This document shows positions 1-64,000 of a DNA stretch of 64,000 bases, piece by piece; the stretch's first letter is position 1; each line of letters opens with the position of its first letter. The DNA is taken from assembly GCF_001429285.1 (NCBI RefSeq), contig NZ_LMJJ01000023.1, positions 195,041 through 259,040 on the forward strand, in the 5' to 3' direction. Below the pieces are notes generated by a model, which worked only from the letters and a program-made list of their open reading frames with translations, was not told where the DNA came from and made no database searches. Origin of the DNA: Ensifer sp. Root278 (lineage in GTDB: Bacteria > Pseudomonadota > Alphaproteobacteria > Rhizobiales > Rhizobiaceae). The translations under genes and the position numbers were made by a program.

Positions 1-1380
1 CCCACCGGCGCCGCCGAAGCAGCTTAGCGCATAGCGCGTCACGTCATAGCCACGCTGGACGGAAATCTTTTTGATCGCCTCGACCATGTTGGCAACCGCG
101 ATGCGGATAAAGCCGTCGGCTACATCCTCCGGGCTACGGCCGTCGCCGATCTCGCCGGCCATCGTTGAAAAGCGCCCGCGCACGGTCTCGACATCGAGGC
201 GTTCGTCCTGGTTCGGGCCGAAGAGCGCCGGGAAGAATTCCGGCAGCAGCTTGCCGAGCATCACATTGGCATCGGTAACCGCGAGCGGGCCGCCGTTTCG
301 GTAGCAGGCAGGACCCGGATTGGCGCCGGCCGAATCCGGCCCAACGCGGAAGCGCTCGCCGTCGAAATGCAGGATCGAGCCGCCGCCGGCGGCAACCGTA
401 TGGATCAGCATCATCGGCGCACGCACGCGCACGCCGGCGACCTCGGTCTCAAACGCACGTTCATATTCGCCGTCGAAATGGGCGACGTCGGTCGAGGTGC
501 CACCCATGTCGAAGCCGATGACGCGCTCAAAACCGGCAGCTTCGCCGGTTTTTGCGAGCCCGACGACGCCGCCCGCCGGACCGGAAAGGATTGCATCCTT
601 GCCCTGGAACATTTCAGCCGCAGTCAGGCCGCCCGAAGACATCATGAACATGACGCGCGCGCCGGTGCGGGCGATATCGAGTTCGCCCGAGACCTGGGCG
701 ACGTAGCGGCGGAGAACCGGTGACAGATAGGCGTCGATGACGGTGGTGTCGCCGCGCCCGACATATTTGATCAGCGGCGAGACTTCGTGGCTGACCGAGA
801 CCTGCTCGAAGCCGAGTTCGCGGGCAATTCGGGCAACGACCGCCTCATGCTCGGGATATTTGTAGGCGTGCATGAAGACGATGGCGACGGCCTTGTAGCC
901 CTTGCCCTTCAGGTCTTCGAGTGCCGCGCGCGCCTTCGCCTCATCGAGCGGCGTCTCGACTGTTCCGTCGGCCAGCACGCGTTCGTCGAGCTCGACGATG
1001 TCCTGATAGAGCGCTTCCGGCTTGATGATCTCGGTTGCGAAGATCTTCTTGCGCTCCTGGTAGCCGATCTTCAGAGCGTCGCGGAAACCCTTGGTGGTCA
1101 CGAGCGCCAGCGGCTCGCCCTTGCGTTCGAGCAGTGCATTGGTGGCAACGGTCGTGCCCATGCGCACTTCGCCGATGAGACCGGTCGGGATCGCGGCACC
1201 GGTCGCAAGGCCGAGATGCAGGCGAATGCCCTGCACTGCGGCGTCGCGATAGGCTTCCGGATTTTCCGAAAGCACCTTGCGCGCATGCAGCACCCCTTGC
1301 GGATCGCGGCCGATGACATCGGTGAAGGTGCCGCCGCGGTCGACCCAGAAGTCCCAACTGCCGGTTTCGCGTGCGCTCAT
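1..1380 (-). CDS. 5-oxoprolinase / hydantoinase A family protein, N-terminal part (runs off the window)
   Basis: The 460 residues present are the N-terminal hydantoinase A/oxoprolinase half; the rest lies before base 1. Residues 10-22 read [13 protein letters not shown], the start typical of ATP-dependent 5-oxoprolinases (5-oxoproline to glutamate) rather than of N-methylhydantoinases. Further actin-fold ATPase signatures are SGPAGGV and [11 protein letters not shown]. The ATG at 1378-1380 follows a GAGAGGGA ribosome site. The gene diverges from the MarR-type regulator across 121 bases that hold an inverted repeat. Family is clear. Substrate (5-oxoproline or a hydantoin) is inferred, and it cannot be seen here whether the HyuB half is fused. 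Confidence 0.85.
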
Positions 1381-1445
1381 TGTCCATCCCTCTCGTTCGC
1401 GAGCCGCATGACTGTGCAAGCCCGGAAATTCATCAAAGCAGTTCG

Positions 1446-1485
1446 TTGACAAAATGTCGATAAAATGATGACATAAAATCGTCAA
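1446..1485. promoter_or_regulatory. Nested inverted repeats, candidate operator for the MarR-type regulator
   Basis: TTGAC (1446-1450) is mirrored by GTCAA (1481-1485), and inside them ATGTC (1454-1458) by GACAT (1470-1474), in an AT-rich stretch between two divergent genes. Placement fits autoregulation plus control of the oxoprolinase gene. The two arm pairs are not perfectly concentric, so they may be two half-overlapping sites. Confidence 0.4.
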
Positions 1486-1501
1486 GATGAGGAAGAGCTG
1501 A

Positions 1502-2086
1502 ATGACGAAGAAGCCTGAGGATAGCTTCGAAGGTCGGGAATGGGCCGAAAACGCCCTGCCCGAACATCTAAAGCCGGTCGCGGCCATCGGCCCGATCGTT
1601 TCCTCCGCGCACTTGGCGGAAGGCGGTTCCCCTGGTCTTTCGGAAGTGGAATACGGCCTGATCCTCGCGTCGCACGCCTTTCATCGCTGGATGATGCGCT
1701 GCATGGCGGCCGCCGGCGTGCCGGGCCTTTCGCCGATCGAAATCCTGATCCTGCACACGATCCGCCACCGCGACCGCGGCAAGAAGCTCGCCGACATCTG
1801 TCTGGTCCTCGATATCGAAGACACCCATGTCGCGACCTATGCCATCCGCAAGCTCGAAGCCGCCGGCCTGGTAACCACGGGCAAGGAAGGCAAGGAAAAG
1901 ACCATCCTCATCACCGACAAGGGGTCGGACGCCTGCACGCGCTACGCTCAGATCCGCGAACGCCTGCTGGTTTCCTCGACCGCGAAAGCCCGCCCCTCCG
2001 AAGAGACACTCTCCGAGATCGCCGCCGTCCTGCGTTTCATGTCGGGCGCCTATGAACAGTCCGCGCGCGCCGCGACCACATTGTAA
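1502..2086 (+). CDS. MarR-type winged-helix transcriptional regulator
   Basis: The 194-residue protein has a winged-helix core at about residues 60-150: an [13 protein letters not shown] dimerisation helix, [15 protein letters not shown], and a recognition region [21 protein letters not shown] followed by the wing. This matches MarR-like DNA-binding proteins of about 180-200 residues with an N-terminal extension. It lies 13 bases upstream of the peptide-importer ATPase and diverges from the oxoprolinase gene, so it probably controls both. Ligand unknown; a peptide-derived compound such as 5-oxoproline is a guess from context. The ATG at 1502 follows GAGGAAGAGCTGA. Confidence 0.8.
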
Positions 2087-2099
2087 CGAGGAAGACCGC

Positions 2100-3932
2100 G
2101 TGACTGTCGAAATGCCTGCGCCCCTGCTCGCCGTCGAGAAGCTTTCCGTTGCCTTCAACGGCAACCCCGTCGTCGAAGATCTAAGCTTCACGGTCACGCC
2201 CGGGCGGACGCTCGCGATCGTCGGCGAATCCGGTTCCGGCAAATCCGTGACGTCCCTGTCGATCATGCGGCTATCCGACATGATGGGTGGCCAGTTCCCC
2301 TCAGGCCGCATTCTGTTTCGCGGCAAGGGTGGCGAGATCGACCTGACGAGCGCGCCGCAGAAGACCATGCGTGCGATCCGCGGCAAGGAGATCGCCATGA
2401 TCTTCCAGGAGCCGATGACCTCGCTGAACCCGGTCTTCACCATCGGCGACCAGGTCGCCGAAGTGCTGATGCTGCATGAGAAGATGACCAAGGCCGAGGC
2501 GCTCGCCGAGACGCGTCGGCTGCTCGACATGGTCCGCCTTCCCGACAGCGCCGAACTGATCGGCCGCTATCCGCACCAGCTTTCCGGTGGCATGCGCCAA
2601 CGCGTCATGATCGCCATGGCGCTCGCTTGCCGGCCGAAGCTGCTGATCGCCGACGAGCCGACCACGGCGCTCGACGTCACTATCCAGGCGCAGATCCTGA
2701 CAATCATCCGGGACCTGCAGAAGGAACTCGGCATGGCGGTGATCTTCATCACCCATGATATGGGCGTCGTCGCCGAGATGGCCGACGACGTCGTTGTGAT
2801 GTGGAAAGGCCGCAAGGTCGAGGAAGGTCCGGTCGACGAGATCTTCGCCGCTCCCAAGCACCCCTATACCCAGACGCTGCTTTCCGCCGTGCCGAAGCTC
2901 GGCAGCATGGTGGGCGAAGAATTCCCGAAGCGCCTGCCGCTGACCATGATGGTCGACGGCGAGCCGAAGCGCGTCGGCGACGTCCATATCCAGCGCACCG
3001 CCCGCTATGAGGCCGCACCAATCCTCTCGGTGCGCGATCTCGTCACCCGTTTCGACGTGCGCAAGAACCTTTTCGGCAAGGCGACGCACCGCGTGCACGC
3101 GATCGAAAACGTCAGCTTCGACATCTTCCCAGGCGAAACGCTGGCGCTCGTCGGCGAAAGCGGCTCGGGCAAGTCGACGATCGGCCGCACGATCCAGCAG
3201 CTGCAGAACGCGACATCGGGCGAGATCCTCTTCGACGGCCGGCCCGTCTCGGCGATGAGCTATGCCGAGCGGCAGAGACTGAAGCAGGAAATCCAGTACA
3301 TCTTCCAGGACCCGTTCGCCTCGCTCGACCCGCGCAAGACCGTGGGCTTCTCGGTCGCCGAGCCGATCCGCACCCATGGGCTGATCCTCGGCGAAAAGGA
3401 TATCGAAAAGCGCGTGCATGAACTGCTCGAGCGTGTCGGCCTGACGGCCGCGCACGCCCGGCGTTATCCGCACGAGTTCTCCGGCGGCCAGCGCCAGCGC
3501 GTCTGCATCGCCCGAGCGCTCGCCTCGCGCCCGAAGCTGATCATCGCGGACGAAGCGCTGTCCGCCCTCGACGTCTCCATCCAGGCGCAGATCATCAACC
3601 TCTTCATGGAGCTGCAGGAGCAGGAAGGCCTCGCCTATCTCTTCATCAGCCATGACATGGCGGTGGTCGAGCGCATGAGCCATCGCGTCGCCGTGCTCTA
3701 TCTCGGCCAGATCATGGAATTCGGCAGCCGCCAGCAGGTCTTCGAAACGCCATCCCATCCCTATACCCGCCGGCTGCTTTCCGCCGTCCCGGTCGCCGAG
3801 CCCGGCAAGGGCCGCGAGCGCGCTTTGCTGGAAGGCGAAATCCCGAGCCCGATACGTCGCGTCGGCAACGAACCCGCGGTTCTGCCCCGCAAAGAAATCG
3901 CCCCCGGCCATTTCGTGGCCAAGGGTGCGTGA
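2100..3932 (+). CDS. Dipeptide/oligopeptide ABC importer, fused two-domain ATP-binding protein
   Basis: The 610-residue cytoplasmic ATPase energises the importer encoded downstream. It holds two complete nucleotide-binding domains, equivalent to fused DppD and DppF (GsiA-like). The first has Walker A GESGSGKS, signature LSGGMRQR and Walker B LLIADEPT; the second has Walker A GESGSGKS, signature FSGGQRQR and Walker B LIIADEAL. Each is followed by the HPYT(Q/R) segment typical of peptide importers. The GTG at 2100, after AGGAAG, is preferred to an upstream in-frame codon inside the regulator gene. In the second domain the usual Walker B DEP is DEA (ADEALSALD), as seen in some relatives. Confidence 0.9.
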
Positions 3933-3978
3933 GCCGCTTTCTTTTTCAGAAGAAGGCTGTCGAAACAGGAGTGAGTAA

Positions 3979-5511
3979 ATGATCAACAAAAAGGGGATCC
4001 ACGCCGCCTTCATCGCCCTCGCGATGGCCGGCAGTTTCATGACCGCAGCCCCGGCCTTTGCCGCAGGCACGCTGACGGTGTCGTCGCCGCAGGATCCGGG
4101 TAGCTGGGACCCGGTCGACACCTTCCTCGTCAACTGGGCGTCCGTCGCCACCAACATCTATGACGGCCTCACCTATCGCGGCCCGGATCTCAAACTCGTG
4201 CCCGGCCTTGCCACCGCGTGGGAAGAGCTCGACGGCGGCAAGCGCCTGCGCTTCACGCTGCGCGAAGGCGTCAAGTTCCACAATGGCGAGCCATTCAATG
4301 CCGAAGCGGTAAAATTCACCTTCGACCGCCTGCTCGGCGAGGAAGGCTCGAAGGGCCCGCAGAAGTCCAACTATGCCGTGATCGAAAAGGTCGAGATCAT
4401 CGACGAGAAGACTGTCGATCTGCATCTGAAGACCCCGGATCCGGTGCTGCTCACCAAGCTTGCCGGCTATGGCGCAATGATCGTGCCGCCGAAGTACATC
4501 CAGGAGAAGGGCGAGGACTATTTCAACGCCCATCCGGTTGGTACCGGCCCGTTCAAGTTCGTCTCCTACGAGCCGAAGGTCGGCATCAAGCTCGAAGCCT
4601 TTGCCGATCATTGGGGCGGCGCGCCGAAGCTTTCGAACCTCAACTACCGCTTCATCTCGGAGCCGGCGACCGCCGTTGCCGAACTGCAGGCCGGCCGCGT
4701 CGATCTCGTGATCCCGCCGACCATTCCGATCGGCATGATCCCGACCATCCAGGACGACAGCAACCTGGAGATCATCACCAGCGCCGGCCCGACGGTCTAC
4801 GCTCTTCGCTTCAACACCCGCGACGGCATCACCAAGGATCCGAAGGTCCGCAAGGCGCTCATCCTCGGCGTCGACCGCGACACCATCATCCAGTCGATCC
4901 TCGGCGGCCAGGCGGACCCGATCGCCAGCTTCCAGGGCAAGCTCTCCTTCGGCTTCGACCCGGCGATGAAGCCGCTTCCCTACGATCCCGAACAGGCCAA
5001 GGCCCTTCTGAAGGAAGCCGGTGTTGCGCCGGGCGCCTCCGTGCAGATCGACGTTCGCGGCAACGATGCGACCTTCAACGAGGTCGTACAGGCGATTGCC
5101 AGCTACCTGCAGCTGATCGGCATCAACGCGACGATCAAGCCCTATGAAACCAACGTTCTGCTGAACGACATCATCCCGGCCGGCAAGACCGGCGCGATGT
5201 TCCAGCAGTCCTGGGGTGGCTGGACACTCGACTACGACAACACCGCCTACTCCATGTACCACTCCGGCGAAAAGTGGAATCCCTACGACCAGGATGCGGA
5301 ACTCGACAAGCTGCTCGAATCCCAGCGTTCGATCACCGATCGGGCCAAGCGCGAGGAGATCCTCAAGCAGATCGCCAACTACGCCGCCGACCGGTCGCTC
5401 GAGATGCCGCTTTACAACCTCAATGCCATCTTCGGCGTGAGCAAGCGCGTCAAGAACTTCACCCCGGTGCCGGACAGCCGCCTACGGCTCACGGACGTGA
5501 CGGTCGAGTAA
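3979..5511 (+). CDS. Peptide-type ABC importer, periplasmic solute-binding protein (family 5)
   Basis: This 510-residue lipid-free binding protein has a signal peptide (KK, hydrophobic core, cleavage after AFA near residue 28). The mature protein has the family 5 architecture: SPQDPGSWDPVDT at the N-terminus, the conserved GLATAWEELDGGKRLRFTLREGVKFHNGEPF segment split over residues 75-105, and HPVGTGPFKF in the middle. It captures the substrate in the periplasm for the two permeases downstream. A strong hairpin follows the stop, probably keeping its expression above that of the permeases. Substrate could be a di/oligopeptide or glutathione-like compound; sequence alone does not decide. Confidence 0.88.
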   Translation: MINKKGIHAAFIALAMAGSFMTAAPAFAAGTLTVSSPQDPGSWDPVDTFLVNWASVATNIYDGLTYRGPDLKLVPGLATAWEELDGGKRLRFTLREGVKFHNGEPFNAEAVKFTFDRLLGEEGSKGPQKSNYAVIEKVEIIDEKTVDLHLKTPDPVLLTKLAGYGAMIVPPKYIQEKGEDYFNAHPVGTGPFKFVSYEPKVGIKLEAFADHWGGAPKLSNLNYRFISEPATAVAELQAGRVDLVIPPTIPIGMIPTIQDDSNLEIITSAGPTVYALRFNTRDGITKDPKVRKALILGVDRDTIIQSILGGQADPIASFQGKLSFGFDPAMKPLPYDPEQAKALLKEAGVAPGASVQIDVRGNDATFNEVVQAIASYLQLIGINATIKPYETNVLLNDIIPAGKTGAMFQQSWGGWTLDYDNTAYSMYHSGEKWNPYDQDAELDKLLESQRSITDRAKREEILKQIANYAADRSLEMPLYNLNAIFGVSKRVKNFTPVPDSRLRLTDVTVE

Positions 5512-5518
5512 ACAATCC

Positions 5519-5557
5519 GGTCCGCCGCCGCGCGTGAGGCGGCGGACCATTTTCTTT
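5519..5557 (+). terminator. Strong hairpin with T-rich tail between binding-protein and permease genes
   Basis: GGTCCGCCGCC (5519-5529) pairs perfectly with GGCGGCGGACC (5538-5548) around an 8-base loop, followed by ATTTTCTTT. The geometry is that of an intrinsic terminator, but the permease genes continue on the same strand, so partial termination or mRNA stabilisation that raises binding-protein dosage is the likely role. Confidence 0.75.
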
Positions 5558-5571
5558 AAAGGGCGGGTCAC

Positions 5572-6495
5572 TTGGCCGGATTTCTGATCAAACGTTTTCT
5601 GCAGGCGGTCTTCGTCGTGTTCGTCGTGACACTGACCGTTTCCTATGCCATCCGGTTCACCGGCGACCCGGCCCTGATGCTGGCGCAGGGCGCCGGCAGC
5701 GTGACTGAGGAAGACCTCGTGCGCATCCGCGAGGGGCTCGGCCTCAACCAGCCCTTCCTTTCGCAATATGCCGACTTCATCAAAGGCATGTTCACGCTCG
5801 ATTTCGGCCGCTCCTTCCTCGGCGGCACCCCGGTTTCGCAGCTGATTGCCTCTGCCCTGCCGGCGACCATGCTGCTCGCTTTCGCCTCGCTGATCGTCTC
5901 TATCGCGATTTCCATCCCGCTCGGTATCCGCGCCGCCGTTGCGCGCGGCAAGTGGGCAGATCAGACGATCCGCATCCTATCGCTGATCGGCCTGTCCTTC
6001 CCGAACTTCTGGCTGGCGATCATGCTCGTGCTGTTGTTCTCGATCGTTCTGAAATGGCTGCCACCGAGCGGCATGGACGGCTTTGCGAGCTTCATCATGC
6101 CGGCGCTGACCATGGGCATCATCCTGACGGCGACGAATGTGCGCCTGGTGCGCACCGCGATGCTGGAAACCCTGCAGTCGCAATACATCATGGTTGCCCG
6201 CGCCAAGGGCCTCAGTGAGACCAAAGTGCTCTACAAGCATGCGCTGCGCAATTGCGCGATCCCGCTGATCACCTATTTCGGCCTGCAGTTCGGCGGCCTG
6301 CTCGGCGGCATCGTCGTCGTCGAACTCGTCTTCAACTGGCCGGGCATGGGCACGCTCGCCTTCGATGCGGTCGCCTCGCGCGACTACCCCGTGCTTCAGG
6401 CGGTCATCACGGTGCTTTCCCTGATGATCGTGTTCGTCAATCTCCTGGTCGACATCGCCTATGGCCTCGTCGATCCGCGCATCCGGACGGAGTGA
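5572..6495 (+). CDS. Peptide-type ABC importer, inner-membrane permease (DppB-like)
   Basis: The 307-residue protein has six predicted membrane spans, beginning with FLIKRFLQAVFVVFVVTLTVSY, and the cytoplasmic EAA loop LSETKVLYKHALRNCAIPLITYFG that docks on the ATPase. Length and order match DppB/GsiC-type subunits. The start is a TTG at 5572 giving MAGFLIKRF, the normal N-terminus of the family; no better ATG exists. It ends 4 bases before the partner permease. Confidence 0.88.
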   Translation: MAGFLIKRFLQAVFVVFVVTLTVSYAIRFTGDPALMLAQGAGSVTEEDLVRIREGLGLNQPFLSQYADFIKGMFTLDFGRSFLGGTPVSQLIASALPATMLLAFASLIVSIAISIPLGIRAAVARGKWADQTIRILSLIGLSFPNFWLAIMLVLLFSIVLKWLPPSGMDGFASFIMPALTMGIILTATNVRLVRTAMLETLQSQYIMVARAKGLSETKVLYKHALRNCAIPLITYFGLQFGGLLGGIVVVELVFNWPGMGTLAFDAVASRDYPVLQAVITVLSLMIVFVNLLVDIAYGLVDPRIRTE

Positions 6496-6499
6496 GCCG

Positions 6500-7354
6500 A
6501 TGACCACCAAGGCTGCAAACACCCGTTTCGCCCGCTTCCGCAATCTCGAATTCATCCTCGGCGCGCTTCTGACTGGCGGCATCTGCCTCGCCGTCGTCTT
6601 CTCCGGCGTGCTCTTTCCGGGTGGCGTCGACAAGATCGACCTGTTGGCGCGGCTGACGCCGCCCTTCGTCAACTGGGCCCATCCGCTCGGCACCGACCCG
6701 CTCGGCCGCGACGTGCTCGCCCGCGTGGTTGCCGGCGGCAAGATCTCGCTGCTCGTCGGCCTGACCTCGGTTGCCGGCGCCGTCGTCGTCGGCGTGGTCA
6801 TGGGGCTCGTTTCGGGCTACTATCGCGGCTTCTGGGATATGCTCGTCATGCGCTTTGCCGACGTTCAACTCGCGCTCCCCTTCATCCTGCTTGCGATCAC
6901 TTTCATCGCCATCGTCGGCGGCGGGCTGACCAACACCATCATCCTCCTGATCGTTTCGCAGTGGGTGCAATATGCCCGGCTGGTTCGCGGTTCGGTGCTG
7001 TCGCTGCGCGAGCGCGAATTCATCCAGTCGGCCCGCGCCATCGGCGTGCGCGACTACAAGATCCTGTTCCAGCACCTGCTGCCCAACCTGATCGGCCCGG
7101 TCATCGTGCTGATGACCTTGAACGTCGCCAACAACATCCTGCTTGAAAGCAGCCTTACCTTCCTCGGCCTCGGCGTCGATCCGCTGATCCCGAGTTGGGG
7201 CGGCATGCTCGCCGACGGCCGCACCTACCTGCAGAACGCCTGGTGGGTCAGCGTCTTCCCGGGCCTGGCGATCCTGCTCACCGTCCTCGGCCTCAATCTT
7301 CTCGGCGACTGGCTGCGCGACAGCCTCGACCCAACCGGTAGAACTTCACGATGA
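6500..7354 (+). CDS. Peptide-type ABC importer, inner-membrane permease (DppC-like)
   Basis: The 284-residue second permease has the DppC hallmarks: a LGTDPLGRDVLARVVAGGK segment after the first span, the EAA loop IGVRDYKILFQHLLPNLIGPV, and the C-terminal SWGGMLADGR..L motif followed by WWVSVFPGLAI. The ATG at 6500 is chosen because it follows the upstream stop by 4 bases; a more upstream ATG would extend into dppB-like coding sequence. Its last codons overlap the peptidase start (ATGA), so transport and peptidase are translationally coupled. Confidence 0.88.
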   Translation: MTTKAANTRFARFRNLEFILGALLTGGICLAVVFSGVLFPGGVDKIDLLARLTPPFVNWAHPLGTDPLGRDVLARVVAGGKISLLVGLTSVAGAVVVGVVMGLVSGYYRGFWDMLVMRFADVQLALPFILLAITFIAIVGGGLTNTIILLIVSQWVQYARLVRGSVLSLREREFIQSARAIGVRDYKILFQHLLPNLIGPVIVLMTLNVANNILLESSLTFLGLGVDPLIPSWGGMLADGRTYLQNAWWVSVFPGLAILLTVLGLNLLGDWLRDSLDPTGRTSR

Positions 7355-9090
7355 CGACGATTTTCGAAGGCGCCTTCGAGCGCACGCTCGATACCCTTCT
7401 CACCACCTACGGCAAGGAAGCGGCCCGCGGCACCAAAGTCGAAGCCTGGCTCTTCGACGATGCCGCTAGCCGCAAGGCGGCGGAACAGAAGCTCGCCAGC
7501 TTTGGCGTGAAGGCGACACTCAGGAGCGCCTACAAGCCGCTGCTGCATTTCTTCCTCGAAGAGGTCGACCGCAATGCGCTCGCCAGCGTCGTCGTCGGCT
7601 ATCCCCAGCATGAGGGTGCTGCGCAGAACCGCTTCCTGCTCGAAGCCTATCCGCTTGCCGCTCTGGTCGGCGATGCCGATATCCGCTTCGAGGCCGGCAG
7701 CAAGCCGGCCTTCACCTACGACGTCGCGCTGACTTTCCGCGATGGGCGCCAGCAAAGCCACGCCGTCTTCGCGCCAAACCGTATCCATACCGACTTCGTC
7801 GGTGAAACTCTGCTGTCGCCGACCGGGTGGATTCGTCTCGACGAAGGCTGCGACAAATGTCGCGAATGCCATCTCGAAACCGACTATGAGCGGCTCTTCG
7901 CGGGCACTATGCGGGCAATTGCCGACTATGCCTGGGGCGATAGCGAGCCCTATTTCGAAGAGCTCAACATCCGCGTGACCCTGCCGATCACCGACTTCCG
8001 CCTGCCCGTCGGCGAAGAGGTCTTGAGCCTTCGTGAGGCGCTGCACGAGGACTTCTATTTCTCGCTGCTCGAAGTCTTCCAGAAGAAGTCCGGTCGTCCC
8101 CTCGGCGACCGCGGGCTGAAACCCGGTCAGATCATACCGGAGATCGTCTTTGGCGTCGGCAAGCCGACCGTCGTCGTCGAAGCGCGGCCCTTGCAGGCAG
8201 GGGATGCCGAGGGCGAAGCCCAGACGCTCGAAACCGCCGAAGCGCCGCTGACGGTGGCGCAGATCCACACGGAACTCGCCGCGATCGATGGCCAGCCCTT
8301 CGAGGCACAGTCGCGCGCCGGCCGGCCGGTGAAGGCCCGCTACCACAAGGGGACTGATGCGCCGGTCATGATCAGCGGCGGCCAGCATCCGAACGAGACG
8401 ACCGGCATCGTCGGGGTGCTGCGCGCAGCCCAGGCGCTTGCCGCCCGCTCAGGCACCCATTTCACCATCTCGCCGCTCGAAAACCCCGACGGCTACGCCG
8501 TGCACCAGCGGCTGCGGGTGGACAATCCGCTGCACATGCATCACGCCGCCCGCTACACAGCACTTGGCGATGACCTCGAATACCGCACTGGCGCAGCGCT
8601 CAACGAGCGCGAAATCCGCAAGGAAGCCGAACGCCTGACCGGCGCACAATTGCACGTCAACCTGCACGGCTATCCCTCGCACGAATGGACCCGGCCGCTT
8701 TCGGGCTACGTGCCGCGGGGCTTCGCCATGTGGACGCTGCCCAAGGGCTTCTTCCTGATCATGCGCCATCATGCCGATTGGACCGACCGCGCCGAACGGC
8801 TGGTCGAGGCAGTCACCGAGCGGCTCGCCAAGGTTCCTGGCCTGCGCGCCTATAACGACGCGCAGATCGCGCTCTACGAGACCCACGCCGGCGAAACCGG
8901 CTTCCGGATCATCAACGGCTTTCCCTGCATGATCTCGGTCGACGACCGCCACACGGCGCCGCTGACGCTGATCACCGAATATCCGGACGAGACCATCTAT
9001 GGCGATGCCTTCATCGCTGGCCACGACGCCCAGAAGGAAACGGTGCTTGCCGCCTACGACGCGTTTCAGCGGATGATGGCCATCGCCTAA
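7351..9090 (+). CDS. M14-family zinc carboxypeptidase-like protein with an N-terminal extension
   Basis: The C-terminal half of this 579-residue protein has M14 carboxypeptidase features: zinc ligands in GGQHPNET (His346, Glu349), a third ligand candidate in NLHGYPSHEW (His439), substrate-binding ENPDGYAVHQRLRVDNP, and a catalytic Glu candidate at 543 in TEYPDE. The first 330 residues lack a signal peptide and include an unusual CDKCREC cluster near residue 170. Translation is coupled to the importer by a 4-base overlap, so it probably processes the imported peptide or amide in the cytoplasm. The exact reaction is unknown; it might be an amidase on a modified amino acid rather than a true carboxypeptidase. 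Confidence 0.75.
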   Translation: MTTIFEGAFERTLDTLLTTYGKEAARGTKVEAWLFDDAASRKAAEQKLASFGVKATLRSAYKPLLHFFLEEVDRNALASVVVGYPQHEGAAQNRFLLEAYPLAALVGDADIRFEAGSKPAFTYDVALTFRDGRQQSHAVFAPNRIHTDFVGETLLSPTGWIRLDEGCDKCRECHLETDYERLFAGTMRAIADYAWGDSEPYFEELNIRVTLPITDFRLPVGEEVLSLREALHEDFYFSLLEVFQKKSGRPLGDRGLKPGQIIPEIVFGVGKPTVVVEARPLQAGDAEGEAQTLETAEAPLTVAQIHTELAAIDGQPFEAQSRAGRPVKARYHKGTDAPVMISGGQHPNETTGIVGVLRAAQALAARSGTHFTISPLENPDGYAVHQRLRVDNPLHMHHAARYTALGDDLEYRTGAALNEREIRKEAERLTGAQLHVNLHGYPSHEWTRPLSGYVPRGFAMWTLPKGFFLIMRHHADWTDRAERLVEAVTERLAKVPGLRAYNDAQIALYETHAGETGFRIINGFPCMISVDDRHTAPLTLITEYPDETIYGDAFIAGHDAQKETVLAAYDAFQRMMAIA

Positions 9091-9352
9091 AGCCTCACAG
9101 GGCGACGGTATCCAGTGCCGCCGCCCAAAAGCCGACCCCTTGAGCGTTCCCCGCAAGCGACAAGCCGCCGCTGGCGATTTTGGCCATCCGACGCCCCACC
9201 ACCGAATACGGTAAAGCCTGACGAGGCTGCATTGCCGTGCCATTGCGTGTCCCGCTAGAACCGGCACACGCCCGCGCACCCATGCGCCGCAACGTTGCTG
9301 CAATCCTCGTCGACCAGACGTGAGGCAACATCTATCGTATTCGGAGAATTCA

Positions 9353-10027
9353 ATGCGCCTGCTCCTTGTCGAGGACGAGCTGGAAATGGCGGCGGCGCTC
9401 AGCGCCGCGCTCGGTCGCTACGACATGATCCTGGATCATGCGCCAACGCTCGACCATGCATTGGCGGCGCTCGCCAATCACGTGCATGACGGCATCATCC
9501 TCGATCGCCAATTGCCCGATGGCGACGGGCTGTCACTGATCCCGCGCGTCCGTGCGCTGAAATCCGGAATTCCCGTGATCGTTCTGACCGCGCGTGGCGC
9601 GGTCGACGAGCGTGTCCGTGGCCTCGACATGGGCGCCGACGACTACCTCGCCAAGCCCTTTGCCGTGGAAGAACTGTTGGCGCGGATCCGCGCCCTCATG
9701 CGGCGTTCGCCGGATATCGCCCCCATGACGGCGCGCATCGGCAAACTCGTCTTCGATTTCGACGGCAGGCAGGCGCAGGTGAACGGCCAGTTGCTTGACC
9801 TGCCCCGTCGCGAACTGCTGGTACTGGAAACGCTGGCGCGGCGGCAGGGCCGCACGGTGCAGCGCTCGACCTTGGAGGAGTCTGTCTACGGCTACGATGA
9901 CGAGATCCAATCCAACTCGCTCGACGCGCATGTCTCGCGACTACGCCGGAAGCTTGCCGACACCGGCGCCGGCGTGGAGATCCACAGCATCCGCGGCGTT
10001 GGTTATCTGTTGAGGCCTTCGCCATGA
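9353..10027 (+). CDS. OmpR/QseB-family response regulator
   Basis: The 224-residue protein has a receiver domain (acidic pocket VEDE near the N-terminus, phospho-acceptor Asp51 in ILDRQLPDGDG, Lys in DDYLAKPF) and a C-terminal winged helix (RRELLVLETLARRQGRTV, then NSLDAHVSRLRRKL and GVGYLL). It is phosphorylated by the sensor kinase whose gene overlaps its stop by 4 bases. The ATG at 9353 follows GGAGAATTCA; longer in-frame starts lack a ribosome site. The 262 bases upstream, after the peptidase gene, hold no evident gene. Confidence 0.92.
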   Translation: MRLLLVEDELEMAAALSAALGRYDMILDHAPTLDHALAALANHVHDGIILDRQLPDGDGLSLIPRVRALKSGIPVIVLTARGAVDERVRGLDMGADDYLAKPFAVEELLARIRALMRRSPDIAPMTARIGKLVFDFDGRQAQVNGQLLDLPRRELLVLETLARRQGRTVQRSTLEESVYGYDDEIQSNSLDAHVSRLRRKLADTGAGVEIHSIRGVGYLLRPSP

Positions 10028-11361
10028 GCACGTCATCCGTCAACTCGTTGAAGAAGCGCCTGATCTGGCAGATCCTCACCTTTCAGGTGCTGCTGTTGAT
10101 GGCGGTCATCGCCGGCCTCATGGCATTGCTGACGCGCGCCGATCTTGGCGGAAAGTTCCTCGATGCCGACGCAGCTTCGGTCGCCGCCGGAGCGATCCGC
10201 TCGCAGCCCGCGGGTGGACTGACGCTGGTCGAGACACCGCAATTGCTCGCCATGCGGGCCGAGTCGCCGGATTTCTGGTTCGTCGCGAGAAACGAACGCG
10301 GCGACATGATCCGCAGCGGCCCCGTGCCGGACGCCTATCGCGGCATTGGCGAACATCTGGATCGGATCGCCTTTGGCGATATCCGAGACAGCGTCGAGCC
10401 CTACACGCTCTCGTCGATCGTGCGCTCGGTGACCACGGAAAGCGGAACCTACACGGTGCTCGCCGGCGGCGGCCGGTTGTGGAGCGCGTCCTTCGCGGTT
10501 TTCCTGCTGGCAAACCTGGTGCTGCTGCCGATCGTGCTCATCGTCGTGCTGATCCCGGCCCTTGCCATCCCGATCATCGTCAGGCGTGCCTTTGCCGGCC
10601 TCGCCGATATGGTCGATCAGGCCAAGAAGATCGACGTCGATCGCCGCGGCGCCCGCTTGTCCGATCATCGGGTTCCCGGCGAAGTGCGTCCGCTGGTCGA
10701 GGCATTCAATGGCGCGCTGCAGCGACTCGACGAGGGGTACGAACGGCGACAGCGCTTCATTCTGGATGCGGCGCATGAACTGAGGACTCCGGTCGCCATC
10801 CTGCAGACGCGGCTGGAAAGCATGGACGCCGGGCCGCTCAGAAACCACCTGTTGATCGATTCCAATCGCATCGCGGGGCTTGCGGAACAGTTGCTGGACC
10901 TTGAGCGGATCGATCGCGATGGCGCGGACTTTTCCACGCTCGACCTAGTGTCGCTGTGCCGTGACGTCGCCGCCGACCTCGCGCCGCTCGCGCTTTCGGC
11001 CGGCTGCGAACTCTCCTTCGCCTCGGACGTCGAGCGTGTCGTTGCGCGCGGCGATGCCGGCGCCATTGAGCGGGCGGTCACCAATCTGGTGCGCAATGCC
11101 ATCGAGCATGCCGGTGGTCTCATCACCATCCGCGTCGAACGCGGCGGCGTGATCGAGGTCACCGATGAAGGCCCCGGCATTCCCGAACGCGAGCGTGAAC
11201 GCATCTTCGAGCCGTTCCATCGCCTGCAGCCACGCGACCACGGCGCCGGCCTCGGCCTGCATCTGGTCAGCGAAATCGTCGGTCGGCATAAGGGCCACAT
11301 TTCCGTTGTCGATGAACCCGCCGGCGGCGCCTGCTTCCGCATCACCTTGCCCGCGGCATGA
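10024..11361 (+). CDS. Two-component sensor histidine kinase
   Basis: The 445-residue membrane kinase has a first span at about residues 14-36, a periplasmic domain of some 110 residues, a second span at about 155-185, a HAMP linker, a HisKA domain with phospho-acceptor His251 in DAAHELRTPVA, and an HATPase domain (N box NLVRNAIEHA, G1 DEGPGIP, G2 GAGLGLHL). It starts inside the regulator's stop (ATGA), a standard operon pair. The signal is unknown. The adjacent outer-membrane protein gene, preceded by tandem direct repeats, is a candidate target. Confidence 0.92.
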   Translation: MSTSSVNSLKKRLIWQILTFQVLLLMAVIAGLMALLTRADLGGKFLDADAASVAAGAIRSQPAGGLTLVETPQLLAMRAESPDFWFVARNERGDMIRSGPVPDAYRGIGEHLDRIAFGDIRDSVEPYTLSSIVRSVTTESGTYTVLAGGGRLWSASFAVFLLANLVLLPIVLIVVLIPALAIPIIVRRAFAGLADMVDQAKKIDVDRRGARLSDHRVPGEVRPLVEAFNGALQRLDEGYERRQRFILDAAHELRTPVAILQTRLESMDAGPLRNHLLIDSNRIAGLAEQLLDLERIDRDGADFSTLDLVSLCRDVAADLAPLALSAGCELSFASDVERVVARGDAGAIERAVTNLVRNAIEHAGGLITIRVERGGVIEVTDEGPGIPERERERIFEPFHRLQPRDHGAGLGLHLVSEIVGRHKGHISVVDEPAGGACFRITLPAA

Positions 11362-11386
11362 TACAGATCGCGCGGCTCCCAACATG

Positions 11387-11404
11387 ATTAATAGACAATT
11401 AATA
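11387..11404 (+). promoter_or_regulatory. Tandem ATTAATA direct repeat upstream of the beta-barrel gene
   Basis: ATTAATA occurs at 11387-11393 and again at 11398-11404, an 11-base period that puts both copies on the same helix face. OmpR-family regulators bind such direct repeats, and the regulator gene is adjacent. It stands out from the GC-rich surroundings. Function is inferred. Confidence 0.35.
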
Positions 11405-11571
11405 ACGAAATCAGCAGCTTAGGTAATTTGTGCAATGTTGGCGCAATCCGTGGAGCCGACAAAGGATGCGCATCTTCCAAGCTTCGCGACCACGCTACCC
11501 GGCACGAGACGCGAATTGGAAGAGCGAAAGCGCCGCGAAGGGCGCCCTAATCCAATCCACGGAGCAATATC

Positions 11572-12198
11572 ATGCGGCAATCCAGCAAGTTTTCGATCTG
11601 GTCCAGTCTCACCCTGCTAACCTTCCTCGGCGTCCAGCAGTCCCAGGCGACCGACTTCTCCGTGCCCGATTATCAGGATCCGCCAGCATTCAGCTGGAGC
11701 GGCGCCTATGTCGGTGCGCATGGTGGCCTCGGCTTCAGCGGCAGCCCCAATCCCTTCGCCGATCGCAATGGCGTCGCGCTCGGCGTCCAGGCCGGCTACA
11801 ACATGCAGGCGGGCCCGGGCATCGTCGGTGCCGAGATCGAGGGCTCCTACCTCGGCGACACGGAGCACAAGGTCAATGGTGGCAAGCTCAAGGAAAAATG
11901 GCGCGGTGCGATCAAGGCGAAGGCCGGCCTCACCTTCGACCAGACGCTCGTCTACGGCACAGCCGGCTATGCGATGACCAACTACAAGAAAGGCGGCGAT
12001 GTTCGCAACGACGTCGGCTTCAAGGGCGGTTATCTCGTTGGCGCCGGCATCGAGCAAGCCTTCGCAGGCGGCCTGTCGGCCAAGCTTGAGTACAACTACA
12101 TCATGACGCCCGATGTCCGCACCAGCACCGTTTCAGGCTCCAGTGAAAAGGACATCAACAGCCACGTCATCAAGGCCGGTATCAACATGCGCTTCTGA
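11572..12198 (+). CDS. Small outer-membrane beta-barrel protein (Omp25/opacity-like)
   Basis: The 208-residue protein has a signal peptide ending about QSQA-T (residue 24) and then the rhizobial outer-membrane porin-like pattern: FSWSGAYVGAHGGLGF, alternating amphipathic strands such as GVALGVQAGYNMQAGPGIVGAEIEGSY, and a C-terminal aromatic, HVIKAGINMRF. Family members are 8-stranded barrels (Omp25/Omp31-like) in the outer membrane. The ATG follows GGAGCAATATC. The 210 bases between it and the kinase gene contain the ATTAATA repeats. Confidence 0.82.
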   Translation: MRQSSKFSIWSSLTLLTFLGVQQSQATDFSVPDYQDPPAFSWSGAYVGAHGGLGFSGSPNPFADRNGVALGVQAGYNMQAGPGIVGAEIEGSYLGDTEHKVNGGKLKEKWRGAIKAKAGLTFDQTLVYGTAGYAMTNYKKGGDVRNDVGFKGGYLVGAGIEQAFAGGLSAKLEYNYIMTPDVRTSTVSGSSEKDINSHVIKAGINMRF

Positions 12199-12252
12199 CG
12201 GGGCCGCCGGTTCGCAGCGGCGCCCTGCTAAGCCGACGACCTTCCCGAAAGG

Positions 12253-12272
12253 GGGCCTGCCGTTGCAGGCCC
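12253..12272. terminator. Hairpin between convergent beta-barrel and kinase genes
   Basis: GGGCCTGC (12253-12260) pairs with GCAGGCCC (12265-12272) around a CGTT loop, between two convergent genes. There is no strong T tract, so it may end transcripts inefficiently or protect 3' ends from both sides. Confidence 0.5.
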
Positions 12273-12304
12273 GGCAAACGGCAGGGCGTCACGCCGAAAT
12301 CGGA

Positions 12305-13834
12305 TCACTCCGCCGCTTCCCTCGCCAACGGCTCTGATGTCGCCAGCCGGCGCCAGATCGGCGCCATGGCGGCGGCGATCTCACCGTAGATCGCGAAGCG
12401 CCGGTCATAGTGTGCACCGAGCGCGGCATTCGGTCGGTAGTGGCGGTCGGTTTGCACCATCGCCGCAGCTCCGGCGGAAATGTCCGCAAAGAGACCGATG
12501 CCGGCACCCGCGGTGATCGCAGCACCAAGCGCGCCGGTCTCGCGCGAACGCGCGACCGTCACCGGCACATCAAGCACATCCGCAAAGATCTGCGGCCAGA
12601 TCAGGCTGCGCGATCCGCCGCCTGAGAGCACCGCCTCGTCGAAACCCGCGCCTGCAGCTCGCATCGTCGCGATGTGCTGCCGATGTCCGAAGGCGACGCC
12701 TTCGAGCACGGCACGGACCAGATGGCCCTTGGTGTGCCAGCCGGCGACACCGTAGAAACCCGCCCGCGCGTTGCCATCCTGCTGCGCTCCATAGAGAAAC
12801 GGGTGGTAGAGCGGATCGTTCGCCGCAGGCGCGACCTCGGCCGCCAATTGGCAGCACAGATCGAAGGGTGAGCGGCCGTCCTTGCCGTCGTGTGGAAACA
12901 GTTCCCGTACCAGCCATTCGAGATTGGCGGCAGACGTCGCGCTCGCCTCGATCGCCATGTAGCGGTTTCGATCGAAGGTCGAGAACATGAAGATCGGATT
13001 GCTGAGGTCCGGCTTTTCGATGATGACCTGGTTGATGCTCCAGGTACCGGCAATGATCGAGGCCGCTCCGGTCTTTGTCACGCCGGATCCTATCGCCGAG
13101 GCGACGACGTCGAAGAGGCCGCCGACAACAGGCGTACCGGCCGCCAGTCCCGTTTGCACGGCTGCCTCTTCACTCACCCTTCCAACGATCGCGTCGCTTT
13201 CGGCGAGATCGGGCAACAGATCCATGCAGTCGTGAAGGCCATAGGCCTTCATCAGCCCATCGTCATAACGTCGCCCGGCGACGTCGAGCAGCCCCGCTCC
13301 ACTCATGTCGGAGACGTCGCTGACGCGGGCACCGGTCAGGCGATTGACGACGAAGTCCTTGCAAAGAAACACCGTGCCGATCTTAGCGAAGAGGTCCGGG
13401 CGAAAGCGTTTCAGCCAGGCAAGCAGCGTCGGCGTCTGCGATGGCCAGGGCCGCTGCCCGGCGATCGGATAGGTGCGCTGGCCGACGCCTTCGGCTTGCC
13501 ATTCCTCCACGAGGCCGGCTGCGCGGGTATCGAGCGACTGGATGCCGATCAAAGGCGCGCCGCTACGATCGAGCGCATAGAGGCCGTTGCCATGCCCAGC
13601 GCAGCCGATCGCAGCGATCTCATCAGCACGGATACCGGCACGCTCGATACAGGCGCGGATCACCACCTTTGCGTGGCTCCAGAGCTCACCGAGCCCTCGC
13701 TCGACATGGCCGGGCGTCGGAACCTGGCTATGCCCTTCCTCAGCGGCCATCGCGATCTCGTTGCCCTCTCGGTCAAATAGCACCGCCTTGATCACGGTGT
13801 TCCCGGCGTCGATCCCGAGCAGATACTCTCCCAT
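12305..13834 (-). CDS. FGGY-family carbohydrate kinase, L-xylulokinase (LyxK)-like
   Basis: The 509-residue kinase starts with the phosphate-1 motif LGIDAGNTVIKAVLFD and carries GTPVVGGLFDVV, GTWSIN, a GFYGVAGWHTKGHLVRAVLEGV segment (split at about residues 355-376) and adenosine-site LSGGGSRS, in the order found in E. coli LyxK. FGGY enzymes phosphorylate a ketose or polyol with ATP in the cytoplasm. It is the last gene of the eight-gene operon, 126 bases after the aldolase, the only large gap and one containing two hairpins. The likely role is the first step after uptake; the sugar is not determined. L-xylulose, L-ribulose and erythritol kinases are alternatives. Confidence 0.82.
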   Translation of the reverse strand: MGEYLLGIDAGNTVIKAVLFDREGNEIAMAAEEGHSQVPTPGHVERGLGELWSHAKVVIRACIERAGIRADEIAAIGCAGHGNGLYALDRSGAPLIGIQSLDTRAAGLVEEWQAEGVGQRTYPIAGQRPWPSQTPTLLAWLKRFRPDLFAKIGTVFLCKDFVVNRLTGARVSDVSDMSGAGLLDVAGRRYDDGLMKAYGLHDCMDLLPDLAESDAIVGRVSEEAAVQTGLAAGTPVVGGLFDVVASAIGSGVTKTGAASIIAGTWSINQVIIEKPDLSNPIFMFSTFDRNRYMAIEASATSAANLEWLVRELFPHDGKDGRSPFDLCCQLAAEVAPAANDPLYHPFLYGAQQDGNARAGFYGVAGWHTKGHLVRAVLEGVAFGHRQHIATMRAAGAGFDEAVLSGGGSRSLIWPQIFADVLDVPVTVARSRETGALGAAITAGAGIGLFADISAGAAAMVQTDRHYRPNAALGAHYDRRFAIYGEIAAAMAPIWRRLATSEPLAREAAE

Positions 13835-13876
13835 GCGCGAACCCCTCCCAAGGTTCTAAATCCGTTCGACCGAGAC

Positions 13877-13947
13877 GTCGCCGCTGTCCTCCACGGCGAC
13901 GCGCTCCACCCTGTCACAAGAGGCGTCGCGCCCTGAGGCGCGATGCC
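13877..13947 (-). other. Two intra-operon hairpins between aldolase and kinase genes
   Basis: GTCGCCG (13877-13883) pairs with CGGCGAC (13894-13900). Next to it GGCGTCGCGCC (13922-13932) pairs with GGCGCGATGCC (13937-13947, one G-U) around a CTGA tetraloop. No T tract follows on the minus strand, so an mRNA processing or stability role is more likely than termination. Confidence 0.45.
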
Positions 13948-13960
13948 GTCCCAGCCAATC

Positions 13961-14803
13961 TCAGCCGCGCTGATAGAGCGCGTAAGCTTCTTCGCCGCCC
14001 GCATCCTCATGGATGATCGCCATCAGCCCGCGCACGACGGCGCTCGGATTGGCGTGCTGGTAGATGTTGCGGCCATAGACCATGCCCATTGCGCCCTGGC
14101 GCATCAAGGCCGCCGATTTGGCAAAGACGTTGCGCAGATCTTCTTTGCCGCCGCCGCGCACCAGGACCGGGCAGCGCGCCGCCTCGACGACCCTGTGGAA
14201 ATCTTCCGCGTTGGTGGTCGGGTCCGCCTTGACGATATCGGCTCCCATCTCGCGCGCAAGCCGGGTCAGGGTCACGATCTTCTCGGCATCGCCATCGACC
14301 ATGTAACCGCCCTGTTCGGTCACCGGCTGCATGACCAGGGGCTCGATCATCAGCGGCATGCCGTATTTGTCGCAATCGGCCCGCACCCGCGAGATATTGG
14401 CGACGCATTGGCGGAAGAGATCGGGCTCGTCCGGCAGCATGAACAGGTTGACGACGACGCAGGCGGCGTCCATCGCCAGCGCGCCGATCAGCGGCTCGGC
14501 CTCGTTCTGCAGCACCGCCCACATGTGCCGGTGGCGGATGCGGTTATAGGGGTTGCCCATGTCGAGACGCATGACGAGCGCCGGCTTGTCCTTGCCGGGC
14601 ACGTCCTGCAAGAGGTCAGCCTGGCCATAGTTCATCTGGATCGCGTCCGGTGCCGCCGCAACCAGAGCCTTCACCACGGCGGACATGTCTTCGAGACCAT
14701 TGAGGAAGGACGGTTCATTGCAGACGCCGTGATCGATCGCGACATCGAGGCAACGTCCACCACCGAAAAGACGGTTCATCCGGACCTTGCTGTTGTTTCG
14801 CAT
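13961..14803 (-). CDS. Class I aldolase of the DeoC/LsrF/FbaB type
   Basis: The 280-residue protein begins with MNRLFGGGRCLDVAIDHGV, the LsrF/archaeal-type fructose-bisphosphate aldolase opening with AIDHG. The Schiff-base lysine candidate is in GADIVKADPTT, followed by CPVLVRGGGK and GAMGMVYGRNIYQH, a phosphate-binding pair. Such enzymes cleave a phosphorylated ketose, or in LsrF transfer an acetyl group from a phosphorylated dione to CoA. It follows the GlpD-like gene with a 28-base overlap and has its own AGGAGTG ribosome site. The product is expected to include dihydroxyacetone phosphate; substrate unknown. Confidence 0.82.
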   Translation of the reverse strand: MRNNSKVRMNRLFGGGRCLDVAIDHGVCNEPSFLNGLEDMSAVVKALVAAAPDAIQMNYGQADLLQDVPGKDKPALVMRLDMGNPYNRIRHRHMWAVLQNEAEPLIGALAMDAACVVVNLFMLPDEPDLFRQCVANISRVRADCDKYGMPLMIEPLVMQPVTEQGGYMVDGDAEKIVTLTRLAREMGADIVKADPTTNAEDFHRVVEAARCPVLVRGGGKEDLRNVFAKSAALMRQGAMGMVYGRNIYQHANPSAVVRGLMAIIHEDAGGEEAYALYQRG

Positions 14804-16524
14804 AATGCACTCCTTTGTTCATTCCGTGCGGAAAGGGTTTCCTCGTCGACGCCATGGCGCTCGGCGAGGAGGGTGAGAAAGCGTTTGCGCTCGTGATCGG
14901 CGAGGGGCAACGACCAGTGTTTTTCGCTCGCGAGCAAGGCGAGTGCGGCGTCGGCCATGTCGAGCGAGAGTTCGCCAGATATCGCCAGCGTCGTGCGGCG
15001 CAGCAGGAGATCGTCGAGATGCTCGACGGCCTCGTTGCGGACCAGGAACTGCAGCTCCCGCGCGGAGTAATCCGGATATGGCAAGGCGTGATCGGCACCG
15101 CCAGCGATGAAATCGGCGATCTGCCTCGAGCCCGTTCCATAACGCGTAAACAGCGTGCGCATGCGCTCGCGCGAAAGTCCGGTGGATGCCGCGACGTCGT
15201 CGATCCATGTATCGCGATCGGACGGATACTGCCGCCCGCCGCCAATGGCGCGTTCGCCGGTACTGACACGGCGCGCCCGGCCCAGACGCTCCAATGTGAG
15301 ATCTGCCGCCATTTCGCCGAAGGAGCGGAAGGTCGTCCACTTGCCGCCGATCATGCACAGCACCGGCGGGCCATCGTCGACTGCTTCGACGAAGGTGCAG
15401 AAATGGTCGCGCGGGATGCGTCCGGTAAAACTGTCCTCGCTTGCCGGCAGCGGCCGCACGCCCGAGAACTGGAAGACCACCTCCTCCCGCCGGATCTTGA
15501 TATCAGGCAGAACCCAGGCGAGCGACTGCAGGATGTAGTCACGCTCGTCCGGTTCGCAGCGCACCGTTTCCGGGTCGTCGACGCGGATATCGGTCGAGCC
15601 CACCAGCACCTTGCCGAGATAGGGAAAGAGGATGCAGATGCGGCCATCCTCGTTCTCATAATAGATCATATGGCCGTCGAGCGCTTCCATCAGCGCCGGG
15701 TTGTCGATGATGAGATGCGATCCCTTGGTGCCGCCCATCAGCGGCGCCGGCTTTGACGTCGAGGGAAACAGCGCTCCGTTGGCGATATCGATCCAGCCGC
15801 CAGTGGCGTTGATGATAAGCGTGGGCTCGATCGTAACGACCGCGCCGCTGACACCGTCCTTCAGCTCGTATCGCCCGGGCGCCGCAAGGACCAGTTCGGC
15901 ATAGTTGAGCGCATGGGCATGTGGGCCGGCAGCAAGTCCGTCCTTCAGGAGCTCGAGACCGAGACGCTCCGGCTGGCTGACCCAGGCGTCGTAGTAGGTG
16001 GCAGAACTCTTGATGTCGGGATTGAGCGCCGGCCAACGGGCAAGCGTCGCGCGCCGGCCTCGAAAGGCGTGCTTCGGCATCAGGGCCCGCTTGCGCGTCA
16101 GGAAATCATAGATGCCGAGGCCCAGCTTGACCGCAACGGCGCCGCGACGGCTCGGACGGCGGGTCAGCCCCATAAACCGCACGGCCCCGTTGGCGAGACC
16201 GGAAAAAATATCGAAGATCGGCACCGTCGTTGGAAGCGGCGCCACGTAATGCGGCGCGTTCTTGAGCAACCGGTCACGCTCGACGAGCGATTCCCGCACC
16301 AGGCTGAACTCGCCGTTTTCGAGATAGCGAAGGCCGCCATGCACCATGCGCGACAGCGCAGCACTGGCGCCCGAACAGTAGTCGTGCTTCTCGACGAGCA
16401 GCACGTTTATCCCTTGCAGCGCCAGCTCGCGAAAGACGCTGAGGCCGTTGATGCCGCCGCCGAGGACGCACACGTCCACCTTCGGGCTCTCTACGAGCCC
16501 GTTGAAAATCTCTTCACGGTTCAT
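14776..16524 (-). CDS. GlpD-like FAD-dependent (polyol/glycerol) phosphate dehydrogenase
   Basis: The 582-residue flavoprotein has the Rossmann FAD motif VCVLGGGINGLSVFRELAL (residues about 19-37) and the GlpD signatures CSGASAALSRMVHGGLRYLE (split around residues 47-66), then FPYLGKVLVGSTD and GGKWTTFRS. GlpD enzymes oxidise glycerol-3-phosphate to DHAP and pass electrons to quinone at the membrane; EryB is a close relative acting on erythritol-4-phosphate. It is somewhat longer than typical GlpD (about 500-540) and sits between aldo/keto reductase and aldolase genes, which argues for a polyol-phosphate substrate specific to this operon. Confidence 0.82.
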   Translation of the reverse strand: MNREEIFNGLVESPKVDVCVLGGGINGLSVFRELALQGINVLLVEKHDYCSGASAALSRMVHGGLRYLENGEFSLVRESLVERDRLLKNAPHYVAPLPTTVPIFDIFSGLANGAVRFMGLTRRPSRRGAVAVKLGLGIYDFLTRKRALMPKHAFRGRRATLARWPALNPDIKSSATYYDAWVSQPERLGLELLKDGLAAGPHAHALNYAELVLAAPGRYELKDGVSGAVVTIEPTLIINATGGWIDIANGALFPSTSKPAPLMGGTKGSHLIIDNPALMEALDGHMIYYENEDGRICILFPYLGKVLVGSTDIRVDDPETVRCEPDERDYILQSLAWVLPDIKIRREEVVFQFSGVRPLPASEDSFTGRIPRDHFCTFVEAVDDGPPVLCMIGGKWTTFRSFGEMAADLTLERLGRARRVSTGERAIGGGRQYPSDRDTWIDDVAASTGLSRERMRTLFTRYGTGSRQIADFIAGGADHALPYPDYSARELQFLVRNEAVEHLDDLLLRRTTLAISGELSLDMADAALALLASEKHWSLPLADHERKRFLTLLAERHGVDEETLSARNEQRSALCETTARSG

Positions 16525-16536
16525 GATGCCAGCCCG

Positions 16537-17532
16537 TTACCTGTCCATGTTGACGAGCTTCGCCGCGATCGCCGCGTCGATTCCCTTAAGGTCTTCTTCG
16601 TCGAGCCGGATCGTACCCGCTCGGGCATTGTCGAGCGCCTGGCCCGGATTGCGTGCACCGCAGAGCGCGAAGGTCACGCCCTCCTGTGCCAACGTCCAGG
16701 CAATCACGATCTGGGCAATCGTCGCGCCATGTTTCTCGGCGATCGACCGGATCGACTTGGCAAAGGCTGCGACCTTCTCGCGATTGCCGACGGAGAAACG
16801 TGGATTATCGCGCCGCTGGTCGTCGCCCGAGAAGACGCGCTCCGGCCCGATGCCGCCCGAAAGAAGACCGAGCGCCAGCGAGGAATAGCTGAGCGTCGCG
16901 ACGCCGTTGCGCCTCGTCAGTGGCAAAAGATCGGCTTCGATCTCGCGATCGATCATGCTGAAGCGTTCCTGGATCGCATCAAGCCCGCCGATTGCGATGT
17001 ATTGTTCCAGTTCGCCGCGGCCGACATTGCTGGCGCCGATCGCCCTGATCTTGCCCGCCTGGCGCAGCTCTTCGAGGGCGGCCATGGTTTCCTCAATCGG
17101 CGTCGTCGGGTCCTGCCAGTGGGTGATGTAGAGGTCGATATAGTCGGTGCCGAGCCGCTTCAGGCTCTGCTCGACCTCATGGCGGATGGCGTCGCGGCCG
17201 AGGTAGCGATGCACCGGCTTGCCGTCCTGGTCGAAGAAGTGCCGCCCCTTGTCCGTATGCCAGACGAGACCGCATTTGGTGGCGATGATGGCCTTGTCGC
17301 GCCGGCCGGCAAGCGCCTTGCCGACGATTTCTTCCGAACGCCCGAGGCCGTAGGCGGGCGCCGTGTCGATCAGCGTCACGCCGGCGTCGAGCGAGGCCTG
17401 GATCGCGGCGATCGATTCCCGCTCGTCGGTGCCGCCCCACATCCAACCGCCGATCGCCCAGGTGCCGAGCCCGACGGCCGAAGCCTTCACGCCCGATCGG
17501 CCGCTCTCGCGCATCAACTGTTCCCCACTCAT
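16537..17532 (-). CDS. Aldo/keto reductase
   Basis: The 331-residue protein has the complete aldo/keto reductase catalytic tetrad: Asp in DTAPAYG, Tyr in the same motif, Lys in IIATKCGL, and His in YITHWQD. The NADPH-binding C-terminal region reads FALCGARNPGQALDNA. It resembles IolS/YhdN-type enzymes that reduce sugar-derived aldehydes or ketones. Its ATG overlaps the SorC gene stop by 4 bases. In this operon it may oxidise the imported polyol or reduce an aldehyde released by the aldolase; direction cannot be told from sequence. Confidence 0.85.
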   Translation of the reverse strand: MSGEQLMRESGRSGVKASAVGLGTWAIGGWMWGGTDERESIAAIQASLDAGVTLIDTAPAYGLGRSEEIVGKALAGRRDKAIIATKCGLVWHTDKGRHFFDQDGKPVHRYLGRDAIRHEVEQSLKRLGTDYIDLYITHWQDPTTPIEETMAALEELRQAGKIRAIGASNVGRGELEQYIAIGGLDAIQERFSMIDREIEADLLPLTRRNGVATLSYSSLALGLLSGGIGPERVFSGDDQRRDNPRFSVGNREKVAAFAKSIRSIAEKHGATIAQIVIAWTLAQEGVTFALCGARNPGQALDNARAGTIRLDEEDLKGIDAAIAAKLVNMDR

Positions 17533-18539
17533 GCCAGAAGTCCCTTTTCGCTTGCCATGGCGAGCACACGCTCACCGGTCGCCTCGTCCGTCACCAGTGT
17601 ATCGAGATGCCGCCCGCGCATGACGCTGAGGATCGGCCCGGCCTTGTTCGGGCCGCTTGCCACTCCGATCTTCGTCGGGATCGAGGCAAACTCCTCAAGC
17701 GTCAGCGACACCAGCGAACGGTTGAGGCTGTAGTCGCAGACGCGGCCCTGTTCATCGAGCAGATGGGCGAGCAGTTCGCAGCTCGCGCCGGAGCGCTCGA
17801 TCGCCGCCCGGTCGGTGCTCGATGACGGATGCAGGTCGTAGTAGCTCGAATCGTCTGACAGGATCGAACCGATGCCAACCACCGCGACCTTCGCCTCTCG
17901 CGCCCTGCCGAAAACGTCGGCCACCGCGCGCATATTGATCAGCATCGCCCGCTCGGCAGCGCTGTCGGCAAAAAGCGGCGCATGGATCTGAAAGGACCGG
18001 CCGCCGAGCCGGTCGGCCATCAGCGTCGAGACGTGGTTGACGTCGGTATAGTGCTTGCCCTGGACGCAGCCGGTCGCCGGGATGACCTCGACATCGAAGC
18101 GGCGCGGTGCCTGCAGCCCGGCAACGACGGCGCTGACGCCCTTGCCGCCGGTGATGCAGATGGTGTCACCATCGCCGATCTCTTCGAGCAGCAGACGCGC
18201 CGCCGCCTCGCCGACCGCCTGAAGGGCGGTCTGCTGGTTGTCGGAGACAGTGGGCACGACGATCGCACGGCGGATGCCGCCGATCGCCAGCAGCTGCTCT
18301 TCCATGTCGACCAGCGGCTCGATCGGCGATTTGATCTTGATCTCGACCAGGCCGAGCTGGCGGCCGCGCTTGATCAGCCGGTTGACGGTCGGCTGCGAAA
18401 TGCCGAGCCGGTCGGCGATCTGCGACTGGGTCAGCCCTTCGAGGAAATGCAGGACGAGCGCCTGGTGCATCTGCCTTGCGACGACAAGTTCTTCGCGCGC
18501 ATTCGAAACCGGGGACAGCGTGGATTTGGCAATCGGCAT
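17529..18539 (-). CDS. SorC-family sugar-responsive transcriptional regulator
   Basis: The 336-residue protein has an N-terminal helix-turn-helix (LVLHFLEGLTQSQIADRLGISQPTVNRLIKRGRQLG, residues about 24-58) and a SorC-type phosphosugar-binding domain (ICITGGKGVSAVV, VIPATGCVQGKHYTDVN, KVAVVGIGSI, CDYSLNRSLVSLTLEEF, ASGPNKAGPILSVMRGRHLDTLVTD across residues 150-325). SorC regulators such as LsrR and DeoR-like SorC respond to phosphorylated sugars. The ATG at 18537-18539 is used. Lying inside the operon, it likely controls it through the palindromes upstream of the binding-protein gene. Confidence 0.88.
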   Translation of the reverse strand: MPIAKSTLSPVSNAREELVVARQMHQALVLHFLEGLTQSQIADRLGISQPTVNRLIKRGRQLGLVEIKIKSPIEPLVDMEEQLLAIGGIRRAIVVPTVSDNQQTALQAVGEAAARLLLEEIGDGDTICITGGKGVSAVVAGLQAPRRFDVEVIPATGCVQGKHYTDVNHVSTLMADRLGGRSFQIHAPLFADSAAERAMLINMRAVADVFGRAREAKVAVVGIGSILSDDSSYYDLHPSSSTDRAAIERSGASCELLAHLLDEQGRVCDYSLNRSLVSLTLEEFASIPTKIGVASGPNKAGPILSVMRGRHLDTLVTDEATGERVLAMASEKGLLA

Positions 18540-18541
18540 GT

Positions 18542-19531
18542 TCAGACGGCCTTCCGCTTGTGCAGCAAGTGGTCGATGGAAACGGCAGCTAAGAGAATGC
18601 AGCCTTTGATCATGTCCTGCCAATAGACGGACACGTCGAGCAGGATCAACGAACTGGTGACGACCGAAAGCAGCGCGATGCCGAGAATGGCGCCGAGGAT
18701 CGTGCCCGAGCCGCCGTTGAGCGAGGCGCCGCCGATGACGGCCGCCGCAATGATGTTGAGCTCCATGCCGACGCCGAAGGTCGGCGTCGCGGCTCCGAAG
18801 CGCGACATGTAGACGACGCCGGCGACACCGGCGAGCGTCGAGCAGAGCACCGTCACCCAGAACTTCACCTGCTTGGTCTTGATGCCAGAGTAGAGCGCCG
18901 CCTTCTCGTTGCTACCGGTATAGAACACCTTGCGGAAGGCGGTTGCCCGACGGAGCAGGAAATCGAAGAGGATGACGACGGCGACGAAGATCAGGATGAC
19001 ATAGGGGACACCATGGAAGGTGCCCTGCCCCACCGCCTTGAACGAGGCCGGCAGCGTGAAGAGCGACAGCGGCGTGCCCTTGGTGATGACGAGGCAAAGG
19101 CCGCGCACGATGACCATCGCTGCCAGCGATGTGATGAAGTGGTTGAGCCCGACGACGGTGACGAAGAAGCCCATGATCATGCCGATCATGCTGCTGGCGA
19201 GGATGCCGACCAGCGAGGCCGTCCAGGGATCGACGCCGGCAAGAAACAGCGAACCGGCAAGCACCATGGCGAAGCAGACCACCGAGCCGACGGCAAGGTC
19301 GATGCCGCCGACGATCAAGAGGATCGTCATGCCGACGACGACGATGCCTTCGACCGAGAAGCTCATCAGCATGGCGCGCATGTTGCCGAAGGTGAGAAAA
19401 TGCGGCGATGCGAAGCTCATGACGAGCCCAAGCGCCAGGATGATCGCGATCAGCCCGGCTTCGCGCATCGTGCCAATGCGCTTCCAGGCCGGCACCGCCC
19501 TCTCGGTTGCAACCATCGTATCAACTGCCAT
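18542..19531 (-). CDS. CUT2 sugar ABC importer, permease
   Basis: The 329-residue membrane protein resembles RbsC: multiple spans beginning with AGLIAIILALGLVMSFASPHF, the motif GGIDLAVGSVV, and the C-terminal GGASLNGGSGTILGAILGI. The start at 19531 is preferred because GAGGAGG lies 5 bases upstream; an earlier ATG at 19570 would overlap the ATPase gene by 11 bases. It forms the inner-membrane channel for the sugar captured by the binding protein at 21164-22192. Confidence 0.88.
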   Translation of the reverse strand: MAVDTMVATERAVPAWKRIGTMREAGLIAIILALGLVMSFASPHFLTFGNMRAMLMSFSVEGIVVVGMTILLIVGGIDLAVGSVVCFAMVLAGSLFLAGVDPWTASLVGILASSMIGMIMGFFVTVVGLNHFITSLAAMVIVRGLCLVITKGTPLSLFTLPASFKAVGQGTFHGVPYVILIFVAVVILFDFLLRRATAFRKVFYTGSNEKAALYSGIKTKQVKFWVTVLCSTLAGVAGVVYMSRFGAATPTFGVGMELNIIAAAVIGGASLNGGSGTILGAILGIALLSVVTSSLILLDVSVYWQDMIKGCILLAAVSIDHLLHKRKAV

Positions 19532-19559
19532 TTCCGCCTCCTCGGCTCTTTCCGTTCTT

Positions 19560-21104
19560 TCAGGCGACATTTGCTGCCCTGCCTGCCGCGATCCGATCCG
19601 TCGGCGTCACGCCGGACGCCAGGCGGATCACCGCCTCCTCGCTCATTTCAGTGTCATCGAGTGCGCCAGCAATCGTGCCCTCGCGGATGACCAGCACCCG
19701 GTCACAGAGCCCGAGCAGCTCCGGCAGTTCCGACGAGATCACGACGATGCCGATGCCGGTTTCCGCAAGCTCGCGCAGCAACCGGTGGATCTCGGATTTC
19801 GCGCCGACGTCGATGCCCCGCGTCGGCTCGTCCATCAGGATCACCTGGGGGCGGACGGCCAGCTGCTTGGCGATCGCCACCTTCTGCTGGTTACCGCCCG
19901 AAAGCGACGAGACCGGCATGTCGATGCCGCCCATGCGCACGCCAAGGCGGCGGACGAACTCACGCGCCAGATCGGCCTCGGCCCTGGAATTCAACAATCC
20001 GAGCGGGCCAGTCAGCGTTTTCAGATCGAGGACCGAGATATTCTGGGCGATCGACAGGTCGATGAAGACGCCTGAGCCCTTGCGATCCTCGGAGAGGTAG
20101 ACGATGCCGGCGTTGACCGCGTCGCGGTAATTGGCGATGCGCTGCGGCTTTCCGCGCAGAGCGACCTCGCCCGTCGATTTCGCCCGCAGACCACAGATCG
20201 CTTCGGCGATTTCGGTGCGCCCCGAACCGATCAGGCCGCCGATGCCGAGGATTTCGCCGCGCTTCAGATCGAAGGAAACACTGTCGATGCGGTCGCCGTC
20301 GCTCAAGTTGCGGACCGAAAGGATGGGTTCGCCCGAGCGCGCTTCCGGCGCCTGTTTCGGCGGATAGAGCTGGCTGATCTCGCGGCCGACCATGCGGCGC
20401 ACGACGTCATCAGGCGTGACGTCCGCAATCTTCTCGGTGACCACATGGCGACCATCACGAAACACGGTGACCCGATCGCAGAGCGAAAAGATCTCCGCCA
20501 TGCGGTGGCTGATATAGATGATCGAAATGCCCGCGGCCTTGAGATCGCGGACGATGCCGAACAGCGCCTGGGCTTCCGCTTCCGTCAGCGCCGCCGTCGG
20601 TTCGTCGAGGATCAGCACGCGGCAGTCGAGCGTCAGCGCCTTGGCGATCTCGACGAGTTGCTGGCTGGAAATGCCGAGGTCGGCGACCTTCCGGCGGACG
20701 TCGATCGGTGCCAGCCGGTTCATCACACCTTGCGCCTCGCGCTCAAGCGCGCCGTAATTCATCAGCGGCGAGCGGCGGCGATTGGTGGCGGCCATGAACA
20801 TGTTTTCTGCCACCGTCGCGTCCGGGCAGAGCGCGATCTCCTGGTGGACGAGGCCGATCCCGAGCGTCTGGGCGATCGCCGGAGAGCCTATTTTGACAGG
20901 TGCTCCGTCAACGAGGATCTCGCCCTCGTTCGGCTGCAGCACACCGGCAATGATGTTCATCAGCGTGGATTTGCCGGCGCCGTTTTCGCCGCAGAGCGCG
21001 TGGATTTCTCCCCGCTCCAGCTGGAAATTCACCTCGGTCAACGCCTTCACCGCACCGAAATGCTTGGTGACGCGCCGGACCTCCAGAACCGGTTGTGCTG
21101 TCAT
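19560..21104 (-). CDS. CUT2 sugar ABC importer, two-domain ATP-binding protein
   Basis: The 514-residue RbsA/MglA-type ATPase has two nucleotide-binding domains. The first is complete (Walker [10 protein letters not shown], Walker [11 protein letters not shown]). The second has the degenerate Walker A of this family (GLIGSGRTE), signature LSGGNQQK and Walker [12 protein letters not shown]. The ATG at 21104 follows GGAGGACGGC. It powers uptake with the permease and binding protein in the same operon. Confidence 0.9.
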
Positions 21105-21163
21105 GCCGTCCTCCACCCGTATCATTGGCTGCCCGGAGCGGACCGGGCAGCCATTTTTCGCCC

Positions 21164-22192
21164 TTACTCGTCGATACCCTTGGTACCACGACGCTTCAGG
21201 TACTTGTCCCAGTAGAAGTCGTCGGCATTCTCGGCTGTGACGATCGAGAGACCATTGTCGACGAAGGGGATGCTCATCGGGTTGAAGCCGGCGCGCTTGG
21301 CGTCGTTCATCGGGTCGATCAGTTCCGGGTGCTTGGCCATCCACAGCAGCATGAAGCCCATATAGCCCTGCATGCCCTGGTTCGGGTTGATGGAGCCGAA
21401 GACTTCGCCGGCCTTGATCATATCGAGGATGTTGGCGTTGACGTCGGCGCACATGACGAGCACCTTGCCGCCGCTTTCCTTGCTGGCCTGGGCCGCACCG
21501 ATGGCAGAGTTCGCTTCCGGCATGAAGACTGCGCCGAGGTTCGGATTGGCCTGGATGATGCTCATCAGGCCCTGATAGGCCTTGTTCGGATCCTGGTTCG
21601 AGGCGGCGCGGCCGACGAGCTTCATGTCAGGCCACTTCTCGGCCATGCGATTGACGAAGGCGGTGATGCGCTTGTCGTGGTTGTCCTGGCCGGGGTTTTC
21701 GAGAACCGCGTACTCGCCCTTGCCGCCCATCTTCTCGGCGATCGCGTCGGCGGCGTAGGTGCCTTCGCGGCTGTTGTCCGAGGTGATGAAGGAAACACGC
21801 TTCGACAGCGGCGAGTCCGCGGCGAAGGTGACGACGGCCGTGCCCTGGTCGATCGCCCGGTTGATCGGCTCGATGAACGGATCGGAGTTCATCGGGTGCA
21901 CCAGTATCCCGGCCGGATTCTGGGCGAGCGCCTGGTCGAAGGTGGCGATCTGCTTGTTGACGTCATACTCCGGCGTGCCGGTATATTCGGTCTCGCAGCC
22001 GAACTGCTGGCCGGCCTGCTTGAACATCTCATAGACCGGGAACCAGTATTCGACGCCGGATACCATGACGTTCATGACGTATTTTTCGCCGGGCTGGCAG
22101 CGAAACGGGTTTGTCGTTTCGGCGCTTGCCGAACCGGCCCAGAATGACGTTGCAATGACCGCCAGAGCGGTCGTGCTGAAAAATTTGCGCAC
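21164..22192 (-). CDS. CUT2 sugar ABC importer, periplasmic binding protein
   Basis: The 342-residue protein has a signal peptide (RKFF, hydrophobic stretch, cleavage after ASA near residue 21) and a periplasmic-binding-protein type I fold ([41 protein letters not shown] within residues 30-125, then [12 protein letters not shown] and [15 protein letters not shown]). It is the first gene of the eight-gene operon. The GTG start at 22190-22192 follows AGGAGG. It does not resemble the known S. meliloti AI-2 receptor LsrB, so an AI-2 role is not supported. Ligand presumably a pentose, tetrose or sugar alcohol. Confidence 0.87.
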
Positions 22193-22301
22193 GCGTTCCT
22201 CCTCGGGGCCGAAGCCCCTCCCAAAAACCGATGGACCGCCTGTTTGCGGCCGCTGAATATGTGAGTTCGCCGGAACTCCTCCTCGACTTCCGACGATTGC
22301 G

Positions 22302-22330
22302 ATTAAAGCCGCGGACTCACCGTCTGTCAA
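22302..22330 (-). promoter_or_regulatory. Sigma-70-type promoter of the eight-gene sugar operon
   Basis: On the minus strand TTGACA (22330-22325) is followed after exactly 17 bases by TTTAAT (22307-22302), giving a leader of about 100 bases before the GTG at 22192. It is the best promoter match in the divergent region. Confidence 0.6.
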
Positions 22331-22334
22331 TATA

Positions 22335-22359
22335 ATTCATGGCATGAATAATAATTCAT
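22335..22359. promoter_or_regulatory. Overlapping ATTCAT/ATGAAT inverted repeats, candidate operator
   Basis: ATTCAT (22335-22340), ATGAAT (22344-22349) and ATTCAT (22354-22359) form two inverted repeats sharing the central arm, immediately upstream of the -35 box. The array lies between the sugar operon and the divergent LacI-type gene. It lacks the central CG usual for LacI-family sites, so the SorC regulator is at least as likely to bind it. Confidence 0.5.
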
Positions 22360-22428
22360 GCGCGATGTGAAAAAACAGCGAGGGGTGGCCTTCAATCTGC
22401 TGTCACGGGGATCGGCTAGAGGGCAGCG

Positions 22429-23415
22429 ATGGCCACCCTGCAACAGATCGCCTTTCATGCCGGCTGCTCGCTGGCGACCGTCTCGCGCGTGCTCAACGGC
22501 GAAGGCCCCGTCAGCGACGAGATGGTACGGCGCGTGCGTCGGGCCGCCGCCGAGCTCGGCTATCGGCCGGCGACGGCCGCGGGGCGCACCGCCAGCCGCA
22601 GCCAACCGGTCGTCGGCGTGCTGGTGCCGAGCGTCACCAACCCGGTCTTCGCCGCCTCGCTTGCCGGCATCCAGCACCGCATGCAGGTAGCAAGCCATGG
22701 CGTTCTGATCGCGCAATCGAATTATGATCCAGCACTCGAGGCGCGCGCCGTGCGCTCGCTGCTCGAGCAGCGCCCGACCGGGCTGATCCTGACGCTCTGC
22801 GACGCCCGCACCAGCGAGGCGCTTTCGGCGGCGCTGCCGCCGACCGTGCTTCTCAACAACCGGCCCGTCGCCCGCTTCGCCGCCGCCGTCACGGTCGACA
22901 ATTACCGCGCAGGCTACGAATTGACCCGGCATATCCTTGCGCATGGGCATCATCGCATTGTCGTGGTCACCGGCCATTTCCACTCCTCCGACCGGGCGCG
23001 CCTGCGTTACGACGGATATTCCGCCGCCATGCAGGAGGCGGGCGTCCAGCCGATGGAGGCTGTCGAGATCCCCTTCGTCGACGGTTACGAGAACCTCGAC
23101 CTCGCGGCGGTCCTCGCGCATCACCGCCCGACGGCGATCATCGCCTCCAACGACCTTCTCGCCCTCGGCGTAATCGCGGCGCTCCGACGCGAAGGCCTTT
23201 CCGTACCGGATGATGTCTCGGTCGCCGGCTTCGACGGCATCGCCCTCGGGCGATTGATGAGCCCAACACTCACCACGATAGCGATGCCCGACGGAGACAT
23301 GGGGCTTGCGGCGGCGGCGCTATTGCTCGACATGGCCGAGAACGCCTCCGGCTGCCGCCATCTCAACCTCGACTGCCGCCTCTACGCGGGCGGGACCGTT
23401 CGCCACCTCGTCTGA
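22429..23415 (+). CDS. LacI-family transcriptional regulator
   Basis: The 328-residue protein has an N-terminal LacI helix-turn-helix (LQQIAFHAGCSLATVSRVLNGEG, residues 3-25), a hinge AAAELGYRP, and a sugar-binding core with PTAIIASNDLLALGVIAALR, SVAGFDGIALG and a C-terminal dimer region. It diverges from the CUT2 operon and converges on the UgpB-like gene. It may add a second layer of control on the sugar operon besides SorC. The ATG follows AGAGGGCAGCG. Confidence 0.87.
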   Translation: MATLQQIAFHAGCSLATVSRVLNGEGPVSDEMVRRVRRAAAELGYRPATAAGRTASRSQPVVGVLVPSVTNPVFAASLAGIQHRMQVASHGVLIAQSNYDPALEARAVRSLLEQRPTGLILTLCDARTSEALSAALPPTVLLNNRPVARFAAAVTVDNYRAGYELTRHILAHGHHRIVVVTGHFHSSDRARLRYDGYSAAMQEAGVQPMEAVEIPFVDGYENLDLAAVLAHHRPTAIIASNDLLALGVIAALRREGLSVPDDVSVAGFDGIALGRLMSPTLTTIAMPDGDMGLAAAALLLDMAENASGCRHLNLDCRLYAGGTVRHLV

Positions 23416-23427
23416 GCGACACAGGAA

Positions 23428-23458
23428 CGCCGCCCGCGGAATTTCCTCCGGGGCGGCG
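23428..23458. terminator. Hairpin between convergent LacI and binding-protein genes
   Basis: CGCCGCCC (23428-23435) pairs with GGGCGGCG (23451-23458), with an inner CGGaatttcCCG-like extension. Placed between two convergent stops, it is a probable bidirectional terminator, though without a long T run. Confidence 0.5.
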
Positions 23459-23479
23459 ACAATCATCAAGGAAATAGTA

Positions 23480-24745
23480 TCAGCTACGCGGCAGCAGGCT
23501 TTCGACTTCGGCTGCAGCCTCGTCCAGCGCTTCCTTCGGCGTCGTCGACTGCTCAACGATGCGCGACAGGTTCTCGACGATCGTCTGCGTGACCTTCACG
23601 CCGTTGCTGCCGGGGAAGGCATACCAGGGGCGCATCAGCGGCATCTGCTCGAGACCGGCGCGGAACAACGGGTTTTCCTTGTAGAAGTTGGCGAGATACT
23701 CCGGCGACTTGGCGGCGAGCTCGTTGTTCGGCACGTAGCCGGTACCGGGAACGACGACCGAGGCGCCATAGGGGCCGGCGGCGAACTTCGCGAATTTCCA
23801 GGCCGCTTCCTGCTTTTCGGCATCGCGCGTCAGGATGACGACGGCATTGCCGCCGGTCGGCAGCTTGCCGTTTACCGGATCGATCAGCGGAATGTGCGCG
23901 GTGCGCAGGTCGAACTTGCCGCCAACATTCTTGATCGTGTTGCGCAGCGCCCCGGTCGTCTGGAACGCAAAGCCGGTCTTGCCGGCAACGAAGGCCTGCT
24001 CGCCAGCCTGCTTGGTCAGAACCGGCAGCCCACCTTCCTTGACCATGCGGTCGAGCACGTCGACGGCCTTCTGGCCCTCCGGCCCGTTGAAGGCAACCTT
24101 GCTCTCGTCTGCACTCAGCATGTCGCCGCCGGCGCCGAAGAGCAGTGCGGAGAACATCCAGTCGTCGCCCTGCCAGCGGAAGTCGATGCCCTCGTTGCCG
24201 TCGCCGAGCGCCTTGATCTTTGCCCCGAGCGCGATGACCTCGTCCCAGGTCTTCGGCGGGCTGTCCGGGTCACCGCCGGCTTTGCGCACCAGATCGGCAT
24301 TGTAGTACATGATCGGGTTGGAGGTGGCGAAGGCAAGGCCCACCTGCTTGCCGCCCACCTGGGCGAGCTTCAGGATGTTTTCTGAAAAGCCCTGCTCGGC
24401 CATATTGCCGTCCTTGGCAATGAACGGGCCGAGATCGACGGGGATGTCGCGCTCGTTGACCATGCGCAGGCGGTTGAGGCCGATGAAGGTCAGATCGGGC
24501 ATCTCGGCCGTGCCTGCCTGACGCATGATCGTCTGGATGCCTTCCTCATAGGTGGCCGACGGGTTGGCGAAGGTGATCTTGATGTCGGGGTTTTCTTCCA
24601 TGAACTTCTTCGAGATCGTGTCCATCACGTCCTTGAAGAACCCGGGCATCGGATAGTGGACCGTAAGCTGGGTCTCGGCGTAGGCAGGGGCTGCGAGCAT
24701 CAGCGATGCGGCAGCCGCGGTGAAAAGCTGTCTCAGATGTTTCAT
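23480..24745 (-). CDS. UgpB-like ABC importer periplasmic binding protein (family 1)
   Basis: The 421-residue protein has a signal peptide (KHLRQLF, alanine-rich core, cleavage after AYA near residue 23), then the UgpB-like start TQLTVHYPMPGFFKDVMDTI, GLAFATSNPIMYYNADLV in the middle and WKFAKFAAGPYGASV. Family 1 proteins bind oligosaccharides, sugar alcohols or glycerol-3-phosphate derivatives. It is the last gene of an operon headed by a metallophosphoesterase with phosphate-box-like repeats upstream, so a phosphodiester ligand is plausible but unproven. Confidence 0.87.
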   Translation of the reverse strand: MKHLRQLFTAAAASLMLAAPAYAETQLTVHYPMPGFFKDVMDTISKKFMEENPDIKITFANPSATYEEGIQTIMRQAGTAEMPDLTFIGLNRLRMVNERDIPVDLGPFIAKDGNMAEQGFSENILKLAQVGGKQVGLAFATSNPIMYYNADLVRKAGGDPDSPPKTWDEVIALGAKIKALGDGNEGIDFRWQGDDWMFSALLFGAGGDMLSADESKVAFNGPEGQKAVDVLDRMVKEGGLPVLTKQAGEQAFVAGKTGFAFQTTGALRNTIKNVGGKFDLRTAHIPLIDPVNGKLPTGGNAVVILTRDAEKQEAAWKFAKFAAGPYGASVVVPGTGYVPNNELAAKSPEYLANFYKENPLFRAGLEQMPLMRPWYAFPGSNGVKVTQTIVENLSRIVEQSTTPKEALDEAAAEVESLLPRS

Positions 24746-24769
24746 GGGGTGCGCTCCAGGTTGGACCGT

Positions 24770-25606
24770 TCAGCCTTTGAGACCGGTCATGGTGATGCCC
24801 TCGACGAAGCGCTTCTGCGCCAGCAGAAATGCAGAAACGAGGGGAAGGGTAATGATGAGGGTCGCCGCCATCAGCGCGCCGTAGTCGTCGCCGGCTTCAG
24901 CCGCGCGGAAAAAGAGAAGGCCGAGCGGCGGAGTCGCGTAGTCCTGGTTGGTGACGACGATCAGCGGCCAGAAGAGGTCGTTCCAGTGGGCGACCACCGA
25001 GAAGATCGCAAAGGCGGTGATCGCTGGCCAGGCGTTCGGCACGATGACCCGTGCGACGATGCCCGCCTCCGACATGCCGTCGAGCCTTGCTGCGTGGATC
25101 AGGTCGTCGGGCATGGCGCGGAAGAACTGCAGGAACAGGAAGATCGCAAAGACCGAGATCGAGAACGGCGCCACAAGTGCTGCGTAGCTGTTCAGCACCG
25201 ACAGCTTGTCGAAAGCGACATAGATCGGCAGCGCCGTCGCATGGATCGGTACCAGCAGTCCGAGCATGACCAGCACCATCATGGCGCGGGCCGCGCGAAA
25301 CTTCAGCTTCGCCATGGCATAGGCGCACGGAATGGCGACGACGATCTGGATGACGAAGATCAGTGCGCAGACGACAACGCCGTTGAAAAGCAGGGTCGTC
25401 ATCGAGACGCGCGACAGAGCCTTGGAGAAGTTCTCGATGTAGGACCACTGCTCCGGGATCAGCGACAGCGACGAGGAGAAGATCTCGCTTTGCGCCTTGC
25501 CCGCGGTCGAGACCATGAAGATGTAGGGCGCGAGGAAGAGCAGCGCGCCAAGCGACAGGACCGCGAGGCGGACGATACGGGCGACGGAAAGAGCGTTCGT
25601 GATCAT
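24770..25606 (-). CDS. CUT1 ABC importer permease (UgpE/MalG-like)
   Basis: The 278-residue permease has six spans, beginning with IVRLAVLSLGALLFLAPYIFMVS, and the EAA loop AARLDGMSEAGIVARVIVPNAWPAI (residues about 180-205), which couples to the ATPase. It starts at the ATG at 25604-25606, overlapping the UgpA-like stop by 4 bases. The upstream in-frame extension is not used because it lies within the preceding permease gene. Confidence 0.88.
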   Translation of the reverse strand: MITNALSVARIVRLAVLSLGALLFLAPYIFMVSTAGKAQSEIFSSSLSLIPEQWSYIENFSKALSRVSMTTLLFNGVVVCALIFVIQIVVAIPCAYAMAKLKFRAARAMMVLVMLGLLVPIHATALPIYVAFDKLSVLNSYAALVAPFSISVFAIFLFLQFFRAMPDDLIHAARLDGMSEAGIVARVIVPNAWPAITAFAIFSVVAHWNDLFWPLIVVTNQDYATPPLGLLFFRAAEAGDDYGALMAATLIITLPLVSAFLLAQKRFVEGITMTGLKG

Positions 25607-26517
25607 GCGTAGTGCACCTTCCGGTCGAGCACGCGGTACTGCAGGAACATCAGGACGACGAGGATCAAGAGGAAGACGACGGTCATCGCCGAGGCGTAGC
25701 CGACGCGCAGGTAGACGAAGCCCTCCTGGTAGATGGTGAAGAGCAGCACTTCCGATGCCTTGTTTGGCCCGCCCTCGGTCAGCGTCTTCACCGTCTCGAA
25801 GACCTTCACCGAATTGATGATACTGATGGTGGTGACAAACAGCGTCGTCGGCCCAAGCATTGGCCAGGTCACCAGGCGAAAGCGGTCGAACCAGGATCTC
25901 GCACCGTCGACTTCGGCCGCTGAATAGAGCTCCCGCGGGATGGCGGTGAGACCTGCGAGGAACAGCACCATGTTGAAGCCGACCGACTGCCAGACGCCGA
26001 TGATCGAGAGGCCGTAGAGCACCGTGCCGGAGGCGCCGAGCCAGTTGGGGCCGGCAATGCCGAAGAGGGCAAGGAAGGTGTTGATCGGGCCGATGGTCGG
26101 ATGGAAGAGGAACTGCCAAACGGTCGCCATGGCGACGAGCAGCGAGGCGACCGGCAGAAAATAGACCGTGCGGAAGAAAGCCCGGCCCTTGGTTTCCGCT
26201 TCGATCAGCATGGCGATCGCAAGCGCCAGAACGATCGAGACCGGCGTGACGATCGCCGTGTAGACCGCGGTGTTCCAGAGCGACCGGCGGAAGGTGCGGT
26301 CGCCGAAGAGTTCGGCGTAATTCTCGAAGCCGACAAAACGAAAGCTGCCGTAGCCGAGCTCGAAATCGGTAAAACCGAGCACGATCACCGCAAGCGTCGG
26401 CAGCAGGATGAAGAGAAAGAGGAGGAGGATCGCCGGAAGCGCGAGCAGCCAGGCGATGCGAGCCTCGCGCGTCGCGGGCTCGGCGAGTGCGGTTTCGAAG
26501 GCCGCGACGCTAGCCAT
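25603..26517 (-). CDS. CUT1 ABC importer permease (UgpA/MalF-like)
   Basis: The 304-residue partner permease has a long cytoplasmic N-terminus, first span ARIAWLLALPAILLLFLFILLP, and EAA-loop AAEVDGARSWFDRFRLVTWPMLGPTT. It overlaps the ATPase gene by 8 bases at its 5' end and the second permease by 4 bases at its 3' end, a tightly coupled transporter set. The ATG at 26517 begins [11 protein letters not shown]. Confidence 0.88.
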   Translation of the reverse strand: MASVAAFETALAEPATREARIAWLLALPAILLLFLFILLPTLAVIVLGFTDFELGYGSFRFVGFENYAELFGDRTFRRSLWNTAVYTAIVTPVSIVLALAIAMLIEAETKGRAFFRTVYFLPVASLLVAMATVWQFLFHPTIGPINTFLALFGIAGPNWLGASGTVLYGLSIIGVWQSVGFNMVLFLAGLTAIPRELYSAAEVDGARSWFDRFRLVTWPMLGPTTLFVTTISIINSVKVFETVKTLTEGGPNKASEVLLFTIYQEGFVYLRVGYASAMTVVFLLILVVLMFLQYRVLDRKVHYA

Positions 26518-27676
26518 GAATCTTCTCCCGCGTCGCCGCAACAGCAAGCGGTTCGGCCGGAAGCCGCGCACCTTCGTGATCGAAGAGCATTGCGCGTTCG
26601 GGCATGATCTCGACGTCGACAGGCTGGCCGATCGCAAGCGATGCGGCCTCGGCAGGCGCCGACTTGGAGGTCATCACCTCGCCGATCGCATCGAGGCGGG
26701 CATGGACGATCACTTCCGAGCCGAGGAATTCCATCCGCTCGACCCGCGCGCTCAGCCGGCCGGCACCTTGCGGACTAAAGCGAACGAATTCCGGGCGGAC
26801 TGCAAGCTTCACCGGCGCGTCAGGTGCCTGCCCCCGGTTCGCCATCAGCACCAGATCACCGAAGCGGACGATGCCGGCGGCATCAGTGCGGGTTTCCACC
26901 ACGTTGATCTTCGGCTGGCCGAGGAAGCGCGCGACTTCGACATGGGAGGGGTTGTCGTAGATCTCCTTCGGGTTCGCCAATTGCAGCAGATTGCCGCCGA
27001 TCATGACGGCGACCCGATCGGCCATCGACAGCGCTTCCGACTGGTCGTGGGTGACATAGAGCGTCGGCACGCCGGCGCGGCGGTGGAGATCGACGATCTC
27101 GCCGCGGGCATGGACGCGCAGGTTGGCATCGAGATTGGAGAGCGGCTCGTCCATCAGGAAGACGGCCGGACGCCGCACCATGGCGCGGGCGAGCGCCACG
27201 CGCTGGCGCTGGCCGCCCGACATCTGGCCCGGTTTGCGGTCAAGCAGGTGGTCGATCTTCAACGCCAGAGCCATTTCCTTGACCTGACGCTGGATATCGG
27301 TGCGGATCTGTTTCTGCCCCGGCAGGACATTGCCAACGAACGGCAGACGCTGCGCCGCCGTCAAGCGCCGCATGGCGAGCGGCACAGCGATATTTTCTCC
27401 GGCGGTCAGGTGCGGATAGAGGGCATAGGACTGAAACACCATCGCGACATTGCGATCGGCCGCAGCCTTGCGCACGACGCTGCGGCCACCGATGACGATC
27501 TCGCCGGTATCGCCGTGATCAAGCCCGGCCACGATTCGAAGAAGCGTGCTCTTGCCGCAGCCGGAAGGACCGACAAGCGCGATGAATTCGCCCACTTCGG
27601 CCTCCAGGCTGACGCCTTTCAGGATGGCGTTGCCGCCATAGGATTTGGTGATGCCATCAAGCGAAAGCACGCTCAT
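26510..27676 (-). CDS. CUT1 ABC importer ATP-binding protein (UgpC/MalK-like)
   Basis: The 388-residue ATPase has Walker [11 protein letters not shown]-loop [10 protein letters not shown], signature MSGGQRQR, Walker [13 protein letters not shown] and a C-terminal OB-fold regulatory domain ([10 protein letters not shown]). Interior positions [24 protein letters not shown] carry a small insertion before the signature compared with typical UgpC. Overlaps of 4 and 8 bases with neighbours indicate one transcript. MalK-type regulatory domains can bind partners that adjust uptake. Confidence 0.9.
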
Positions 27677-28515
27677 TGCGCCGCCTCCACCTTAAGCTTC
27701 TTCTTGGCGGCGAGCGGATAGACCTCCTCGACGATCGGATCGAGCACGTGGCTGACAAGCCCCGGAACGGCAACGATCTCGCTCACGACGCCGGCTTCGC
27801 TGAACGTGTGCACGACGGCACCGACCAGCCGTTCGCCCGGCATCGGCCGCTCCAGGGTGTCGATGATGAAGGAGGTCGGCGGCGCCCAGACGAGCGACAT
27901 TCCGGCGTGTTCCCCCGTCCAGGCCCAATGCAGATGGCCGCTTGCATGCAACGCCACGCCGGACGCGGCGAAGAGATCAAACAGACGCCGGCGCTGGCGG
28001 GGGCGGATGCCCCAGTAGCCGGTGTCGCCTTCCTGCGGTCCATCGACGAAGAGCGGCTTGTGGGCAAAGACCGCCACCTTGCGCCCGTCGCGGTCTCGCA
28101 ACTGCTCTTCCAGCCAGGCGAATTGCTTCTCCTCTTCCTCGTCCTCGAAGCCCACAAGAAGGCTGTTGAAGCCGACCAGTCGCCAATCACCGTGATCGGA
28201 GACCCAGTAGTCCGGGCCGGCGAGTCCGCGCCAGCGGGCAAGACGCTCCGGGTCGACCGGTTGGTGCGAGCCCGGCAGATGGCCGACGTCATGATTGCCG
28301 GGAACGACGAGCACCGGCATCGAGAGCCGGTTGATCAGGCCCAGCGAAAAGGTGATGTCGTCTTCACGGTCGGCGCCGTCGATCGTGAGGTCGCCGGTGT
28401 GGATGACGAGATCAGGCGCCATTTCCTCGATCCAGGCGCGAACCGGCTCCCAATTGTTGTTGAAATGGCTCTTGGAGGGGCTGAGATGGGTGTCGCTGAT
28501 CTGGACGATCTTCAT
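27673..28515 (-). CDS. Calcineurin-like metallophosphoesterase (class III phosphodiesterase type)
   Basis: The 280-residue cytoplasmic enzyme has all five metallophosphoesterase blocks: DTH (residues 8-10), GDL (about 42), GNHD (about 73), AHKP and GHLHW, two-metal phosphate-ester hydrolysis ligands. It resembles CpdA/Rv0805-type and glycerophosphodiesterase-type enzymes. It is the first gene of a UgpBAEC-like operon, the slot where a glycerophosphodiesterase (UgpQ) is often found. I infer that it hydrolyses the imported phosphodiester. Cyclic nucleotide hydrolysis is the main alternative. Confidence 0.85.
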   Translation of the reverse strand: MKIVQISDTHLSPSKSHFNNNWEPVRAWIEEMAPDLVIHTGDLTIDGADREDDITFSLGLINRLSMPVLVVPGNHDVGHLPGSHQPVDPERLARWRGLAGPDYWVSDHGDWRLVGFNSLLVGFEDEEEEKQFAWLEEQLRDRDGRKVAVFAHKPLFVDGPQEGDTGYWGIRPRQRRRLFDLFAASGVALHASGHLHWAWTGEHAGMSLVWAPPTSFIIDTLERPMPGERLVGAVVHTFSEAGVVSEIVAVPGLVSHVLDPIVEEVYPLAAKKKLKVEAAQ

Positions 28516-28594
28516 GGGAACGGGCCTCCGACGATGGCTTCAAGGCGTGCCTCATCGGATGGATTTCTCTCCCCTCCGATGCGGTTGGCCGCAG

Positions 28595-28649
28595 TCTTTA
28601 GGGGCTTGCCATGTCAGTTTGGTAACAGTCGTTCTCAGCTGATTTTCAG
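28595..28649 (-). promoter_or_regulatory. Candidate Pho-box promoter of the metallophosphoesterase-importer operon
   Basis: Read on the minus strand, CTGTTACCAAACTGACAT (28628-28611) matches the PhoB box layout of two 7-mers CTGTCAT separated by 4 bases, with 5/7 and 6/7 matches. CTG recurs four times at 11, 10 and 11 base steps (28649, 28638, 28628, 28617), like tandem Pho boxes. A TAAAGA -10 candidate (28600-28595) lies 10 bases downstream, the spacing of PhoB-activated promoters. The whole gap 28516-28935 has no gene; besides this site it holds the palindrome at 28754. Confidence 0.55.
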
Positions 28650-28753
28650 TTTCTCCATGAAAGCGTCACCTTCAGGAAAGCCAACCGGTCGCGAAGTTCA
28701 CCCTTGCGCGTCCCGATGGAAGCGTTGCGGTGGGTGTGCTCAAAATTTCATAC

Positions 28754-28767
28754 TATTGTATACAATA
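28754..28767. promoter_or_regulatory. Perfect 14-base palindrome, GntR-type operator candidate
   Basis: TATTGTATACAATA is a perfect dyad about 170 bases before the Pot-type ATPase gene. The TTGTATACAA core is the kind of site bound by FadR-subfamily GntR regulators. No GntR gene is present in the window, so the binding protein would be encoded elsewhere. Confidence 0.5.
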
Positions 28768-28935
28768 ATTGCGCATATTGACGACGAAAAGCTCAATTCG
28801 TGAGCAGTCGCCCTAAACCGATAACGACTGCAGCCGGCAACCGAAACGGCCATTCTCGCGCGAAAACATAGCCTTAGGCTCGGCGAACGAAATTGGCACG
28901 ATTGATGCTTCTTCTCTGGTGCAAGGAGAACGCTC

Positions 28936-30024
28936 ATGTCGAAAGCCGCAGAGATCGATATCGTATCCGTTTCCAAGATTTACGGCTCGACCACCGCCGT
29001 ACATTCCATCAGCCTGAAAATCCCCGCCGGAAGCTATTGCTGCTTCCTCGGCCCTTCGGGCTGCGGCAAGACCTCGACGCTGCGCATGATCGCCGGCCAC
29101 GAGAGCATCTCCTCAGGCGACCTGCGGCTCGGCAACGTCGTCGTCACCGATTTTCCGCCGGCCAGGCGCAGCACAGCGATGATGTTCCAGTCCTATGCGT
29201 TGTTCCCGCACCTCGACCTCGTCGACAACGTTGCCTTCAGCCTGAAGATGAAGGGCGTAGAACGCGACGCGCGCCGCGCCAAGGCACTCGAGATGCTGAA
29301 GTTGATGCAGATGGAGGCCTATGCTTCCAGGCGCCCGGCCCAGCTTTCCGGCGGCCAGCAGCAGCGCGTGGCACTCGCCCGTGCGCTCATCACCGAGCCG
29401 GAAGCGCTGCTGCTCGACGAACCGCTGTCGGCGCTCGACCCGTTCCTGAAGATCCGCATGCGGGCGGAATTGAAGAAGCTGCAGAAGACGCTCGGCATCA
29501 CCTTCGTGCATGTCACCCATAGCCAGGAAGAGGCGATGGCGCTCGCCGATCTTATTGTCGTCATGAACAGCGGCCGGATCGAGCAGGCGGCCGCACCTCG
29601 TACGGTGTTCGAGCACCCGGCCACTGCCTTCGTCGCGCGGTTCATGGGCGACCACAACGTTCTCTCCGGAAAAGTCCGCGCGATCAGCGGCGATGTCGTC
29701 GAAATGGAGACCGCCGAAGGCCAGACCTTCGCGGTGCGCGACATCGCCCAGGAGGTCGGCCGGCCCATCGACATCGGCATCCGCACCGATCGCGTGCGGC
29801 TCGACCCGCCGGGCGAGAAGGGCCTCGGTTTCCAGGCGGTGGTTTCCAACATCGAGTACCGCGGCGCCTCGGTGAAGCTCACCGCCATCGGTGCCGGCAG
29901 CGACGACTTCACGCTGATCGTCAGCGACGCTGACTATTTCAGGAAGCCTGTCGCGGTCGGTGACGCGGTGTCCCTGAGCTGGACCCTGGAGGACGTCGTC
30001 CCCCTCGGCCGCCTTTCCGCATGA
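28936..30024 (+). CDS. PotA-like ABC importer ATP-binding protein
   Basis: The 362-residue ATPase has Walker A GPSGCGKTS, Q-loop FQSYALFPHL, signature LSGGQQQR, Walker B LLLDEPLSALD and a C-terminal TOBE domain (VDIGIRTDRVRL-like region about residue 275). It belongs to the spermidine/putrescine/opine class of importers. It is the first gene of a five-gene unit that ends with a hydantoin-racemase-like gene. The ATG follows AAGGAGAACGCTC. Confidence 0.9.
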   Translation: MSKAAEIDIVSVSKIYGSTTAVHSISLKIPAGSYCCFLGPSGCGKTSTLRMIAGHESISSGDLRLGNVVVTDFPPARRSTAMMFQSYALFPHLDLVDNVAFSLKMKGVERDARRAKALEMLKLMQMEAYASRRPAQLSGGQQQRVALARALITEPEALLLDEPLSALDPFLKIRMRAELKKLQKTLGITFVHVTHSQEEAMALADLIVVMNSGRIEQAAAPRTVFEHPATAFVARFMGDHNVLSGKVRAISGDVVEMETAEGQTFAVRDIAQEVGRPIDIGIRTDRVRLDPPGEKGLGFQAVVSNIEYRGASVKLTAIGAGSDDFTLIVSDADYFRKPVAVGDAVSLSWTLEDVVPLGRLSA

Positions 30025-30057
30025 GCTAATCAACCATCACAAGAAGGGGAACTGCAC

Positions 30058-31356
30058 ATGACGACTGAAACTAAAACCGAAAAGCCTGGCGCCGGCCTGA
30101 CACGCCGATCGTTGTTGAAGACCGGCGCTGCCGCCGTCGGCGCCATCGCCGGATCGGGTGCCATTACCGGCTTCCCGACCATTTGGGCCCAGAACCCGAT
30201 CACGCTTCGCCAGTTCGGCACCGGCGTTTCCAACATCAATGCGATTGCAGAGAAGTGCAAACAGGACCTCGGCATCACCTTGGAAATGACGGCGACCGAT
30301 TCCGACGCCGCCGCCCAGCGTGCGGTGACCCAGCCCGATTCCTACGACATCGCCGACATCGAATACTGGATTGCCAAGAAGGTCTTCCCAGCCGGCGTGA
30401 TGCAGCCGATGGACGTGAAAAAGATCAAGTACTTCGACAAGATCGTGCCGCTGTTCATCGACGGCAAGCTGAAACCCGAAAGCGTGGTCGCCCAGGGGAC
30501 CGCACCGCACACCGTCGGCTTCGTCGAGGCGCAAGATTCCAAGACCTTCGCCAAGTCGCCGACCGACTGGATGACGCTGATCCCGACGATCTACAACGCC
30601 GACACGCTCGGCATTCGCCCCGATCTCGTCGGGCGCGAGATCTCGACCTGGGCCGACATCATGGACCCGGCGTTCAAGGGTAAGACCGCGATCCTCAACA
30701 TTCCTTCGATCGGCATCATGGACGCCGCGATGATCATGGAGGCGCTCGGCAACATCAAATATGCCGACAAGGGCAACATGACCACGGACGAGATCGACAA
30801 GACGATCGACTTCCTGATCAAGGCCAAGCAGGACGGCCAGTTCCGTGCCTTCTGGAAGTCCTTCGACGAGAGCGTCAACCTGATGGCTTCGGGCGAAGTC
30901 GTCATCCAGTCCATGTGGTCGCCGGCCGTCGCCGCCGTCCGTTCCAAGGGCATCGCCTGCAAGTACCAGCCGCTGAAAGAAGGTTATCGCGCCTGGGGCG
31001 GCGGCCTCGGGCTTGCCGCCCATCTCCAGGGCGCACAGCTCGACGCGGCTTATGAGTACATCAACTGGTACCTCTCCGGCTGGGTCGGCGCCTACCTCAA
31101 CCGTCAGGGCTACTACTCCGCCGCGATGGAGACCGCCAAGGGCTTCATGTCCGAGGACGAGTGGGGTTTCTGGGTGGAAGGCAAGCCCGCCCAAGGCGAC
31201 ATCCTTTCGCCGGAGGGCAAGATCATGGAGAAAGCGGGTGCGGTGCGCGACGGCGGCTCGTTCGAGGAACGCATGGGCAAGGTCGCCTGCTGGAACTCTG
31301 TGATGGACGAGGACCGTTACATGATCAAGCGCTGGAACGAGTTCATCGCGGCGTAA
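30058..31356 (+). CDS. PotD-like ABC importer binding protein with a Tat signal
   Basis: The 432-residue protein has a twin-arginine signal, TRRSLLK at residues 15-21 followed by an alanine/glycine-rich core, so it is likely exported folded. The mature part is a PotD/family 1 polyamine-type fold (GFVEAQDSKTF, STWADIMDPAFKGKTAIL, VVIQSMWSPAVAAVRSKG). It supplies substrate to the permeases at 31565-33302. Its substrate is not a clear polyamine; the racemase at the end of the operon suggests an amino-acid or hydantoin-related compound. Confidence 0.85.
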   Translation: MTTETKTEKPGAGLTRRSLLKTGAAAVGAIAGSGAITGFPTIWAQNPITLRQFGTGVSNINAIAEKCKQDLGITLEMTATDSDAAAQRAVTQPDSYDIADIEYWIAKKVFPAGVMQPMDVKKIKYFDKIVPLFIDGKLKPESVVAQGTAPHTVGFVEAQDSKTFAKSPTDWMTLIPTIYNADTLGIRPDLVGREISTWADIMDPAFKGKTAILNIPSIGIMDAAMIMEALGNIKYADKGNMTTDEIDKTIDFLIKAKQDGQFRAFWKSFDESVNLMASGEVVIQSMWSPAVAAVRSKGIACKYQPLKEGYRAWGGGLGLAAHLQGAQLDAAYEYINWYLSGWVGAYLNRQGYYSAAMETAKGFMSEDEWGFWVEGKPAQGDILSPEGKIMEKAGAVRDGGSFEERMGKVACWNSVMDEDRYMIKRWNEFIAA

Positions 31357-31372
31357 TCGCCGGCGCGGAAGC

Positions 31373-31531
31373 GCCCCCTCACCCTAACCTTCTCCCCGCA
31401 GGCGGGGAGAGGGGACGTGCCACATCGGCCGGCCGAGCGTGCACATAGGCGATCAAGAATGAGCGGGACGGCGACGCATCTCCCTTCTCCCGCAAGCGAC
31501 GAGAAGGTGCCGGCAGGCGGATGAGGGGCGG
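31373..31531. repeat. RIME-like intergenic mosaic repeat, copy 1
   Basis: The stretch opens with GCCCCCTCACCCTAACC, carries the CTCCCCGC-aGGCGGGGAG palindrome, then a second palindrome TTCTCccGCAAGCgaCGAGAA, and closes with GGCAGGCGGATGAGGGGCG. Copy 2 at 39094-39230 has the same opening, two palindromes and closing. Such elements are known as RIME in Rhizobiaceae. Here it sits inside an ABC operon between binding-protein and permease genes; the second palindrome is less perfect than in copy 2. Confidence 0.8.
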
Positions 31532-31564
31532 ACCCCGATCGCATAAATCCAGAGAGGAACGACG

Positions 31565-32479
31565 ATGGCGACACTTGCGACGTCCCAGCCAGGGGAAATC
31601 AGGACAGAGAAGGCATCACGTCGCCGGGGCGCTCCGCGCGCGCTGGCCTCCCATCTCCAGGCAACCCCTCTCCTTTTGATCCTCGGATTCTTCTTCGTGC
31701 TGCCGATCCTGACCATCATCGTCGTCAGCTTCTGGGACTATGACTTCGCCGGTCTCTATCCGGACTTCCTGACGATGAACTACGCCGATACGCTCGGCTC
31801 GTGGGTCACCTGGAAGACCTATCTCAACACGCTGAAATTCACCGTCCTCGTCTGGGCGCTGACGCTCTTAATCGGCTTCTGGGTCGCCTATTTCCTCGCC
31901 TTCCATGTCCGCACAACAACCATGCAGATGGTGCTGTTCCTCGTCTGCACCGTGCCGTTCCTGACCTCGAACATCATCCGCATGATTTCCTGGATCCCGG
32001 TGCTCGGCCGCAACGGCCTTGTCAATTCGACCCTGATCGAGCTTGGCCTGATCCCACAGCCGATCGAGTGGCTGCTCTACTCCGACTTTGCCGTGGTGCT
32101 TGCCATGGTGCATCTCAACACGCTGTTCATGGTCACGCCGATCTTCAATACGCTGATGCGGATCGATCGCTCGCTGATCGAGGCGGCGCGCGACTGCGGC
32201 GCTTCCGGCGGCCAGATCCTCTGGAACGTCATCCTGCCGCTCGCCAAGCCGGGCATCGCGATCGGCTCGATCTTCGTCGTCACGCTCGTCATGGCAGATT
32301 TCTCAACGGTGCAGGTCATGTCCGGCGGCCAGAGCGCCTCCGTCGCGCTGATGATGAAAAACCAGATGTCTCTGCTGCAATATCCGGCAGCGGCCGCCAA
32401 TGCCGTGGTGCTTCTGATCGTCGTGCTCTTTATGGTCGCCGCGATCCTGCGCGTCGTCGACATCCGCAAGGAGCTTTGA
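31565..32479 (+). CDS. PotB-like ABC importer permease
   Basis: The 304-residue permease begins with a long basic N-terminus and then LLLILGFFFVLPILTIIVVSFW, the first of six spans. The EAA loop is EAARDCGASGGQILWNVILPLAKPG. The ATG follows AGAGAGGAACGACG. A RIME-like repeat separates it from the binding-protein gene, so permease expression may differ from that of the binding protein. Confidence 0.88.
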   Translation: MATLATSQPGEIRTEKASRRRGAPRALASHLQATPLLLILGFFFVLPILTIIVVSFWDYDFAGLYPDFLTMNYADTLGSWVTWKTYLNTLKFTVLVWALTLLIGFWVAYFLAFHVRTTTMQMVLFLVCTVPFLTSNIIRMISWIPVLGRNGLVNSTLIELGLIPQPIEWLLYSDFAVVLAMVHLNTLFMVTPIFNTLMRIDRSLIEAARDCGASGGQILWNVILPLAKPGIAIGSIFVVTLVMADFSTVQVMSGGQSASVALMMKNQMSLLQYPAAAANAVVLLIVVLFMVAAILRVVDIRKEL

Positions 32480-32480
32480 C

Positions 32481-33302
32481 ATGAACCACGAGAGACGCGG
32501 CAAGGAATTCTACCTGCTCGCAATCTTCTTCACGCTGTTCGTGCTGTTTCTCTACGGCCCGCTGTCGGCCGTGCTGATCCTGTCCTTCCAGGGACCGGAC
32601 GGCGGCCTGACCTTTCCGCTGAACGGCCTATCGCTGCACTGGTTCTACAACCTTTTCGAACGGCAGGCGGTCGGGGACTTCGGCGCCTCATTCCGGCGCT
32701 CCTTTACGCTCGGCCTGATGGTAATGACGGTCAACGTCGTGGTCGCCCTGCTTGCAGGCCTTGCCTTCCGCCGACGCTTCCGCGGCGCAACCGCGCTCTT
32801 CTATCTCACCGTCGCAAGTCTCGTCGTGCCGTCGATCATCATCTCGCTCGGCATCGGCGTCGTCTTCCAGCAGTTCGGCCTGAAGCCCGCCTGGTACTCC
32901 TCCGGCTTCGGCGCGCATCTCACCTGGACACTGCCTTTCGGCGTGCTCATCATGTTTGCGGTCTTCAACCGGTTCTCACCGGCCTACGAAGAAGCGGCGC
33001 GCGATCTCGGGGCGACGTCCTGGCAGACTTTCCAGCACGTTCTCCTGCCGATGATCGCGCCAAGCCTGATCGGCGTCGGCCTCTTCGGCTTCACGCTCTC
33101 CTACGACGAATTCGCCCGCACGCTGATGACTTCGGGCAGCTACAACACTCTGCCACTCGAGATCTACGGCATGACTACGAATGTGACGACGCCGGTGCTC
33201 TATGCGCTCGGCACGGTCACCACCCTCTTCTCCTTCACCATCATCCTCGTCGCGCTCGCAGTCATTCTGACCTTGCGACGCCGCCAGGCAAAGCTGAGCT
33301 AG
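32481..33302 (+). CDS. PotC-like ABC importer permease
   Basis: The 273-residue second permease has the first span FYLLAIFFTLFVLFLYGPLSAVLI and EAA loop EAARDLGATSWQTFQHVLLPMIAPS. It begins one base after the partner's stop, with AAGGAG upstream, and ends 5 bases before the racemase gene. It completes the inner-membrane channel. Confidence 0.88.
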   Translation: MNHERRGKEFYLLAIFFTLFVLFLYGPLSAVLILSFQGPDGGLTFPLNGLSLHWFYNLFERQAVGDFGASFRRSFTLGLMVMTVNVVVALLAGLAFRRRFRGATALFYLTVASLVVPSIIISLGIGVVFQQFGLKPAWYSSGFGAHLTWTLPFGVLIMFAVFNRFSPAYEEAARDLGATSWQTFQHVLLPMIAPSLIGVGLFGFTLSYDEFARTLMTSGSYNTLPLEIYGMTTNVTTPVLYALGTVTTLFSFTIILVALAVILTLRRRQAKLS

Positions 33303-33307
33303 GCTAG

Positions 33308-34045
33308 ATGCGCATCCTGATCATCAATCCCAACACCACCGCGTCGATGACGGCCAAGGCAGCCGCGGCCGCTCGGACTGTCGCCAACCCTGCCACGGAA
33401 ATTCTCGCGCGCACCTCCAGATCGGGACCGGCCTCGATCGAGGGGCATTATGACGGCGCCGTCGCCCTGCCGGGCCTGCTCGCCGAAATCCGCGACGGCG
33501 AGGCCGCAGGCGCCGATGCCGCGGTCATCGCCTGCTTCGACGACACCGGCCTCGAGGCGGCCCGTGCGCTCGCCCGCATACCGGTGGTGGGGCTCTGCGA
33601 ATCCGCCGTCGCGACCGCTGCCATGCTGGCGCAACGTTTCACCGTGGTCACCACGCTCGAACGGTCACGGGTGCTGATCGAGAATCTCGTCCGGCATTAC
33701 GGCATGGGCGACCGGGCAAGGGTCCGCGCCGCCAACATCCCGGTGCTCGAACTGGAGGACAAGGCATCAGACGCGCTCGCCAAACTCCGGCGCGAGATCG
33801 AGCTGGCGCTCAATCAGGATGGCGCAGAAGCGATCGTGCTCGGCTGCGCCGGCATGGCCGATCTCGCCCGGGCGCTCCAAGCGGACTATGACGTCCCTGT
33901 CATCGACGGCGTTTCGGCCGCGGTCAAGCAGGCGGAAGCACTCGTGTCACAGGGACTTATGACCAGCAAGCGCGGGGCCTATGCGTCGCCGCTCAGCAAG
34001 CCCTATTCAGGTTTCATGAGCGCGCTCGCTCCAACCCCGGCTTGA
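33308..34045 (+). CDS. Asp/Glu/hydantoin racemase family protein
   Basis: The 245-residue protein starts MRILIINPNTTASMT, the family signature, and has the two catalytic cysteines, Cys76 in VIACFDDTG and Cys180 in VLGCAGMAD, which act as acid/base pair. It is close in layout to rhizobial hydantoin racemase HyuE, which interconverts D- and L-5-substituted hydantoins. As the last gene of a Pot-type importer operon it probably acts on the imported compound or its product. No hydantoinase or carbamoylase is adjacent, so hydantoin specificity is inference; aspartate/glutamate or allantoin racemase activity is possible. Its 3' end overlaps the convergent LysR gene by 43 bases. Confidence 0.85.
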   Translation: MRILIINPNTTASMTAKAAAAARTVANPATEILARTSRSGPASIEGHYDGAVALPGLLAEIRDGEAAGADAAVIACFDDTGLEAARALARIPVVGLCESAVATAAMLAQRFTVVTTLERSRVLIENLVRHYGMGDRARVRAANIPVLELEDKASDALAKLRREIELALNQDGAEAIVLGCAGMADLARALQADYDVPVIDGVSAAVKQAEALVSQGLMTSKRGAYASPLSKPYSGFMSALAPTPA

Positions 34046-34965
34046 GGTGATGCCGACCTGGAATCGCCCACGACTGTCGCCAGCAGCGCATTCGATGCGT
34101 CGGCCTCGGCAATAATCCAATCGCGAAAAGCCTGGATCTTTTTCTGCCGCCTGCTGCTCTGCGGATAGACCAGCCAATAGGCGCGACCATCTCTTACCAC
34201 ATGGTCGAAGGGCCGGATGAGCCTGCCGCTCTTCAGTTCGTCCATCAGGAAGGTTGAAACGGCAATCGCGATGCCATGGTCGTTCAAAGTCGTCGTGACG
34301 TCCATCGCCTGGACGTCGAAGATCAGTTCGGTACCGTTGCTCGCCGGTGGCTCCACCCCGGTTTCGATCATCCATCGCCGCCACCAGCTGGCGTTGCCGA
34401 AGCGCCGTACACGCAGGACGTCCGAGGGATGCCTGAGCTGGTGCTTCTCCATGAAAGACGGCGTGCAGACCGGCATGTAATCGATAGGGAAAAGCGGGAA
34501 CACGTCGTTGCCGGGCCAGTCGCCGTTGCCGCTGCGCACCACGAGATCGATGGCGTCACGCTTGAAGTCGATCAGCTCGGTCGACATGTGCACCCGGATG
34601 CTGATGTTCGGATGGGCCGTCTGGAACGAGGCGAGCCGCTGGCCGAGCCAGCTCGACACGACGGTCGGCAGCACGGAAATGTGCAGGTGGTGTTCGGTCT
34701 TGTCGGCAATCTCCGAGAAGGCCGCCCCGAGAAGGTCGATCGCTTCCGTCACCTTCGGCGCCAGCTGCCGCCCGGCCGCCGTCAGCCGAACCTCGCGCGG
34801 AAGACGAACGAAGAGCGGCGTGCCGATGCGCTCCTCCAACAGCCGGATCTGGTAGCTGACCGCCGCCTGCGTCATGCCGAGCTCGTCGGCGGCGCGGGTG
34901 AAGCTCAGATGTCTGGCGGCCGCTTCGAAGGCGCGCACGGCACTCATGGGAGGAATCTTGCTCAT
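34003..34965 (-). CDS. LysR-family regulator, GcvA-like
   Basis: The 320-residue protein has the LysR winged helix (SAVRAFEAAARHLSFTRAADELGMTQAAVSYQI, within residues 8-42) and a substrate-binding domain with HLHISVLPTVVSSWLGQRL and GIAIAVSTFLMDEL. The N-terminus MSKIPPMSAVRAFEAAAR is typical of GcvA-like members. It converges on the racemase gene with a 43-base tail overlap, an arrangement that could allow antisense interference. The gene diverges from the DUF1127 gene across 111 bases. Its target may be the importer operon, but the operator was not identified. Confidence 0.87.
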   Translation of the reverse strand: MSKIPPMSAVRAFEAAARHLSFTRAADELGMTQAAVSYQIRLLEERIGTPLFVRLPREVRLTAAGRQLAPKVTEAIDLLGAAFSEIADKTEHHLHISVLPTVVSSWLGQRLASFQTAHPNISIRVHMSTELIDFKRDAIDLVVRSGNGDWPGNDVFPLFPIDYMPVCTPSFMEKHQLRHPSDVLRVRRFGNASWWRRWMIETGVEPPASNGTELIFDVQAMDVTTTLNDHGIAIAVSTFLMDELKSGRLIRPFDHVVRDGRAYWLVYPQSSRRQKKIQAFRDWIIAEADASNALLATVVGDSRSASPQAGVGASALMKPE

Positions 34966-35076
34966 GGCCCTGAGATAAGCATTCTTTATGCCAGCATGCG
35001 AGAAATCGCTTTGCGCGAAGCAGCAAAAATCCTCACTTTTTTCGTGAACACAACAGCAAAAACAAAGAGGATAGCA

Positions 35077-35388
35077 ATGCTTAGCGCAGTGCGATCAACG
35101 ATCCTTCATGCCCTGAACTGGGCCGGCAACGCACTCAACCCAATCATCGCCATCGATACGTTCAGCGAATTCCAGCTGAAGGATATCGGGCTGACGCGAG
35201 ATCAGGAGACCATCCGGGCGCGCGTCGGCGATGGTGCCGATCCTTGGCATTGGCCGAAGGACGACGATCCGCGCAGGTCACCGCCCTCGCCGGAGCGGGA
35301 TTGCGGCGACGCGCCGCAAATGGCAAGGGCTTCGCCTCGAGCCCAGCCCGGAGAAAACAAAGACATAAGCATGTCGCTCTGCGATTGA
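35077..35388 (+). CDS. Small DUF1127-type protein with a long C-terminal tail
   Basis: The 103-residue product contains FSEFQLKDIGLTRDQ (residues about 28-42), matching the conserved core of DUF1127 proteins (usually 45-75 residues), small alphaproteobacterial proteins with roles reported in RNA turnover and nutrient response. The ATG follows AAAGAGGATAGCA. The tail after residue 60 is proline-, arginine- and aspartate-rich and unlike the family, so either the frame continues past an original stop or it is a lineage extension. Function not assigned. Confidence 0.6.
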   Translation: MLSAVRSTILHALNWAGNALNPIIAIDTFSEFQLKDIGLTRDQETIRARVGDGADPWHWPKDDDPRRSPPSPERDCGDAPQMARASPRAQPGENKDISMSLCD

Positions 35389-35590
35389 CGGAGCGCAGAG
35401 GCAAGACACAGCGCAGTTATCGTGATCTGCCACCTTCCCAGCCCGCGGACCGAATTCGGGAGAGATCCGGCGTGGCGTTTCTAAAAGCGGCGTGCCGAAG
35501 CCCCTTCGCAAGTGATCGCAACGGAGCGAGCGCGGGGCTCAAAGCCGAGAAGTTCTTCACCCACAGGTTTCGCCGCCTCCCGCCGTTTAC
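35389..35590. other. Gene-poor stretch before the nrd promoter region
   Basis: No open frame with a ribosome site or family resemblance was found here; short frames are arginine-rich shadows. It forms the distal part of the 912-base gap before nrdH, whose proximal part holds the DnaA box, promoter, riboswitch and hairpin element. Confidence 0.6.
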
Positions 35591-35596
35591 TCCTTG

Positions 35597-35605
35597 TTAT
35601 CCACA
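35597..35605 (+). promoter_or_regulatory. Consensus DnaA box upstream of the nrd promoter
   Basis: TTATCCACA is an exact DnaA box, 50 bases before the -35. A weaker 7/9 match, TCACCCACA, is at 35557-35565. DnaA is known to control ribonucleotide reductase genes in other bacteria, which makes the position meaningful; a single 9-mer can also occur by chance. Confidence 0.45.
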
Positions 35606-35654
35606 CGGCGAAAGAAATCACCTTCTCACCCCGGCTTCGGGCACCTCGAACCTA

Positions 35655-35691
35655 TTGACGCAGATTTGCGATGAACTACTATATCTAGTGT
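35655..35691 (+). promoter_or_regulatory. nrdHIEF promoter overlapped by an NrdR-like box
   Basis: TTGACG (35655-35660) and TACTAT (35677-35682) are spaced by 16 bases. The 16-mer CTACTATATCTAGTGT (35676-35691) fits the NrdR box acaCwAtATaTwGtgt at 12 of 13 core positions and covers the -10, so NrdR-ATP/dATP binding would block initiation. NrdR sites usually come in pairs about 31 bases apart; a clear second box was not found. Confidence 0.65.
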
Positions 35692-35699
35692 TCGAGGTT

Positions 35700-35925
35700 C
35701 TCTCGATTCGCAGGGATTGAGAGCTAAGACGGGAATACGGTGCGTCGGCGAGTTTTCGCTAGGCTATGCCGTAGCTGCCCCCGCAACTGTAGACGGCGAG
35801 CGACTGTCCGGAATTGGACCACTGAGGCATGAGGCCTCGGGAAGGTCGGGATGGAAGCTGAGACCCGTGAGCCAGGAGACCTGCCTCGAGCAACAAACGT
35901 CCACGGGCGGGTGTCCGGAGGGGTT
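35700..35925 (+). promoter_or_regulatory. Cobalamin riboswitch in the nrdHIEF leader
   Basis: Conserved aptamer parts occur in order: GGGAATACGGTGCG near 35735, GCCCCCGCAACTGT (35776-35789), and the B12 box GAGCCAGGAGACCTGCC (35869-35885). Paired segments between them fit the class I cobalamin aptamer. Cobalamin binding is expected to turn off the operon when a B12-dependent (class II) reductase can serve instead. The switch lies about 370 bases before nrdH. Confidence 0.9.
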
Positions 35926-35932
35926 GAGTCTA

Positions 35933-36056
35933 CTGCATGTTTCCTTAAATCGTCGCCGATTTAAGGATAAAAACATGCAGCAAATCGAAGTGCTACAGCG
36001 ATCTTTGCGCGTCTGTTAGGACGCACGGCGCTGTCGTGCGGCAGGATGAGCCTGCC
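35933..36056 (+). repeat. Large hairpin element between the riboswitch and nrdH
   Basis: CTGCATGTTT (35933-35942) pairs with AAACATGCAG (35971-35980) and CCTTAAATCG (35943-35952) with CGATTTAAGG (35957-35966): 20 pairs, a TCGC loop and a 4-base bulge. A second stem-loop joins ACAGCG (35995-36000) to CGCTGT (36029-36034) with GCGTC/GACGC inside. A third, GGCAGG (36040-36045)/CCTGCC (36051-36056), follows. From memory it resembles a dispersed Rhizobiaceae intergenic hairpin element; only one copy is in the window. It could be an insertion or part of the expression platform. Confidence 0.6.
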
Positions 36057-36300
36057 TGATCGTCTCGACATCTCCCCGGCAGCCTGTCGAAAGCTTCGGG
36101 GTGAAGTCATGTCCGCGTCATTGAAATTCTATCGCTCGCCAATCAAGAGGCGCGGTTTCCCGCGCAGCTGACGAAGAGGCATGCCCGGGCCTCCAGATCC
36201 GAGCGAGCCACAGCCATGACAGCCCTGCATTTCGCCGGATCGCGGCTGCGTGTCCGTGCGCCTTCTCATGCTCTCATCCAGCCGACCAAACGAGGAAGAA

Positions 36301-36522
36301 ATGAACGTTACCGTCTACAGCAAGCCCGCCTGCGTCCAATGCACCGCGACCTACCGAGCGCTCGATCGCCAGGGCGTCAACTACGAGGTCATTGATATCT
36401 CCATCGACCAAGACGCGCTCGAAACGGTCAAGGGCCTCGGCTACATGCAGCTTCCCGTCGTCGTCGCCGGCCCCGAACACTGGGCGGGTTTTCGCCCCGA
36501 CAAGATCAGCGCGCTTTCCTAG
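36301..36522 (+). CDS. nrdH: Glutaredoxin-like protein NrdH, electron donor to class Ib reductase
   Basis: The 73-residue redoxin has the CxxC active site CVQC (residues 11-14 region) and the NrdH C-terminal GFRPDKIS motif that distinguishes it from other glutaredoxins. It passes electrons from thioredoxin reductase to NrdE. The ATG at 36301 follows GAGGAAGAA; upstream in-frame codons would add residues absent from the family. First gene of nrdHIEF. Confidence 0.95.
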   Translation: MNVTVYSKPACVQCTATYRALDRQGVNYEVIDISIDQDALETVKGLGYMQLPVVVAGPEHWAGFRPDKISALS

Positions 36523-36534
36523 AGGAGACGGGCG

Positions 36535-36951
36535 GTGGGCCTGATCGTCTATTTTTCCAGCCGCTCGGAAAACACCCATCGCTTCGTCGAAAAGCTCGGC
36601 CTTCGCGCAGCGCGCATACCGCTCAAAGAAAGTAAGGCTTCACTTACGGTTTCCGAGCCTTTCGTGTTGGTCGTGCCCACCTATTGCGGCGATGACGGCC
36701 GGGGTGCGGTGCCGAAACAGGTCATCCGCTTCCTCAACGATGCGGGCAACCGCTCTCACATCCGCGGCGTCATTGCTGCGGGCAACAGCAATTTCGGCGC
36801 GACCTACGGGATCGCCGGCGACGTCATCGCGGCCAAGTGCCAGGTGCCCTACCTCTACCGGTTCGAGCTTCTCGGAACAGAGGAGGACGTCGCCAATGTC
36901 AGAAACGGGATGGAACGATTTTGGACGTCTCAACACTCGAACGCCCCCTGA
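36535..36951 (+). CDS. nrdI: Flavodoxin-like protein NrdI
   Basis: The 138-residue protein starts [20 protein letters not shown] and contains [21 protein letters not shown] and [14 protein letters not shown], the NrdI flavin-binding segments. NrdI supplies the oxidant that assembles the dimanganese-tyrosyl radical cofactor of NrdF. The GTG at 36535 follows AGAGGAGACGGGCG, 12 bases after nrdH. Its end overlaps the nrdE start by about 30 bases. Confidence 0.95.
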
Positions 36952-39074
36952 AGGCGACGGAAGCGGCGCTGGACTATCATGCGCTGAACGCAATGCTGAA
37001 CCTCTATGATGAAGAGGGACGGATCCAGCTCGACAAAGACCGGCTGGCGGCGAAACAATACTTCCTCCAGCACGTCAACCAGAACACGGTCTTCTTCCAT
37101 AACCTCAGGGAGAAGCTCGATTATCTGGTGACCGAGGGCTACTACGAGCAGCAGGTTCTCGACCAGTATTCCTTCAACTTCGTCCGCGATCTCTACGACC
37201 ACGCCTATGGGAAGAAGTTCCGCTTCCCGACCTTCCTCGGCGCGTTCAAATACTACACGTCCTATACGCTGAAGACCTTTGACGGAAAGCGCTACCTGGA
37301 GCGCTACGAGGATCGCGTCTGCATGGTGGCCATGACACTGGCGCGCGGCAACGAGGGACTTGCCCGCGATCTCGTCGATGAGATCATTTCCGGGCGTTTC
37401 CAGCCGGCGACGCCGACCTTCCTCAATGCCGGTAAAAAGCAACGCGGCGAGCTCGTCTCCTGCTTCCTGCTGCGGGTCGAGGACAACATGGAGAGCATCG
37501 GCCGCGCGATCAATTCCGCATTGCAGCTCTCCAAGCGCGGCGGTGGCGTGGCGCTGTCGCTCACCAACATCAGAGAGATGGGCGCGCCGATCAAGCAGAT
37601 CGAGAACCAGTCCTCCGGCATCATCCCTGTCATGAAACTGCTTGAAGACAGCTTCTCCTATGCCAACCAGCTTGGCGCCCGCCAAGGGGCAGGTGCTGTT
37701 TATCTGCATGCCCACCACCCGGACATCATGCGCTTCCTCGATACCAAGCGGGAAAATGCCGACGAAAAGATCCGCATCAAGACGCTGTCGCTCGGCGTCG
37801 TCATCCCGGACATCACCTTCGAGCTCGCCCGCAACAACGAGGACATGTATCTGTTCTCGCCCTATGACGTGGAGCGCGTCTACGGCGTGCCGCTGACCGA
37901 AATTTCGGTGACGGAGAAGTACCGCGAGATGGTCGAGGATGCTCGTATCCGCAAGCGGAAGATCAAGGCGCGCGATTTCTTCCAGATCATTGCCGAAATC
38001 CAGTTCGAGAGCGGATACCCCTACATCATGTTCGAGGACACGGTGAACCGGGCGAACCCGATCGCCGGGCGCATCACCATGAGCAACCTCTGCTCGGAAA
38101 TCCTGCAGGTGAGCGAGGCGAGCGAATTCAACGACGACCTCTCCTACGCAAAGATGGGCAAGGATATCTCTTGTAATCTCGGCTCGCTGAACATTGCCGC
38201 GGCGATGGACAGTCCGGATTTCGGCCAGACGATCGAGACCTCGATCCGCGCGCTCACCGCCGTCTCCGAAATGAGCCACATCTCTTCCGTGCCTTCGATC
38301 GAGAAGGGCAATGACGACAGCCACGCGATCGGCCTTGGCCAGATGAATCTGCACGGCTACCTCGCCCGCGAGCGCGTCTTCTACGGCTCCGAGGAAGGCA
38401 TCGATTTCACCAACATCTATTTCTACACGGTGACCTATCACGCCATCCGCGCATCCAACCGGCTGGCGGTCGAGAAGGGCGTGACCTTCAAGGGCTTCGA
38501 GAACTCGAAATACGCGTCAGGCGAATATTTCGACAAATACACCGAAGCCGAATGGCTGCCGGCGACGGAGAAGGTGAAGGGCCTGTTCGAAGCGGCCGGC
38601 ATCCGCATCCCGACGCAGGACGATTGGCTGGAACTGAAACAGGCGGTCACGCAAGGCGGCCTCTACAACCAGAACCTCCAGGCGGTGCCGCCGACGGGCT
38701 CGATCTCCTACATCAACCACTCGACCTCCTCGATCCACCCGATCGTCTCGAAGATCGAGATCCGCAAGGAAGGCAAGATTGGCCGCGTCTACTATCCGGC
38801 CGCCTTCATGACCAACGACAACCTCGAATATTACCAGGACGCCTACGAGATCGGGCCGGAGAAGATCATCGACACCTATGCGGCTGCGACCCAGCATGTC
38901 GACCAGGGCCTGTCGCTGACCCTGTTCTTCCGCGACACGGCGACGACGCGCGACATAAACCGCGCGCAGATCCACGCCTGGAAGAAGGGCATCAAGACGA
39001 TTTACTACATCCGCCTTCGCCAGATGGCGCTTGAGGGCACGCAGGTCCAGGGCTGCGTTTCCTGCGCGTTGTAG
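36921..39074 (+). CDS. nrdE: Class Ib ribonucleoside-diphosphate reductase, alpha subunit
   Basis: The catalytic subunit (717 residues from this start) reduces ribonucleoside diphosphates to deoxy forms. It has the family N-terminus [22 protein letters not shown], active-site region with [17 protein letters not shown] and [26 protein letters not shown], and the C-terminal redox pair in GCVSCAL. Class Ib enzymes lack the N-terminal ATP cone, as here. The TTG at 36921, after GGGATGGAA, is chosen because family alignment needs residues before the first in-frame ATG; the exact start is the least certain part. Confidence 0.93.
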
Positions 39075-39093
39075 CGCCGCGTTCCCATTAAGT

Positions 39094-40228
<1,135 letters not shown>

Positions 40229-40260
40229 GGAACCCCAGGCACCTGCGGGAACATGAAGAA

Positions 40261-40289
40261 CCGCCCGAGGACATGATGTCTTTGGGCGG
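40261..40289. terminator. Hairpin between nrdF and the convergent efflux gene
   Basis: CCGCCC (40261-40266) pairs with GGGCGG (40284-40289), with an inner GAC...GTC extension (acatgatgt). It lies 33 bases after the nrdF stop and 24 bases before the convergent stop, a likely bidirectional terminator. Confidence 0.6.
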
Positions 40290-40312
40290 CTCCGCGCATC
40301 AAAGGGGTGTGG

Positions 40313-41509
40313 TTATTCCGCCGCGACCACACGGCTGCGGCCGATCGTTGCCTGCGTCAGCAGGAAGGCGGCAAGCGCGCAAGCCGCGATGGCACCGGTC
40401 ATCGGCAGAGCGGTTCCATCGAAGAAGACGCTCGCGATGATCATCGCGACGGCGGCGGTGACGAAATGCAGCGTGCCCATCAGCGCCGATGCGGTGCCGG
40501 CGATTTCGCCGTGATCCTCAAGCGCCAGCACCGCCGAGGTCGGGATCACCAGCCCGAGCACGCCGTAGCCGACGAACAGGAAGGCGGCCATGACGGGCAA
40601 CTGGTTGAAGCCGAGGCTCATGACGATGAACATCGTGACCATCGTCAGCGCAAAGGCGGCGACGGCGAGGTGCATCACCCGCACCAGGCCGAAACGCTCG
40701 CCAAGCCAGCCGGTAGCCTGCGACACCGCGAAGAACGAAACGGCATTCATCGAAAAGGCGATGCTGTATTGCGTTGGCGTCAGCCCGTAATGGTCGATCA
40801 GCACGAAGGGCGAGTTGGCGAGATAAACCAGGAAGCCCGAGATCCCGAGCCCGCCGATGAAGGTGAGCGTCAGGAAGTTGCGGTCAGAAAGCAGCAGGCG
40901 GTATGCGGCAAGCGCGCTCGCCACGCTGCTGCCGGCACGGTCCTTTTTGGGTCGGGTTTCCTGCAATTGGGTCGACAAGAGGATCAGGCCGATGAAGGCG
41001 GCGATCATCACGGCATAGAAGACGCCGCGCCAGCCGTAGAACTGGATCACCGCGCTGCCGGCCAGTGGCGCCAGGATCGGCGAAATGCTGAAGACGAGCA
41101 TCAGCAGCGACATCAGCCGCGCCGCCTGAACGCCGGTGTGCATGTCGCGGACGACGGCGCGCGGGATAACCATGCCGGCGGCGCCGCCTATACCCTGCAG
41201 AAAGCGAAAGGCGATCAGGGTTTCGATGTCGGTTGCGAGCGCGCAGCCGACGCTGGCAACGGTGAAGAGGCCGATGCCGAGATAGAGCGGCGCCTTGCGC
41301 CCCCAGATATCGGAAAGCGGCCCGTAGATGAGCTGCGAAATGGCAAAGGAAATGAAGAACGAGAGCAGGCTGAGCTGCACGACGCCGGTTTCGGCAGCCA
41401 GGTCTTTGCCGATCGACGGCAAGGCAGGCAGATACATGTCGATTGCGAAGGGACCGATCGCCGAAATCAGACCGAGGACGATGGCCGTGCGAAGGAAGGA
41501 CGCTGTCAT
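40313..41509 (-). CDS. Bcr/CflA-family multidrug efflux protein (MFS)
   Basis: The 398-residue inner-membrane protein has 12 predicted spans and the Bcr/CflA layout: FAIDMYLPALPSIGKDL near the N-terminus, the MFS loop YGPLSDIWGRKAPLYLG, and RFLQGIGGAAGMVIPRAVVRDMHTG (residues about 95-120). Family members export drugs such as bicyclomycin, sulfonamides or peptides by proton antiport. The divergent TetR gene and a palindrome between them indicate drug-responsive repression. Confidence 0.9.
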   Translation of the reverse strand: MTASFLRTAIVLGLISAIGPFAIDMYLPALPSIGKDLAAETGVVQLSLLSFFISFAISQLIYGPLSDIWGRKAPLYLGIGLFTVASVGCALATDIETLIAFRFLQGIGGAAGMVIPRAVVRDMHTGVQAARLMSLLMLVFSISPILAPLAGSAVIQFYGWRGVFYAVMIAAFIGLILLSTQLQETRPKKDRAGSSVASALAAYRLLLSDRNFLTLTFIGGLGISGFLVYLANSPFVLIDHYGLTPTQYSIAFSMNAVSFFAVSQATGWLGERFGLVRVMHLAVAAFALTMVTMFIVMSLGFNQLPVMAAFLFVGYGVLGLVIPTSAVLALEDHGEIAGTASALMGTLHFVTAAVAMIIASVFFDGTALPMTGAIAACALAAFLLTQATIGRSRVVAAE

Positions 41510-41671
41510 GGCAATGATCTTTCAGAAATCACGACAACGCTCCGGCCCAGGGCCGACATCGCTGTCGCCGGGATTGAAACTCGAAAGATGACGGTCGTGC
41601 CAGGATCGAACGTTTGGGAGACGCATCCTGCGCTGACTACTTAGTCCATTAATTTGGACACAGATGTAAAA

Positions 41672-41689
41672 TTAGACAGCATTGTCTAA
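41672..41689. promoter_or_regulatory. Palindromic TetR operator candidate
   Basis: TTAGACAgcatTGTCTAA has perfect 7-base arms around a 4-base centre and lies 27 bases before the TetR ATG, in the region shared with the divergent efflux gene. Such placement is typical of a local repressor controlling itself and the pump. Confidence 0.65.
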
Positions 41690-41716
41690 ATCGTCAATGG
41701 GCTCTATCTTCAGTCC

Positions 41717-42397
41717 ATGAAAAAATCTGGCCTCGCCTCACCGGACGTCCGCGCGCAAAAAGGACAACTCGCGAAACGCGTTTCGATCCTGGAGGCCGCG
41801 GCGGACGTCTTCTGCCGCGAGGGCTTTTCCGGTGCCAGCATCGACGAGATCGCCGCCGAAGCCGGCGTGTCGCGCCAGACGATCTACAACCACTACCGCG
41901 AAAAAGAGACGCTGTTCATGGCAGTGATCCAGGACATCATGGATCGCACCAACGGCATGCTGTTCTCCATCCTCGCGACGTTTCCCGAAAAGGCCGACAA
42001 CCTCGAGGAAGAGCTTGCCGCCTTTGCGGTGCGCCTCAACAAGAGCTGCATCTGCAACCAGGACGCCAAGTTCATCCAGAAGCTGATCGCGACGGAGGGC
42101 AATCGCTATCCGCATCTGTTCCAGTTCTGGCGGGAACAGGGCCCGGGCAAGACCGACAGGGCGCTGGCGGCGCTTTTTGCCCGGCTCGCCCATTCAGCAC
42201 CGCTCGACATCGATGACTTCGACCTCGCCGCCCGGCAGTTCATCGCGCTGATCAAGGCAGACTTGCAGATGGGCGGGCTTTTCGGCGAGGCCCCGAGCGA
42301 AGCGGAACTGGAAGTCAGCGCCCATCAGGCGGTCAGGACGTTTCTCCGTGCCTATGGCCGCGAGCGGAGAACGAGCGGTCTCGAAGCGCAACATTGA
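41717..42397 (+). CDS. TetR-family transcriptional regulator
   Basis: The 226-residue protein has the TetR helix-turn-helix (ILEAAADVFCREGFSGASIDEIAAEAGVSRQTIYNHYREKETLF, around residues 23-66) and an all-helical AefR-like C-terminal domain. It diverges from the Bcr/CflA pump and probably represses it through the palindrome at 41672. Inducer unknown. The ATG MKKSG is the only start close to the promoter; ribosome site is weak. Confidence 0.88.
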   Translation: MKKSGLASPDVRAQKGQLAKRVSILEAAADVFCREGFSGASIDEIAAEAGVSRQTIYNHYREKETLFMAVIQDIMDRTNGMLFSILATFPEKADNLEEELAAFAVRLNKSCICNQDAKFIQKLIATEGNRYPHLFQFWREQGPGKTDRALAALFARLAHSAPLDIDDFDLAARQFIALIKADLQMGGLFGEAPSEAELEVSAHQAVRTFLRAYGRERRTSGLEAQH

Positions 42398-42512
42398 TTT
42401 CGCGCACGATCGCCGCAGGGCTGTGCCCATTGCGACAGCCGCGCACGCTCTGATGCGGCGGGAGAACTGAAGCTCAACCTGTATTGGGCAGCATCACGAG
42501 AGGCACGAATGC

Positions 42513-42797
42513 CTATCTGGTGATCCGAAAGCCGCTGACGCCTTCCGGCGCTTCGACGAACTCGGCAACGACCTTCGAAACCCATGCGGCCGGCGGCCCT
42601 TCATGCAGACGCTCGAGCATGAGGGTGATTGCCTCCTCCGGACCGCTGATCAGAGCGGCAACCGAGCCATCGGCTTCGTTTCGAACCCATCCGACGAGAC
42701 CGAGCTTCTGCGCCTCGTCACGGGCCCAAACCCTGAAGCTAACGCCTTGTACCCGCCCGAGGATTCGGACCAACACCGTCTTGCTGGTCTCAGACAT
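42513..42797 (-). CDS. acyP: Acylphosphatase
   Basis: The 94-residue enzyme has the acylphosphatase signatures VLVRILGRVQGVSFRVWARDEA, with catalytic Arg in GVSFR, and LGLVGWVRNEADGSVAALISG, with catalytic Asn in VRN. It hydrolyses acyl phosphates such as acetyl phosphate or 1,3-bisphosphoglycerate in the cytoplasm. The ATG at 42797 (MSETSKTV) gives the normal length. It stands alone between the TetR gene (convergent) and the tagatose operon. Confidence 0.93.
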   Translation of the reverse strand: MSETSKTVLVRILGRVQGVSFRVWARDEAQKLGLVGWVRNEADGSVAALISGPEEAITLMLERLHEGPPAAWVSKVVAEFVEAPEGVSGFRITR

Positions 42798-43092
42798 GAT
42801 CTCGTCTCCGTCACCGTTTGCCACGCTATCTGGCGCGAGGAGGGGCAAAGGCAAGTCATCCGCGCAACGAAGTTGGAGGGAGCCCTTGCGGCTGCTCAGC
42901 AGGCTGCGATGAACCGTGGGGAGGTATAGTAAATTTCCTCGGTATACTTTTTATTTTTTATTTGCGTATTATTAAAAATTGACGCGCGCAAAGTTTTGTG
43001 GTTTTTACGCCCTCACCAAGACGGCGGTGGGAGGGCCTCGCCAGCTTGGCTGCACAACACCGAAGGCCCGCGCCGTTTCCAGGGAGGAAACC

Positions 43093-43983
43093 ATGAACAT
43101 GTCCCGCATTCTGAAATCGCTCGTCGCCGGCACGGCGCTCTCGCTCCTTGCCTCCACGGCCTTTGCCGACGGCATCGGCGCATCGCTGCTCACCCAGCAG
43201 CATCCGTTCTACATCGAGCTCGCCGACGCGATGAAAGCCGAGGCGCAAGCCAAGAACGTCAAGCTCGAGGTCTCGATCGCCAACCAGGATCTCAACAAGC
43301 AGCTCGCCGATGTCGAGGATTTCATCGTCAAGGGCGTCGACGTCATCGTGATCTCGCCGGTCGATAGCCAGGGCGTGCGCGCTGCGATCGAGAAGGCCGA
43401 GAAGGCCGGCATCAAGGTGATCACCGTCGACGTTCCGGCCAATGGCGCGACGGTCACTTCGCATATCGGCACCGACAACTTCACCGGTGGTGTGAAGGCT
43501 GGCGAGCTGATGGCCAAGGTCCTCGACAACAAGGGCAAGGTCGCCGTCATCGACTATCCGACCGTCCAGTCGGTGGTGAACCGCGTCAACGGCTTCAAGG
43601 AAGCGATCGCCAAGCATCCGGACATGGAGATCGTCGCCATCCAGACCGGCATTACCCGCGCCGAAGCGCTGGCTGCGGCCCAGAACATGCTGCAGGCCAA
43701 TCCCGATATCACCGGCATCTTCGGCTTTGGCGACGATGCAGCCCTCGCAGCCGCCGTCGCGGTCAAGGCCGCGGGTCTTGAATCCCAGGTCAAGGTCATC
43801 GGCTTTGACGGCATGAAGGAAGCGCGCGACGCCGTCGACACCAACCCGGTCATGGTCGGCGTCATCCAGCAGTTCCCGGACCAGATGGGCAAGCAGGCAG
43901 TCGACACCGCCGTCAAGGTCGCCGCCGGCGAGACCGTTCCGGCCGAACAGCCGATCGTGCCCGGCGTCTATACCGCGAAATAA
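43093..43983 (+). CDS. CUT2 sugar ABC importer, periplasmic binding protein (probable D-tagatose)
   Basis: The 296-residue protein has a signal peptide (cleaved after AFA near residue 25) and the ribose-binding-like fold: GIGASLLTQQHPFYIELADAM, VIVISPVDSQGVRAAIEKAE, GFGDDAALAAAVAV and VKVIGFDGMKEA. It starts an operon whose downstream kinase and GatZ/KbaZ gene point to D-tagatose or a related hexitol. The 295 bases before it are AT-rich near 42930-42985, with a TTGACG at 42979-42984 and no gene. Confidence 0.87.
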   Translation: MNMSRILKSLVAGTALSLLASTAFADGIGASLLTQQHPFYIELADAMKAEAQAKNVKLEVSIANQDLNKQLADVEDFIVKGVDVIVISPVDSQGVRAAIEKAEKAGIKVITVDVPANGATVTSHIGTDNFTGGVKAGELMAKVLDNKGKVAVIDYPTVQSVVNRVNGFKEAIAKHPDMEIVAIQTGITRAEALAAAQNMLQANPDITGIFGFGDDAALAAAVAVKAAGLESQVKVIGFDGMKEARDAVDTNPVMVGVIQQFPDQMGKQAVDTAVKVAAGETVPAEQPIVPGVYTAK

Positions 43984-43995
43984 GTCCTCCCAGGA

Positions 43996-44055
43996 CAGCC
44001 GTCGCCTCCGGGCGGCGGCAACCTCAGGAGTGAGCGCTCCGGCATATGGCCGGAG
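43996..44055 (+). other. Two GC-rich hairpins between binding-protein and ATPase genes
   Basis: CCGTCGCC pairs with GGCGGCGG (around 43999-44018), and CTCCGGC (44037-44043) with GCCGGAG (44049-44055) around ATATG. No T tract follows, so a 3'-stabilising or processing element that favours binding-protein message is more likely than termination. Confidence 0.5.
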
Positions 44056-44115
44056 GCGCCTCGGCTCGCCCTTTGCGCGCGCGGATGGGACGCGCGGCGT
44101 CGTATGGAGGCCACC

Positions 44116-45627
44116 ATGCATGGTTCGACCACGGACACCATCCTCGAGATCAGTGACGTCACCAAATCCTTCGGTCAGGTCGCGGCGCTGAAAAGCATGC
44201 GTCTCAAGGTCAGGCGCGGCCGGGTGCACACGCTGCTCGGCGAAAACGGCGCCGGCAAATCGACACTGATGAAGATTCTGGCCGGCGTGCACGAGGCAAC
44301 TTCGGGTGTCATCACGCTTGATGGGCGCCCCTACCGGCCGGCTGATCCGCAGGACGCCGCAGCCCTCGGGCTTGCCATCGTCTTCCAGGAACTCAGCCTC
44401 TGCAGCAACCTGACGGTGGCCGAAAATATTCTTGCCACCCGCGAGCCGCGCCGCTTCGGCTTCATCAACGACAAGGCGCTCGTCGCCAAGGCCCGCGCGA
44501 TCGTCGCCGATCTCGGTCTGCCGATCGACGTCAGCGAGAAGATCGGCAATCTCTCGATCGCCCAGCGCCAACTCGTGGAAATCGCCAAGGGGCTGAGCCA
44601 CGAGGCCAAGGTCGTCATTCTCGACGAGCCGACCTCGTCGCTGAGCGACAGCGAAGCCGAGATCCTGTTCGAGATCATTACCCGGCTGAAGCAACGTGGC
44701 GTCGCCGTCATCTACATTTCCCACCGCATGGAAGAGATCATGCGGCTCAGCGACGACATCACCGTCATCCGCGACGGCGAATATGTCTCGACCCATGATC
44801 GCGACGACGTCACCATCGAGGCGCTGATCGCGCTGATGGTCGGCCGTCGCATGGATGAGATCTATCCGCCACGGACCCACGAGCAGTCGGCGAAGACAGC
44901 TCCGGTTCTTTCGATCGACAGCCTTACCCGTGATGGCGAGTTCGACGACATCTCCTTCGACGTCCGCCCCGGCGAAATCCTCGGCTTTTTCGGCCTCGTC
45001 GGTTCCGGCCGCTCCGAAGTGATGAACGCACTGTTCGGCATGAAGGCGGCGACCGGCACGGTTCGCTTCGAGGGGCAGCCGGTTCGTTTCCGCTCGCCGG
45101 CAGAGGCGATTTCGCGCGGCATCGGCTTCGTCACCGAAAACCGTAAGGAAGAAGGCCTCGTTCTCAGCCACAGCGTCGGCTGGAACATCTCGATGGCAGC
45201 CCTTGCCGATTTCACCGGACCGCTCGGCTTCACCCGGAGCCGCGCCGAGCGCGAAGCCGCGGCCGTGGAAGTCGGCCGGCTGGCGATCAAGACGCACTCG
45301 CTCGACACGCCCTCAGGTTCGCTCAGCGGCGGCAACCAGCAGAAGATCGTGCTCGCCAAGTGGCTGCTGACGCGGCCCAAGGTGCTGATCCTCGACGAGC
45401 CCACCCGTGGCGTCGACGTCGGCGCCAAGTTTGAAATCTACAAGATCATCCGCCAGCTGGCGGCCGAGGGCACGGCGATCCTGCTGATCTCCTCCGAGCT
45501 GCCGGAAGTTCTGGGAATGAGCGACCGCGTCGTCGTCATGCACGAGGGCGGCATCGGCGCGACCCTTTCCGGCGCCGACCTCAGCCCGGAAACAATCATG
45601 GCGCACGCAACGGGATTCCAATCATGA
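44116..45627 (+). CDS. CUT2 sugar ABC importer, two-domain ATP-binding protein
   Basis: The 503-residue RbsA-like ATPase has Walker [10 protein letters not shown], Walker B VVILDEPTSSLSD, a degenerate second Walker A (GLVGSGRSE), signature LSGGNQQK and Walker B LILDEPTRGVD. The ATG at 44116 has GGAGG 5 bases upstream and is preferred to an ATG at 44104 inside that site. Its stop overlaps the permease start by 4 bases. Confidence 0.9.
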   Translation: MHGSTTDTILEISDVTKSFGQVAALKSMRLKVRRGRVHTLLGENGAGKSTLMKILAGVHEATSGVITLDGRPYRPADPQDAAALGLAIVFQELSLCSNLTVAENILATREPRRFGFINDKALVAKARAIVADLGLPIDVSEKIGNLSIAQRQLVEIAKGLSHEAKVVILDEPTSSLSDSEAEILFEIITRLKQRGVAVIYISHRMEEIMRLSDDITVIRDGEYVSTHDRDDVTIEALIALMVGRRMDEIYPPRTHEQSAKTAPVLSIDSLTRDGEFDDISFDVRPGEILGFFGLVGSGRSEVMNALFGMKAATGTVRFEGQPVRFRSPAEAISRGIGFVTENRKEEGLVLSHSVGWNISMAALADFTGPLGFTRSRAEREAAAVEVGRLAIKTHSLDTPSGSLSGGNQQKIVLAKWLLTRPKVLILDEPTRGVDVGAKFEIYKIIRQLAAEGTAILLISSELPEVLGMSDRVVVMHEGGIGATLSGADLSPETIMAHATGFQS

Positions 45628-46586
45628 CACAGCAATCCGAGACCCAGGCCGCCTTCATGCGGGCGTTGAAACAATATGGCGGCATCCTGCTGTCGCTGGT
45701 GATGCTCTGCGTCATCTTCTCCTTCCTCAACCCGCGCTTCATGTCAGTCGTCAACTTCATGAACATCCTGCAGCAGGTGGCGGTGGTGGCGATCGCTGCC
45801 TTCGGCATGACCTGGGTGATCCTGCTCGGCGAGATCGACCTTTCGGTCGGCTCGATCATCGCAGTTGCCGGCATGGTTGGGGCGCAATGTTTCGCCTTCG
45901 GTCTCGGCTTCGCGCCGGCGATCGTCATCACGCTTCTGGCCGGCGCCCTGATGGGCATGCTGAACGGCGTGCTGACGGCGAAATTGCTGTTGCCTTCCTT
46001 CATCGTCACGGTCGCGACGATGGGCATCTACCGCGGCATGGTCAGCCTGCCGACCAACGGCGCGCCGGCGATGATCGAGAATGCGACCTGGACCGCCATC
46101 GGCACGGAGAGCTTCCTCGGCCTGCCCATCATCATCTGGGTGGTCGCCGTTCTGTTCGTGGTCAACCACATCCTTCTGAGCAAGACGAGCTTCGGCCGCC
46201 GCGCTTATCTGACGGGCGGTAACCGCGAGGCGGCGGTCTATTCCGGCATCAAGGTCGACCGGCTGAAGATCACGATCTTCATGATCTCCGGCGTCATGGC
46301 GGCAATCAGCGGCGTGCTCTTGTCCTCCCGGCTGTTCTCCGCCCAGACCAATGCCGGCATGAGCTATGAGCTCGACGCCATCGCTGCGGCCGTGCTCGGC
46401 GGCACCTCGCTTGCCGGCGGCGTCGGCACCATGGTCGGCACGCTGATCGGCGCGCTCATCATCGGCGTCATGAACAACGGCATGAACATGCTGTCGGTCC
46501 CCTACTTCTACCAGCTCATCGTCAAGGGCCTGGTGATCCTGATCGCGGTTTGGCTCGACGTCCGCGCCAAGCAGGCCAAGCGCTGA
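45624..46586 (+). CDS. CUT2 sugar ABC importer, permease
   Basis: The 320-residue RbsC-like membrane protein has GEIDLSVGSIIAVAGMVGAQ, the motif AYLTGGNREAAVYSGI, and GGTSLAGGVGTMVGTLIGALI near the C-terminus, with about ten spans. It is translationally coupled to the ATPase (ATGA). It forms the channel for the sugar bound by the product at 43093-43983. Confidence 0.9.
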   Translation: MTQQSETQAAFMRALKQYGGILLSLVMLCVIFSFLNPRFMSVVNFMNILQQVAVVAIAAFGMTWVILLGEIDLSVGSIIAVAGMVGAQCFAFGLGFAPAIVITLLAGALMGMLNGVLTAKLLLPSFIVTVATMGIYRGMVSLPTNGAPAMIENATWTAIGTESFLGLPIIIWVVAVLFVVNHILLSKTSFGRRAYLTGGNREAAVYSGIKVDRLKITIFMISGVMAAISGVLLSSRLFSAQTNAGMSYELDAIAAAVLGGTSLAGGVGTMVGTLIGALIIGVMNNGMNMLSVPYFYQLIVKGLVILIAVWLDVRAKQAKR

Positions 46587-46608
46587 TCCTCAGAAGAGAA
46601 ACATACCC

Positions 46609-47550
46609 ATGCACAAGATACTGACGATCGGCGAAATCCTCGTGGAGATCATCGCCACCGAAAAGGGCGACGGCTTCCGGCAGGCCACGCCGCTCATCGG
46701 CCCCTACCCCTCCGGCGCCCCGGCGATCTTCATCGACCAGGTCGGCAAACTCGGGCAGGCAGCCGCGATCATCTCGCGCGTCGGCGACGACGATTTCGGC
46801 CACGTCAATCTCGACCGCCTGAAGGCTGATGGCGTCGACATCTCCGGCATCGCGGTTGATCCGCTCGGCACCACCGGCAGCGCCTTCGTGCGCTATCGCC
46901 CCGACGGCAGCCGCGCCTTCGTCTTCAATATCCGCCACAGCGCCTGCGGCGCGATCCGTCTCGATGACGCCGCGCGGGCATTGGTGCGCGGTTGCAGCCA
47001 TCTGCATGTGATGGGCTCGTCGCTCTACGCACCAAGCGTGGTGGAGAGCATTATCGCAGCGATCGAGATGATCAAGGCGGCCGGCGGCACGGTGTCCTTC
47101 GATCCGAACCTCAGGCCGGAAATCCTCGATAGCCCCGGCATGCGCGAGGCGCTGCGCGCGGTGCTTGCCAGGACAGACGTCTTCCTGCCGAGCGGGCAGG
47201 AGCTCTTCCTGTTCACCAAGGCGAAGACCGAGGCCGAGGCGGTTTCGGAACTGCTTGCCGCCGGCATCAAGGTGATCGTCGTCAAGCGCGGCGCTGAAGG
47301 CGCGAGCTATTTCGATCGGGAAATCACGCTCTCGCATCCCGGCTTTCCGGCCGAAGAGGTCGATCCGACCGGCGCCGGAGACTGCTTCGGCGCGACCTTC
47401 GTCACCTTCTGGCTGAACGGAGCGGCACCCGCAGAAGCGCTGGAATTCGCCAACGCCTCGGGCGCACGCGCCGTCATGATCTCCGGCCCGATGGAAGGCG
47501 CCTCGACGCGCGCCGATCTCGAAACCTTCATCTACGCGCGAAAGGGCTGA
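46609..47550 (+). CDS. PfkB-family sugar kinase, probable D-tagatose 6-kinase
   Basis: The 313-residue kinase has the PfkB N-terminal GEILVEIIATEKG region, the IIFDQ-like binding segment FIDQVGKLGQAAAIISRVGDD, and the C-terminal signature DPTGAGDCFGATFVTFWL with the catalytic Asp in GAGD. In Agrobacterium a PF00294 kinase next to a CUT2 importer and a GatZ-type protein phosphorylates D-tagatose at C6; the same gene set here supports that assignment. Ribokinase-like activity on another ketohexose cannot be excluded. Confidence 0.8.
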   Translation: MHKILTIGEILVEIIATEKGDGFRQATPLIGPYPSGAPAIFIDQVGKLGQAAAIISRVGDDDFGHVNLDRLKADGVDISGIAVDPLGTTGSAFVRYRPDGSRAFVFNIRHSACGAIRLDDAARALVRGCSHLHVMGSSLYAPSVVESIIAAIEMIKAAGGTVSFDPNLRPEILDSPGMREALRAVLARTDVFLPSGQELFLFTKAKTEAEAVSELLAAGIKVIVVKRGAEGASYFDREITLSHPGFPAEEVDPTGAGDCFGATFVTFWLNGAAPAEALEFANASGARAVMISGPMEGASTRADLETFIYARKG

Positions 47551-47553
47551 CCC

Positions 47554-48834
47554 ATGCAACCGAACCTGCTGATCGACATCGCCCGCTGGAACGAACGCCC
47601 CGGCCCGCGCGGCATTCCCTCCGTCTGCTCCGCCCACCCGCTGGTGATCGAGGCCGCGATGCTGCGTGCGCTACAGGAAGACGCCGCCCTGCTGATTGAG
47701 GCGACCTGCAACCAGGTCAATCAGGACGGCGGCTATACCGGCATGACGCCCGCCGATTTCACCCGTTTCGTCGCCGGCATCGCCGACCGCGTCTCCTTCC
47801 CGAAGGAGAGGATCATCCTCGGCGGCGACCACCTTGGCCCAAACCCGTGGAAACATCTGCCAGCGGAAGGCGCCATGGCCAAGGCCGTGACGATGATCGA
47901 GGCCTATGCGCGGGCCGGCTTCACCAAGCTGCATCTCGATACAAGCATGGGCTGCGCCGGCGAACCGGTGGCGCTTCCAGATGCCGTGACGGCGGAACGC
48001 GCTGCGCGGCTTGCCGCCGCCGCCGAGGCCGCCATTTCCGGCCAAGAGGGGGTCGCTCCCGTCTATATCATCGGCACAGAAGTCCCGGTTCCGGGCGGCG
48101 CACTCGAAGAGCTGGATACGCTGGAGGTCACGGCGCCCGAGGCGGCAATCGAGACGGTTGGCGTCCATCGCCAGGCCTTCGAAGCGGCGGGCGCCGCTAA
48201 CGCTTTCAAGCGTGTGGTCGGCGCCGTCGTCCAGCCGGGCGTCGAGTTCGGCAACGAGAACGTCATCGCCTATGACAGGCAGAAGGCGGCAAAGCTTAGC
48301 GCCAGCCTGAGGCAGCTGGATGGCATCGTCTTCGAGGCGCATTCCACCGACTATCAGACGCCGGAGGCATTGCGCGATCTCGTCTCCGATGGCTTTGCCA
48401 TCCTCAAGGTCGGCCCCGGCCTTACCTTCGCGCTGCGCGAGGCGCTCTACGGCCTCGACCAGATCGCTACCTTCCTCTTCCCCGAGGCACGCAAGCAGAC
48501 ACTGGCATCGGTCACCGAGATGGTCATGCGCGAGGAACCGGCGAACTGGGGCAAGTATTACCACGGCTCGCCGGAAGCCCAACGGCTGCAGCGGCATTTC
48601 TCCTACAGCGACCGCATCCGCTATTACTGGCCGCACCCGAAGGTTGCTGCAGCGGTGGAAGAACTTCTGTCGCTGCTTGAAGGCGTCAACATCCCGGAAA
48701 CTCTGATCAGCCAGTATCTTCCGGGCAGTTACGAGCGCGTGCGTGACGGCGAAGTTGCCGCCAAGGCAAAATCACTGGCACTTGCCGCGGTCGACCGGGT
48801 TCTCGAGGATTATTTTTTGGCCTGCCGAGCTTAG
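47554..48834 (+). CDS. GatZ/KbaZ-type protein, probable D-tagatose-6-phosphate 4-epimerase
   Basis: The 426-residue protein belongs to the PF08013 family: SVCSAHPLVIEAAMLRAL, EATCNQVNQDGGYTGMTPADF, ILGGDHLGPNPWKHLPAE, KLHLDTSMGCAG. GatZ was described as a non-catalytic partner of tagatose-bisphosphate aldolase, but a PF08013 protein in Agrobacterium epimerises D-tagatose-6-phosphate to D-fructose-6-phosphate. No GatY/KbaY aldolase gene is present here, while a PfkB kinase is, which favours the epimerase role. It begins 3 bases after the kinase stop. Confidence 0.82.
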   Translation: MQPNLLIDIARWNERPGPRGIPSVCSAHPLVIEAAMLRALQEDAALLIEATCNQVNQDGGYTGMTPADFTRFVAGIADRVSFPKERIILGGDHLGPNPWKHLPAEGAMAKAVTMIEAYARAGFTKLHLDTSMGCAGEPVALPDAVTAERAARLAAAAEAAISGQEGVAPVYIIGTEVPVPGGALEELDTLEVTAPEAAIETVGVHRQAFEAAGAANAFKRVVGAVVQPGVEFGNENVIAYDRQKAAKLSASLRQLDGIVFEAHSTDYQTPEALRDLVSDGFAILKVGPGLTFALREALYGLDQIATFLFPEARKQTLASVTEMVMREEPANWGKYYHGSPEAQRLQRHFSYSDRIRYYWPHPKVAAAVEELLSLLEGVNIPETLISQYLPGSYERVRDGEVAAKAKSLALAAVDRVLEDYFLACRA

Positions 48835-48934
48835 CGGCAGGTCATGCATTCGGTAAATATTTCCGAGCCGGTACTGCCTATCCCCTCAAAATGAACCTAT
48901 AAACGAAATCAAAACAATATGGGGTACAGCAACG

Positions 48935-49972
48935 GTGGACAGACAGATCAAGACGATGGAGGATTTTTCGGAGTTCGTCGGTTTGTCGCGCCCCACGGTC
49001 TCCAAATACTTCAATGATCCGGGCTCTGTTCGGAAGAAGACCCGCGATGCTATCGAGGCGGCGATCAAGCAGTCGGGCTTTCGCCCGAACATCTTCGCCG
49101 TCAACCTCAACCGCCGCCGCACCAACATCCTCGGCGTCATCGTCCCGAACTCGACCGACCCCTTCTACATGGCGCTGACGCGCCGGATCGAGCACATCGC
49201 CAACCAGGCGGGTTTCCTCGCCTTCGTGCTCTCCTCCGATGGGCGGCCGGAGATGGAAGAGCGGGCGATCGAGACCTTCAAGTCGATGAACGTCGCCGGT
49301 GCGATCATCGCACCGCTCGGTGTGCAGTCGCATCACAAGACCCTGACGGCGCTCGGCGAAAGCATTCCCCTGATCTACGTGGACTCGCCGCTCGACGACA
49401 GCTCCTCCTTCGTCGGCACCGACAACCGCCAGAGCTTCCGCCTGATGGTCGATTATCTCTGCCGCTCGGGAAGCCCCCCCTGCTATTTCGGCATGCCGCC
49501 GGTCAACAACAACGCGATCGCCCGGCGCGACGCCTATCTGGAAGCGATGCAGCAGTTGAAGATGGAGCCGGCGCTGGTCGAGACCACGCCGAACGCCTCC
49601 TGGGATTTTGAAAAATTCGGCTTCGACGAAACGCTGCGCATCCTCGGCGCCGGCGGCTTCCCGACGCAGACGGTGCTCTGCGCCAACGACCGCGTCGCCT
49701 TCGGCGTCATCGCCGCCGCCTTTCAGTCGGGCCTCAAGGTCGGACGCGAGGCGGACGCCGATATCCGTGTCGCCGGCCACGACGATCATCCGCTGTCGCG
49801 CTACACCTGCCCGCCGCTGACGACGGTGGCGCAGAACTACAACGAGATCGGCCGACTGGCGATCGAACTCTTGTTGTTCAAGCTCGGGGAAAGCTCCGAC
49901 GACGGCGGTGCCTTCCCCGAGGATGAGCGCATTCTGCTCAGCGCCGAGATCATGCTGCGCGGTTCGGCCTAG
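48935..49972 (+). CDS. LacI-family regulator of the tagatose operon
   Basis: The 345-residue protein has a LacI DNA-binding domain (TMEDFSEFVGLSRPTVSKYFNDPGSVRKKTR, within residues 7-38), the LNRRRTNILGVIVPNSTDPFY hinge-to-core transition, and ligand-domain VLCANDRVAFGVI. The start is GTG at 48935; an ATG 7 codons later has no ribosome site. It lies 100 bases after the epimerase gene on the same strand and probably represses the operon until the sugar appears. A GTAAATatTTCC near-palindrome (48852) lies in the gap before it. Confidence 0.86.
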   Translation: MDRQIKTMEDFSEFVGLSRPTVSKYFNDPGSVRKKTRDAIEAAIKQSGFRPNIFAVNLNRRRTNILGVIVPNSTDPFYMALTRRIEHIANQAGFLAFVLSSDGRPEMEERAIETFKSMNVAGAIIAPLGVQSHHKTLTALGESIPLIYVDSPLDDSSSFVGTDNRQSFRLMVDYLCRSGSPPCYFGMPPVNNNAIARRDAYLEAMQQLKMEPALVETTPNASWDFEKFGFDETLRILGAGGFPTQTVLCANDRVAFGVIAAAFQSGLKVGREADADIRVAGHDDHPLSRYTCPPLTTVAQNYNEIGRLAIELLLFKLGESSDDGGAFPEDERILLSAEIMLRGSA

Positions 49973-50057
49973 GCAGATCCAGAGGATACGAGGGGGCGTC
50001 CGCCTGGAATTGCTCCGCCTTCGACAATCCGGGCCGAACCGGTAGCCTATGCGCAGA

Positions 50058-50675
50058 TCAGGACCGACGCGCGAGTGACAGGATCTGATCGGTCGTCAGG
50101 ATGTCGCCGAAGGTATCGTCGATCGTCGCCAGCGACGCGCGATGCAGCACGGCATGTGGAACGACGTCGCCGTCGTTAGTGTCGAGGTCGCGCGTGGCAC
50201 AGGCATCCGCTGCAACGATCACGTTGAAGCCGAGCGGCACGGCGTCCCGCGCGGCGCCGGCAACGCAGGCATGGGTCATCAGCCCGGTGATGATGAGCGT
50301 ATCGATCCCGGTTTTCTTCAGCTGCTCGCCGAGGTCGGTGCTGGCAAACACACTCACCGACGACTTTCGGACCACGGAATGGTTGGCTGCCGGCCGGATG
50401 TCGCGGTGAAAGTCAGAGGTCGCACTGTCTTCGGCAAACACCGGGCTGCCGGCCGGCGTCACGTGCTTGACGTGGTAGACCTTCATGCCCTCGGTGTCGG
50501 CGCGTTCGATCAGCCTCTTGGCATTGGCGAGCGCCTTTTCCCCATCCGGGATCGGCATGCGGCCCGTAAAGTATTCGTTCTGGAAATCGATCACCAACAG
50601 GGCTGTCTTGCGGGGATCGAGGCTAGCAGGAGCAGCCGCACCGGCGATGGTTCGGATGGTCGGGTGTTGTGTCAT
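50058..50675 (-). CDS. Isochorismatase-family cysteine hydrolase
   Basis: The 205-residue enzyme has the cysteine-hydrolase triad: Asp in LLVIDFQNEYF, Lys in HSVVRKSSVSVF, and Cys in GLMTHACVAGAARDA, preceded by the usual cis-peptide region. Family members hydrolyse isochorismate, nicotinamide, or small N-carbamoyl compounds. Divergence from the GlxA-like regulator, with 122 bases between, makes it that regulator's probable target. Which substrate is unknown. The ATG at 50675 follows GGAGG-like sequence on the minus strand (AGGAACCTCC). Confidence 0.85.
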   Translation of the reverse strand: MTQHPTIRTIAGAAAPASLDPRKTALLVIDFQNEYFTGRMPIPDGEKALANAKRLIERADTEGMKVYHVKHVTPAGSPVFAEDSATSDFHRDIRPAANHSVVRKSSVSVFASTDLGEQLKKTGIDTLIITGLMTHACVAGAARDAVPLGFNVIVAADACATRDLDTNDGDVVPHAVLHRASLATIDDTFGDILTTDQILSLARRS

Positions 50676-50797
50676 GGAGGTTCCTTTCGCAATCTGACGC
50701 CGCGAAAGTCGCGAAAACGCCCATGTTGCGAAAGTGGCCTGAACGACAATATGTGATAGGTTCCGGCCAACTTCAGGCCCACCGGGTTTATACCGCA

Positions 50798-51769
50798 ATG
50801 CACACCGTCGCCATCGTCGCCTTCGAGGGCATCAGCCCGTTTCATCTGTCCGTTCCCTGCATCGTCTTCGGCGACGACCTGCTGAAGCTCGGCGTGCCGC
50901 GCTACCGACTGCTGATCGCCGGTGAAAAGACCGGATCTGTCCGCACCATGTCCGGCTTCAGCATCGAGGTGGAAGATGACCTCTCCAGTCTTGCGGAGGC
51001 GGACACGATCATCGTCCCGGCCTGGGATGACCCGAACACCCGTCCATCGGAAAACCTGCTGAACGCGCTACGCACTGCCCACATCAGGGGCGCCCGGCTT
51101 GTCGGCCTCTGTCTCGGCACCTTCGTGCTGGCAGAGGCAGGCCTGCTCAACGGGCGAGCAGCCTCGACGCACTGGGCCTGGGCCGATGAATTCGAGCGGA
51201 CCTATCCTCGGGTCGCCCTGAACCGCAACGCGCTCTACATCGACGAGGGCGATATCCTGACCTCGGCCGGCACCGCCGCCGCGATCGACTGCTGCCTGCA
51301 CATCGTGCGCAACGACCACGGCGCCGAGATCGCCAACCGCATCGCCCGCAGGCTGGTCATTGCACCGCATCGCCACGGAGACCAGGCGCAGTATATCGAG
51401 GCGCCCCTGCCCGCTCCGGGCAGCGGCGATCCGCTCAGCGCAACGATCGCCTGGGCGATCGAGCATCTCGATGAGCCGCTTTCGCTGGAACGGCTGGCGG
51501 ATCATGCCGGCATGAGCCTGCGCAGCTTCACCCGGCACTTCCGCAAGAAGACGGGAACGACCTTCACGCAATGGCTTCTTCAGCAGCGGCTCGCCGTCGC
51601 CCAACGCCTGCTTGAGACCGGCTCCTGTTCCGTCGATCACGTGGCGGAGATGGCCGGCTTCGGCTCGACCGTCTCGCTCCGACAGCACTTTACCCGCGCC
51701 TTCTCGATCTCGCCGGCGAGCTATCGCCGGCAGTTCCGAAACCGGCCGGCACTTGATATCGTCGCTTAG
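50798..51769 (+). CDS. GlxA-family regulator (DJ-1/PfpI domain plus AraC DNA-binding domain)
   Basis: The 323-residue protein has an N-terminal DJ-1/PfpI-like domain (HTVAIVAFEGISPFHLSVPCIVF, nucleophile-elbow Cys in VGLCLGTFVLAEAGLL) and a C-terminal AraC/XylS helix-turn-helix pair (LERLADHAGMSLRSFTRHFRKKTG, then VDHVAEMAGFGSTVSLRQHF). Such FtrA/GlxA proteins act as transcription activators of nearby catabolic genes. The start at 50798 matches family N-termini, although the ribosome site is weak. It diverges from the isochorismatase gene. Confidence 0.87.
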   Translation: MHTVAIVAFEGISPFHLSVPCIVFGDDLLKLGVPRYRLLIAGEKTGSVRTMSGFSIEVEDDLSSLAEADTIIVPAWDDPNTRPSENLLNALRTAHIRGARLVGLCLGTFVLAEAGLLNGRAASTHWAWADEFERTYPRVALNRNALYIDEGDILTSAGTAAAIDCCLHIVRNDHGAEIANRIARRLVIAPHRHGDQAQYIEAPLPAPGSGDPLSATIAWAIEHLDEPLSLERLADHAGMSLRSFTRHFRKKTGTTFTQWLLQQRLAVAQRLLETGSCSVDHVAEMAGFGSTVSLRQHFTRAFSISPASYRRQFRNRPALDIVA

Positions 51770-51797
51770 ATCCGCGCTCATCCAGGTGACCAACGAC

Positions 51798-52103
51798 ATG
51801 GCCCACGATCCACGACTACACTACGACCGCAAAGATCTTGAATTGGTTCAGGAAACCACCCCTGAAGGTTTTCGGGAGTGGGTTATTCAGAAGGTTGGTG
51901 GGCTCAAGAGTCTTCCACGAGATCTTGTTTACCGCCTCCCCGACCCGCGTGTGGAGCTCGCGCCCTTGCTGGATGCGATGATCGCGGGGGATTCCTTATG
52001 GCTGTGCCGCACCAAGAAAGTGGCGCCCCTCTACGGCAACGAGGGCATCGCCCTGGTTCGCGACGGCCGACCAATTATCTACTTGCGAGCGTATGACTAT
52101 TAA
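51798..52103 (+). CDS. Small uncharacterised protein
   Basis: The 101-residue product (MAHDPRLHYDRKDLELVQETTPEGFREWV...) has no signal peptide or membrane span and I do not recognise a family. It is acidic and basic in alternation, ends IIYLRAYDY, and its base composition is less GC-rich than neighbours. The ATG at 51798 lies 28 bases after the regulator stop, so it may be co-transcribed. A domain of about 90 residues with LAPLLDAMIAGDSLWLCRTKK may be its fold core. Function unknown. Confidence 0.6.
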   Translation: MAHDPRLHYDRKDLELVQETTPEGFREWVIQKVGGLKSLPRDLVYRLPDPRVELAPLLDAMIAGDSLWLCRTKKVAPLYGNEGIALVRDGRPIIYLRAYDY

Positions 52104-52131
52104 GCAGTCGGTTGAAGGCGCGGATATCGCT

Positions 52132-52150
52132 GGGAGCGGCAATGGCTCCC
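52132..52150. terminator. Hairpin between convergent small gene and MFS gene
   Basis: GGGAGC (52132-52137) pairs with GCTCCC (52145-52150) around a 7-base loop, 28 bases after the stop of the small gene and 14 bases before the convergent stop. Confidence 0.45.
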
Positions 52151-52164
52151 ATACGCAAGACTGA

Positions 52165-53388
52165 TTAAACAGGCATTCTTCGCGTCACCGAGTGCGCTCG
52201 TAGAAGAAAAGCCAGCAGAGGCACTGCGGCGGTTGAAACGCCGGCGGCGCAAAGGAAAAAGGCCGCATAGCCGAAGCGCTCGGCAATCCAGCCGGCTCCG
52301 AGACCGCCGGCCATGCCAACGAGGCTGTCCACGCATTGGAAAAGCGTGAAATCGACCCCCGCCTGGCGCGGATCGGCCCAGCCCATGAACTGGGCATAGA
52401 GCGCCACGAAGCCGATCGCCATGACGCCGGAAGAACTGGCGACCGCAAGGGTCATCACGAGCGGCGCCCCGACATAGGCGAAGGCGACAAGCATCGTGAC
52501 CTGCAAGAGCAGGGCGCCGATCAGTATCGTGGCAGCGCCGCACAGCCGCACGAGCAAGCCGCCGAACAACGCCCCGCCGAAACCGACGATCATGCTGCCA
52601 ACACCGTTCAGCACTCCGACCGAAGCAAGATCGAAGCCGTAATCGATGAGGAAAGGCCCGAGCATGGCGAGGCCCCATTTCTGCGCCGAGACATAGATCG
52701 CTGCGAGTAGCAGCCCCTTGCGCACCTCCGGTCGCCGCAGTGCGGCCTTGAGCGACGGCACATGGCTGCGCGTTGCGCTTGTCGGACGCGAACCCGGGCC
52801 AAACAGGAAGGGAAGGCCGAGCAAAAGCACGACGAGCGCCATCACCCAAACGGCAGGCGCCCAGCCGAACCAATCGACCAGAACCAGAAACAGCCCGGCG
52901 CCGATCGCTGAGCCGACATAGGAGCCGCCGACCTGGGCGGCATTGCCCCAGCCATGGTGTTCTTCGGCCAACGTCTCGACGGCAAAGCCGTCGCAGGCGA
53001 TGTCGACGGTCGAGGTGAAGAGCGCAATGAACACCAGGCAGGCGAGCACCGGAGCGAGCCGCTCCGGCCCGAGCAAGCCCAGCACCGCGAGCATCGTGGC
53101 AGAGAGTGCGCCGCCGGCAATCACGATGACAGCCGAGCGGTTGCGGCCAATCGCCGGCAGGCGGTAGCGTTCCACCTGCGGCGACCAGAGGAACTTCAGT
53201 GCCCAGGGCAGCACGGTCAGATAGACGAGGCCGATCTGGTCGAGCGGCAAACCTTGGGTTCTGAGCACCGCCGGCAGACCGAGCATCGTCAGCCCACCGA
53301 TCACGCTCTGCGCCACATAAAGCCCGCCGACCGCGAAGAAGATCGCGGCGGGCGACGGCCTTGTTGACGGCTTGGCATCGATCGCCAT
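52165..53388 (-). CDS. RhtX/FptX-type MFS siderophore transporter
   Basis: The 407-residue inner-membrane protein has about 12 spans and the RhtX/FptX opening: [37 protein letters not shown], then [17 protein letters not shown], which AmpG-related carriers share. RhtX imports the siderophore rhizobactin 1021 across the inner membrane without an ABC transporter. Its start overlaps the TonB receptor stop by one base (TGATG), so the two are coupled and likely act on the same siderophore. Confidence 0.85.
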
Positions 53389-55793
53389 CAGAAGCGATAG
53401 CGGACGCTGGCGACGACCTTGCGGCCTTCGTCGAAGTAGCAGAAGCCCGTGGTGCAGAGCTGCTCGACCTCGTTGAAGAGGTTGGTCGCGTTGAGCTGCA
53501 GCCGCACGCCCTCAAAGTTCGGATTGGCGGCGCCGAGATCGTAGCGGACCGAAGCGTCGACGAAGGTGCGCGCCTGGTTCTTCAGGATCGGCGTGTGGAC
53601 GTTGTCGCCGAAGCTCGATCCGACATAGCGCACGCCGGCACCGACGCCGAGCCCCTCGAGCACGCCGGATTGCACCTCGTAATCCGCCCAGAGCGAGAAC
53701 ATGTGGTAGGGCGAGGAGTTGAGCTGGTTGCCGAGCGTTTCCGATGTCAGCTTTGTGATCTCGACATCGTTGTAGGAATAGGAGGCGATGAAGTTCCAGC
53801 CATTGTCGAGCGAAGCGGTGCCTTCCAGTTCGAAGCCACGCGACTTGAGGTCGAGCTGGCGCAGGAGGTTCAGGCCCGAGGACGTTTCGTAGACGGTGGC
53901 GTTTTCCTGGTCGATGTTGAAGACTGCGGCGGTGATCGTCGCGTTCTGGCCGGGGATCTCGTATTTGACGCCCGCTTCCCATTGCTTGCCGAGCGTCGGC
54001 ATGGCCGGCGTATCGGTGCCGCCGAGATTGATGATCACGCCGGGATTGGAAACGAAGGCGGTGCCGTAGCTGACATAGGGCATCATGCCGTTTGGCAGGA
54101 CATAGCCAAGCGCGGCGCGCGCCGTCGTTTCGCTGTCGTTCCGGTCAAAGGGTGAGCCGTCGACCGAATACTTGTTGTCTACCCAATCGTGACGAACGCC
54201 CGCCGTCAGGCGCCAGGCGTCATATTCGATCTGGTCCTGGAGATAGATGCCGATGCCGCTTTGCGATTGCTTCTGGGTGGAGGTCAGCTTCGGCACATAG
54301 GTGAAATCGTCGGTGAAGAGGTCCGGCCCGCTGCCCTGCTGCGAGGTATATTTCATGTAGCTGTAGTCGATACCGGCAATGAGCTGGTGTGCTGCGGCGC
54401 CGGTGTCGAAGTCGAACTTCAGGTAGGTGTCGCTGGCAACGCCGGTATTGTCCTCGACGGTGAGGCCCGGATACTTGGCGAACACCCATTCCTGCTGCGT
54501 CGAGATGTCGGAGTAGCGCAGCTTGTGAAAGAGCGTGACGTTGTCTGAGAGCTCATGTTCGAGCTCATAACCGATACGCGCCTGCTTCTGGGTGAAATCG
54601 TTGAAGCGGGCGTCGCCACCATAGGTCGGGATCGCGCCGATCGACTTGCCGTCCGGCCCGTAGCGGTTGAGATAGCCCCAGGTGCCACCGGTCGTCGAAT
54701 CCATGTATTCGCCGAGCAGCGTGAACTTGGTGCCCTCGTCCGGCTGCCAGGTGAAGGCGGGCGCGATGAACAGACGATCGTCCTTGACCGCCTCGATTTC
54801 GGTGCGCCCGTCACGCGCAAGGCCGGTCATGCGATAGAGCATCGTGCCTTCGTCATCGAGCGGCCCGGAAACATCGAAGGCGCCCTGCACCCGACCGTAG
54901 GAGCCGTACTGGACTTCGACTTCGCGCAGCGGATCGCTGGTCGGCCGCTTCGAAACGATGTCGACGATGCCGCCGGAGCTGCTGGCGCCGTAGATGGAGG
55001 CCGCCGGGCCGCGCAGGATGGCGATCGCCTCGACGCCATAGGGCTCCAGCCGGAAGAGGCCGTTCGGGCTCGCAATCTGGCGCAGGCCGTCGCGGAAGAT
55101 GCCGGTCAGCGTCAGGTCGATGCCGCGGACCTTGAAGGCGTCGAAGCGCGGTTCGGCGCCGTACTGGCCAACGCGGGCGCCGGGCGTATAGTTCAACGCC
55201 TCCTGCAGGTTCTGAGGCTTCAGGTCCTGCAACTGCTTCTGGCTGATCACCGACATCGACTGCGGCGTCTGCATGACCGGCGTATCGGTCTTGGTGGCGA
55301 CGCGCGCCGATTTCGCGACATAACCGTCGGTCTCGACAATACCCTCAGCACCGGTCCGCTCACCGGTCGCGGTGATTTTTTCGAGTTGTGTCGCGCCATC
55401 CTTGACGACGGCGCCGGTGGTGATCGTTGCATCCGACGGATCGAAGATCTGCACGGTCTTCTCACCGACGAAGCGATAGCGAAGGCCGGTTCCTTCCAGA
55501 AGCGATGCAACGGCCGCTTCCGTCGCCAGCGTGCCGCTGACGCCGCTGGTGGTCTTTCCGCTCGTCAGCGTGCTCGGATAAAGAAGGCGCAGGTCGGCCT
55601 GCTGGCCAAGTTTCAGGATGCCCGCTTCGAGGGATCCCGCGGGAACGGCGAACGCCTTCGGCGCAATGACCGCGGCCAGTGCCGTTGTCGCCTGTGCCTG
55701 AACTGCCGTCGCGCAGGCGATGAAAGAAACGCCGGCAAGCGCCAGGCGTGTGAAAGAATGGCGTCGTGATCCGCGACCCTGCATAATTCTCAT
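53388..55793 (-). CDS. TonB-dependent siderophore receptor with an STN signalling domain
   Basis: The 801-residue outer-membrane receptor has a signal peptide (to about residue 33), an STN domain (about 45-115: [27 protein letters not shown]), a plug ([52 protein letters not shown]) and a 22-strand barrel ending [15 protein letters not shown]. The STN domain is found in transducers that signal through FecR-type anti-sigma factors. The ATG at 55793 is chosen over a TTG upstream. Ferric hydroxamate or pyochelin-like siderophores are plausible ligands. Confidence 0.92.
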
Positions 55794-55958
55794 CCGAGAT
55801 CCCCTACTCAACTCCTGGGCAGGCTGCCTCGATCCATGTGCAGCGCCGCCACTTCTGAATAAGAGTTCGGGGAACGCGATCTCCTGACGTCACCGGACGA
55901 TTTTTTTGAGCGATGAATATGGCCAGGCCTGGAGCGGCCTTGCCTGCTTGGGTTTTTC

Positions 55959-56909
55959 CTAGCGCGACTGAACGACGACCATCAGGCCCGAAATCCGCAT
56001 GACACGCAGCGGCAAACTGGCTTCCAGAACCTGCAGGGCAGCGTCGGTGTCGTGCAGATCGAAGATACCGGAGACTTCGAGACCGCCCGCCGCCTCGTCG
56101 AGCAGCAGGATTCGGCCGTGACGGTAGCGCTCGAGGGTCGCCAGGACGTCGCGCAGCGGGCGGCGCGAAAAGACGAGCTTGCCGTCGCGCCACGCCGTCC
56201 CGGCCGCGACATCCGTCTTCGACAGGGACAGGCGTCCCTGTTTGTCGATCGTTGCCACCTCGCCCGCACCCAGGATCGCTTTCTGGCCGGCCGCCGCGAC
56301 CTCAACGCGGCCCTCCTCCACCTGGACGCCGGCGGCTCGTTCTGCACCGGCCGTGCCTACGGAGTACCGGGTCCCCAATGCCATCGCGCTCAGCGCCCCA
56401 TCTTCGACCACAAACGGCCGAAGCGGGTTCCTCGCAACGGCAAAGAATGCTTCGCCGCGCAGGAGCCGCACCTTTCTGCGGCCCTGCTCGTAGCGAACCA
56501 CGAGGGCCGTGTCGGTGTTCATGTCGACTTCGGTCCCGTCCTCCAGGGTGATCCGCCTGATTTCACCGACGCCGGTGTAAAAGTCGGCACGCCAGCGGTC
56601 GCCGTAGGGCGTCGCGAGCGAGAGCATGGCAAGACCCGCTGCAAGACAGAGCCCGACGAAACCGCCGACCCGACGGCGGCGTTGGGCGCGCAATTCACCG
56701 AGGCGCTCGCTTGGGATCGGCACGTCTCCGAGATCGCTCCAGAGCGCCCGCAATTCTTCATAGGCCATCCGGTGATCGGGATGTGCGGAAACCCAGAGCT
56801 CGAACGCCGCACGGTCGGCGGCCGTCGCGTCGTCGGACTGCAACTTCGCAACCCACGTCGCCGCCGCTTCCAGAGTGCTGTCATCGATGGTCTGGCGATT
56901 GCCGTTCAT
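55959..56909 (-). CDS. FecR-type anti-sigma factor / signal transducer
   Basis: The 316-residue protein has an N-terminal cytoplasmic anti-sigma domain (ATWVAKLQSDDATAADRAAFELWVSAHPDHRMAYEEL, residues 12-52), a single span (VGGFVGLCLAAGLAMLSLA, about 80-99), a periplasmic FecR domain (VGEIRRITLEDGTEVDMNTDTAL; LRLLRGEAFFAV) and a C-terminal STN-like part (GGLEVSGIFDLHDTDAALQVLEASLPLRV). It senses the ligand-loaded receptor and releases the sigma factor. Gene order sigma-FecR-receptor is standard. Confidence 0.9.
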   Translation of the reverse strand: MNGNRQTIDDSTLEAAATWVAKLQSDDATAADRAAFELWVSAHPDHRMAYEELRALWSDLGDVPIPSERLGELRAQRRRRVGGFVGLCLAAGLAMLSLATPYGDRWRADFYTGVGEIRRITLEDGTEVDMNTDTALVVRYEQGRRKVRLLRGEAFFAVARNPLRPFVVEDGALSAMALGTRYSVGTAGAERAAGVQVEEGRVEVAAAGQKAILGAGEVATIDKQGRLSLSKTDVAAGTAWRDGKLVFSRRPLRDVLATLERYRHGRILLLDEAAGGLEVSGIFDLHDTDAALQVLEASLPLRVMRISGLMVVVQSR

Positions 56910-57010
56910 GCACGTCTTCCGGTCGAACTGAAAATGCCGTCAGGCGAACCCTCCAAGGGAATCGCTTCAATCATCTTAGAGTTGAAAGAACGGTTTGACC
57001 TGACGTCGGT

Positions 57011-57517
57011 TCAGAAAATAATCTCGGCGCGCATCTTCCGGCATTCGAGCAGCGCTCGGATGATATGCTTTTCGACCATATTTCTCGAGATGCCGAGCTC
57101 ATCGGCGATCGCGCTGTTGCTGAGGCCGTGCAGGCGGCTGAGGATGAAGACCTGCTGGCAGCGGTTCGGAAGGCCCTGGATGGTGCGCGCCATGATCAGC
57201 AGGCACTGGCGGGCGTTGACGATGCGGTCCTGGATCGGCCTGTCTTCCGCATGCTCCATGCCCTCTTCGTCGGCAACGAACATCGCTTGCTCGCGCGCAG
57301 CGCGTTCGGACGCGACCCGCGCCACCGAGCGGGCAACCTGGAACAGGTAGGCCTGCGGGTTCTCGATCAGCGTCGAGCGCGATGCCTCCAGCATGCGCAT
57401 GAAGGTCTCCTGCGTGGCGTCGACGGCGTCCTCGCGGTTTCTGAGGCGGCGGCTGAAGAAGCGGCGGATCCTGCCCTCTTCCCGCTCGTGAAGCCCCCGC
57501 ACCATCGCATCGGTCAT
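57011..57517 (-). CDS. FecI-type ECF sigma factor
   Basis: The 168-residue sigma factor has region 2 (RFFSRRLRNREDAVDATQETFMRML) and region 4 (CQQVFILSRLHGLSNSAIADELGISRNMVEKHI), the FecI-like spacing. The ATG at 57517 follows GGAGAGGCAGATTG; a longer frame upstream lacks conserved residues. Its promoter region carries a TGA-N9-TCA iron-responsive box, so iron limitation would induce the regulators and, with ligand signal, the receptor gene. Confidence 0.9.
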   Translation of the reverse strand: MTDAMVRGLHEREEGRIRRFFSRRLRNREDAVDATQETFMRMLEASRSTLIENPQAYLFQVARSVARVASERAAREQAMFVADEEGMEHAEDRPIQDRIVNARQCLLIMARTIQGLPNRCQQVFILSRLHGLSNSAIADELGISRNMVEKHIIRALLECRKMRAEIIF

Positions 57518-57590
57518 CAATCTGCCTCTCCAGCGTGCGGCTGTCGCACCATCATCCTGAACGTACGGCCCGGGTCGCTGCCGCTTATCT

Positions 57591-57605
57591 TGAATACGTT
57601 TCTCA
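57591..57605. promoter_or_regulatory. IRO-like iron-responsive box upstream of the ECF sigma gene
   Basis: TGAATACGTTTCTCA is TGA, nine bases, TCA, the arrangement of the IRO boxes bound by RirA in rhizobia. It is centred about 80 bases upstream of the sigma-factor ATG. The 241-base gap 57518-57758 holds nothing else recognisable. Confidence 0.5.
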
Positions 57606-57758
57606 TGTTTCATAAGTGAAGCGGAGGTGTGCTGCAATGCACTGACGTGCGGCATGACGAGCCGAAACTGCGTCAGGACCGGCCGCGCCGTCTATTGGAA
57701 AAGGACTGTTGCGCGAAGGCCACGGCGTCTGGTACGGGCGCGACCCTGATTGGCGGCT

Positions 57759-58670
57759 TCAGGTTCGTCCCTTGCTCGGCCTCTCGATGGAACTCAGCTC
57801 CGAGGCGATGCGGTCTATCAGCAGTCGCACCCGGCGCGGCTGGACGGTGAGCGGCGGATAGACGATCTGCAATCCCGTCCCACCTATAGAGAAATCCTTC
57901 AGGAGTTCGACAAGGGCACCGGACGCCAGGTCCTCGGCAATGTCCCAAACGGATTTGAGCGCGATGCCGTGCCCCGCGCGACACCATTCCCCAACCACCC
58001 CGCCGTCATTGGCGACGCGCCTGCCGCGCACCATGACCTTGTGCGGCTTGCCATCGACCTGAAAAGCCCACTCCCTGTCGAGATTGGCGCCGAAGCGCAT
58101 GATGATGCAGTCGTGACGGGAAAGATCGTCCGGATGCTCCGGCCGGCCCCTGGCCTCCAGATAGGCGGGTGCGGCGCAGACGACCCGGCGGTTTTCGCCG
58201 AGGGAGCGCGACCGGAGCGTACTGTCGGCGAGAAGGCCGTGGCGGATGGCAAAGTCCATGCCCTGACCGACGAGGTCGACGTAGCCGTCGGTGAGATTGA
58301 AATCCACCGTCACGTCAGGGTGCTCGGCAAGAAAGCGGTCGAGGATCGGCACGATGTAGCGCCGTCCCATATCTTCGGGGGCGCTGAGGCGGATCGGCCC
58401 CGAGATCGTTCGGGTACCCGATCGGATGCCTGTCTCAAGTTCGTCGGCCTCCGCCAGCAGCCGGCGGGCGCCATCGACCAGCAGACGGCCCTCCTCCGTC
58501 AGGCTGATTGCGCGCGTCGTGCGTTTCAGAAGGGCAGCACCGTAGTGGGCTTCAAGCGCCGCCAACCGCTCGGAAACAGAGGCCGGCGACAGGCCCTTTT
58601 CGCGACCTGCGGCGGAAAGCCCGCCCTTTTCGACGATCAAAAGGAACAGAGCCAGATTGTCGAGCAACAT
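57759..58670 (-). CDS. LysR-family regulator
   Basis: The 303-residue protein has the LysR winged helix (LDNLALFLLIVEKGGLSAAGREKGLSPASVSERLAALEAHYG, about residues 3-45) and a substrate-binding domain (ISGPIRLSAPEDMGRRYIVPIL). The sequence SERLAALEAHYGAALLKRTTR is typical of the CrgA-like group. It diverges from the VOC/SDR operon with 91 bases between, so that operon is the likely target. The ATG at 58670 is chosen; the long upstream frame lacks family residues. Confidence 0.88.
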   Translation of the reverse strand: MLLDNLALFLLIVEKGGLSAAGREKGLSPASVSERLAALEAHYGAALLKRTTRAISLTEEGRLLVDGARRLLAEADELETGIRSGTRTISGPIRLSAPEDMGRRYIVPILDRFLAEHPDVTVDFNLTDGYVDLVGQGMDFAIRHGLLADSTLRSRSLGENRRVVCAAPAYLEARGRPEHPDDLSRHDCIIMRFGANLDREWAFQVDGKPHKVMVRGRRVANDGGVVGEWCRAGHGIALKSVWDIAEDLASGALVELLKDFSIGGTGLQIVYPPLTVQPRRVRLLIDRIASELSSIERPSKGRT

Positions 58671-58761
58671 CTTTCGCCTCTTCCGAAATATACTTTTGGA
58701 AATAAGCCAATTATCCGGATGCGCCGCAAGAGCTAAATTCCTTCCCGAAAGGAGACGCGGC

Positions 58762-59154
58762 ATGCATCTCGACCACGTAACCATCCGCACAGGCGACATC
58801 GCGGGCACGCGCGCGTTCTCCGAGACGGTCTTCGACCTGACCGTCGGCGAGCGCCCGGCGGCGATCCGGCGCATCCCGGGCTACTGGCTCTACGCCGACG
58901 GCAAACCGATCGTGCACATCATCGGCAGCCAAGGCAGCGGTTTCGACCGGGCCGCCGAGGCTATCGATCACGTCGGCTTCCGGCTCGACAACTACGCAGC
59001 CTTCCGGGCCAGGCTCGACCGGCTCGCCATTCCCTACTCGACCATGGACCTTGCCGACATCGGCGAGCGCCGGCTGTTTCTGCGCACGCCCGGCGGTCCG
59101 TTGCTTGAAGCACTCTTTTCCGAACCCGTTCCCCCACATTCCCCTGGAGCATGA
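58762..59154 (+). CDS. VOC-superfamily (glyoxalase-fold) protein
   Basis: The 130-residue protein has paired beta-alpha-beta modules: MHLDHVTIRTGDIAGTRAFSETVFDL at the N-terminus and AIDHVGFRLDNYAAFRARLDRL in the second half, with His4-type metal ligands and Glu near LLEALF. VOC enzymes include glyoxalases, dioxygenases and isomerases; no substrate can be named. The ATG follows AAAGGAGACGCGGC. It is the first gene of the operon divergent from the LysR gene. Confidence 0.83.
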   Translation: MHLDHVTIRTGDIAGTRAFSETVFDLTVGERPAAIRRIPGYWLYADGKPIVHIIGSQGSGFDRAAEAIDHVGFRLDNYAAFRARLDRLAIPYSTMDLADIGERRLFLRTPGGPLLEALFSEPVPPHSPGA

Positions 59155-59834
59155 GAATGACGATGACATTCAATGACAATACCGTTTCCGTCGTCATCGG
59201 CGGCACGAGCGGCATCGGCGCCGCCGTTGCCAAGGCGCTGACCCAGCGTCCCGGCCGGGTCGAGATCGCCAGCCGCGCCACCGGCCTCGATATCGCCGAC
59301 GCCGCTTCCGTTGCCGCCTACTTCCGCAAGCTCGGGCCGATCGACCATCTGGTCGTCACGGCCGGTTCTTCGGCCCCCGGCGGCAAGGTTGCCGATATCG
59401 ACCTGGATGCCGCCAAGGCCGCCTTCGACGTCAAGTTCTGGGGCTCGATCGTGCTCGCCCGCGAAGCGGCCAGGTATATACGTCCAGGCGGCACGATCAC
59501 CTTCACCTCAGGTTTTCTCGCCCGCCGGACTGTTCCCGGCACCTTCGTCAAGACCGCGATGAATGCTGCTCTCGAAGCCGTGGCGAAGATCCTGGCCAGG
59601 GAACTGGCGCCGCTGCGCGTCAATGTCGTCAGCCCCGGACTGACGCAGACCGAGGCCTATGCCGGCATGACCGGCGACGCCCGCGACGCCATGTTCGATC
59701 GCGCCGCAGCGACCTTGCCCGCCGGCCGCTTCGGGCAGCCGCAGGACATCGCCCACGGCTACCTCTTTGCTATCGACAATCCATTCGTCACCGGATCCGT
59801 CATCGACATCGAAGGCGGCGCGCTCATCAACTGA
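59151..59834 (+). CDS. Short-chain dehydrogenase-like protein lacking the usual Tyr/Lys pair
   Basis: The 227-residue protein has the SDR cofactor motif VVIGGTSGIGAAVAKAL and the NNAG-region equivalent VVTAGSSAPGG, a Ser in TFTSGFLARR, and the C-terminal SPGLTQTEAYAGM. Where the catalytic YxxxK should stand before AALEAVAKILARELAPLRVNVVSPG (residues 145-170) the sequence reads KTAMN, with no Tyr/Lys pair. The start overlaps the VOC stop by 4 bases; ATG 59157 is an alternative start. It may be a non-canonical or inactive oxidoreductase. Confidence 0.82.
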   Translation: MRMTMTFNDNTVSVVIGGTSGIGAAVAKALTQRPGRVEIASRATGLDIADAASVAAYFRKLGPIDHLVVTAGSSAPGGKVADIDLDAAKAAFDVKFWGSIVLAREAARYIRPGGTITFTSGFLARRTVPGTFVKTAMNAALEAVAKILARELAPLRVNVVSPGLTQTEAYAGMTGDARDAMFDRAAATLPAGRFGQPQDIAHGYLFAIDNPFVTGSVIDIEGGALIN

Positions 59835-59875
59835 CGCAAACCGTTCCGACATTTCGCCCGCAAGAGGACCGTCCC

Positions 59876-60181
59876 ATGCCGACAACGCTCTTTTCTCCTG
59901 TCTCCCTCGGCTCGTTGACCCTGCCGAACCGGATCGCGCTTGCGCCGATGACGCGGGCGCGCAGCAGCCAGCCGGGCAACGTCCCGAATACACTGATGGC
60001 CGAATACTATGCGCAGCGCGCCTCGGCCTCGACGCAGGGTCAGGGCTCCTTCATCGCCAATCCGGACCTGCCGCGCCGGCTGAAGGAAGGCTTGCCGCTT
60101 GCGACCTTCGACGGAACCAAGCTTTTCGGCGGCAGTGCCGACGGATATTGTACCTATCCGGCCCTGGAGGACGCCGCATGA
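59876..60181 (+). pseudogene. Old yellow enzyme (NADH:flavin oxidoreductase) gene with its centre deleted in frame
   Basis: The 101 codons begin like an OYE (TTLFSPVSLGSLTLPNRIALAPMTRARSS, then LMAEYYAQRASA, residues 1-52) and end like one (SFIANPDLPRRLKEGLPL, KLFGGSADGYCTYPAL, residues 59-97). The 250-plus residue middle carrying the flavin- and substrate-binding barrel is missing, and the junction lies near STQGQG (52-57). The reading frame is intact and overlaps the next gene (ATGA), so the deletion kept operon translation. Family length is about 360-370. I treat it as a pseudogene or a relic peptide. Confidence 0.8.
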
Positions 60182-60555
60182 GCGCGCCATTGACGGAACA
60201 CGAGCGCGCGGAAGCCCTGGTCAACGATCACATTGGCACCGAGCTGGTGCTAGAGGAAGAGAGCCTGCGCGTCTGGCATCTGCGGCTGAAGCCCGGTGAA
60301 CCGCTTCGCCCCCATCGCCACGACCGGCCCTATTTCTGGACGGCGCTGACCGACGGTACGGCACGCTCGCGCTCGGGCGGCGGAAAGGTCACGGACGTGG
60401 TCTACCGCGCCGGCGACACGCGCCACTTCAGCGACCTGACGCCGGAGACCGCCTTCGTGCACGATCTGACCAATACCGGCGACGCCGAACTCGTCTTCGT
60501 CACCGCCGAATTCACAGCCCAAGACCATTCGTCCATGACAAGGAGCAAGCCATGA
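60178..60555 (+). CDS. Small cupin-like protein
   Basis: The 125-residue protein has a cupin-like beta region: WHLRLKPGEPLRPHRHDRPYFWTALTDG, with a HxH metal-binding pair in PHRHD, and VYRAGDTRHF as the second motif. It overlaps the OYE remnant stop by 4 bases and the next gene start by 4 bases, all in one transcript. No enzyme activity can be named. Confidence 0.8.
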   Translation: MSAPLTEHERAEALVNDHIGTELVLEEESLRVWHLRLKPGEPLRPHRHDRPYFWTALTDGTARSRSGGGKVTDVVYRAGDTRHFSDLTPETAFVHDLTNTGDAELVFVTAEFTAQDHSSMTRSKP

Positions 60556-61568
60556 AAGCCGTCGCCCTCACCCGTTATCTCCCGGTTTCCGACCCGCAGT
60601 GCTTCCTCGATGTCGACCTGCCGAAGCCGGAACCCAAGGGGTATGACATTCTGGTGGCCGTCCATGCGGTCGCCGTCAATCCGGTGGATGTGAAGATGCG
60701 CGCGCCGAAGGACAAGATCGAGGAAACGCCGCGCGTACTCGGCTGGGATGCCAGCGGCGTGGTCGAAGCGGTCGGCCCGGATGTGACCCTGTTTAAGCCC
60801 GGCGACCATGTCTACTACGCCGGCGACCTGACGCGGCCCGGCACGAACCAGCAGTATCAGCTTGTCGACGAGCGCATCGTCGGGCGCAAACCGAAGTCGC
60901 TAAGCTTCGCCGAGGCAGCCGCCCTGCCGCTGACGACGATCACCGCCTATGAAGCCTTCTTCGACCGGCTCGGGATCGACCGGGACGGTGCGGATCGCGG
61001 CCAGTCGATCCTGATTGTCGGCGGCGCCGGCGGCGTCGGCTCGATCGGCATCCAGCTTGCCAAGCGCGCCGGGCTGACCGTGATCGCCACGGCCTCGCGG
61101 CCGGAGACTATCGCCTGGGTGAAGGAACTCGGCGCCGACCACGTCGTCAGCCACCGCGAGCCGCTGGTTGCCCAGGTCAGGGCGCTCGGCTTCTCCCATG
61201 TCGACCACATCGCCATCTTCAACGATATGCGCCATTGGGACGATGCGGTCGAGCTGATCCGGCCTCAAGGGGGCATCGTTTCGATCGACAACACCGACGT
61301 GCCAATGCCGATGGCGGGCATGAAGACCAAGGCGGCGAGCCTGCATTGGGAATTCATGTTTGCCCGCCCGATGCATCAGACGCCTGACATGATCGAGCAG
61401 CACCGGCTGCTGTCCTTCGTCGCCGACGAGATCGATGCCGGACGGCTGAAAACGACGCTTGCCGAGGTGCTGTCGCCGTTCAATGCCGCAAACCTGCGCG
61501 AAGCCCACCGCCGCATCGAGACCGGTGCTGCCATGGGCAAGATCGTCATCGAAGGTTTTGAAGGCTAG
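60552..61568 (+). CDS. Zinc-type alcohol dehydrogenase-like protein (MDR superfamily)
   Basis: The 338-residue enzyme has the MDR N-terminal domain (VHAVAVNPVDVKMR, GWDASGVVEAVGPDV) and a Rossmann fold with ILIVGGAGGVGSIGIQLAK (residues about 155-173), followed by VIATASRPETIAWVKELGADHVV. It lacks obvious catalytic zinc cysteines, so it fits NADPH-dependent quinone or enal reductases (zinc-binding family by name only). The ATG overlaps the cupin stop. It is the last gene of the LysR-divergent operon; substrate likely an electrophilic carbonyl or quinone. Confidence 0.88.
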   Translation: MKAVALTRYLPVSDPQCFLDVDLPKPEPKGYDILVAVHAVAVNPVDVKMRAPKDKIEETPRVLGWDASGVVEAVGPDVTLFKPGDHVYYAGDLTRPGTNQQYQLVDERIVGRKPKSLSFAEAAALPLTTITAYEAFFDRLGIDRDGADRGQSILIVGGAGGVGSIGIQLAKRAGLTVIATASRPETIAWVKELGADHVVSHREPLVAQVRALGFSHVDHIAIFNDMRHWDDAVELIRPQGGIVSIDNTDVPMPMAGMKTKAASLHWEFMFARPMHQTPDMIEQHRLLSFVADEIDAGRLKTTLAEVLSPFNAANLREAHRRIETGAAMGKIVIEGFEG

Positions 61569-61583
61569 CGCCCAGCTACCGAT

Positions 61584-62078
61584 CTAACTGAAATCGCTCG
61601 CCGCGACGTAAATCGCGGCGAGCACCTCGAGCCCAGCCTGATCCTCGGCATCGAAACGGTTGGGGCTCGGGCTGTCGAGATCGAGCACGCCGAGCACTCT
61701 GCCATCCTTGAGCAAAGGCACGACGAGCTCGGAGCGGGACGCGGCATCGCAGGCGATATGCCCGGGAAAGGCATGCACATCGGGCACCAGCATCGTCTGC
61801 CGTTGCGTGGCGGCAGCCCCGCAGACCCCTTTACCGACCGGAATGCGCACGCAGGCGACCTTGCCCTGAAACGGCCCGAGCACCAGCTCGTCATTCGGCC
61901 GCAGGAAATAGAAGCCGGCCCAGTTCAGATCCGGCACCAGATCGAAAACGAGGGCGGAAAAATTGGCGGCATTGGCGATGAAGTCGCGCTCGTCATGCAG
62001 AAGCCCGCCGAGCTGGCTCGCCAGTTCGCGGTAGAATTCGGGCTTGTCGCCGGTCTCGATTGTCTTCGTGGCAAACAT
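61584..62078 (-). CDS. msrC: Free methionine-(R)-sulfoxide reductase (GAF domain)
   Basis: The 164-residue single-GAF-domain protein has the fRMsr catalytic cysteines in ACVRIPVGKGVCGAAAT and HIACDAASRSELVVPL, and the NWAGFYFLR and LGVLDLDSP segments. It reduces free methionine-R-sulfoxide with thioredoxin in the cytoplasm. Length and motif order match YebR/MsrC. It is convergent with the MDR gene across 15 bases. Confidence 0.9.
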   Translation of the reverse strand: MFATKTIETGDKPEFYRELASQLGGLLHDERDFIANAANFSALVFDLVPDLNWAGFYFLRPNDELVLGPFQGKVACVRIPVGKGVCGAAATQRQTMLVPDVHAFPGHIACDAASRSELVVPLLKDGRVLGVLDLDSPSPNRFDAEDQAGLEVLAAIYVAASDFS

Positions 62079-62153
62079 CTCTCACCTTTCAAATCTCGGC
62101 ATCCTGAGCCGCTGTTGGGCACGCGCCAGCCGGCATGAGCGGCACGCGGCCTG

Positions 62154-63203
62154 TCACCCGTCCGTTTCCGGAGCGGCCTCCACCCTTGTGATGATCTCGC
62201 CGAGCACAAAGTGTAGAGCATCGCGGTAGCCGTTGCGGGCTGACGGTCCGCTCTCGGCCGAGGTCATCACCACGGTCAGATCGAGGCTCGGAACGATGTA
62301 GAGCATCTGCCCGCCGTAGCCCCAGGCGAAGTGCACCTCCTCGCCAGCGATCTGGCGGTCGAACCAGCCGTAACCGTACTCGTCCCCGGAGAAACGCGAA
62401 TTGGTGCGGTGCTGCCAGGATGCTGCGATCCATTCTGATGACACAAGCTGCTGGCCTGAGGTCGCGCGGCCGCCATTGCGGTAGAGTTCGCCGAAGGCAA
62501 GCAGGGAACGGGCGCTCATCGCCATCTGGTTGCCCCCGAGATAGATGCCTTGGGGATCGCGATCCCAGGATCCGATGCGAAAACCCTCGAGTAGCCCCAG
62601 CCAGTCGCTTGCCAGCGCCAGGGTCGACTTGCCGCTGACCTTCGTCAGGATCGCCGAAAGCAGGTGGGTCGATGCGGTGGAATAGAGCATCTCACCGCCC
62701 GGGTCGTCGTCGAAGGGCTGAGCGAGCGCCGTACGCACCCAGTTGCTGCTCGCGACCCATCGGCCATAGTTCGGCCCCGACAGCCGGCCAAGCCCGGCCT
62801 GCATCGACAGCAGGTTGCCGATGGTGATGTCGTTGATGCGCGGATCAGGCGAAGCCGGCAGGTCCGTCTTCAGGATCGGCGCGATCTTCTGGTCCGGCCC
62901 TTCGAGCAATCCCTTGTCGATCGCAATGCCGACCAGCGCCGAGATGATCGATTTTGACGCCGACTTGATGTTGGTCGAGTCGGTCACGCGGTTGCCGCGA
63001 TAGCCGCGCTCGGCGAGGACCTTGCCGTCACGCGCGACGATCACGGTCTTCAGGGGCTCAAGCTCCTGCCGCGAAGCCAGTTCTTCCAGCAAGGTCGAAA
63101 CCGGCGCCACCACCTGGGCAGCCGCCGGCAAGGTGAGCAACGTCAGGACGACGAGTGCCAAGGCGACGATCCGGGCGAAGAGAACGGCAGCACATCTGAA
63201 CAT
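62154..63203 (-). CDS. Exported serine hydrolase of the class C beta-lactamase fold
   Basis: The 349-residue protein has a signal peptide (hydrophobic ARIVALALVVLTLLTLPAAAQ at the N-terminus) and the SxxK catalytic motif in SASKSIISALVG, with a YxN-like GPNYG farther on and FAWGYGGQML near the C-terminus in place of a clear KTG. Family members are esterases, D-aminopeptidases and penicillin-binding hydrolases, periplasmic. The ATG at 63203 is chosen for the signal peptide; ATGs at 63239 and 63254 are possible. Activity on beta-lactams is not implied. Confidence 0.82.
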   Translation of the reverse strand: MFRCAAVLFARIVALALVVLTLLTLPAAAQVVAPVSTLLEELASRQELEPLKTVIVARDGKVLAERGYRGNRVTDSTNIKSASKSIISALVGIAIDKGLLEGPDQKIAPILKTDLPASPDPRINDITIGNLLSMQAGLGRLSGPNYGRWVASSNWVRTALAQPFDDDPGGEMLYSTASTHLLSAILTKVSGKSTLALASDWLGLLEGFRIGSWDRDPQGIYLGGNQMAMSARSLLAFGELYRNGGRATSGQQLVSSEWIAASWQHRTNSRFSGDEYGYGWFDRQIAGEEVHFAWGYGGQMLYIVPSLDLTVVMTSAESGPSARNGYRDALHFVLGEIITRVEAAPETDG

Positions 63204-63302
63204 GGAACAGCATCTAAGACGATCTTCCGCCGCCGTCATCCACTGCACGGCCATCTCACGGCGATTTGACAGCCGGGTGACTGAAAGGCCGTGGCGCTGA
63301 CC

Positions 63303-63875
63303 TCAGGCCGTCGGTTGCCTTGCAAAGGCCTCAACGAAACGCCGCAGGCTCTGTTCGACGAACTCCGCGACAGGCACTTCTGGGTCGAAACTCCACCAGA
63401 GCAGCGATCCCTGCCATTGCGATGCCATCAGGAGTCCGAGTCCAGGGGCAGCGGCGGGCAATCCCGAAAGACATTCGTCGAGCACGCCGGAAAGCACGTC
63501 GCGCCACGTCACCCCCCGCGCACGGAGCAGCGGGTCCCGTAGGTCTTCCCGGAGAATTCGGAGATCGTCGGCATAGGATTCGATGGCGCCATAATCGCCG
63601 GACAGGCCGACGAGCAGCGCGATGGCTCCCTCCGGCGTTCTCGGCACCGTCGCCACCAGCTCCGCTGTCTGGCGGTCAAGGCCGTCCCAGGCCTGGTTGA
63701 GCGCGCGCTGGATCAGCTTCGTTTTGTTTTCAAAGCGCTGCACGAGCGTGGCGCCGGAAAGGCCGGTCCTTGCGGCGAGCGACGCGAAAGTCAGGCCATC
63801 CGGCCCTTCGGCCCGCATCAGCGCAAATGCAGCCACCAGCACCTCTTCGTCTGGCATCGTTTTTGGTCGTGGCAT
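63303..63875 (-). CDS. TetR-family transcriptional regulator
   Basis: The 190-residue protein has the N-terminal helix-turn-helix (VLVAAFALMRAEGPDGLTFASLAARTGLSGATLVQRFENKTKLI, residues about 12-55) and an all-helical ligand domain. The ATG at 63875 follows GAGAG and is preferred to an ATG at 63887. It diverges from the SDR gene starting at 63963 and probably represses it; the AT-rich 88-base gap between has TATAAAT-like repeats (around 63887 and 63910) but no clean palindrome. Confidence 0.85.
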   Translation of the reverse strand: MPRPKTMPDEEVLVAAFALMRAEGPDGLTFASLAARTGLSGATLVQRFENKTKLIQRALNQAWDGLDRQTAELVATVPRTPEGAIALLVGLSGDYGAIESYADDLRILREDLRDPLLRARGVTWRDVLSGVLDECLSGLPAAAPGLGLLMASQWQGSLLWWSFDPEVPVAEFVEQSLRRFVEAFARQPTA

Positions 63876-63962
63876 CTTGACTCTCATTTATAACCGAACA
63901 ATCATTTATATATCCAATTCAAGAGAAAGCACCAGCGGCTATCGGCCCCAAGGAGGAAAACA

Positions 63963-64000
63963 ATGACGCTCGAAGGAAAAATCGCGCTCGTCGCCGGCGC
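63963..64000 (+). CDS. Start of a short-chain dehydrogenase gene (cut by the window edge)
   Basis: Twelve complete codons give MTLEGKIALVAG, followed by the first bases of the next codon; this is the normal opening of a classical SDR before its glycine-rich cofactor motif. The ATG follows AAGGAGGAAAACA. It diverges from the TetR gene, its likely repressor. Nothing more can be said from 38 bases. Confidence 0.6.
   Translation, partial: MTLEGKIALVAG

Follow-up and report, generated by a model that had tools for sequence, protein, structure and literature searches.

A conserved eight-gene operon of Ensifer and related bacteria that may serve the catabolism of a small polyol

Introduction

Which compound is taken up and broken down by an operon that combines a CUT2 importer and a SorC-type regulator with a kinase, a GlpD-like flavoenzyme, a class I aldolase and an aldo/keto reductase (AKR)? 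The question is raised by eight minus-strand genes at 12305-22192 of a 64,000-nucleotide stretch of Ensifer sp. Root278 DNA (the window), present at that place and strand in a sequence check. No description of the eight-gene operon was found in the literature searched, and automatic names such as glycerol-3-phosphate dehydrogenase and fructose-bisphosphate aldolase may mislead here. The operon occurs in many related plant-associated bacteria, and the ligand of its binding protein would identify a compound on which root bacteria may live.

Results

Architecture of the operon

An initial annotation had interpreted the locus as a single operon encoding uptake, sensing and four enzymes. This is borne out by the eight genes and by the claimed domains, all of which were recovered with Pfam and NCBIfam (Table 1). 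Neighbouring genes overlap by 11 bp (ATPase/permease), 4 bp (SorC/AKR) and 28 bp (GlpD/aldolase), while the remaining gaps measure 2 bp (permease/SorC), 12 bp (AKR/GlpD), 59 bp (binding protein/ATPase) and 126 bp (aldolase/kinase). With a PF13407 binding protein, a two-domain ATPase and a PF02653 permease, the transporter is a CUT2 sugar ABC importer by Pfam. The closest solved structure to the binding protein is AraP (6sw4), at 31% identity.

Table 1. Genes and upstream features of the operon, in window positions
Feature	Position	Strand	Basis
Palindrome TGAATTATTATTCA, predicted SorC operator	22345-22358		sole TGAA-W6-TTCA in 7.1-Mb assembly
Second half-site running into promoter-like pair	22302-22339	-	window sequence
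5' leader with two inverted repeats	22205-22295	-	window sequence, aligned relatives
Periplasmic solute-binding protein, CUT2 importer	21164-22192	-	PF13407; GTG start
CUT2 ABC ATPase, two ABC domains	19560-21104	-	Pfam, NCBIfam
CUT2 ABC permease	18542-19570	-	PF02653
SorC/DeoR-type sugar-binding transcriptional regulator	17529-18539	-	PF04198
Aldo/keto reductase (AKR)	16537-17532	-	Pfam, NCBIfam; nearest model YdjG
GlpD-like FAD enzyme, predicted polyol-1-phosphate dehydrogenase	14776-16524	-	domains, tree, aligned site residues
Class I (Schiff-base) aldolase, DeoC/LacD family, LsrF/MJ0400 group	13961-14803	-	PF01791, alignment, Foldseek
FGGY carbohydrate kinase, LyxK-like (33%)	12305-13834	-	PF00370, PF02782

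Kinase, flavoenzyme, aldolase and reductase

Both FGGY domains of the kinase exceed their Pfam gathering scores (PF00370, 188.6 bits; PF02782, 97.6 bits), and of the four E. coli kinases placed beside it LyxK comes closest, at 33% identity. The GlpD-like enzyme reaches 251.6 bits against an NCBIfam GlpD cut-off of 360, which leaves it outside that family, and it shares 30-31% identity with EryB. In a quick, midpoint-drawn tree, GlpD and EryB separate from the 31 other rows with a support of 100, placing EryB on the opposite side of the split from the operon enzyme and outside its group. Six residues that we take to form the phosphate/substrate site of E. coli GlpD (R54, Y55, H233, R317, R332 and K354) are identical in 7/7 aligned operon sequences. 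T375, also considered as a site residue, is glycine in the E. coli row and is therefore unusable as a marker. An ordinary glycerol pathway was ruled out, the genome carrying two further, separate GlpD-type genes.

In the loci examined, GlpD-like enzymes that group with neither GlpD nor EryB stand next to an FGGY kinase. Related kinase-GlpD pairs carry lysine at position 54. Because no class I aldolase was found beside these pairs in the loci examined, and because their GlpDs cluster in the quick tree among those of the operon rather than outside them, a kinase-GlpD pair does not in itself imply cleavage.

The aldolase matches PF01791 at 206.5 bits and belongs to the DeoC/LacD class I family, LsrF/MJ0400 group. 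Its Lys192, which aligns with the LsrF lysine that is alanine in entry 4p2v, is invariant in 30 aligned sequences, and the GG and GRN motifs are retained. The top Foldseek matches were to MJ0400 with dihydroxyacetone phosphate (DHAP) or fructose-1,6-bisphosphate. Identity to LsrF itself is 28%, and the PRK08227 score (105.6 bits against a cut-off of 297) places the protein outside the LsrF thiolases of NCBIfam. The initial labels LyxK-like, GlpD-like and LsrF-like are supported by these comparisons, namely by the nearest E. coli kinase, the retained phosphate-site residues and the retained LsrF/MJ0400 lysine, respectively.

The AKR lies closest to the NCBIfam YdjG model (methylglyoxal reductase), and its 281.4 bits against a cut-off of 550 denote likeness only; the nearest solved chains are 1pz1 and 3n2t. 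It is predicted to reduce the aldehyde product, although it could act first in the pathway.

The enzymes occur together as a module

Conservation was assessed in 111 fetched loci whose aldolase is at least 70% identical, near-duplicates included, with gene presence scored by identity thresholds. The initial annotation had proposed a neighbourhood comparison of the aldolase and the GlpD-like enzyme, and here the latter accompanied the aldolase in 111/111 loci. The kinase, the AKR and SorC were each found in 110/111. At the same thresholds none of these, nor a GMC oxidoreductase, was detected in the sister aldolase clade (0/10 loci). Near-universal presence on one side and absence on the other indicate that the enzymes form a unit. 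Gene order is conserved among alphaproteobacteria, and a single Photobacterium plasmid shows it too. The GMC oxidoreductase is a ninth gene, 3' of the kinase, in 81/111 loci; it is missing from the window and its nearest relatives, and a few of the 30 loci without it are cut by contig ends.

Exceptions to this pattern were few. Six loci have swapped the importer and retained the enzymes, while one (L135) differs in both regulator and kinase with the other enzymes kept. Another (L131) has neither AKR nor GMC gene.

Among flanking genes, thiamine genes adjoin five loci of two groups, MmsA-like genes adjoin L126 and L032 (with weaker ones at three others), and a zinc alcohol dehydrogenase is found in five importer-swapped loci; none of these gave a clue to the substrate.

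A palindrome and a promoter-like pair precede the operon

The regulator scores 187 bits against PF04198 and has a helix-turn-helix region, as a SorC-type protein should. Upstream of the operon lies a promoter-like pair, TTGACA (22330-22325) and TTTAAT (22307-22302) with a 17-bp spacer, in a layout shared with aligned relatives. The leader contains one inverted repeat at 22295-22268, with GAGGAGGA in its loop, and a second at 22218-22205 (GGGGC-TTCG-GCCCC). A search of Rfam gave no match in the leader; two sub-threshold hits both fell elsewhere.

The TGAA-W6-TTCA palindrome was found upstream in 78/101 loci and nowhere else in the 2,059,759 bases (2.06 Mb) of the same loci. It is missing from L135, the only one of the 111 loci without SorC, and SorC is for this reason probably the protein that reads it, as judged from sequence. 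The correspondence is incomplete: the palindrome is absent from L096 and from genome G493 (the source of L123) despite the presence of SorC, and it was found in 2/6 importer-swapped loci. R. johnstonii 3841 has two extra hits, as does S. meliloti 4H41. A wider SorC regulon, sought through the palindrome to trace the fate of the aldehyde, did not emerge from the 7.1-Mb genome of the window, in which the motif occurs once.

Occurrence in well-studied rhizobia

The operon is present on pRL12 of Rhizobium johnstonii 3841, and the copy in the model symbiont Sinorhizobium meliloti 1021 is probably SMb20496-SMb20504, for which no function was found in the literature searched. On the deduced numbering, SMb20504 would encode the binding protein, SMb20497 the kinase and SMb20498 the aldolase. 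Since both strains carry it, a catabolic capacity of well-studied rhizobia is now directly testable. The probable S. meliloti 1021 orthologue goes beyond the initial annotation, as do the GMC gene, the palindrome with its promoter and the kinase-GlpD pair by the ery loci.

Discussion

A predicted polyol route and its alternatives

We see about an even chance that this inducible, self-contained operon serves to break down a small polyol, or a sugar that becomes one. In this model the CUT2 importer would take up the polyol and the FGGY kinase would place a phosphate on a terminal hydroxyl. The GlpD-like flavoenzyme would then oxidise the carbon adjoining the phosphate ester, passing electrons to the quinone pool, and the resulting ketose-1-phosphate would be split by the aldolase, through a lysine Schiff base, into DHAP and a short aldehyde for the AKR to reduce. 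In many relatives the GMC oxidoreductase may have the same alcohol or aldehyde, or a related one, as its substrate, and SorC would repress the operon via the promoter palindrome until its ligand arrives. The kinase, oxidase and aldolase chemistry of the initial annotation remains the best fit, with enzymes that travel as one module; we infer the substrate class and step order, as well as the aldehyde, electron acceptor and repression, and the conserved residues support the chemistry. Among the points against the pathway are that LyxK, by name, acts on a ketose and that the accessible pSymB deletion table of PMC4961836 lists no pentitol phenotype.

An imported aldose might instead be reduced to a polyol by the AKR before the kinase, GlpD-like enzyme and aldolase act. 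While an AKR in 110/111 loci and an arabinose-binding protein as the closest solved homologue of the binding protein are consistent with this order, the closest AKR matches are the methylglyoxal reductase model and GSP69, and in L131 the kinase, GlpD-like enzyme, aldolase, SorC and importer persist without either AKR or GMC; we regard a reductase-first order as unlikely. Decidedly unlikely is a route in which the kinase forms a ketose-1-phosphate, the aldolase splits it, the AKR makes glycerol from glyceraldehyde, and glycerol-3-phosphate supplied by a separate glycerol kinase is what the GlpD-like enzyme oxidises. It would suit the proximity of the kinase to LyxK and the conserved GlpD site residues, and in the accessible part of PMC4961836 the pSymB deletion strain B163, whose deletion may include the operon, loses growth on D-psicose; it has a dulcitol phenotype as well. 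However, the GlpD-like enzyme separates from GlpD and EryB, the genome has its two other GlpD-type genes, and the occurrence of kinase-GlpD pairs without an aldolase suggests that kinase and GlpD act in sequence.

In R. johnstonii 3841 and Brucella tritici such pairs adjoin genes resembling eryABCD and eryEFG, which speaks for threitol or erythritol as the substrate, with a tetrulose-1-phosphate cleaved to DHAP and formaldehyde. Against this, no formaldehyde-handling gene was recognised within the operon and EryA and EryB are just 28-31% identical to its enzymes, making a tetritol very unlikely. Processing of an AI-2-like signal is scarcely credible: SorC, kinase and aldolase do weakly match the LsrR, LsrK and LsrF models and are joined by a CUT2 importer, but every match falls below its NCBIfam cut-off, LsrG is missing, there is one permease where lsr has two, and neither GlpD nor AKR belongs in lsr.

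Somewhat short of an even chance is our estimate for the fuller proposal of an undescribed kinase-first, flavin-dependent polyol route, in which a GlpD-like enzyme that is neither GlpD nor EryB would yield a ketose-1-phosphate for class I cleavage to DHAP and an aldehyde, as one SorC-controlled module carried by many Rhizobiales and by two plasmids, one from Rhodobacterales and one from Photobacterium. The polyol would probably be one that is off standard carbon-source plates.

Comparison with known systems

The initial annotation had set the operon apart from both the erythritol and the AI-2 lsr systems, and tree, cut-offs and gene content agree: eryC, tpiB, rpiB and lsrG were sought in the operon and none is present. 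The ery loci (eryABCD with eryEFG) of R. johnstonii 3841 and B. tritici have a CUT2 importer, FGGY kinase, GlpD-like protein and SorC in common with it, but carry isomerase genes in place of the aldolase and no AKR. Beside those loci, and on other plasmids, stands the kinase-GlpD pair with a DeoR gene. Its proteins are the closest relatives found outside the operon (kinase 38-39%, GlpD 43-45% identity), although neither a class I aldolase nor an AKR adjoins them; no function for the pair was found in the accessible part of PMC3599248. The lsr operon shares the CUT2 importer, a SorC-family regulator, the FGGY kinase and the aldolase superfamily, and differs in its LsrG, its second permease and an LsrF named as a thiolase.

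The E. coli ydj cluster (YdjG, YdjH, YdjI, YdjJ) is alike in placing a kinase, a sugar-1-phosphate aldolase, a YdjG-type AKR and a dehydrogenase side by side, but no GlpD or ABC importer is listed there, and its kinase and aldolase belong to other classes than those of the operon. The operons of the sister aldolase clade, that of Thioclava p4 among them, encode aldolases 43-55% identical, with CUT2 genes in several, and differ in having no kinase-GlpD-AKR set. In the annotated one, from Thioclava p4, the aldolase is joined by a sugar isomerase, by a different carbohydrate kinase and by a Gfo/Idh protein, and such an association with an isomerase and a kinase is what cleavage of a ketose phosphate would lead one to expect.

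Conservation of the operon and its enzyme set

The operon is real, well conserved and of a familiar kind. Eight same-strand genes, as the initial annotation had described them, are present on the minus strand, and their domains were confirmed by Pfam and NCBIfam. Three gene pairs overlap (by 4, 11 and 28 bp), while the largest internal gap, ahead of the kinase, is 126 bp. A specific, testable route is the best fit, with a predicted substrate class. Among the NCBIfam families listed for the operon proteins (in the case of the ATPase the best 25 of 194), no family of characterised sugar-pathway enzymes was matched at its curated cut-off, and a literature search of open-licence papers found no description of the operon.

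Features within and around the operon (window positions)
Feature	Position	Strand	Remark
Putative response regulator and sensor kinase pair (by reading)	9320-11361	+	Upstream of the outer-membrane-type gene
Outer-membrane-type gene	11572-12198		Convergent, past the kinase end of the operon
Eight-gene operon	12305-22192	-
Conserved 5′ leader	22205-22295	-	Same place in comparison loci L029, L059, L064, L066 and L148
Palindrome TGAA-W6-TTCA (predicted operator)	22345-22358		Sole match in the window's genome
LacI-type regulator gene	22429-23415	+	Divergent, past the binding-protein end of the operon
Putative CUT1-type ABC sugar importer operon (by reading)	23480-27676	-	Adjoins

We compared 121 loci, comprising 111 with at least 70% aldolase identity and 10 from a sister aldolase clade at 43-53%; the sample is non-random, with 80 being the best matches kept of 533 and some places represented twice (e.g. 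L133/L152, L038/L150). The initial annotation had joined the aldolase and the GlpD-like enzyme in one pathway, and genome neighbourhoods agree: the GlpD-like gene is present in all 111 aldolase loci, accompanied by the kinase, aldo/keto reductase (AKR) and SorC (110 each), the three importer genes (104 to 105) and a GMC oxidoreductase (81). At the thresholds used, the GlpD-like, kinase, AKR, SorC and GMC genes were found in 0 of 10 sister loci, where distant paralogues stand at 24-27%.

In six loci (L120-L123, L132, L147) the importer is of a two-permease type, and SorC, AKR, GlpD, aldolase, kinase and GMC are all retained. The L135 locus, which belongs to another class, contains the AKR, aldolase and importer together with a GlpD-like gene and an FGGY kinase that is divergent (30%); SorC is replaced by a gene whose start reads as GntR-regulator-like. 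Taken together, these comparisons make the enzyme set the conserved unit. Five of the six two-permease loci (L120, L122, L123, L132, L147) have what reads as a zinc-type alcohol dehydrogenase between kinase and GMC. Thiamine synthesis genes are neighbours of the operon in L030, L100, L112, L117 and L118, which form two groups. The window's genome is without the operon's GMC gene and has two GMC paralogues elsewhere at 64-65% identity (G000:C42:312087-313664, G000:C20:39538-41178).

Predicted chemistry

Six residues that we assign to the site binding phosphate and substrate in E. coli GlpD are kept in all seven operon GlpD sequences aligned; in related kinase-GlpD pairs, Lys replaces Arg54. The assignment of a seventh residue, T375, to this site is contradicted, as the E. 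coli GlpD row has Gly there. The conservative prediction is that the carbon next to the phosphate ester is oxidised, which would yield a ketose-1-phosphate.

The aldolase retains the catalytic lysine, invariant in 30 aligned sequences (LsrF entry 4p2v has Ala there, unlike 3gkf), and its GG and GRN motifs are conserved. The closest matches to its predicted fold (mean pLDDT 88.5) are M. jannaschii MJ0400 structures with DHAP or fructose-1,6-bisphosphate, followed by LsrF and archaeal fructose-bisphosphate aldolase. The annotated sister operon combines the aldolase with a sugar isomerase and a carbohydrate kinase; by reading only, ORFs in other sister loci look similar. The AKR is nearest to YdjG by model and to 1pz1 and 3n2t by solved chain. 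The binding-protein model (pLDDT 83.4) is closest to the arabinose-binding protein AraP (31%), a likeness that points to a small sugar as ligand without singling one out.

A predicted operator and a leader

The palindrome TGAA-W6-TTCA was sought within 320 bp upstream of the binding-protein gene in 101 loci, after removal of three duplicates and of one locus that was truncated. It was present in 78 of them; the remaining 2,059,759 bases of the 101 loci contain no copy, against 26 of the looser TGAA-N6-TTCA. Among the 23 loci lacking it, 14, Photobacterium included, differ from TGAAATATATTTCA by one mismatch; L135, without SorC, differs by six. Counter-examples are L096 and genome G493, which carry SorC and have no palindrome, and just two of the six importer-swapped loci have it. 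In the window, a second half-site leads into TTGACA, which a spacer of 17 bp separates from TTTAAT. Since the palindrome occurs once in this genome, SorC looks like a local regulator, with the palindrome as its predicted operator.

The leader contains an inverted repeat with GAGGAGGA in the loop, and a TTCG-loop repeat lies just ahead of the ribosome site. By eye, the stems seem to differ on both sides between loci; the overall covariation term for 60 aligned leaders was unfavourable (+21.9), and Rfam had no match at the leader. It could be a small-RNA target.

Distribution and the S. meliloti copy

The assembly is 7.1 Mb, and its near named relatives, judged by the aldolase, are strains of Ensifer adhaerens type (97-98%). 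In samples that include the window's own genome, matches were found in 23 of 61 relatives at E 0.001 and, at E 1e-50, in 37 of 397 genomes of the order and 10 of 398 of the phylum. By tblastn, 257 plasmid records matched (250 with query coverage of at least 80%), foremost Rhizobium (106), then Sinorhizobium (74). A Photobacterium plasmid (L032) has the identical eight-gene order, and a Rhodobacterales plasmid (L174) has it plus GMC.

The Rm1021 copy lies at ~515-527 kb of pSymB in a record without annotation, so its numbering was derived by equating the genes flanking the operon in strain ml28, a large hypothetical protein and a phosphotransferase, with SMb20495, described as a large TPR protein (PMC5498481), and SMb20505, as tfxG (PMC4053727). 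Nine genes, GMC to binding protein, fit between them, and the copy is probably SMb20496-SMb20504. The naming of SMb20504 as a putative periplasmic sugar-binding protein agrees; on TY its level falls by 3.81 log2 units from phbC to phbC phaR, possibly with imputed values (PMC12542648). In a pSymB deletion screen, strain B163 lost growth on D-psicose, dulcitol and glucosamine, the psicose phenotype being credited to SMb20484-20488 (PMC4961836). SMb20496 is eight numbers beyond these, and the deletion may therefore include the operon. The portion of that paper's phenotype table available to us lists no pentitols, which argues against common pentitols as substrate unless they are redundantly handled. 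In ml28 (L031, between 9843 and 11413), the kinase is unannotated and matches over 295 residues only, against 503 in the Rm1021 copy (L116); it is perhaps a broken copy.

Comparison with the erythritol and AI-2 pathways

Gene order and likeness identified the ery loci of R. johnstonii 3841 and Brucella tritici. Beside them lies a kinase and GlpD-like pair with a DeoR-type gene (L197 5337-8655 and L198 12976-16258, respectively), for which the available part of PMC3599248 gives no function. The window GlpD is 43-45% identical to the GlpD of this pair and 29% to E. coli GlpD; in a quick tree, the GlpDs of such pairs fall among the operon GlpDs, not outside. The window kinase shares 38-39% identity with the kinases of these pairs, 33% with E. 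coli LyxK and 29% with XylB, and the deep kinase tree is unsure because of long branches.

An ery-type erythritol operon was rejected, as EryA (28-30%) and EryB (30-31%) are distant and the quick tree sets GlpD and EryB apart, at support 100, from the remaining 31 rows, the operon GlpD among them. The AI-2 pathway was likewise rejected; the aldolase is 28% identical to LsrF and the kinase 29% to LsrK. The initial annotation's view that this is neither the erythritol nor the AI-2 operon thus holds.
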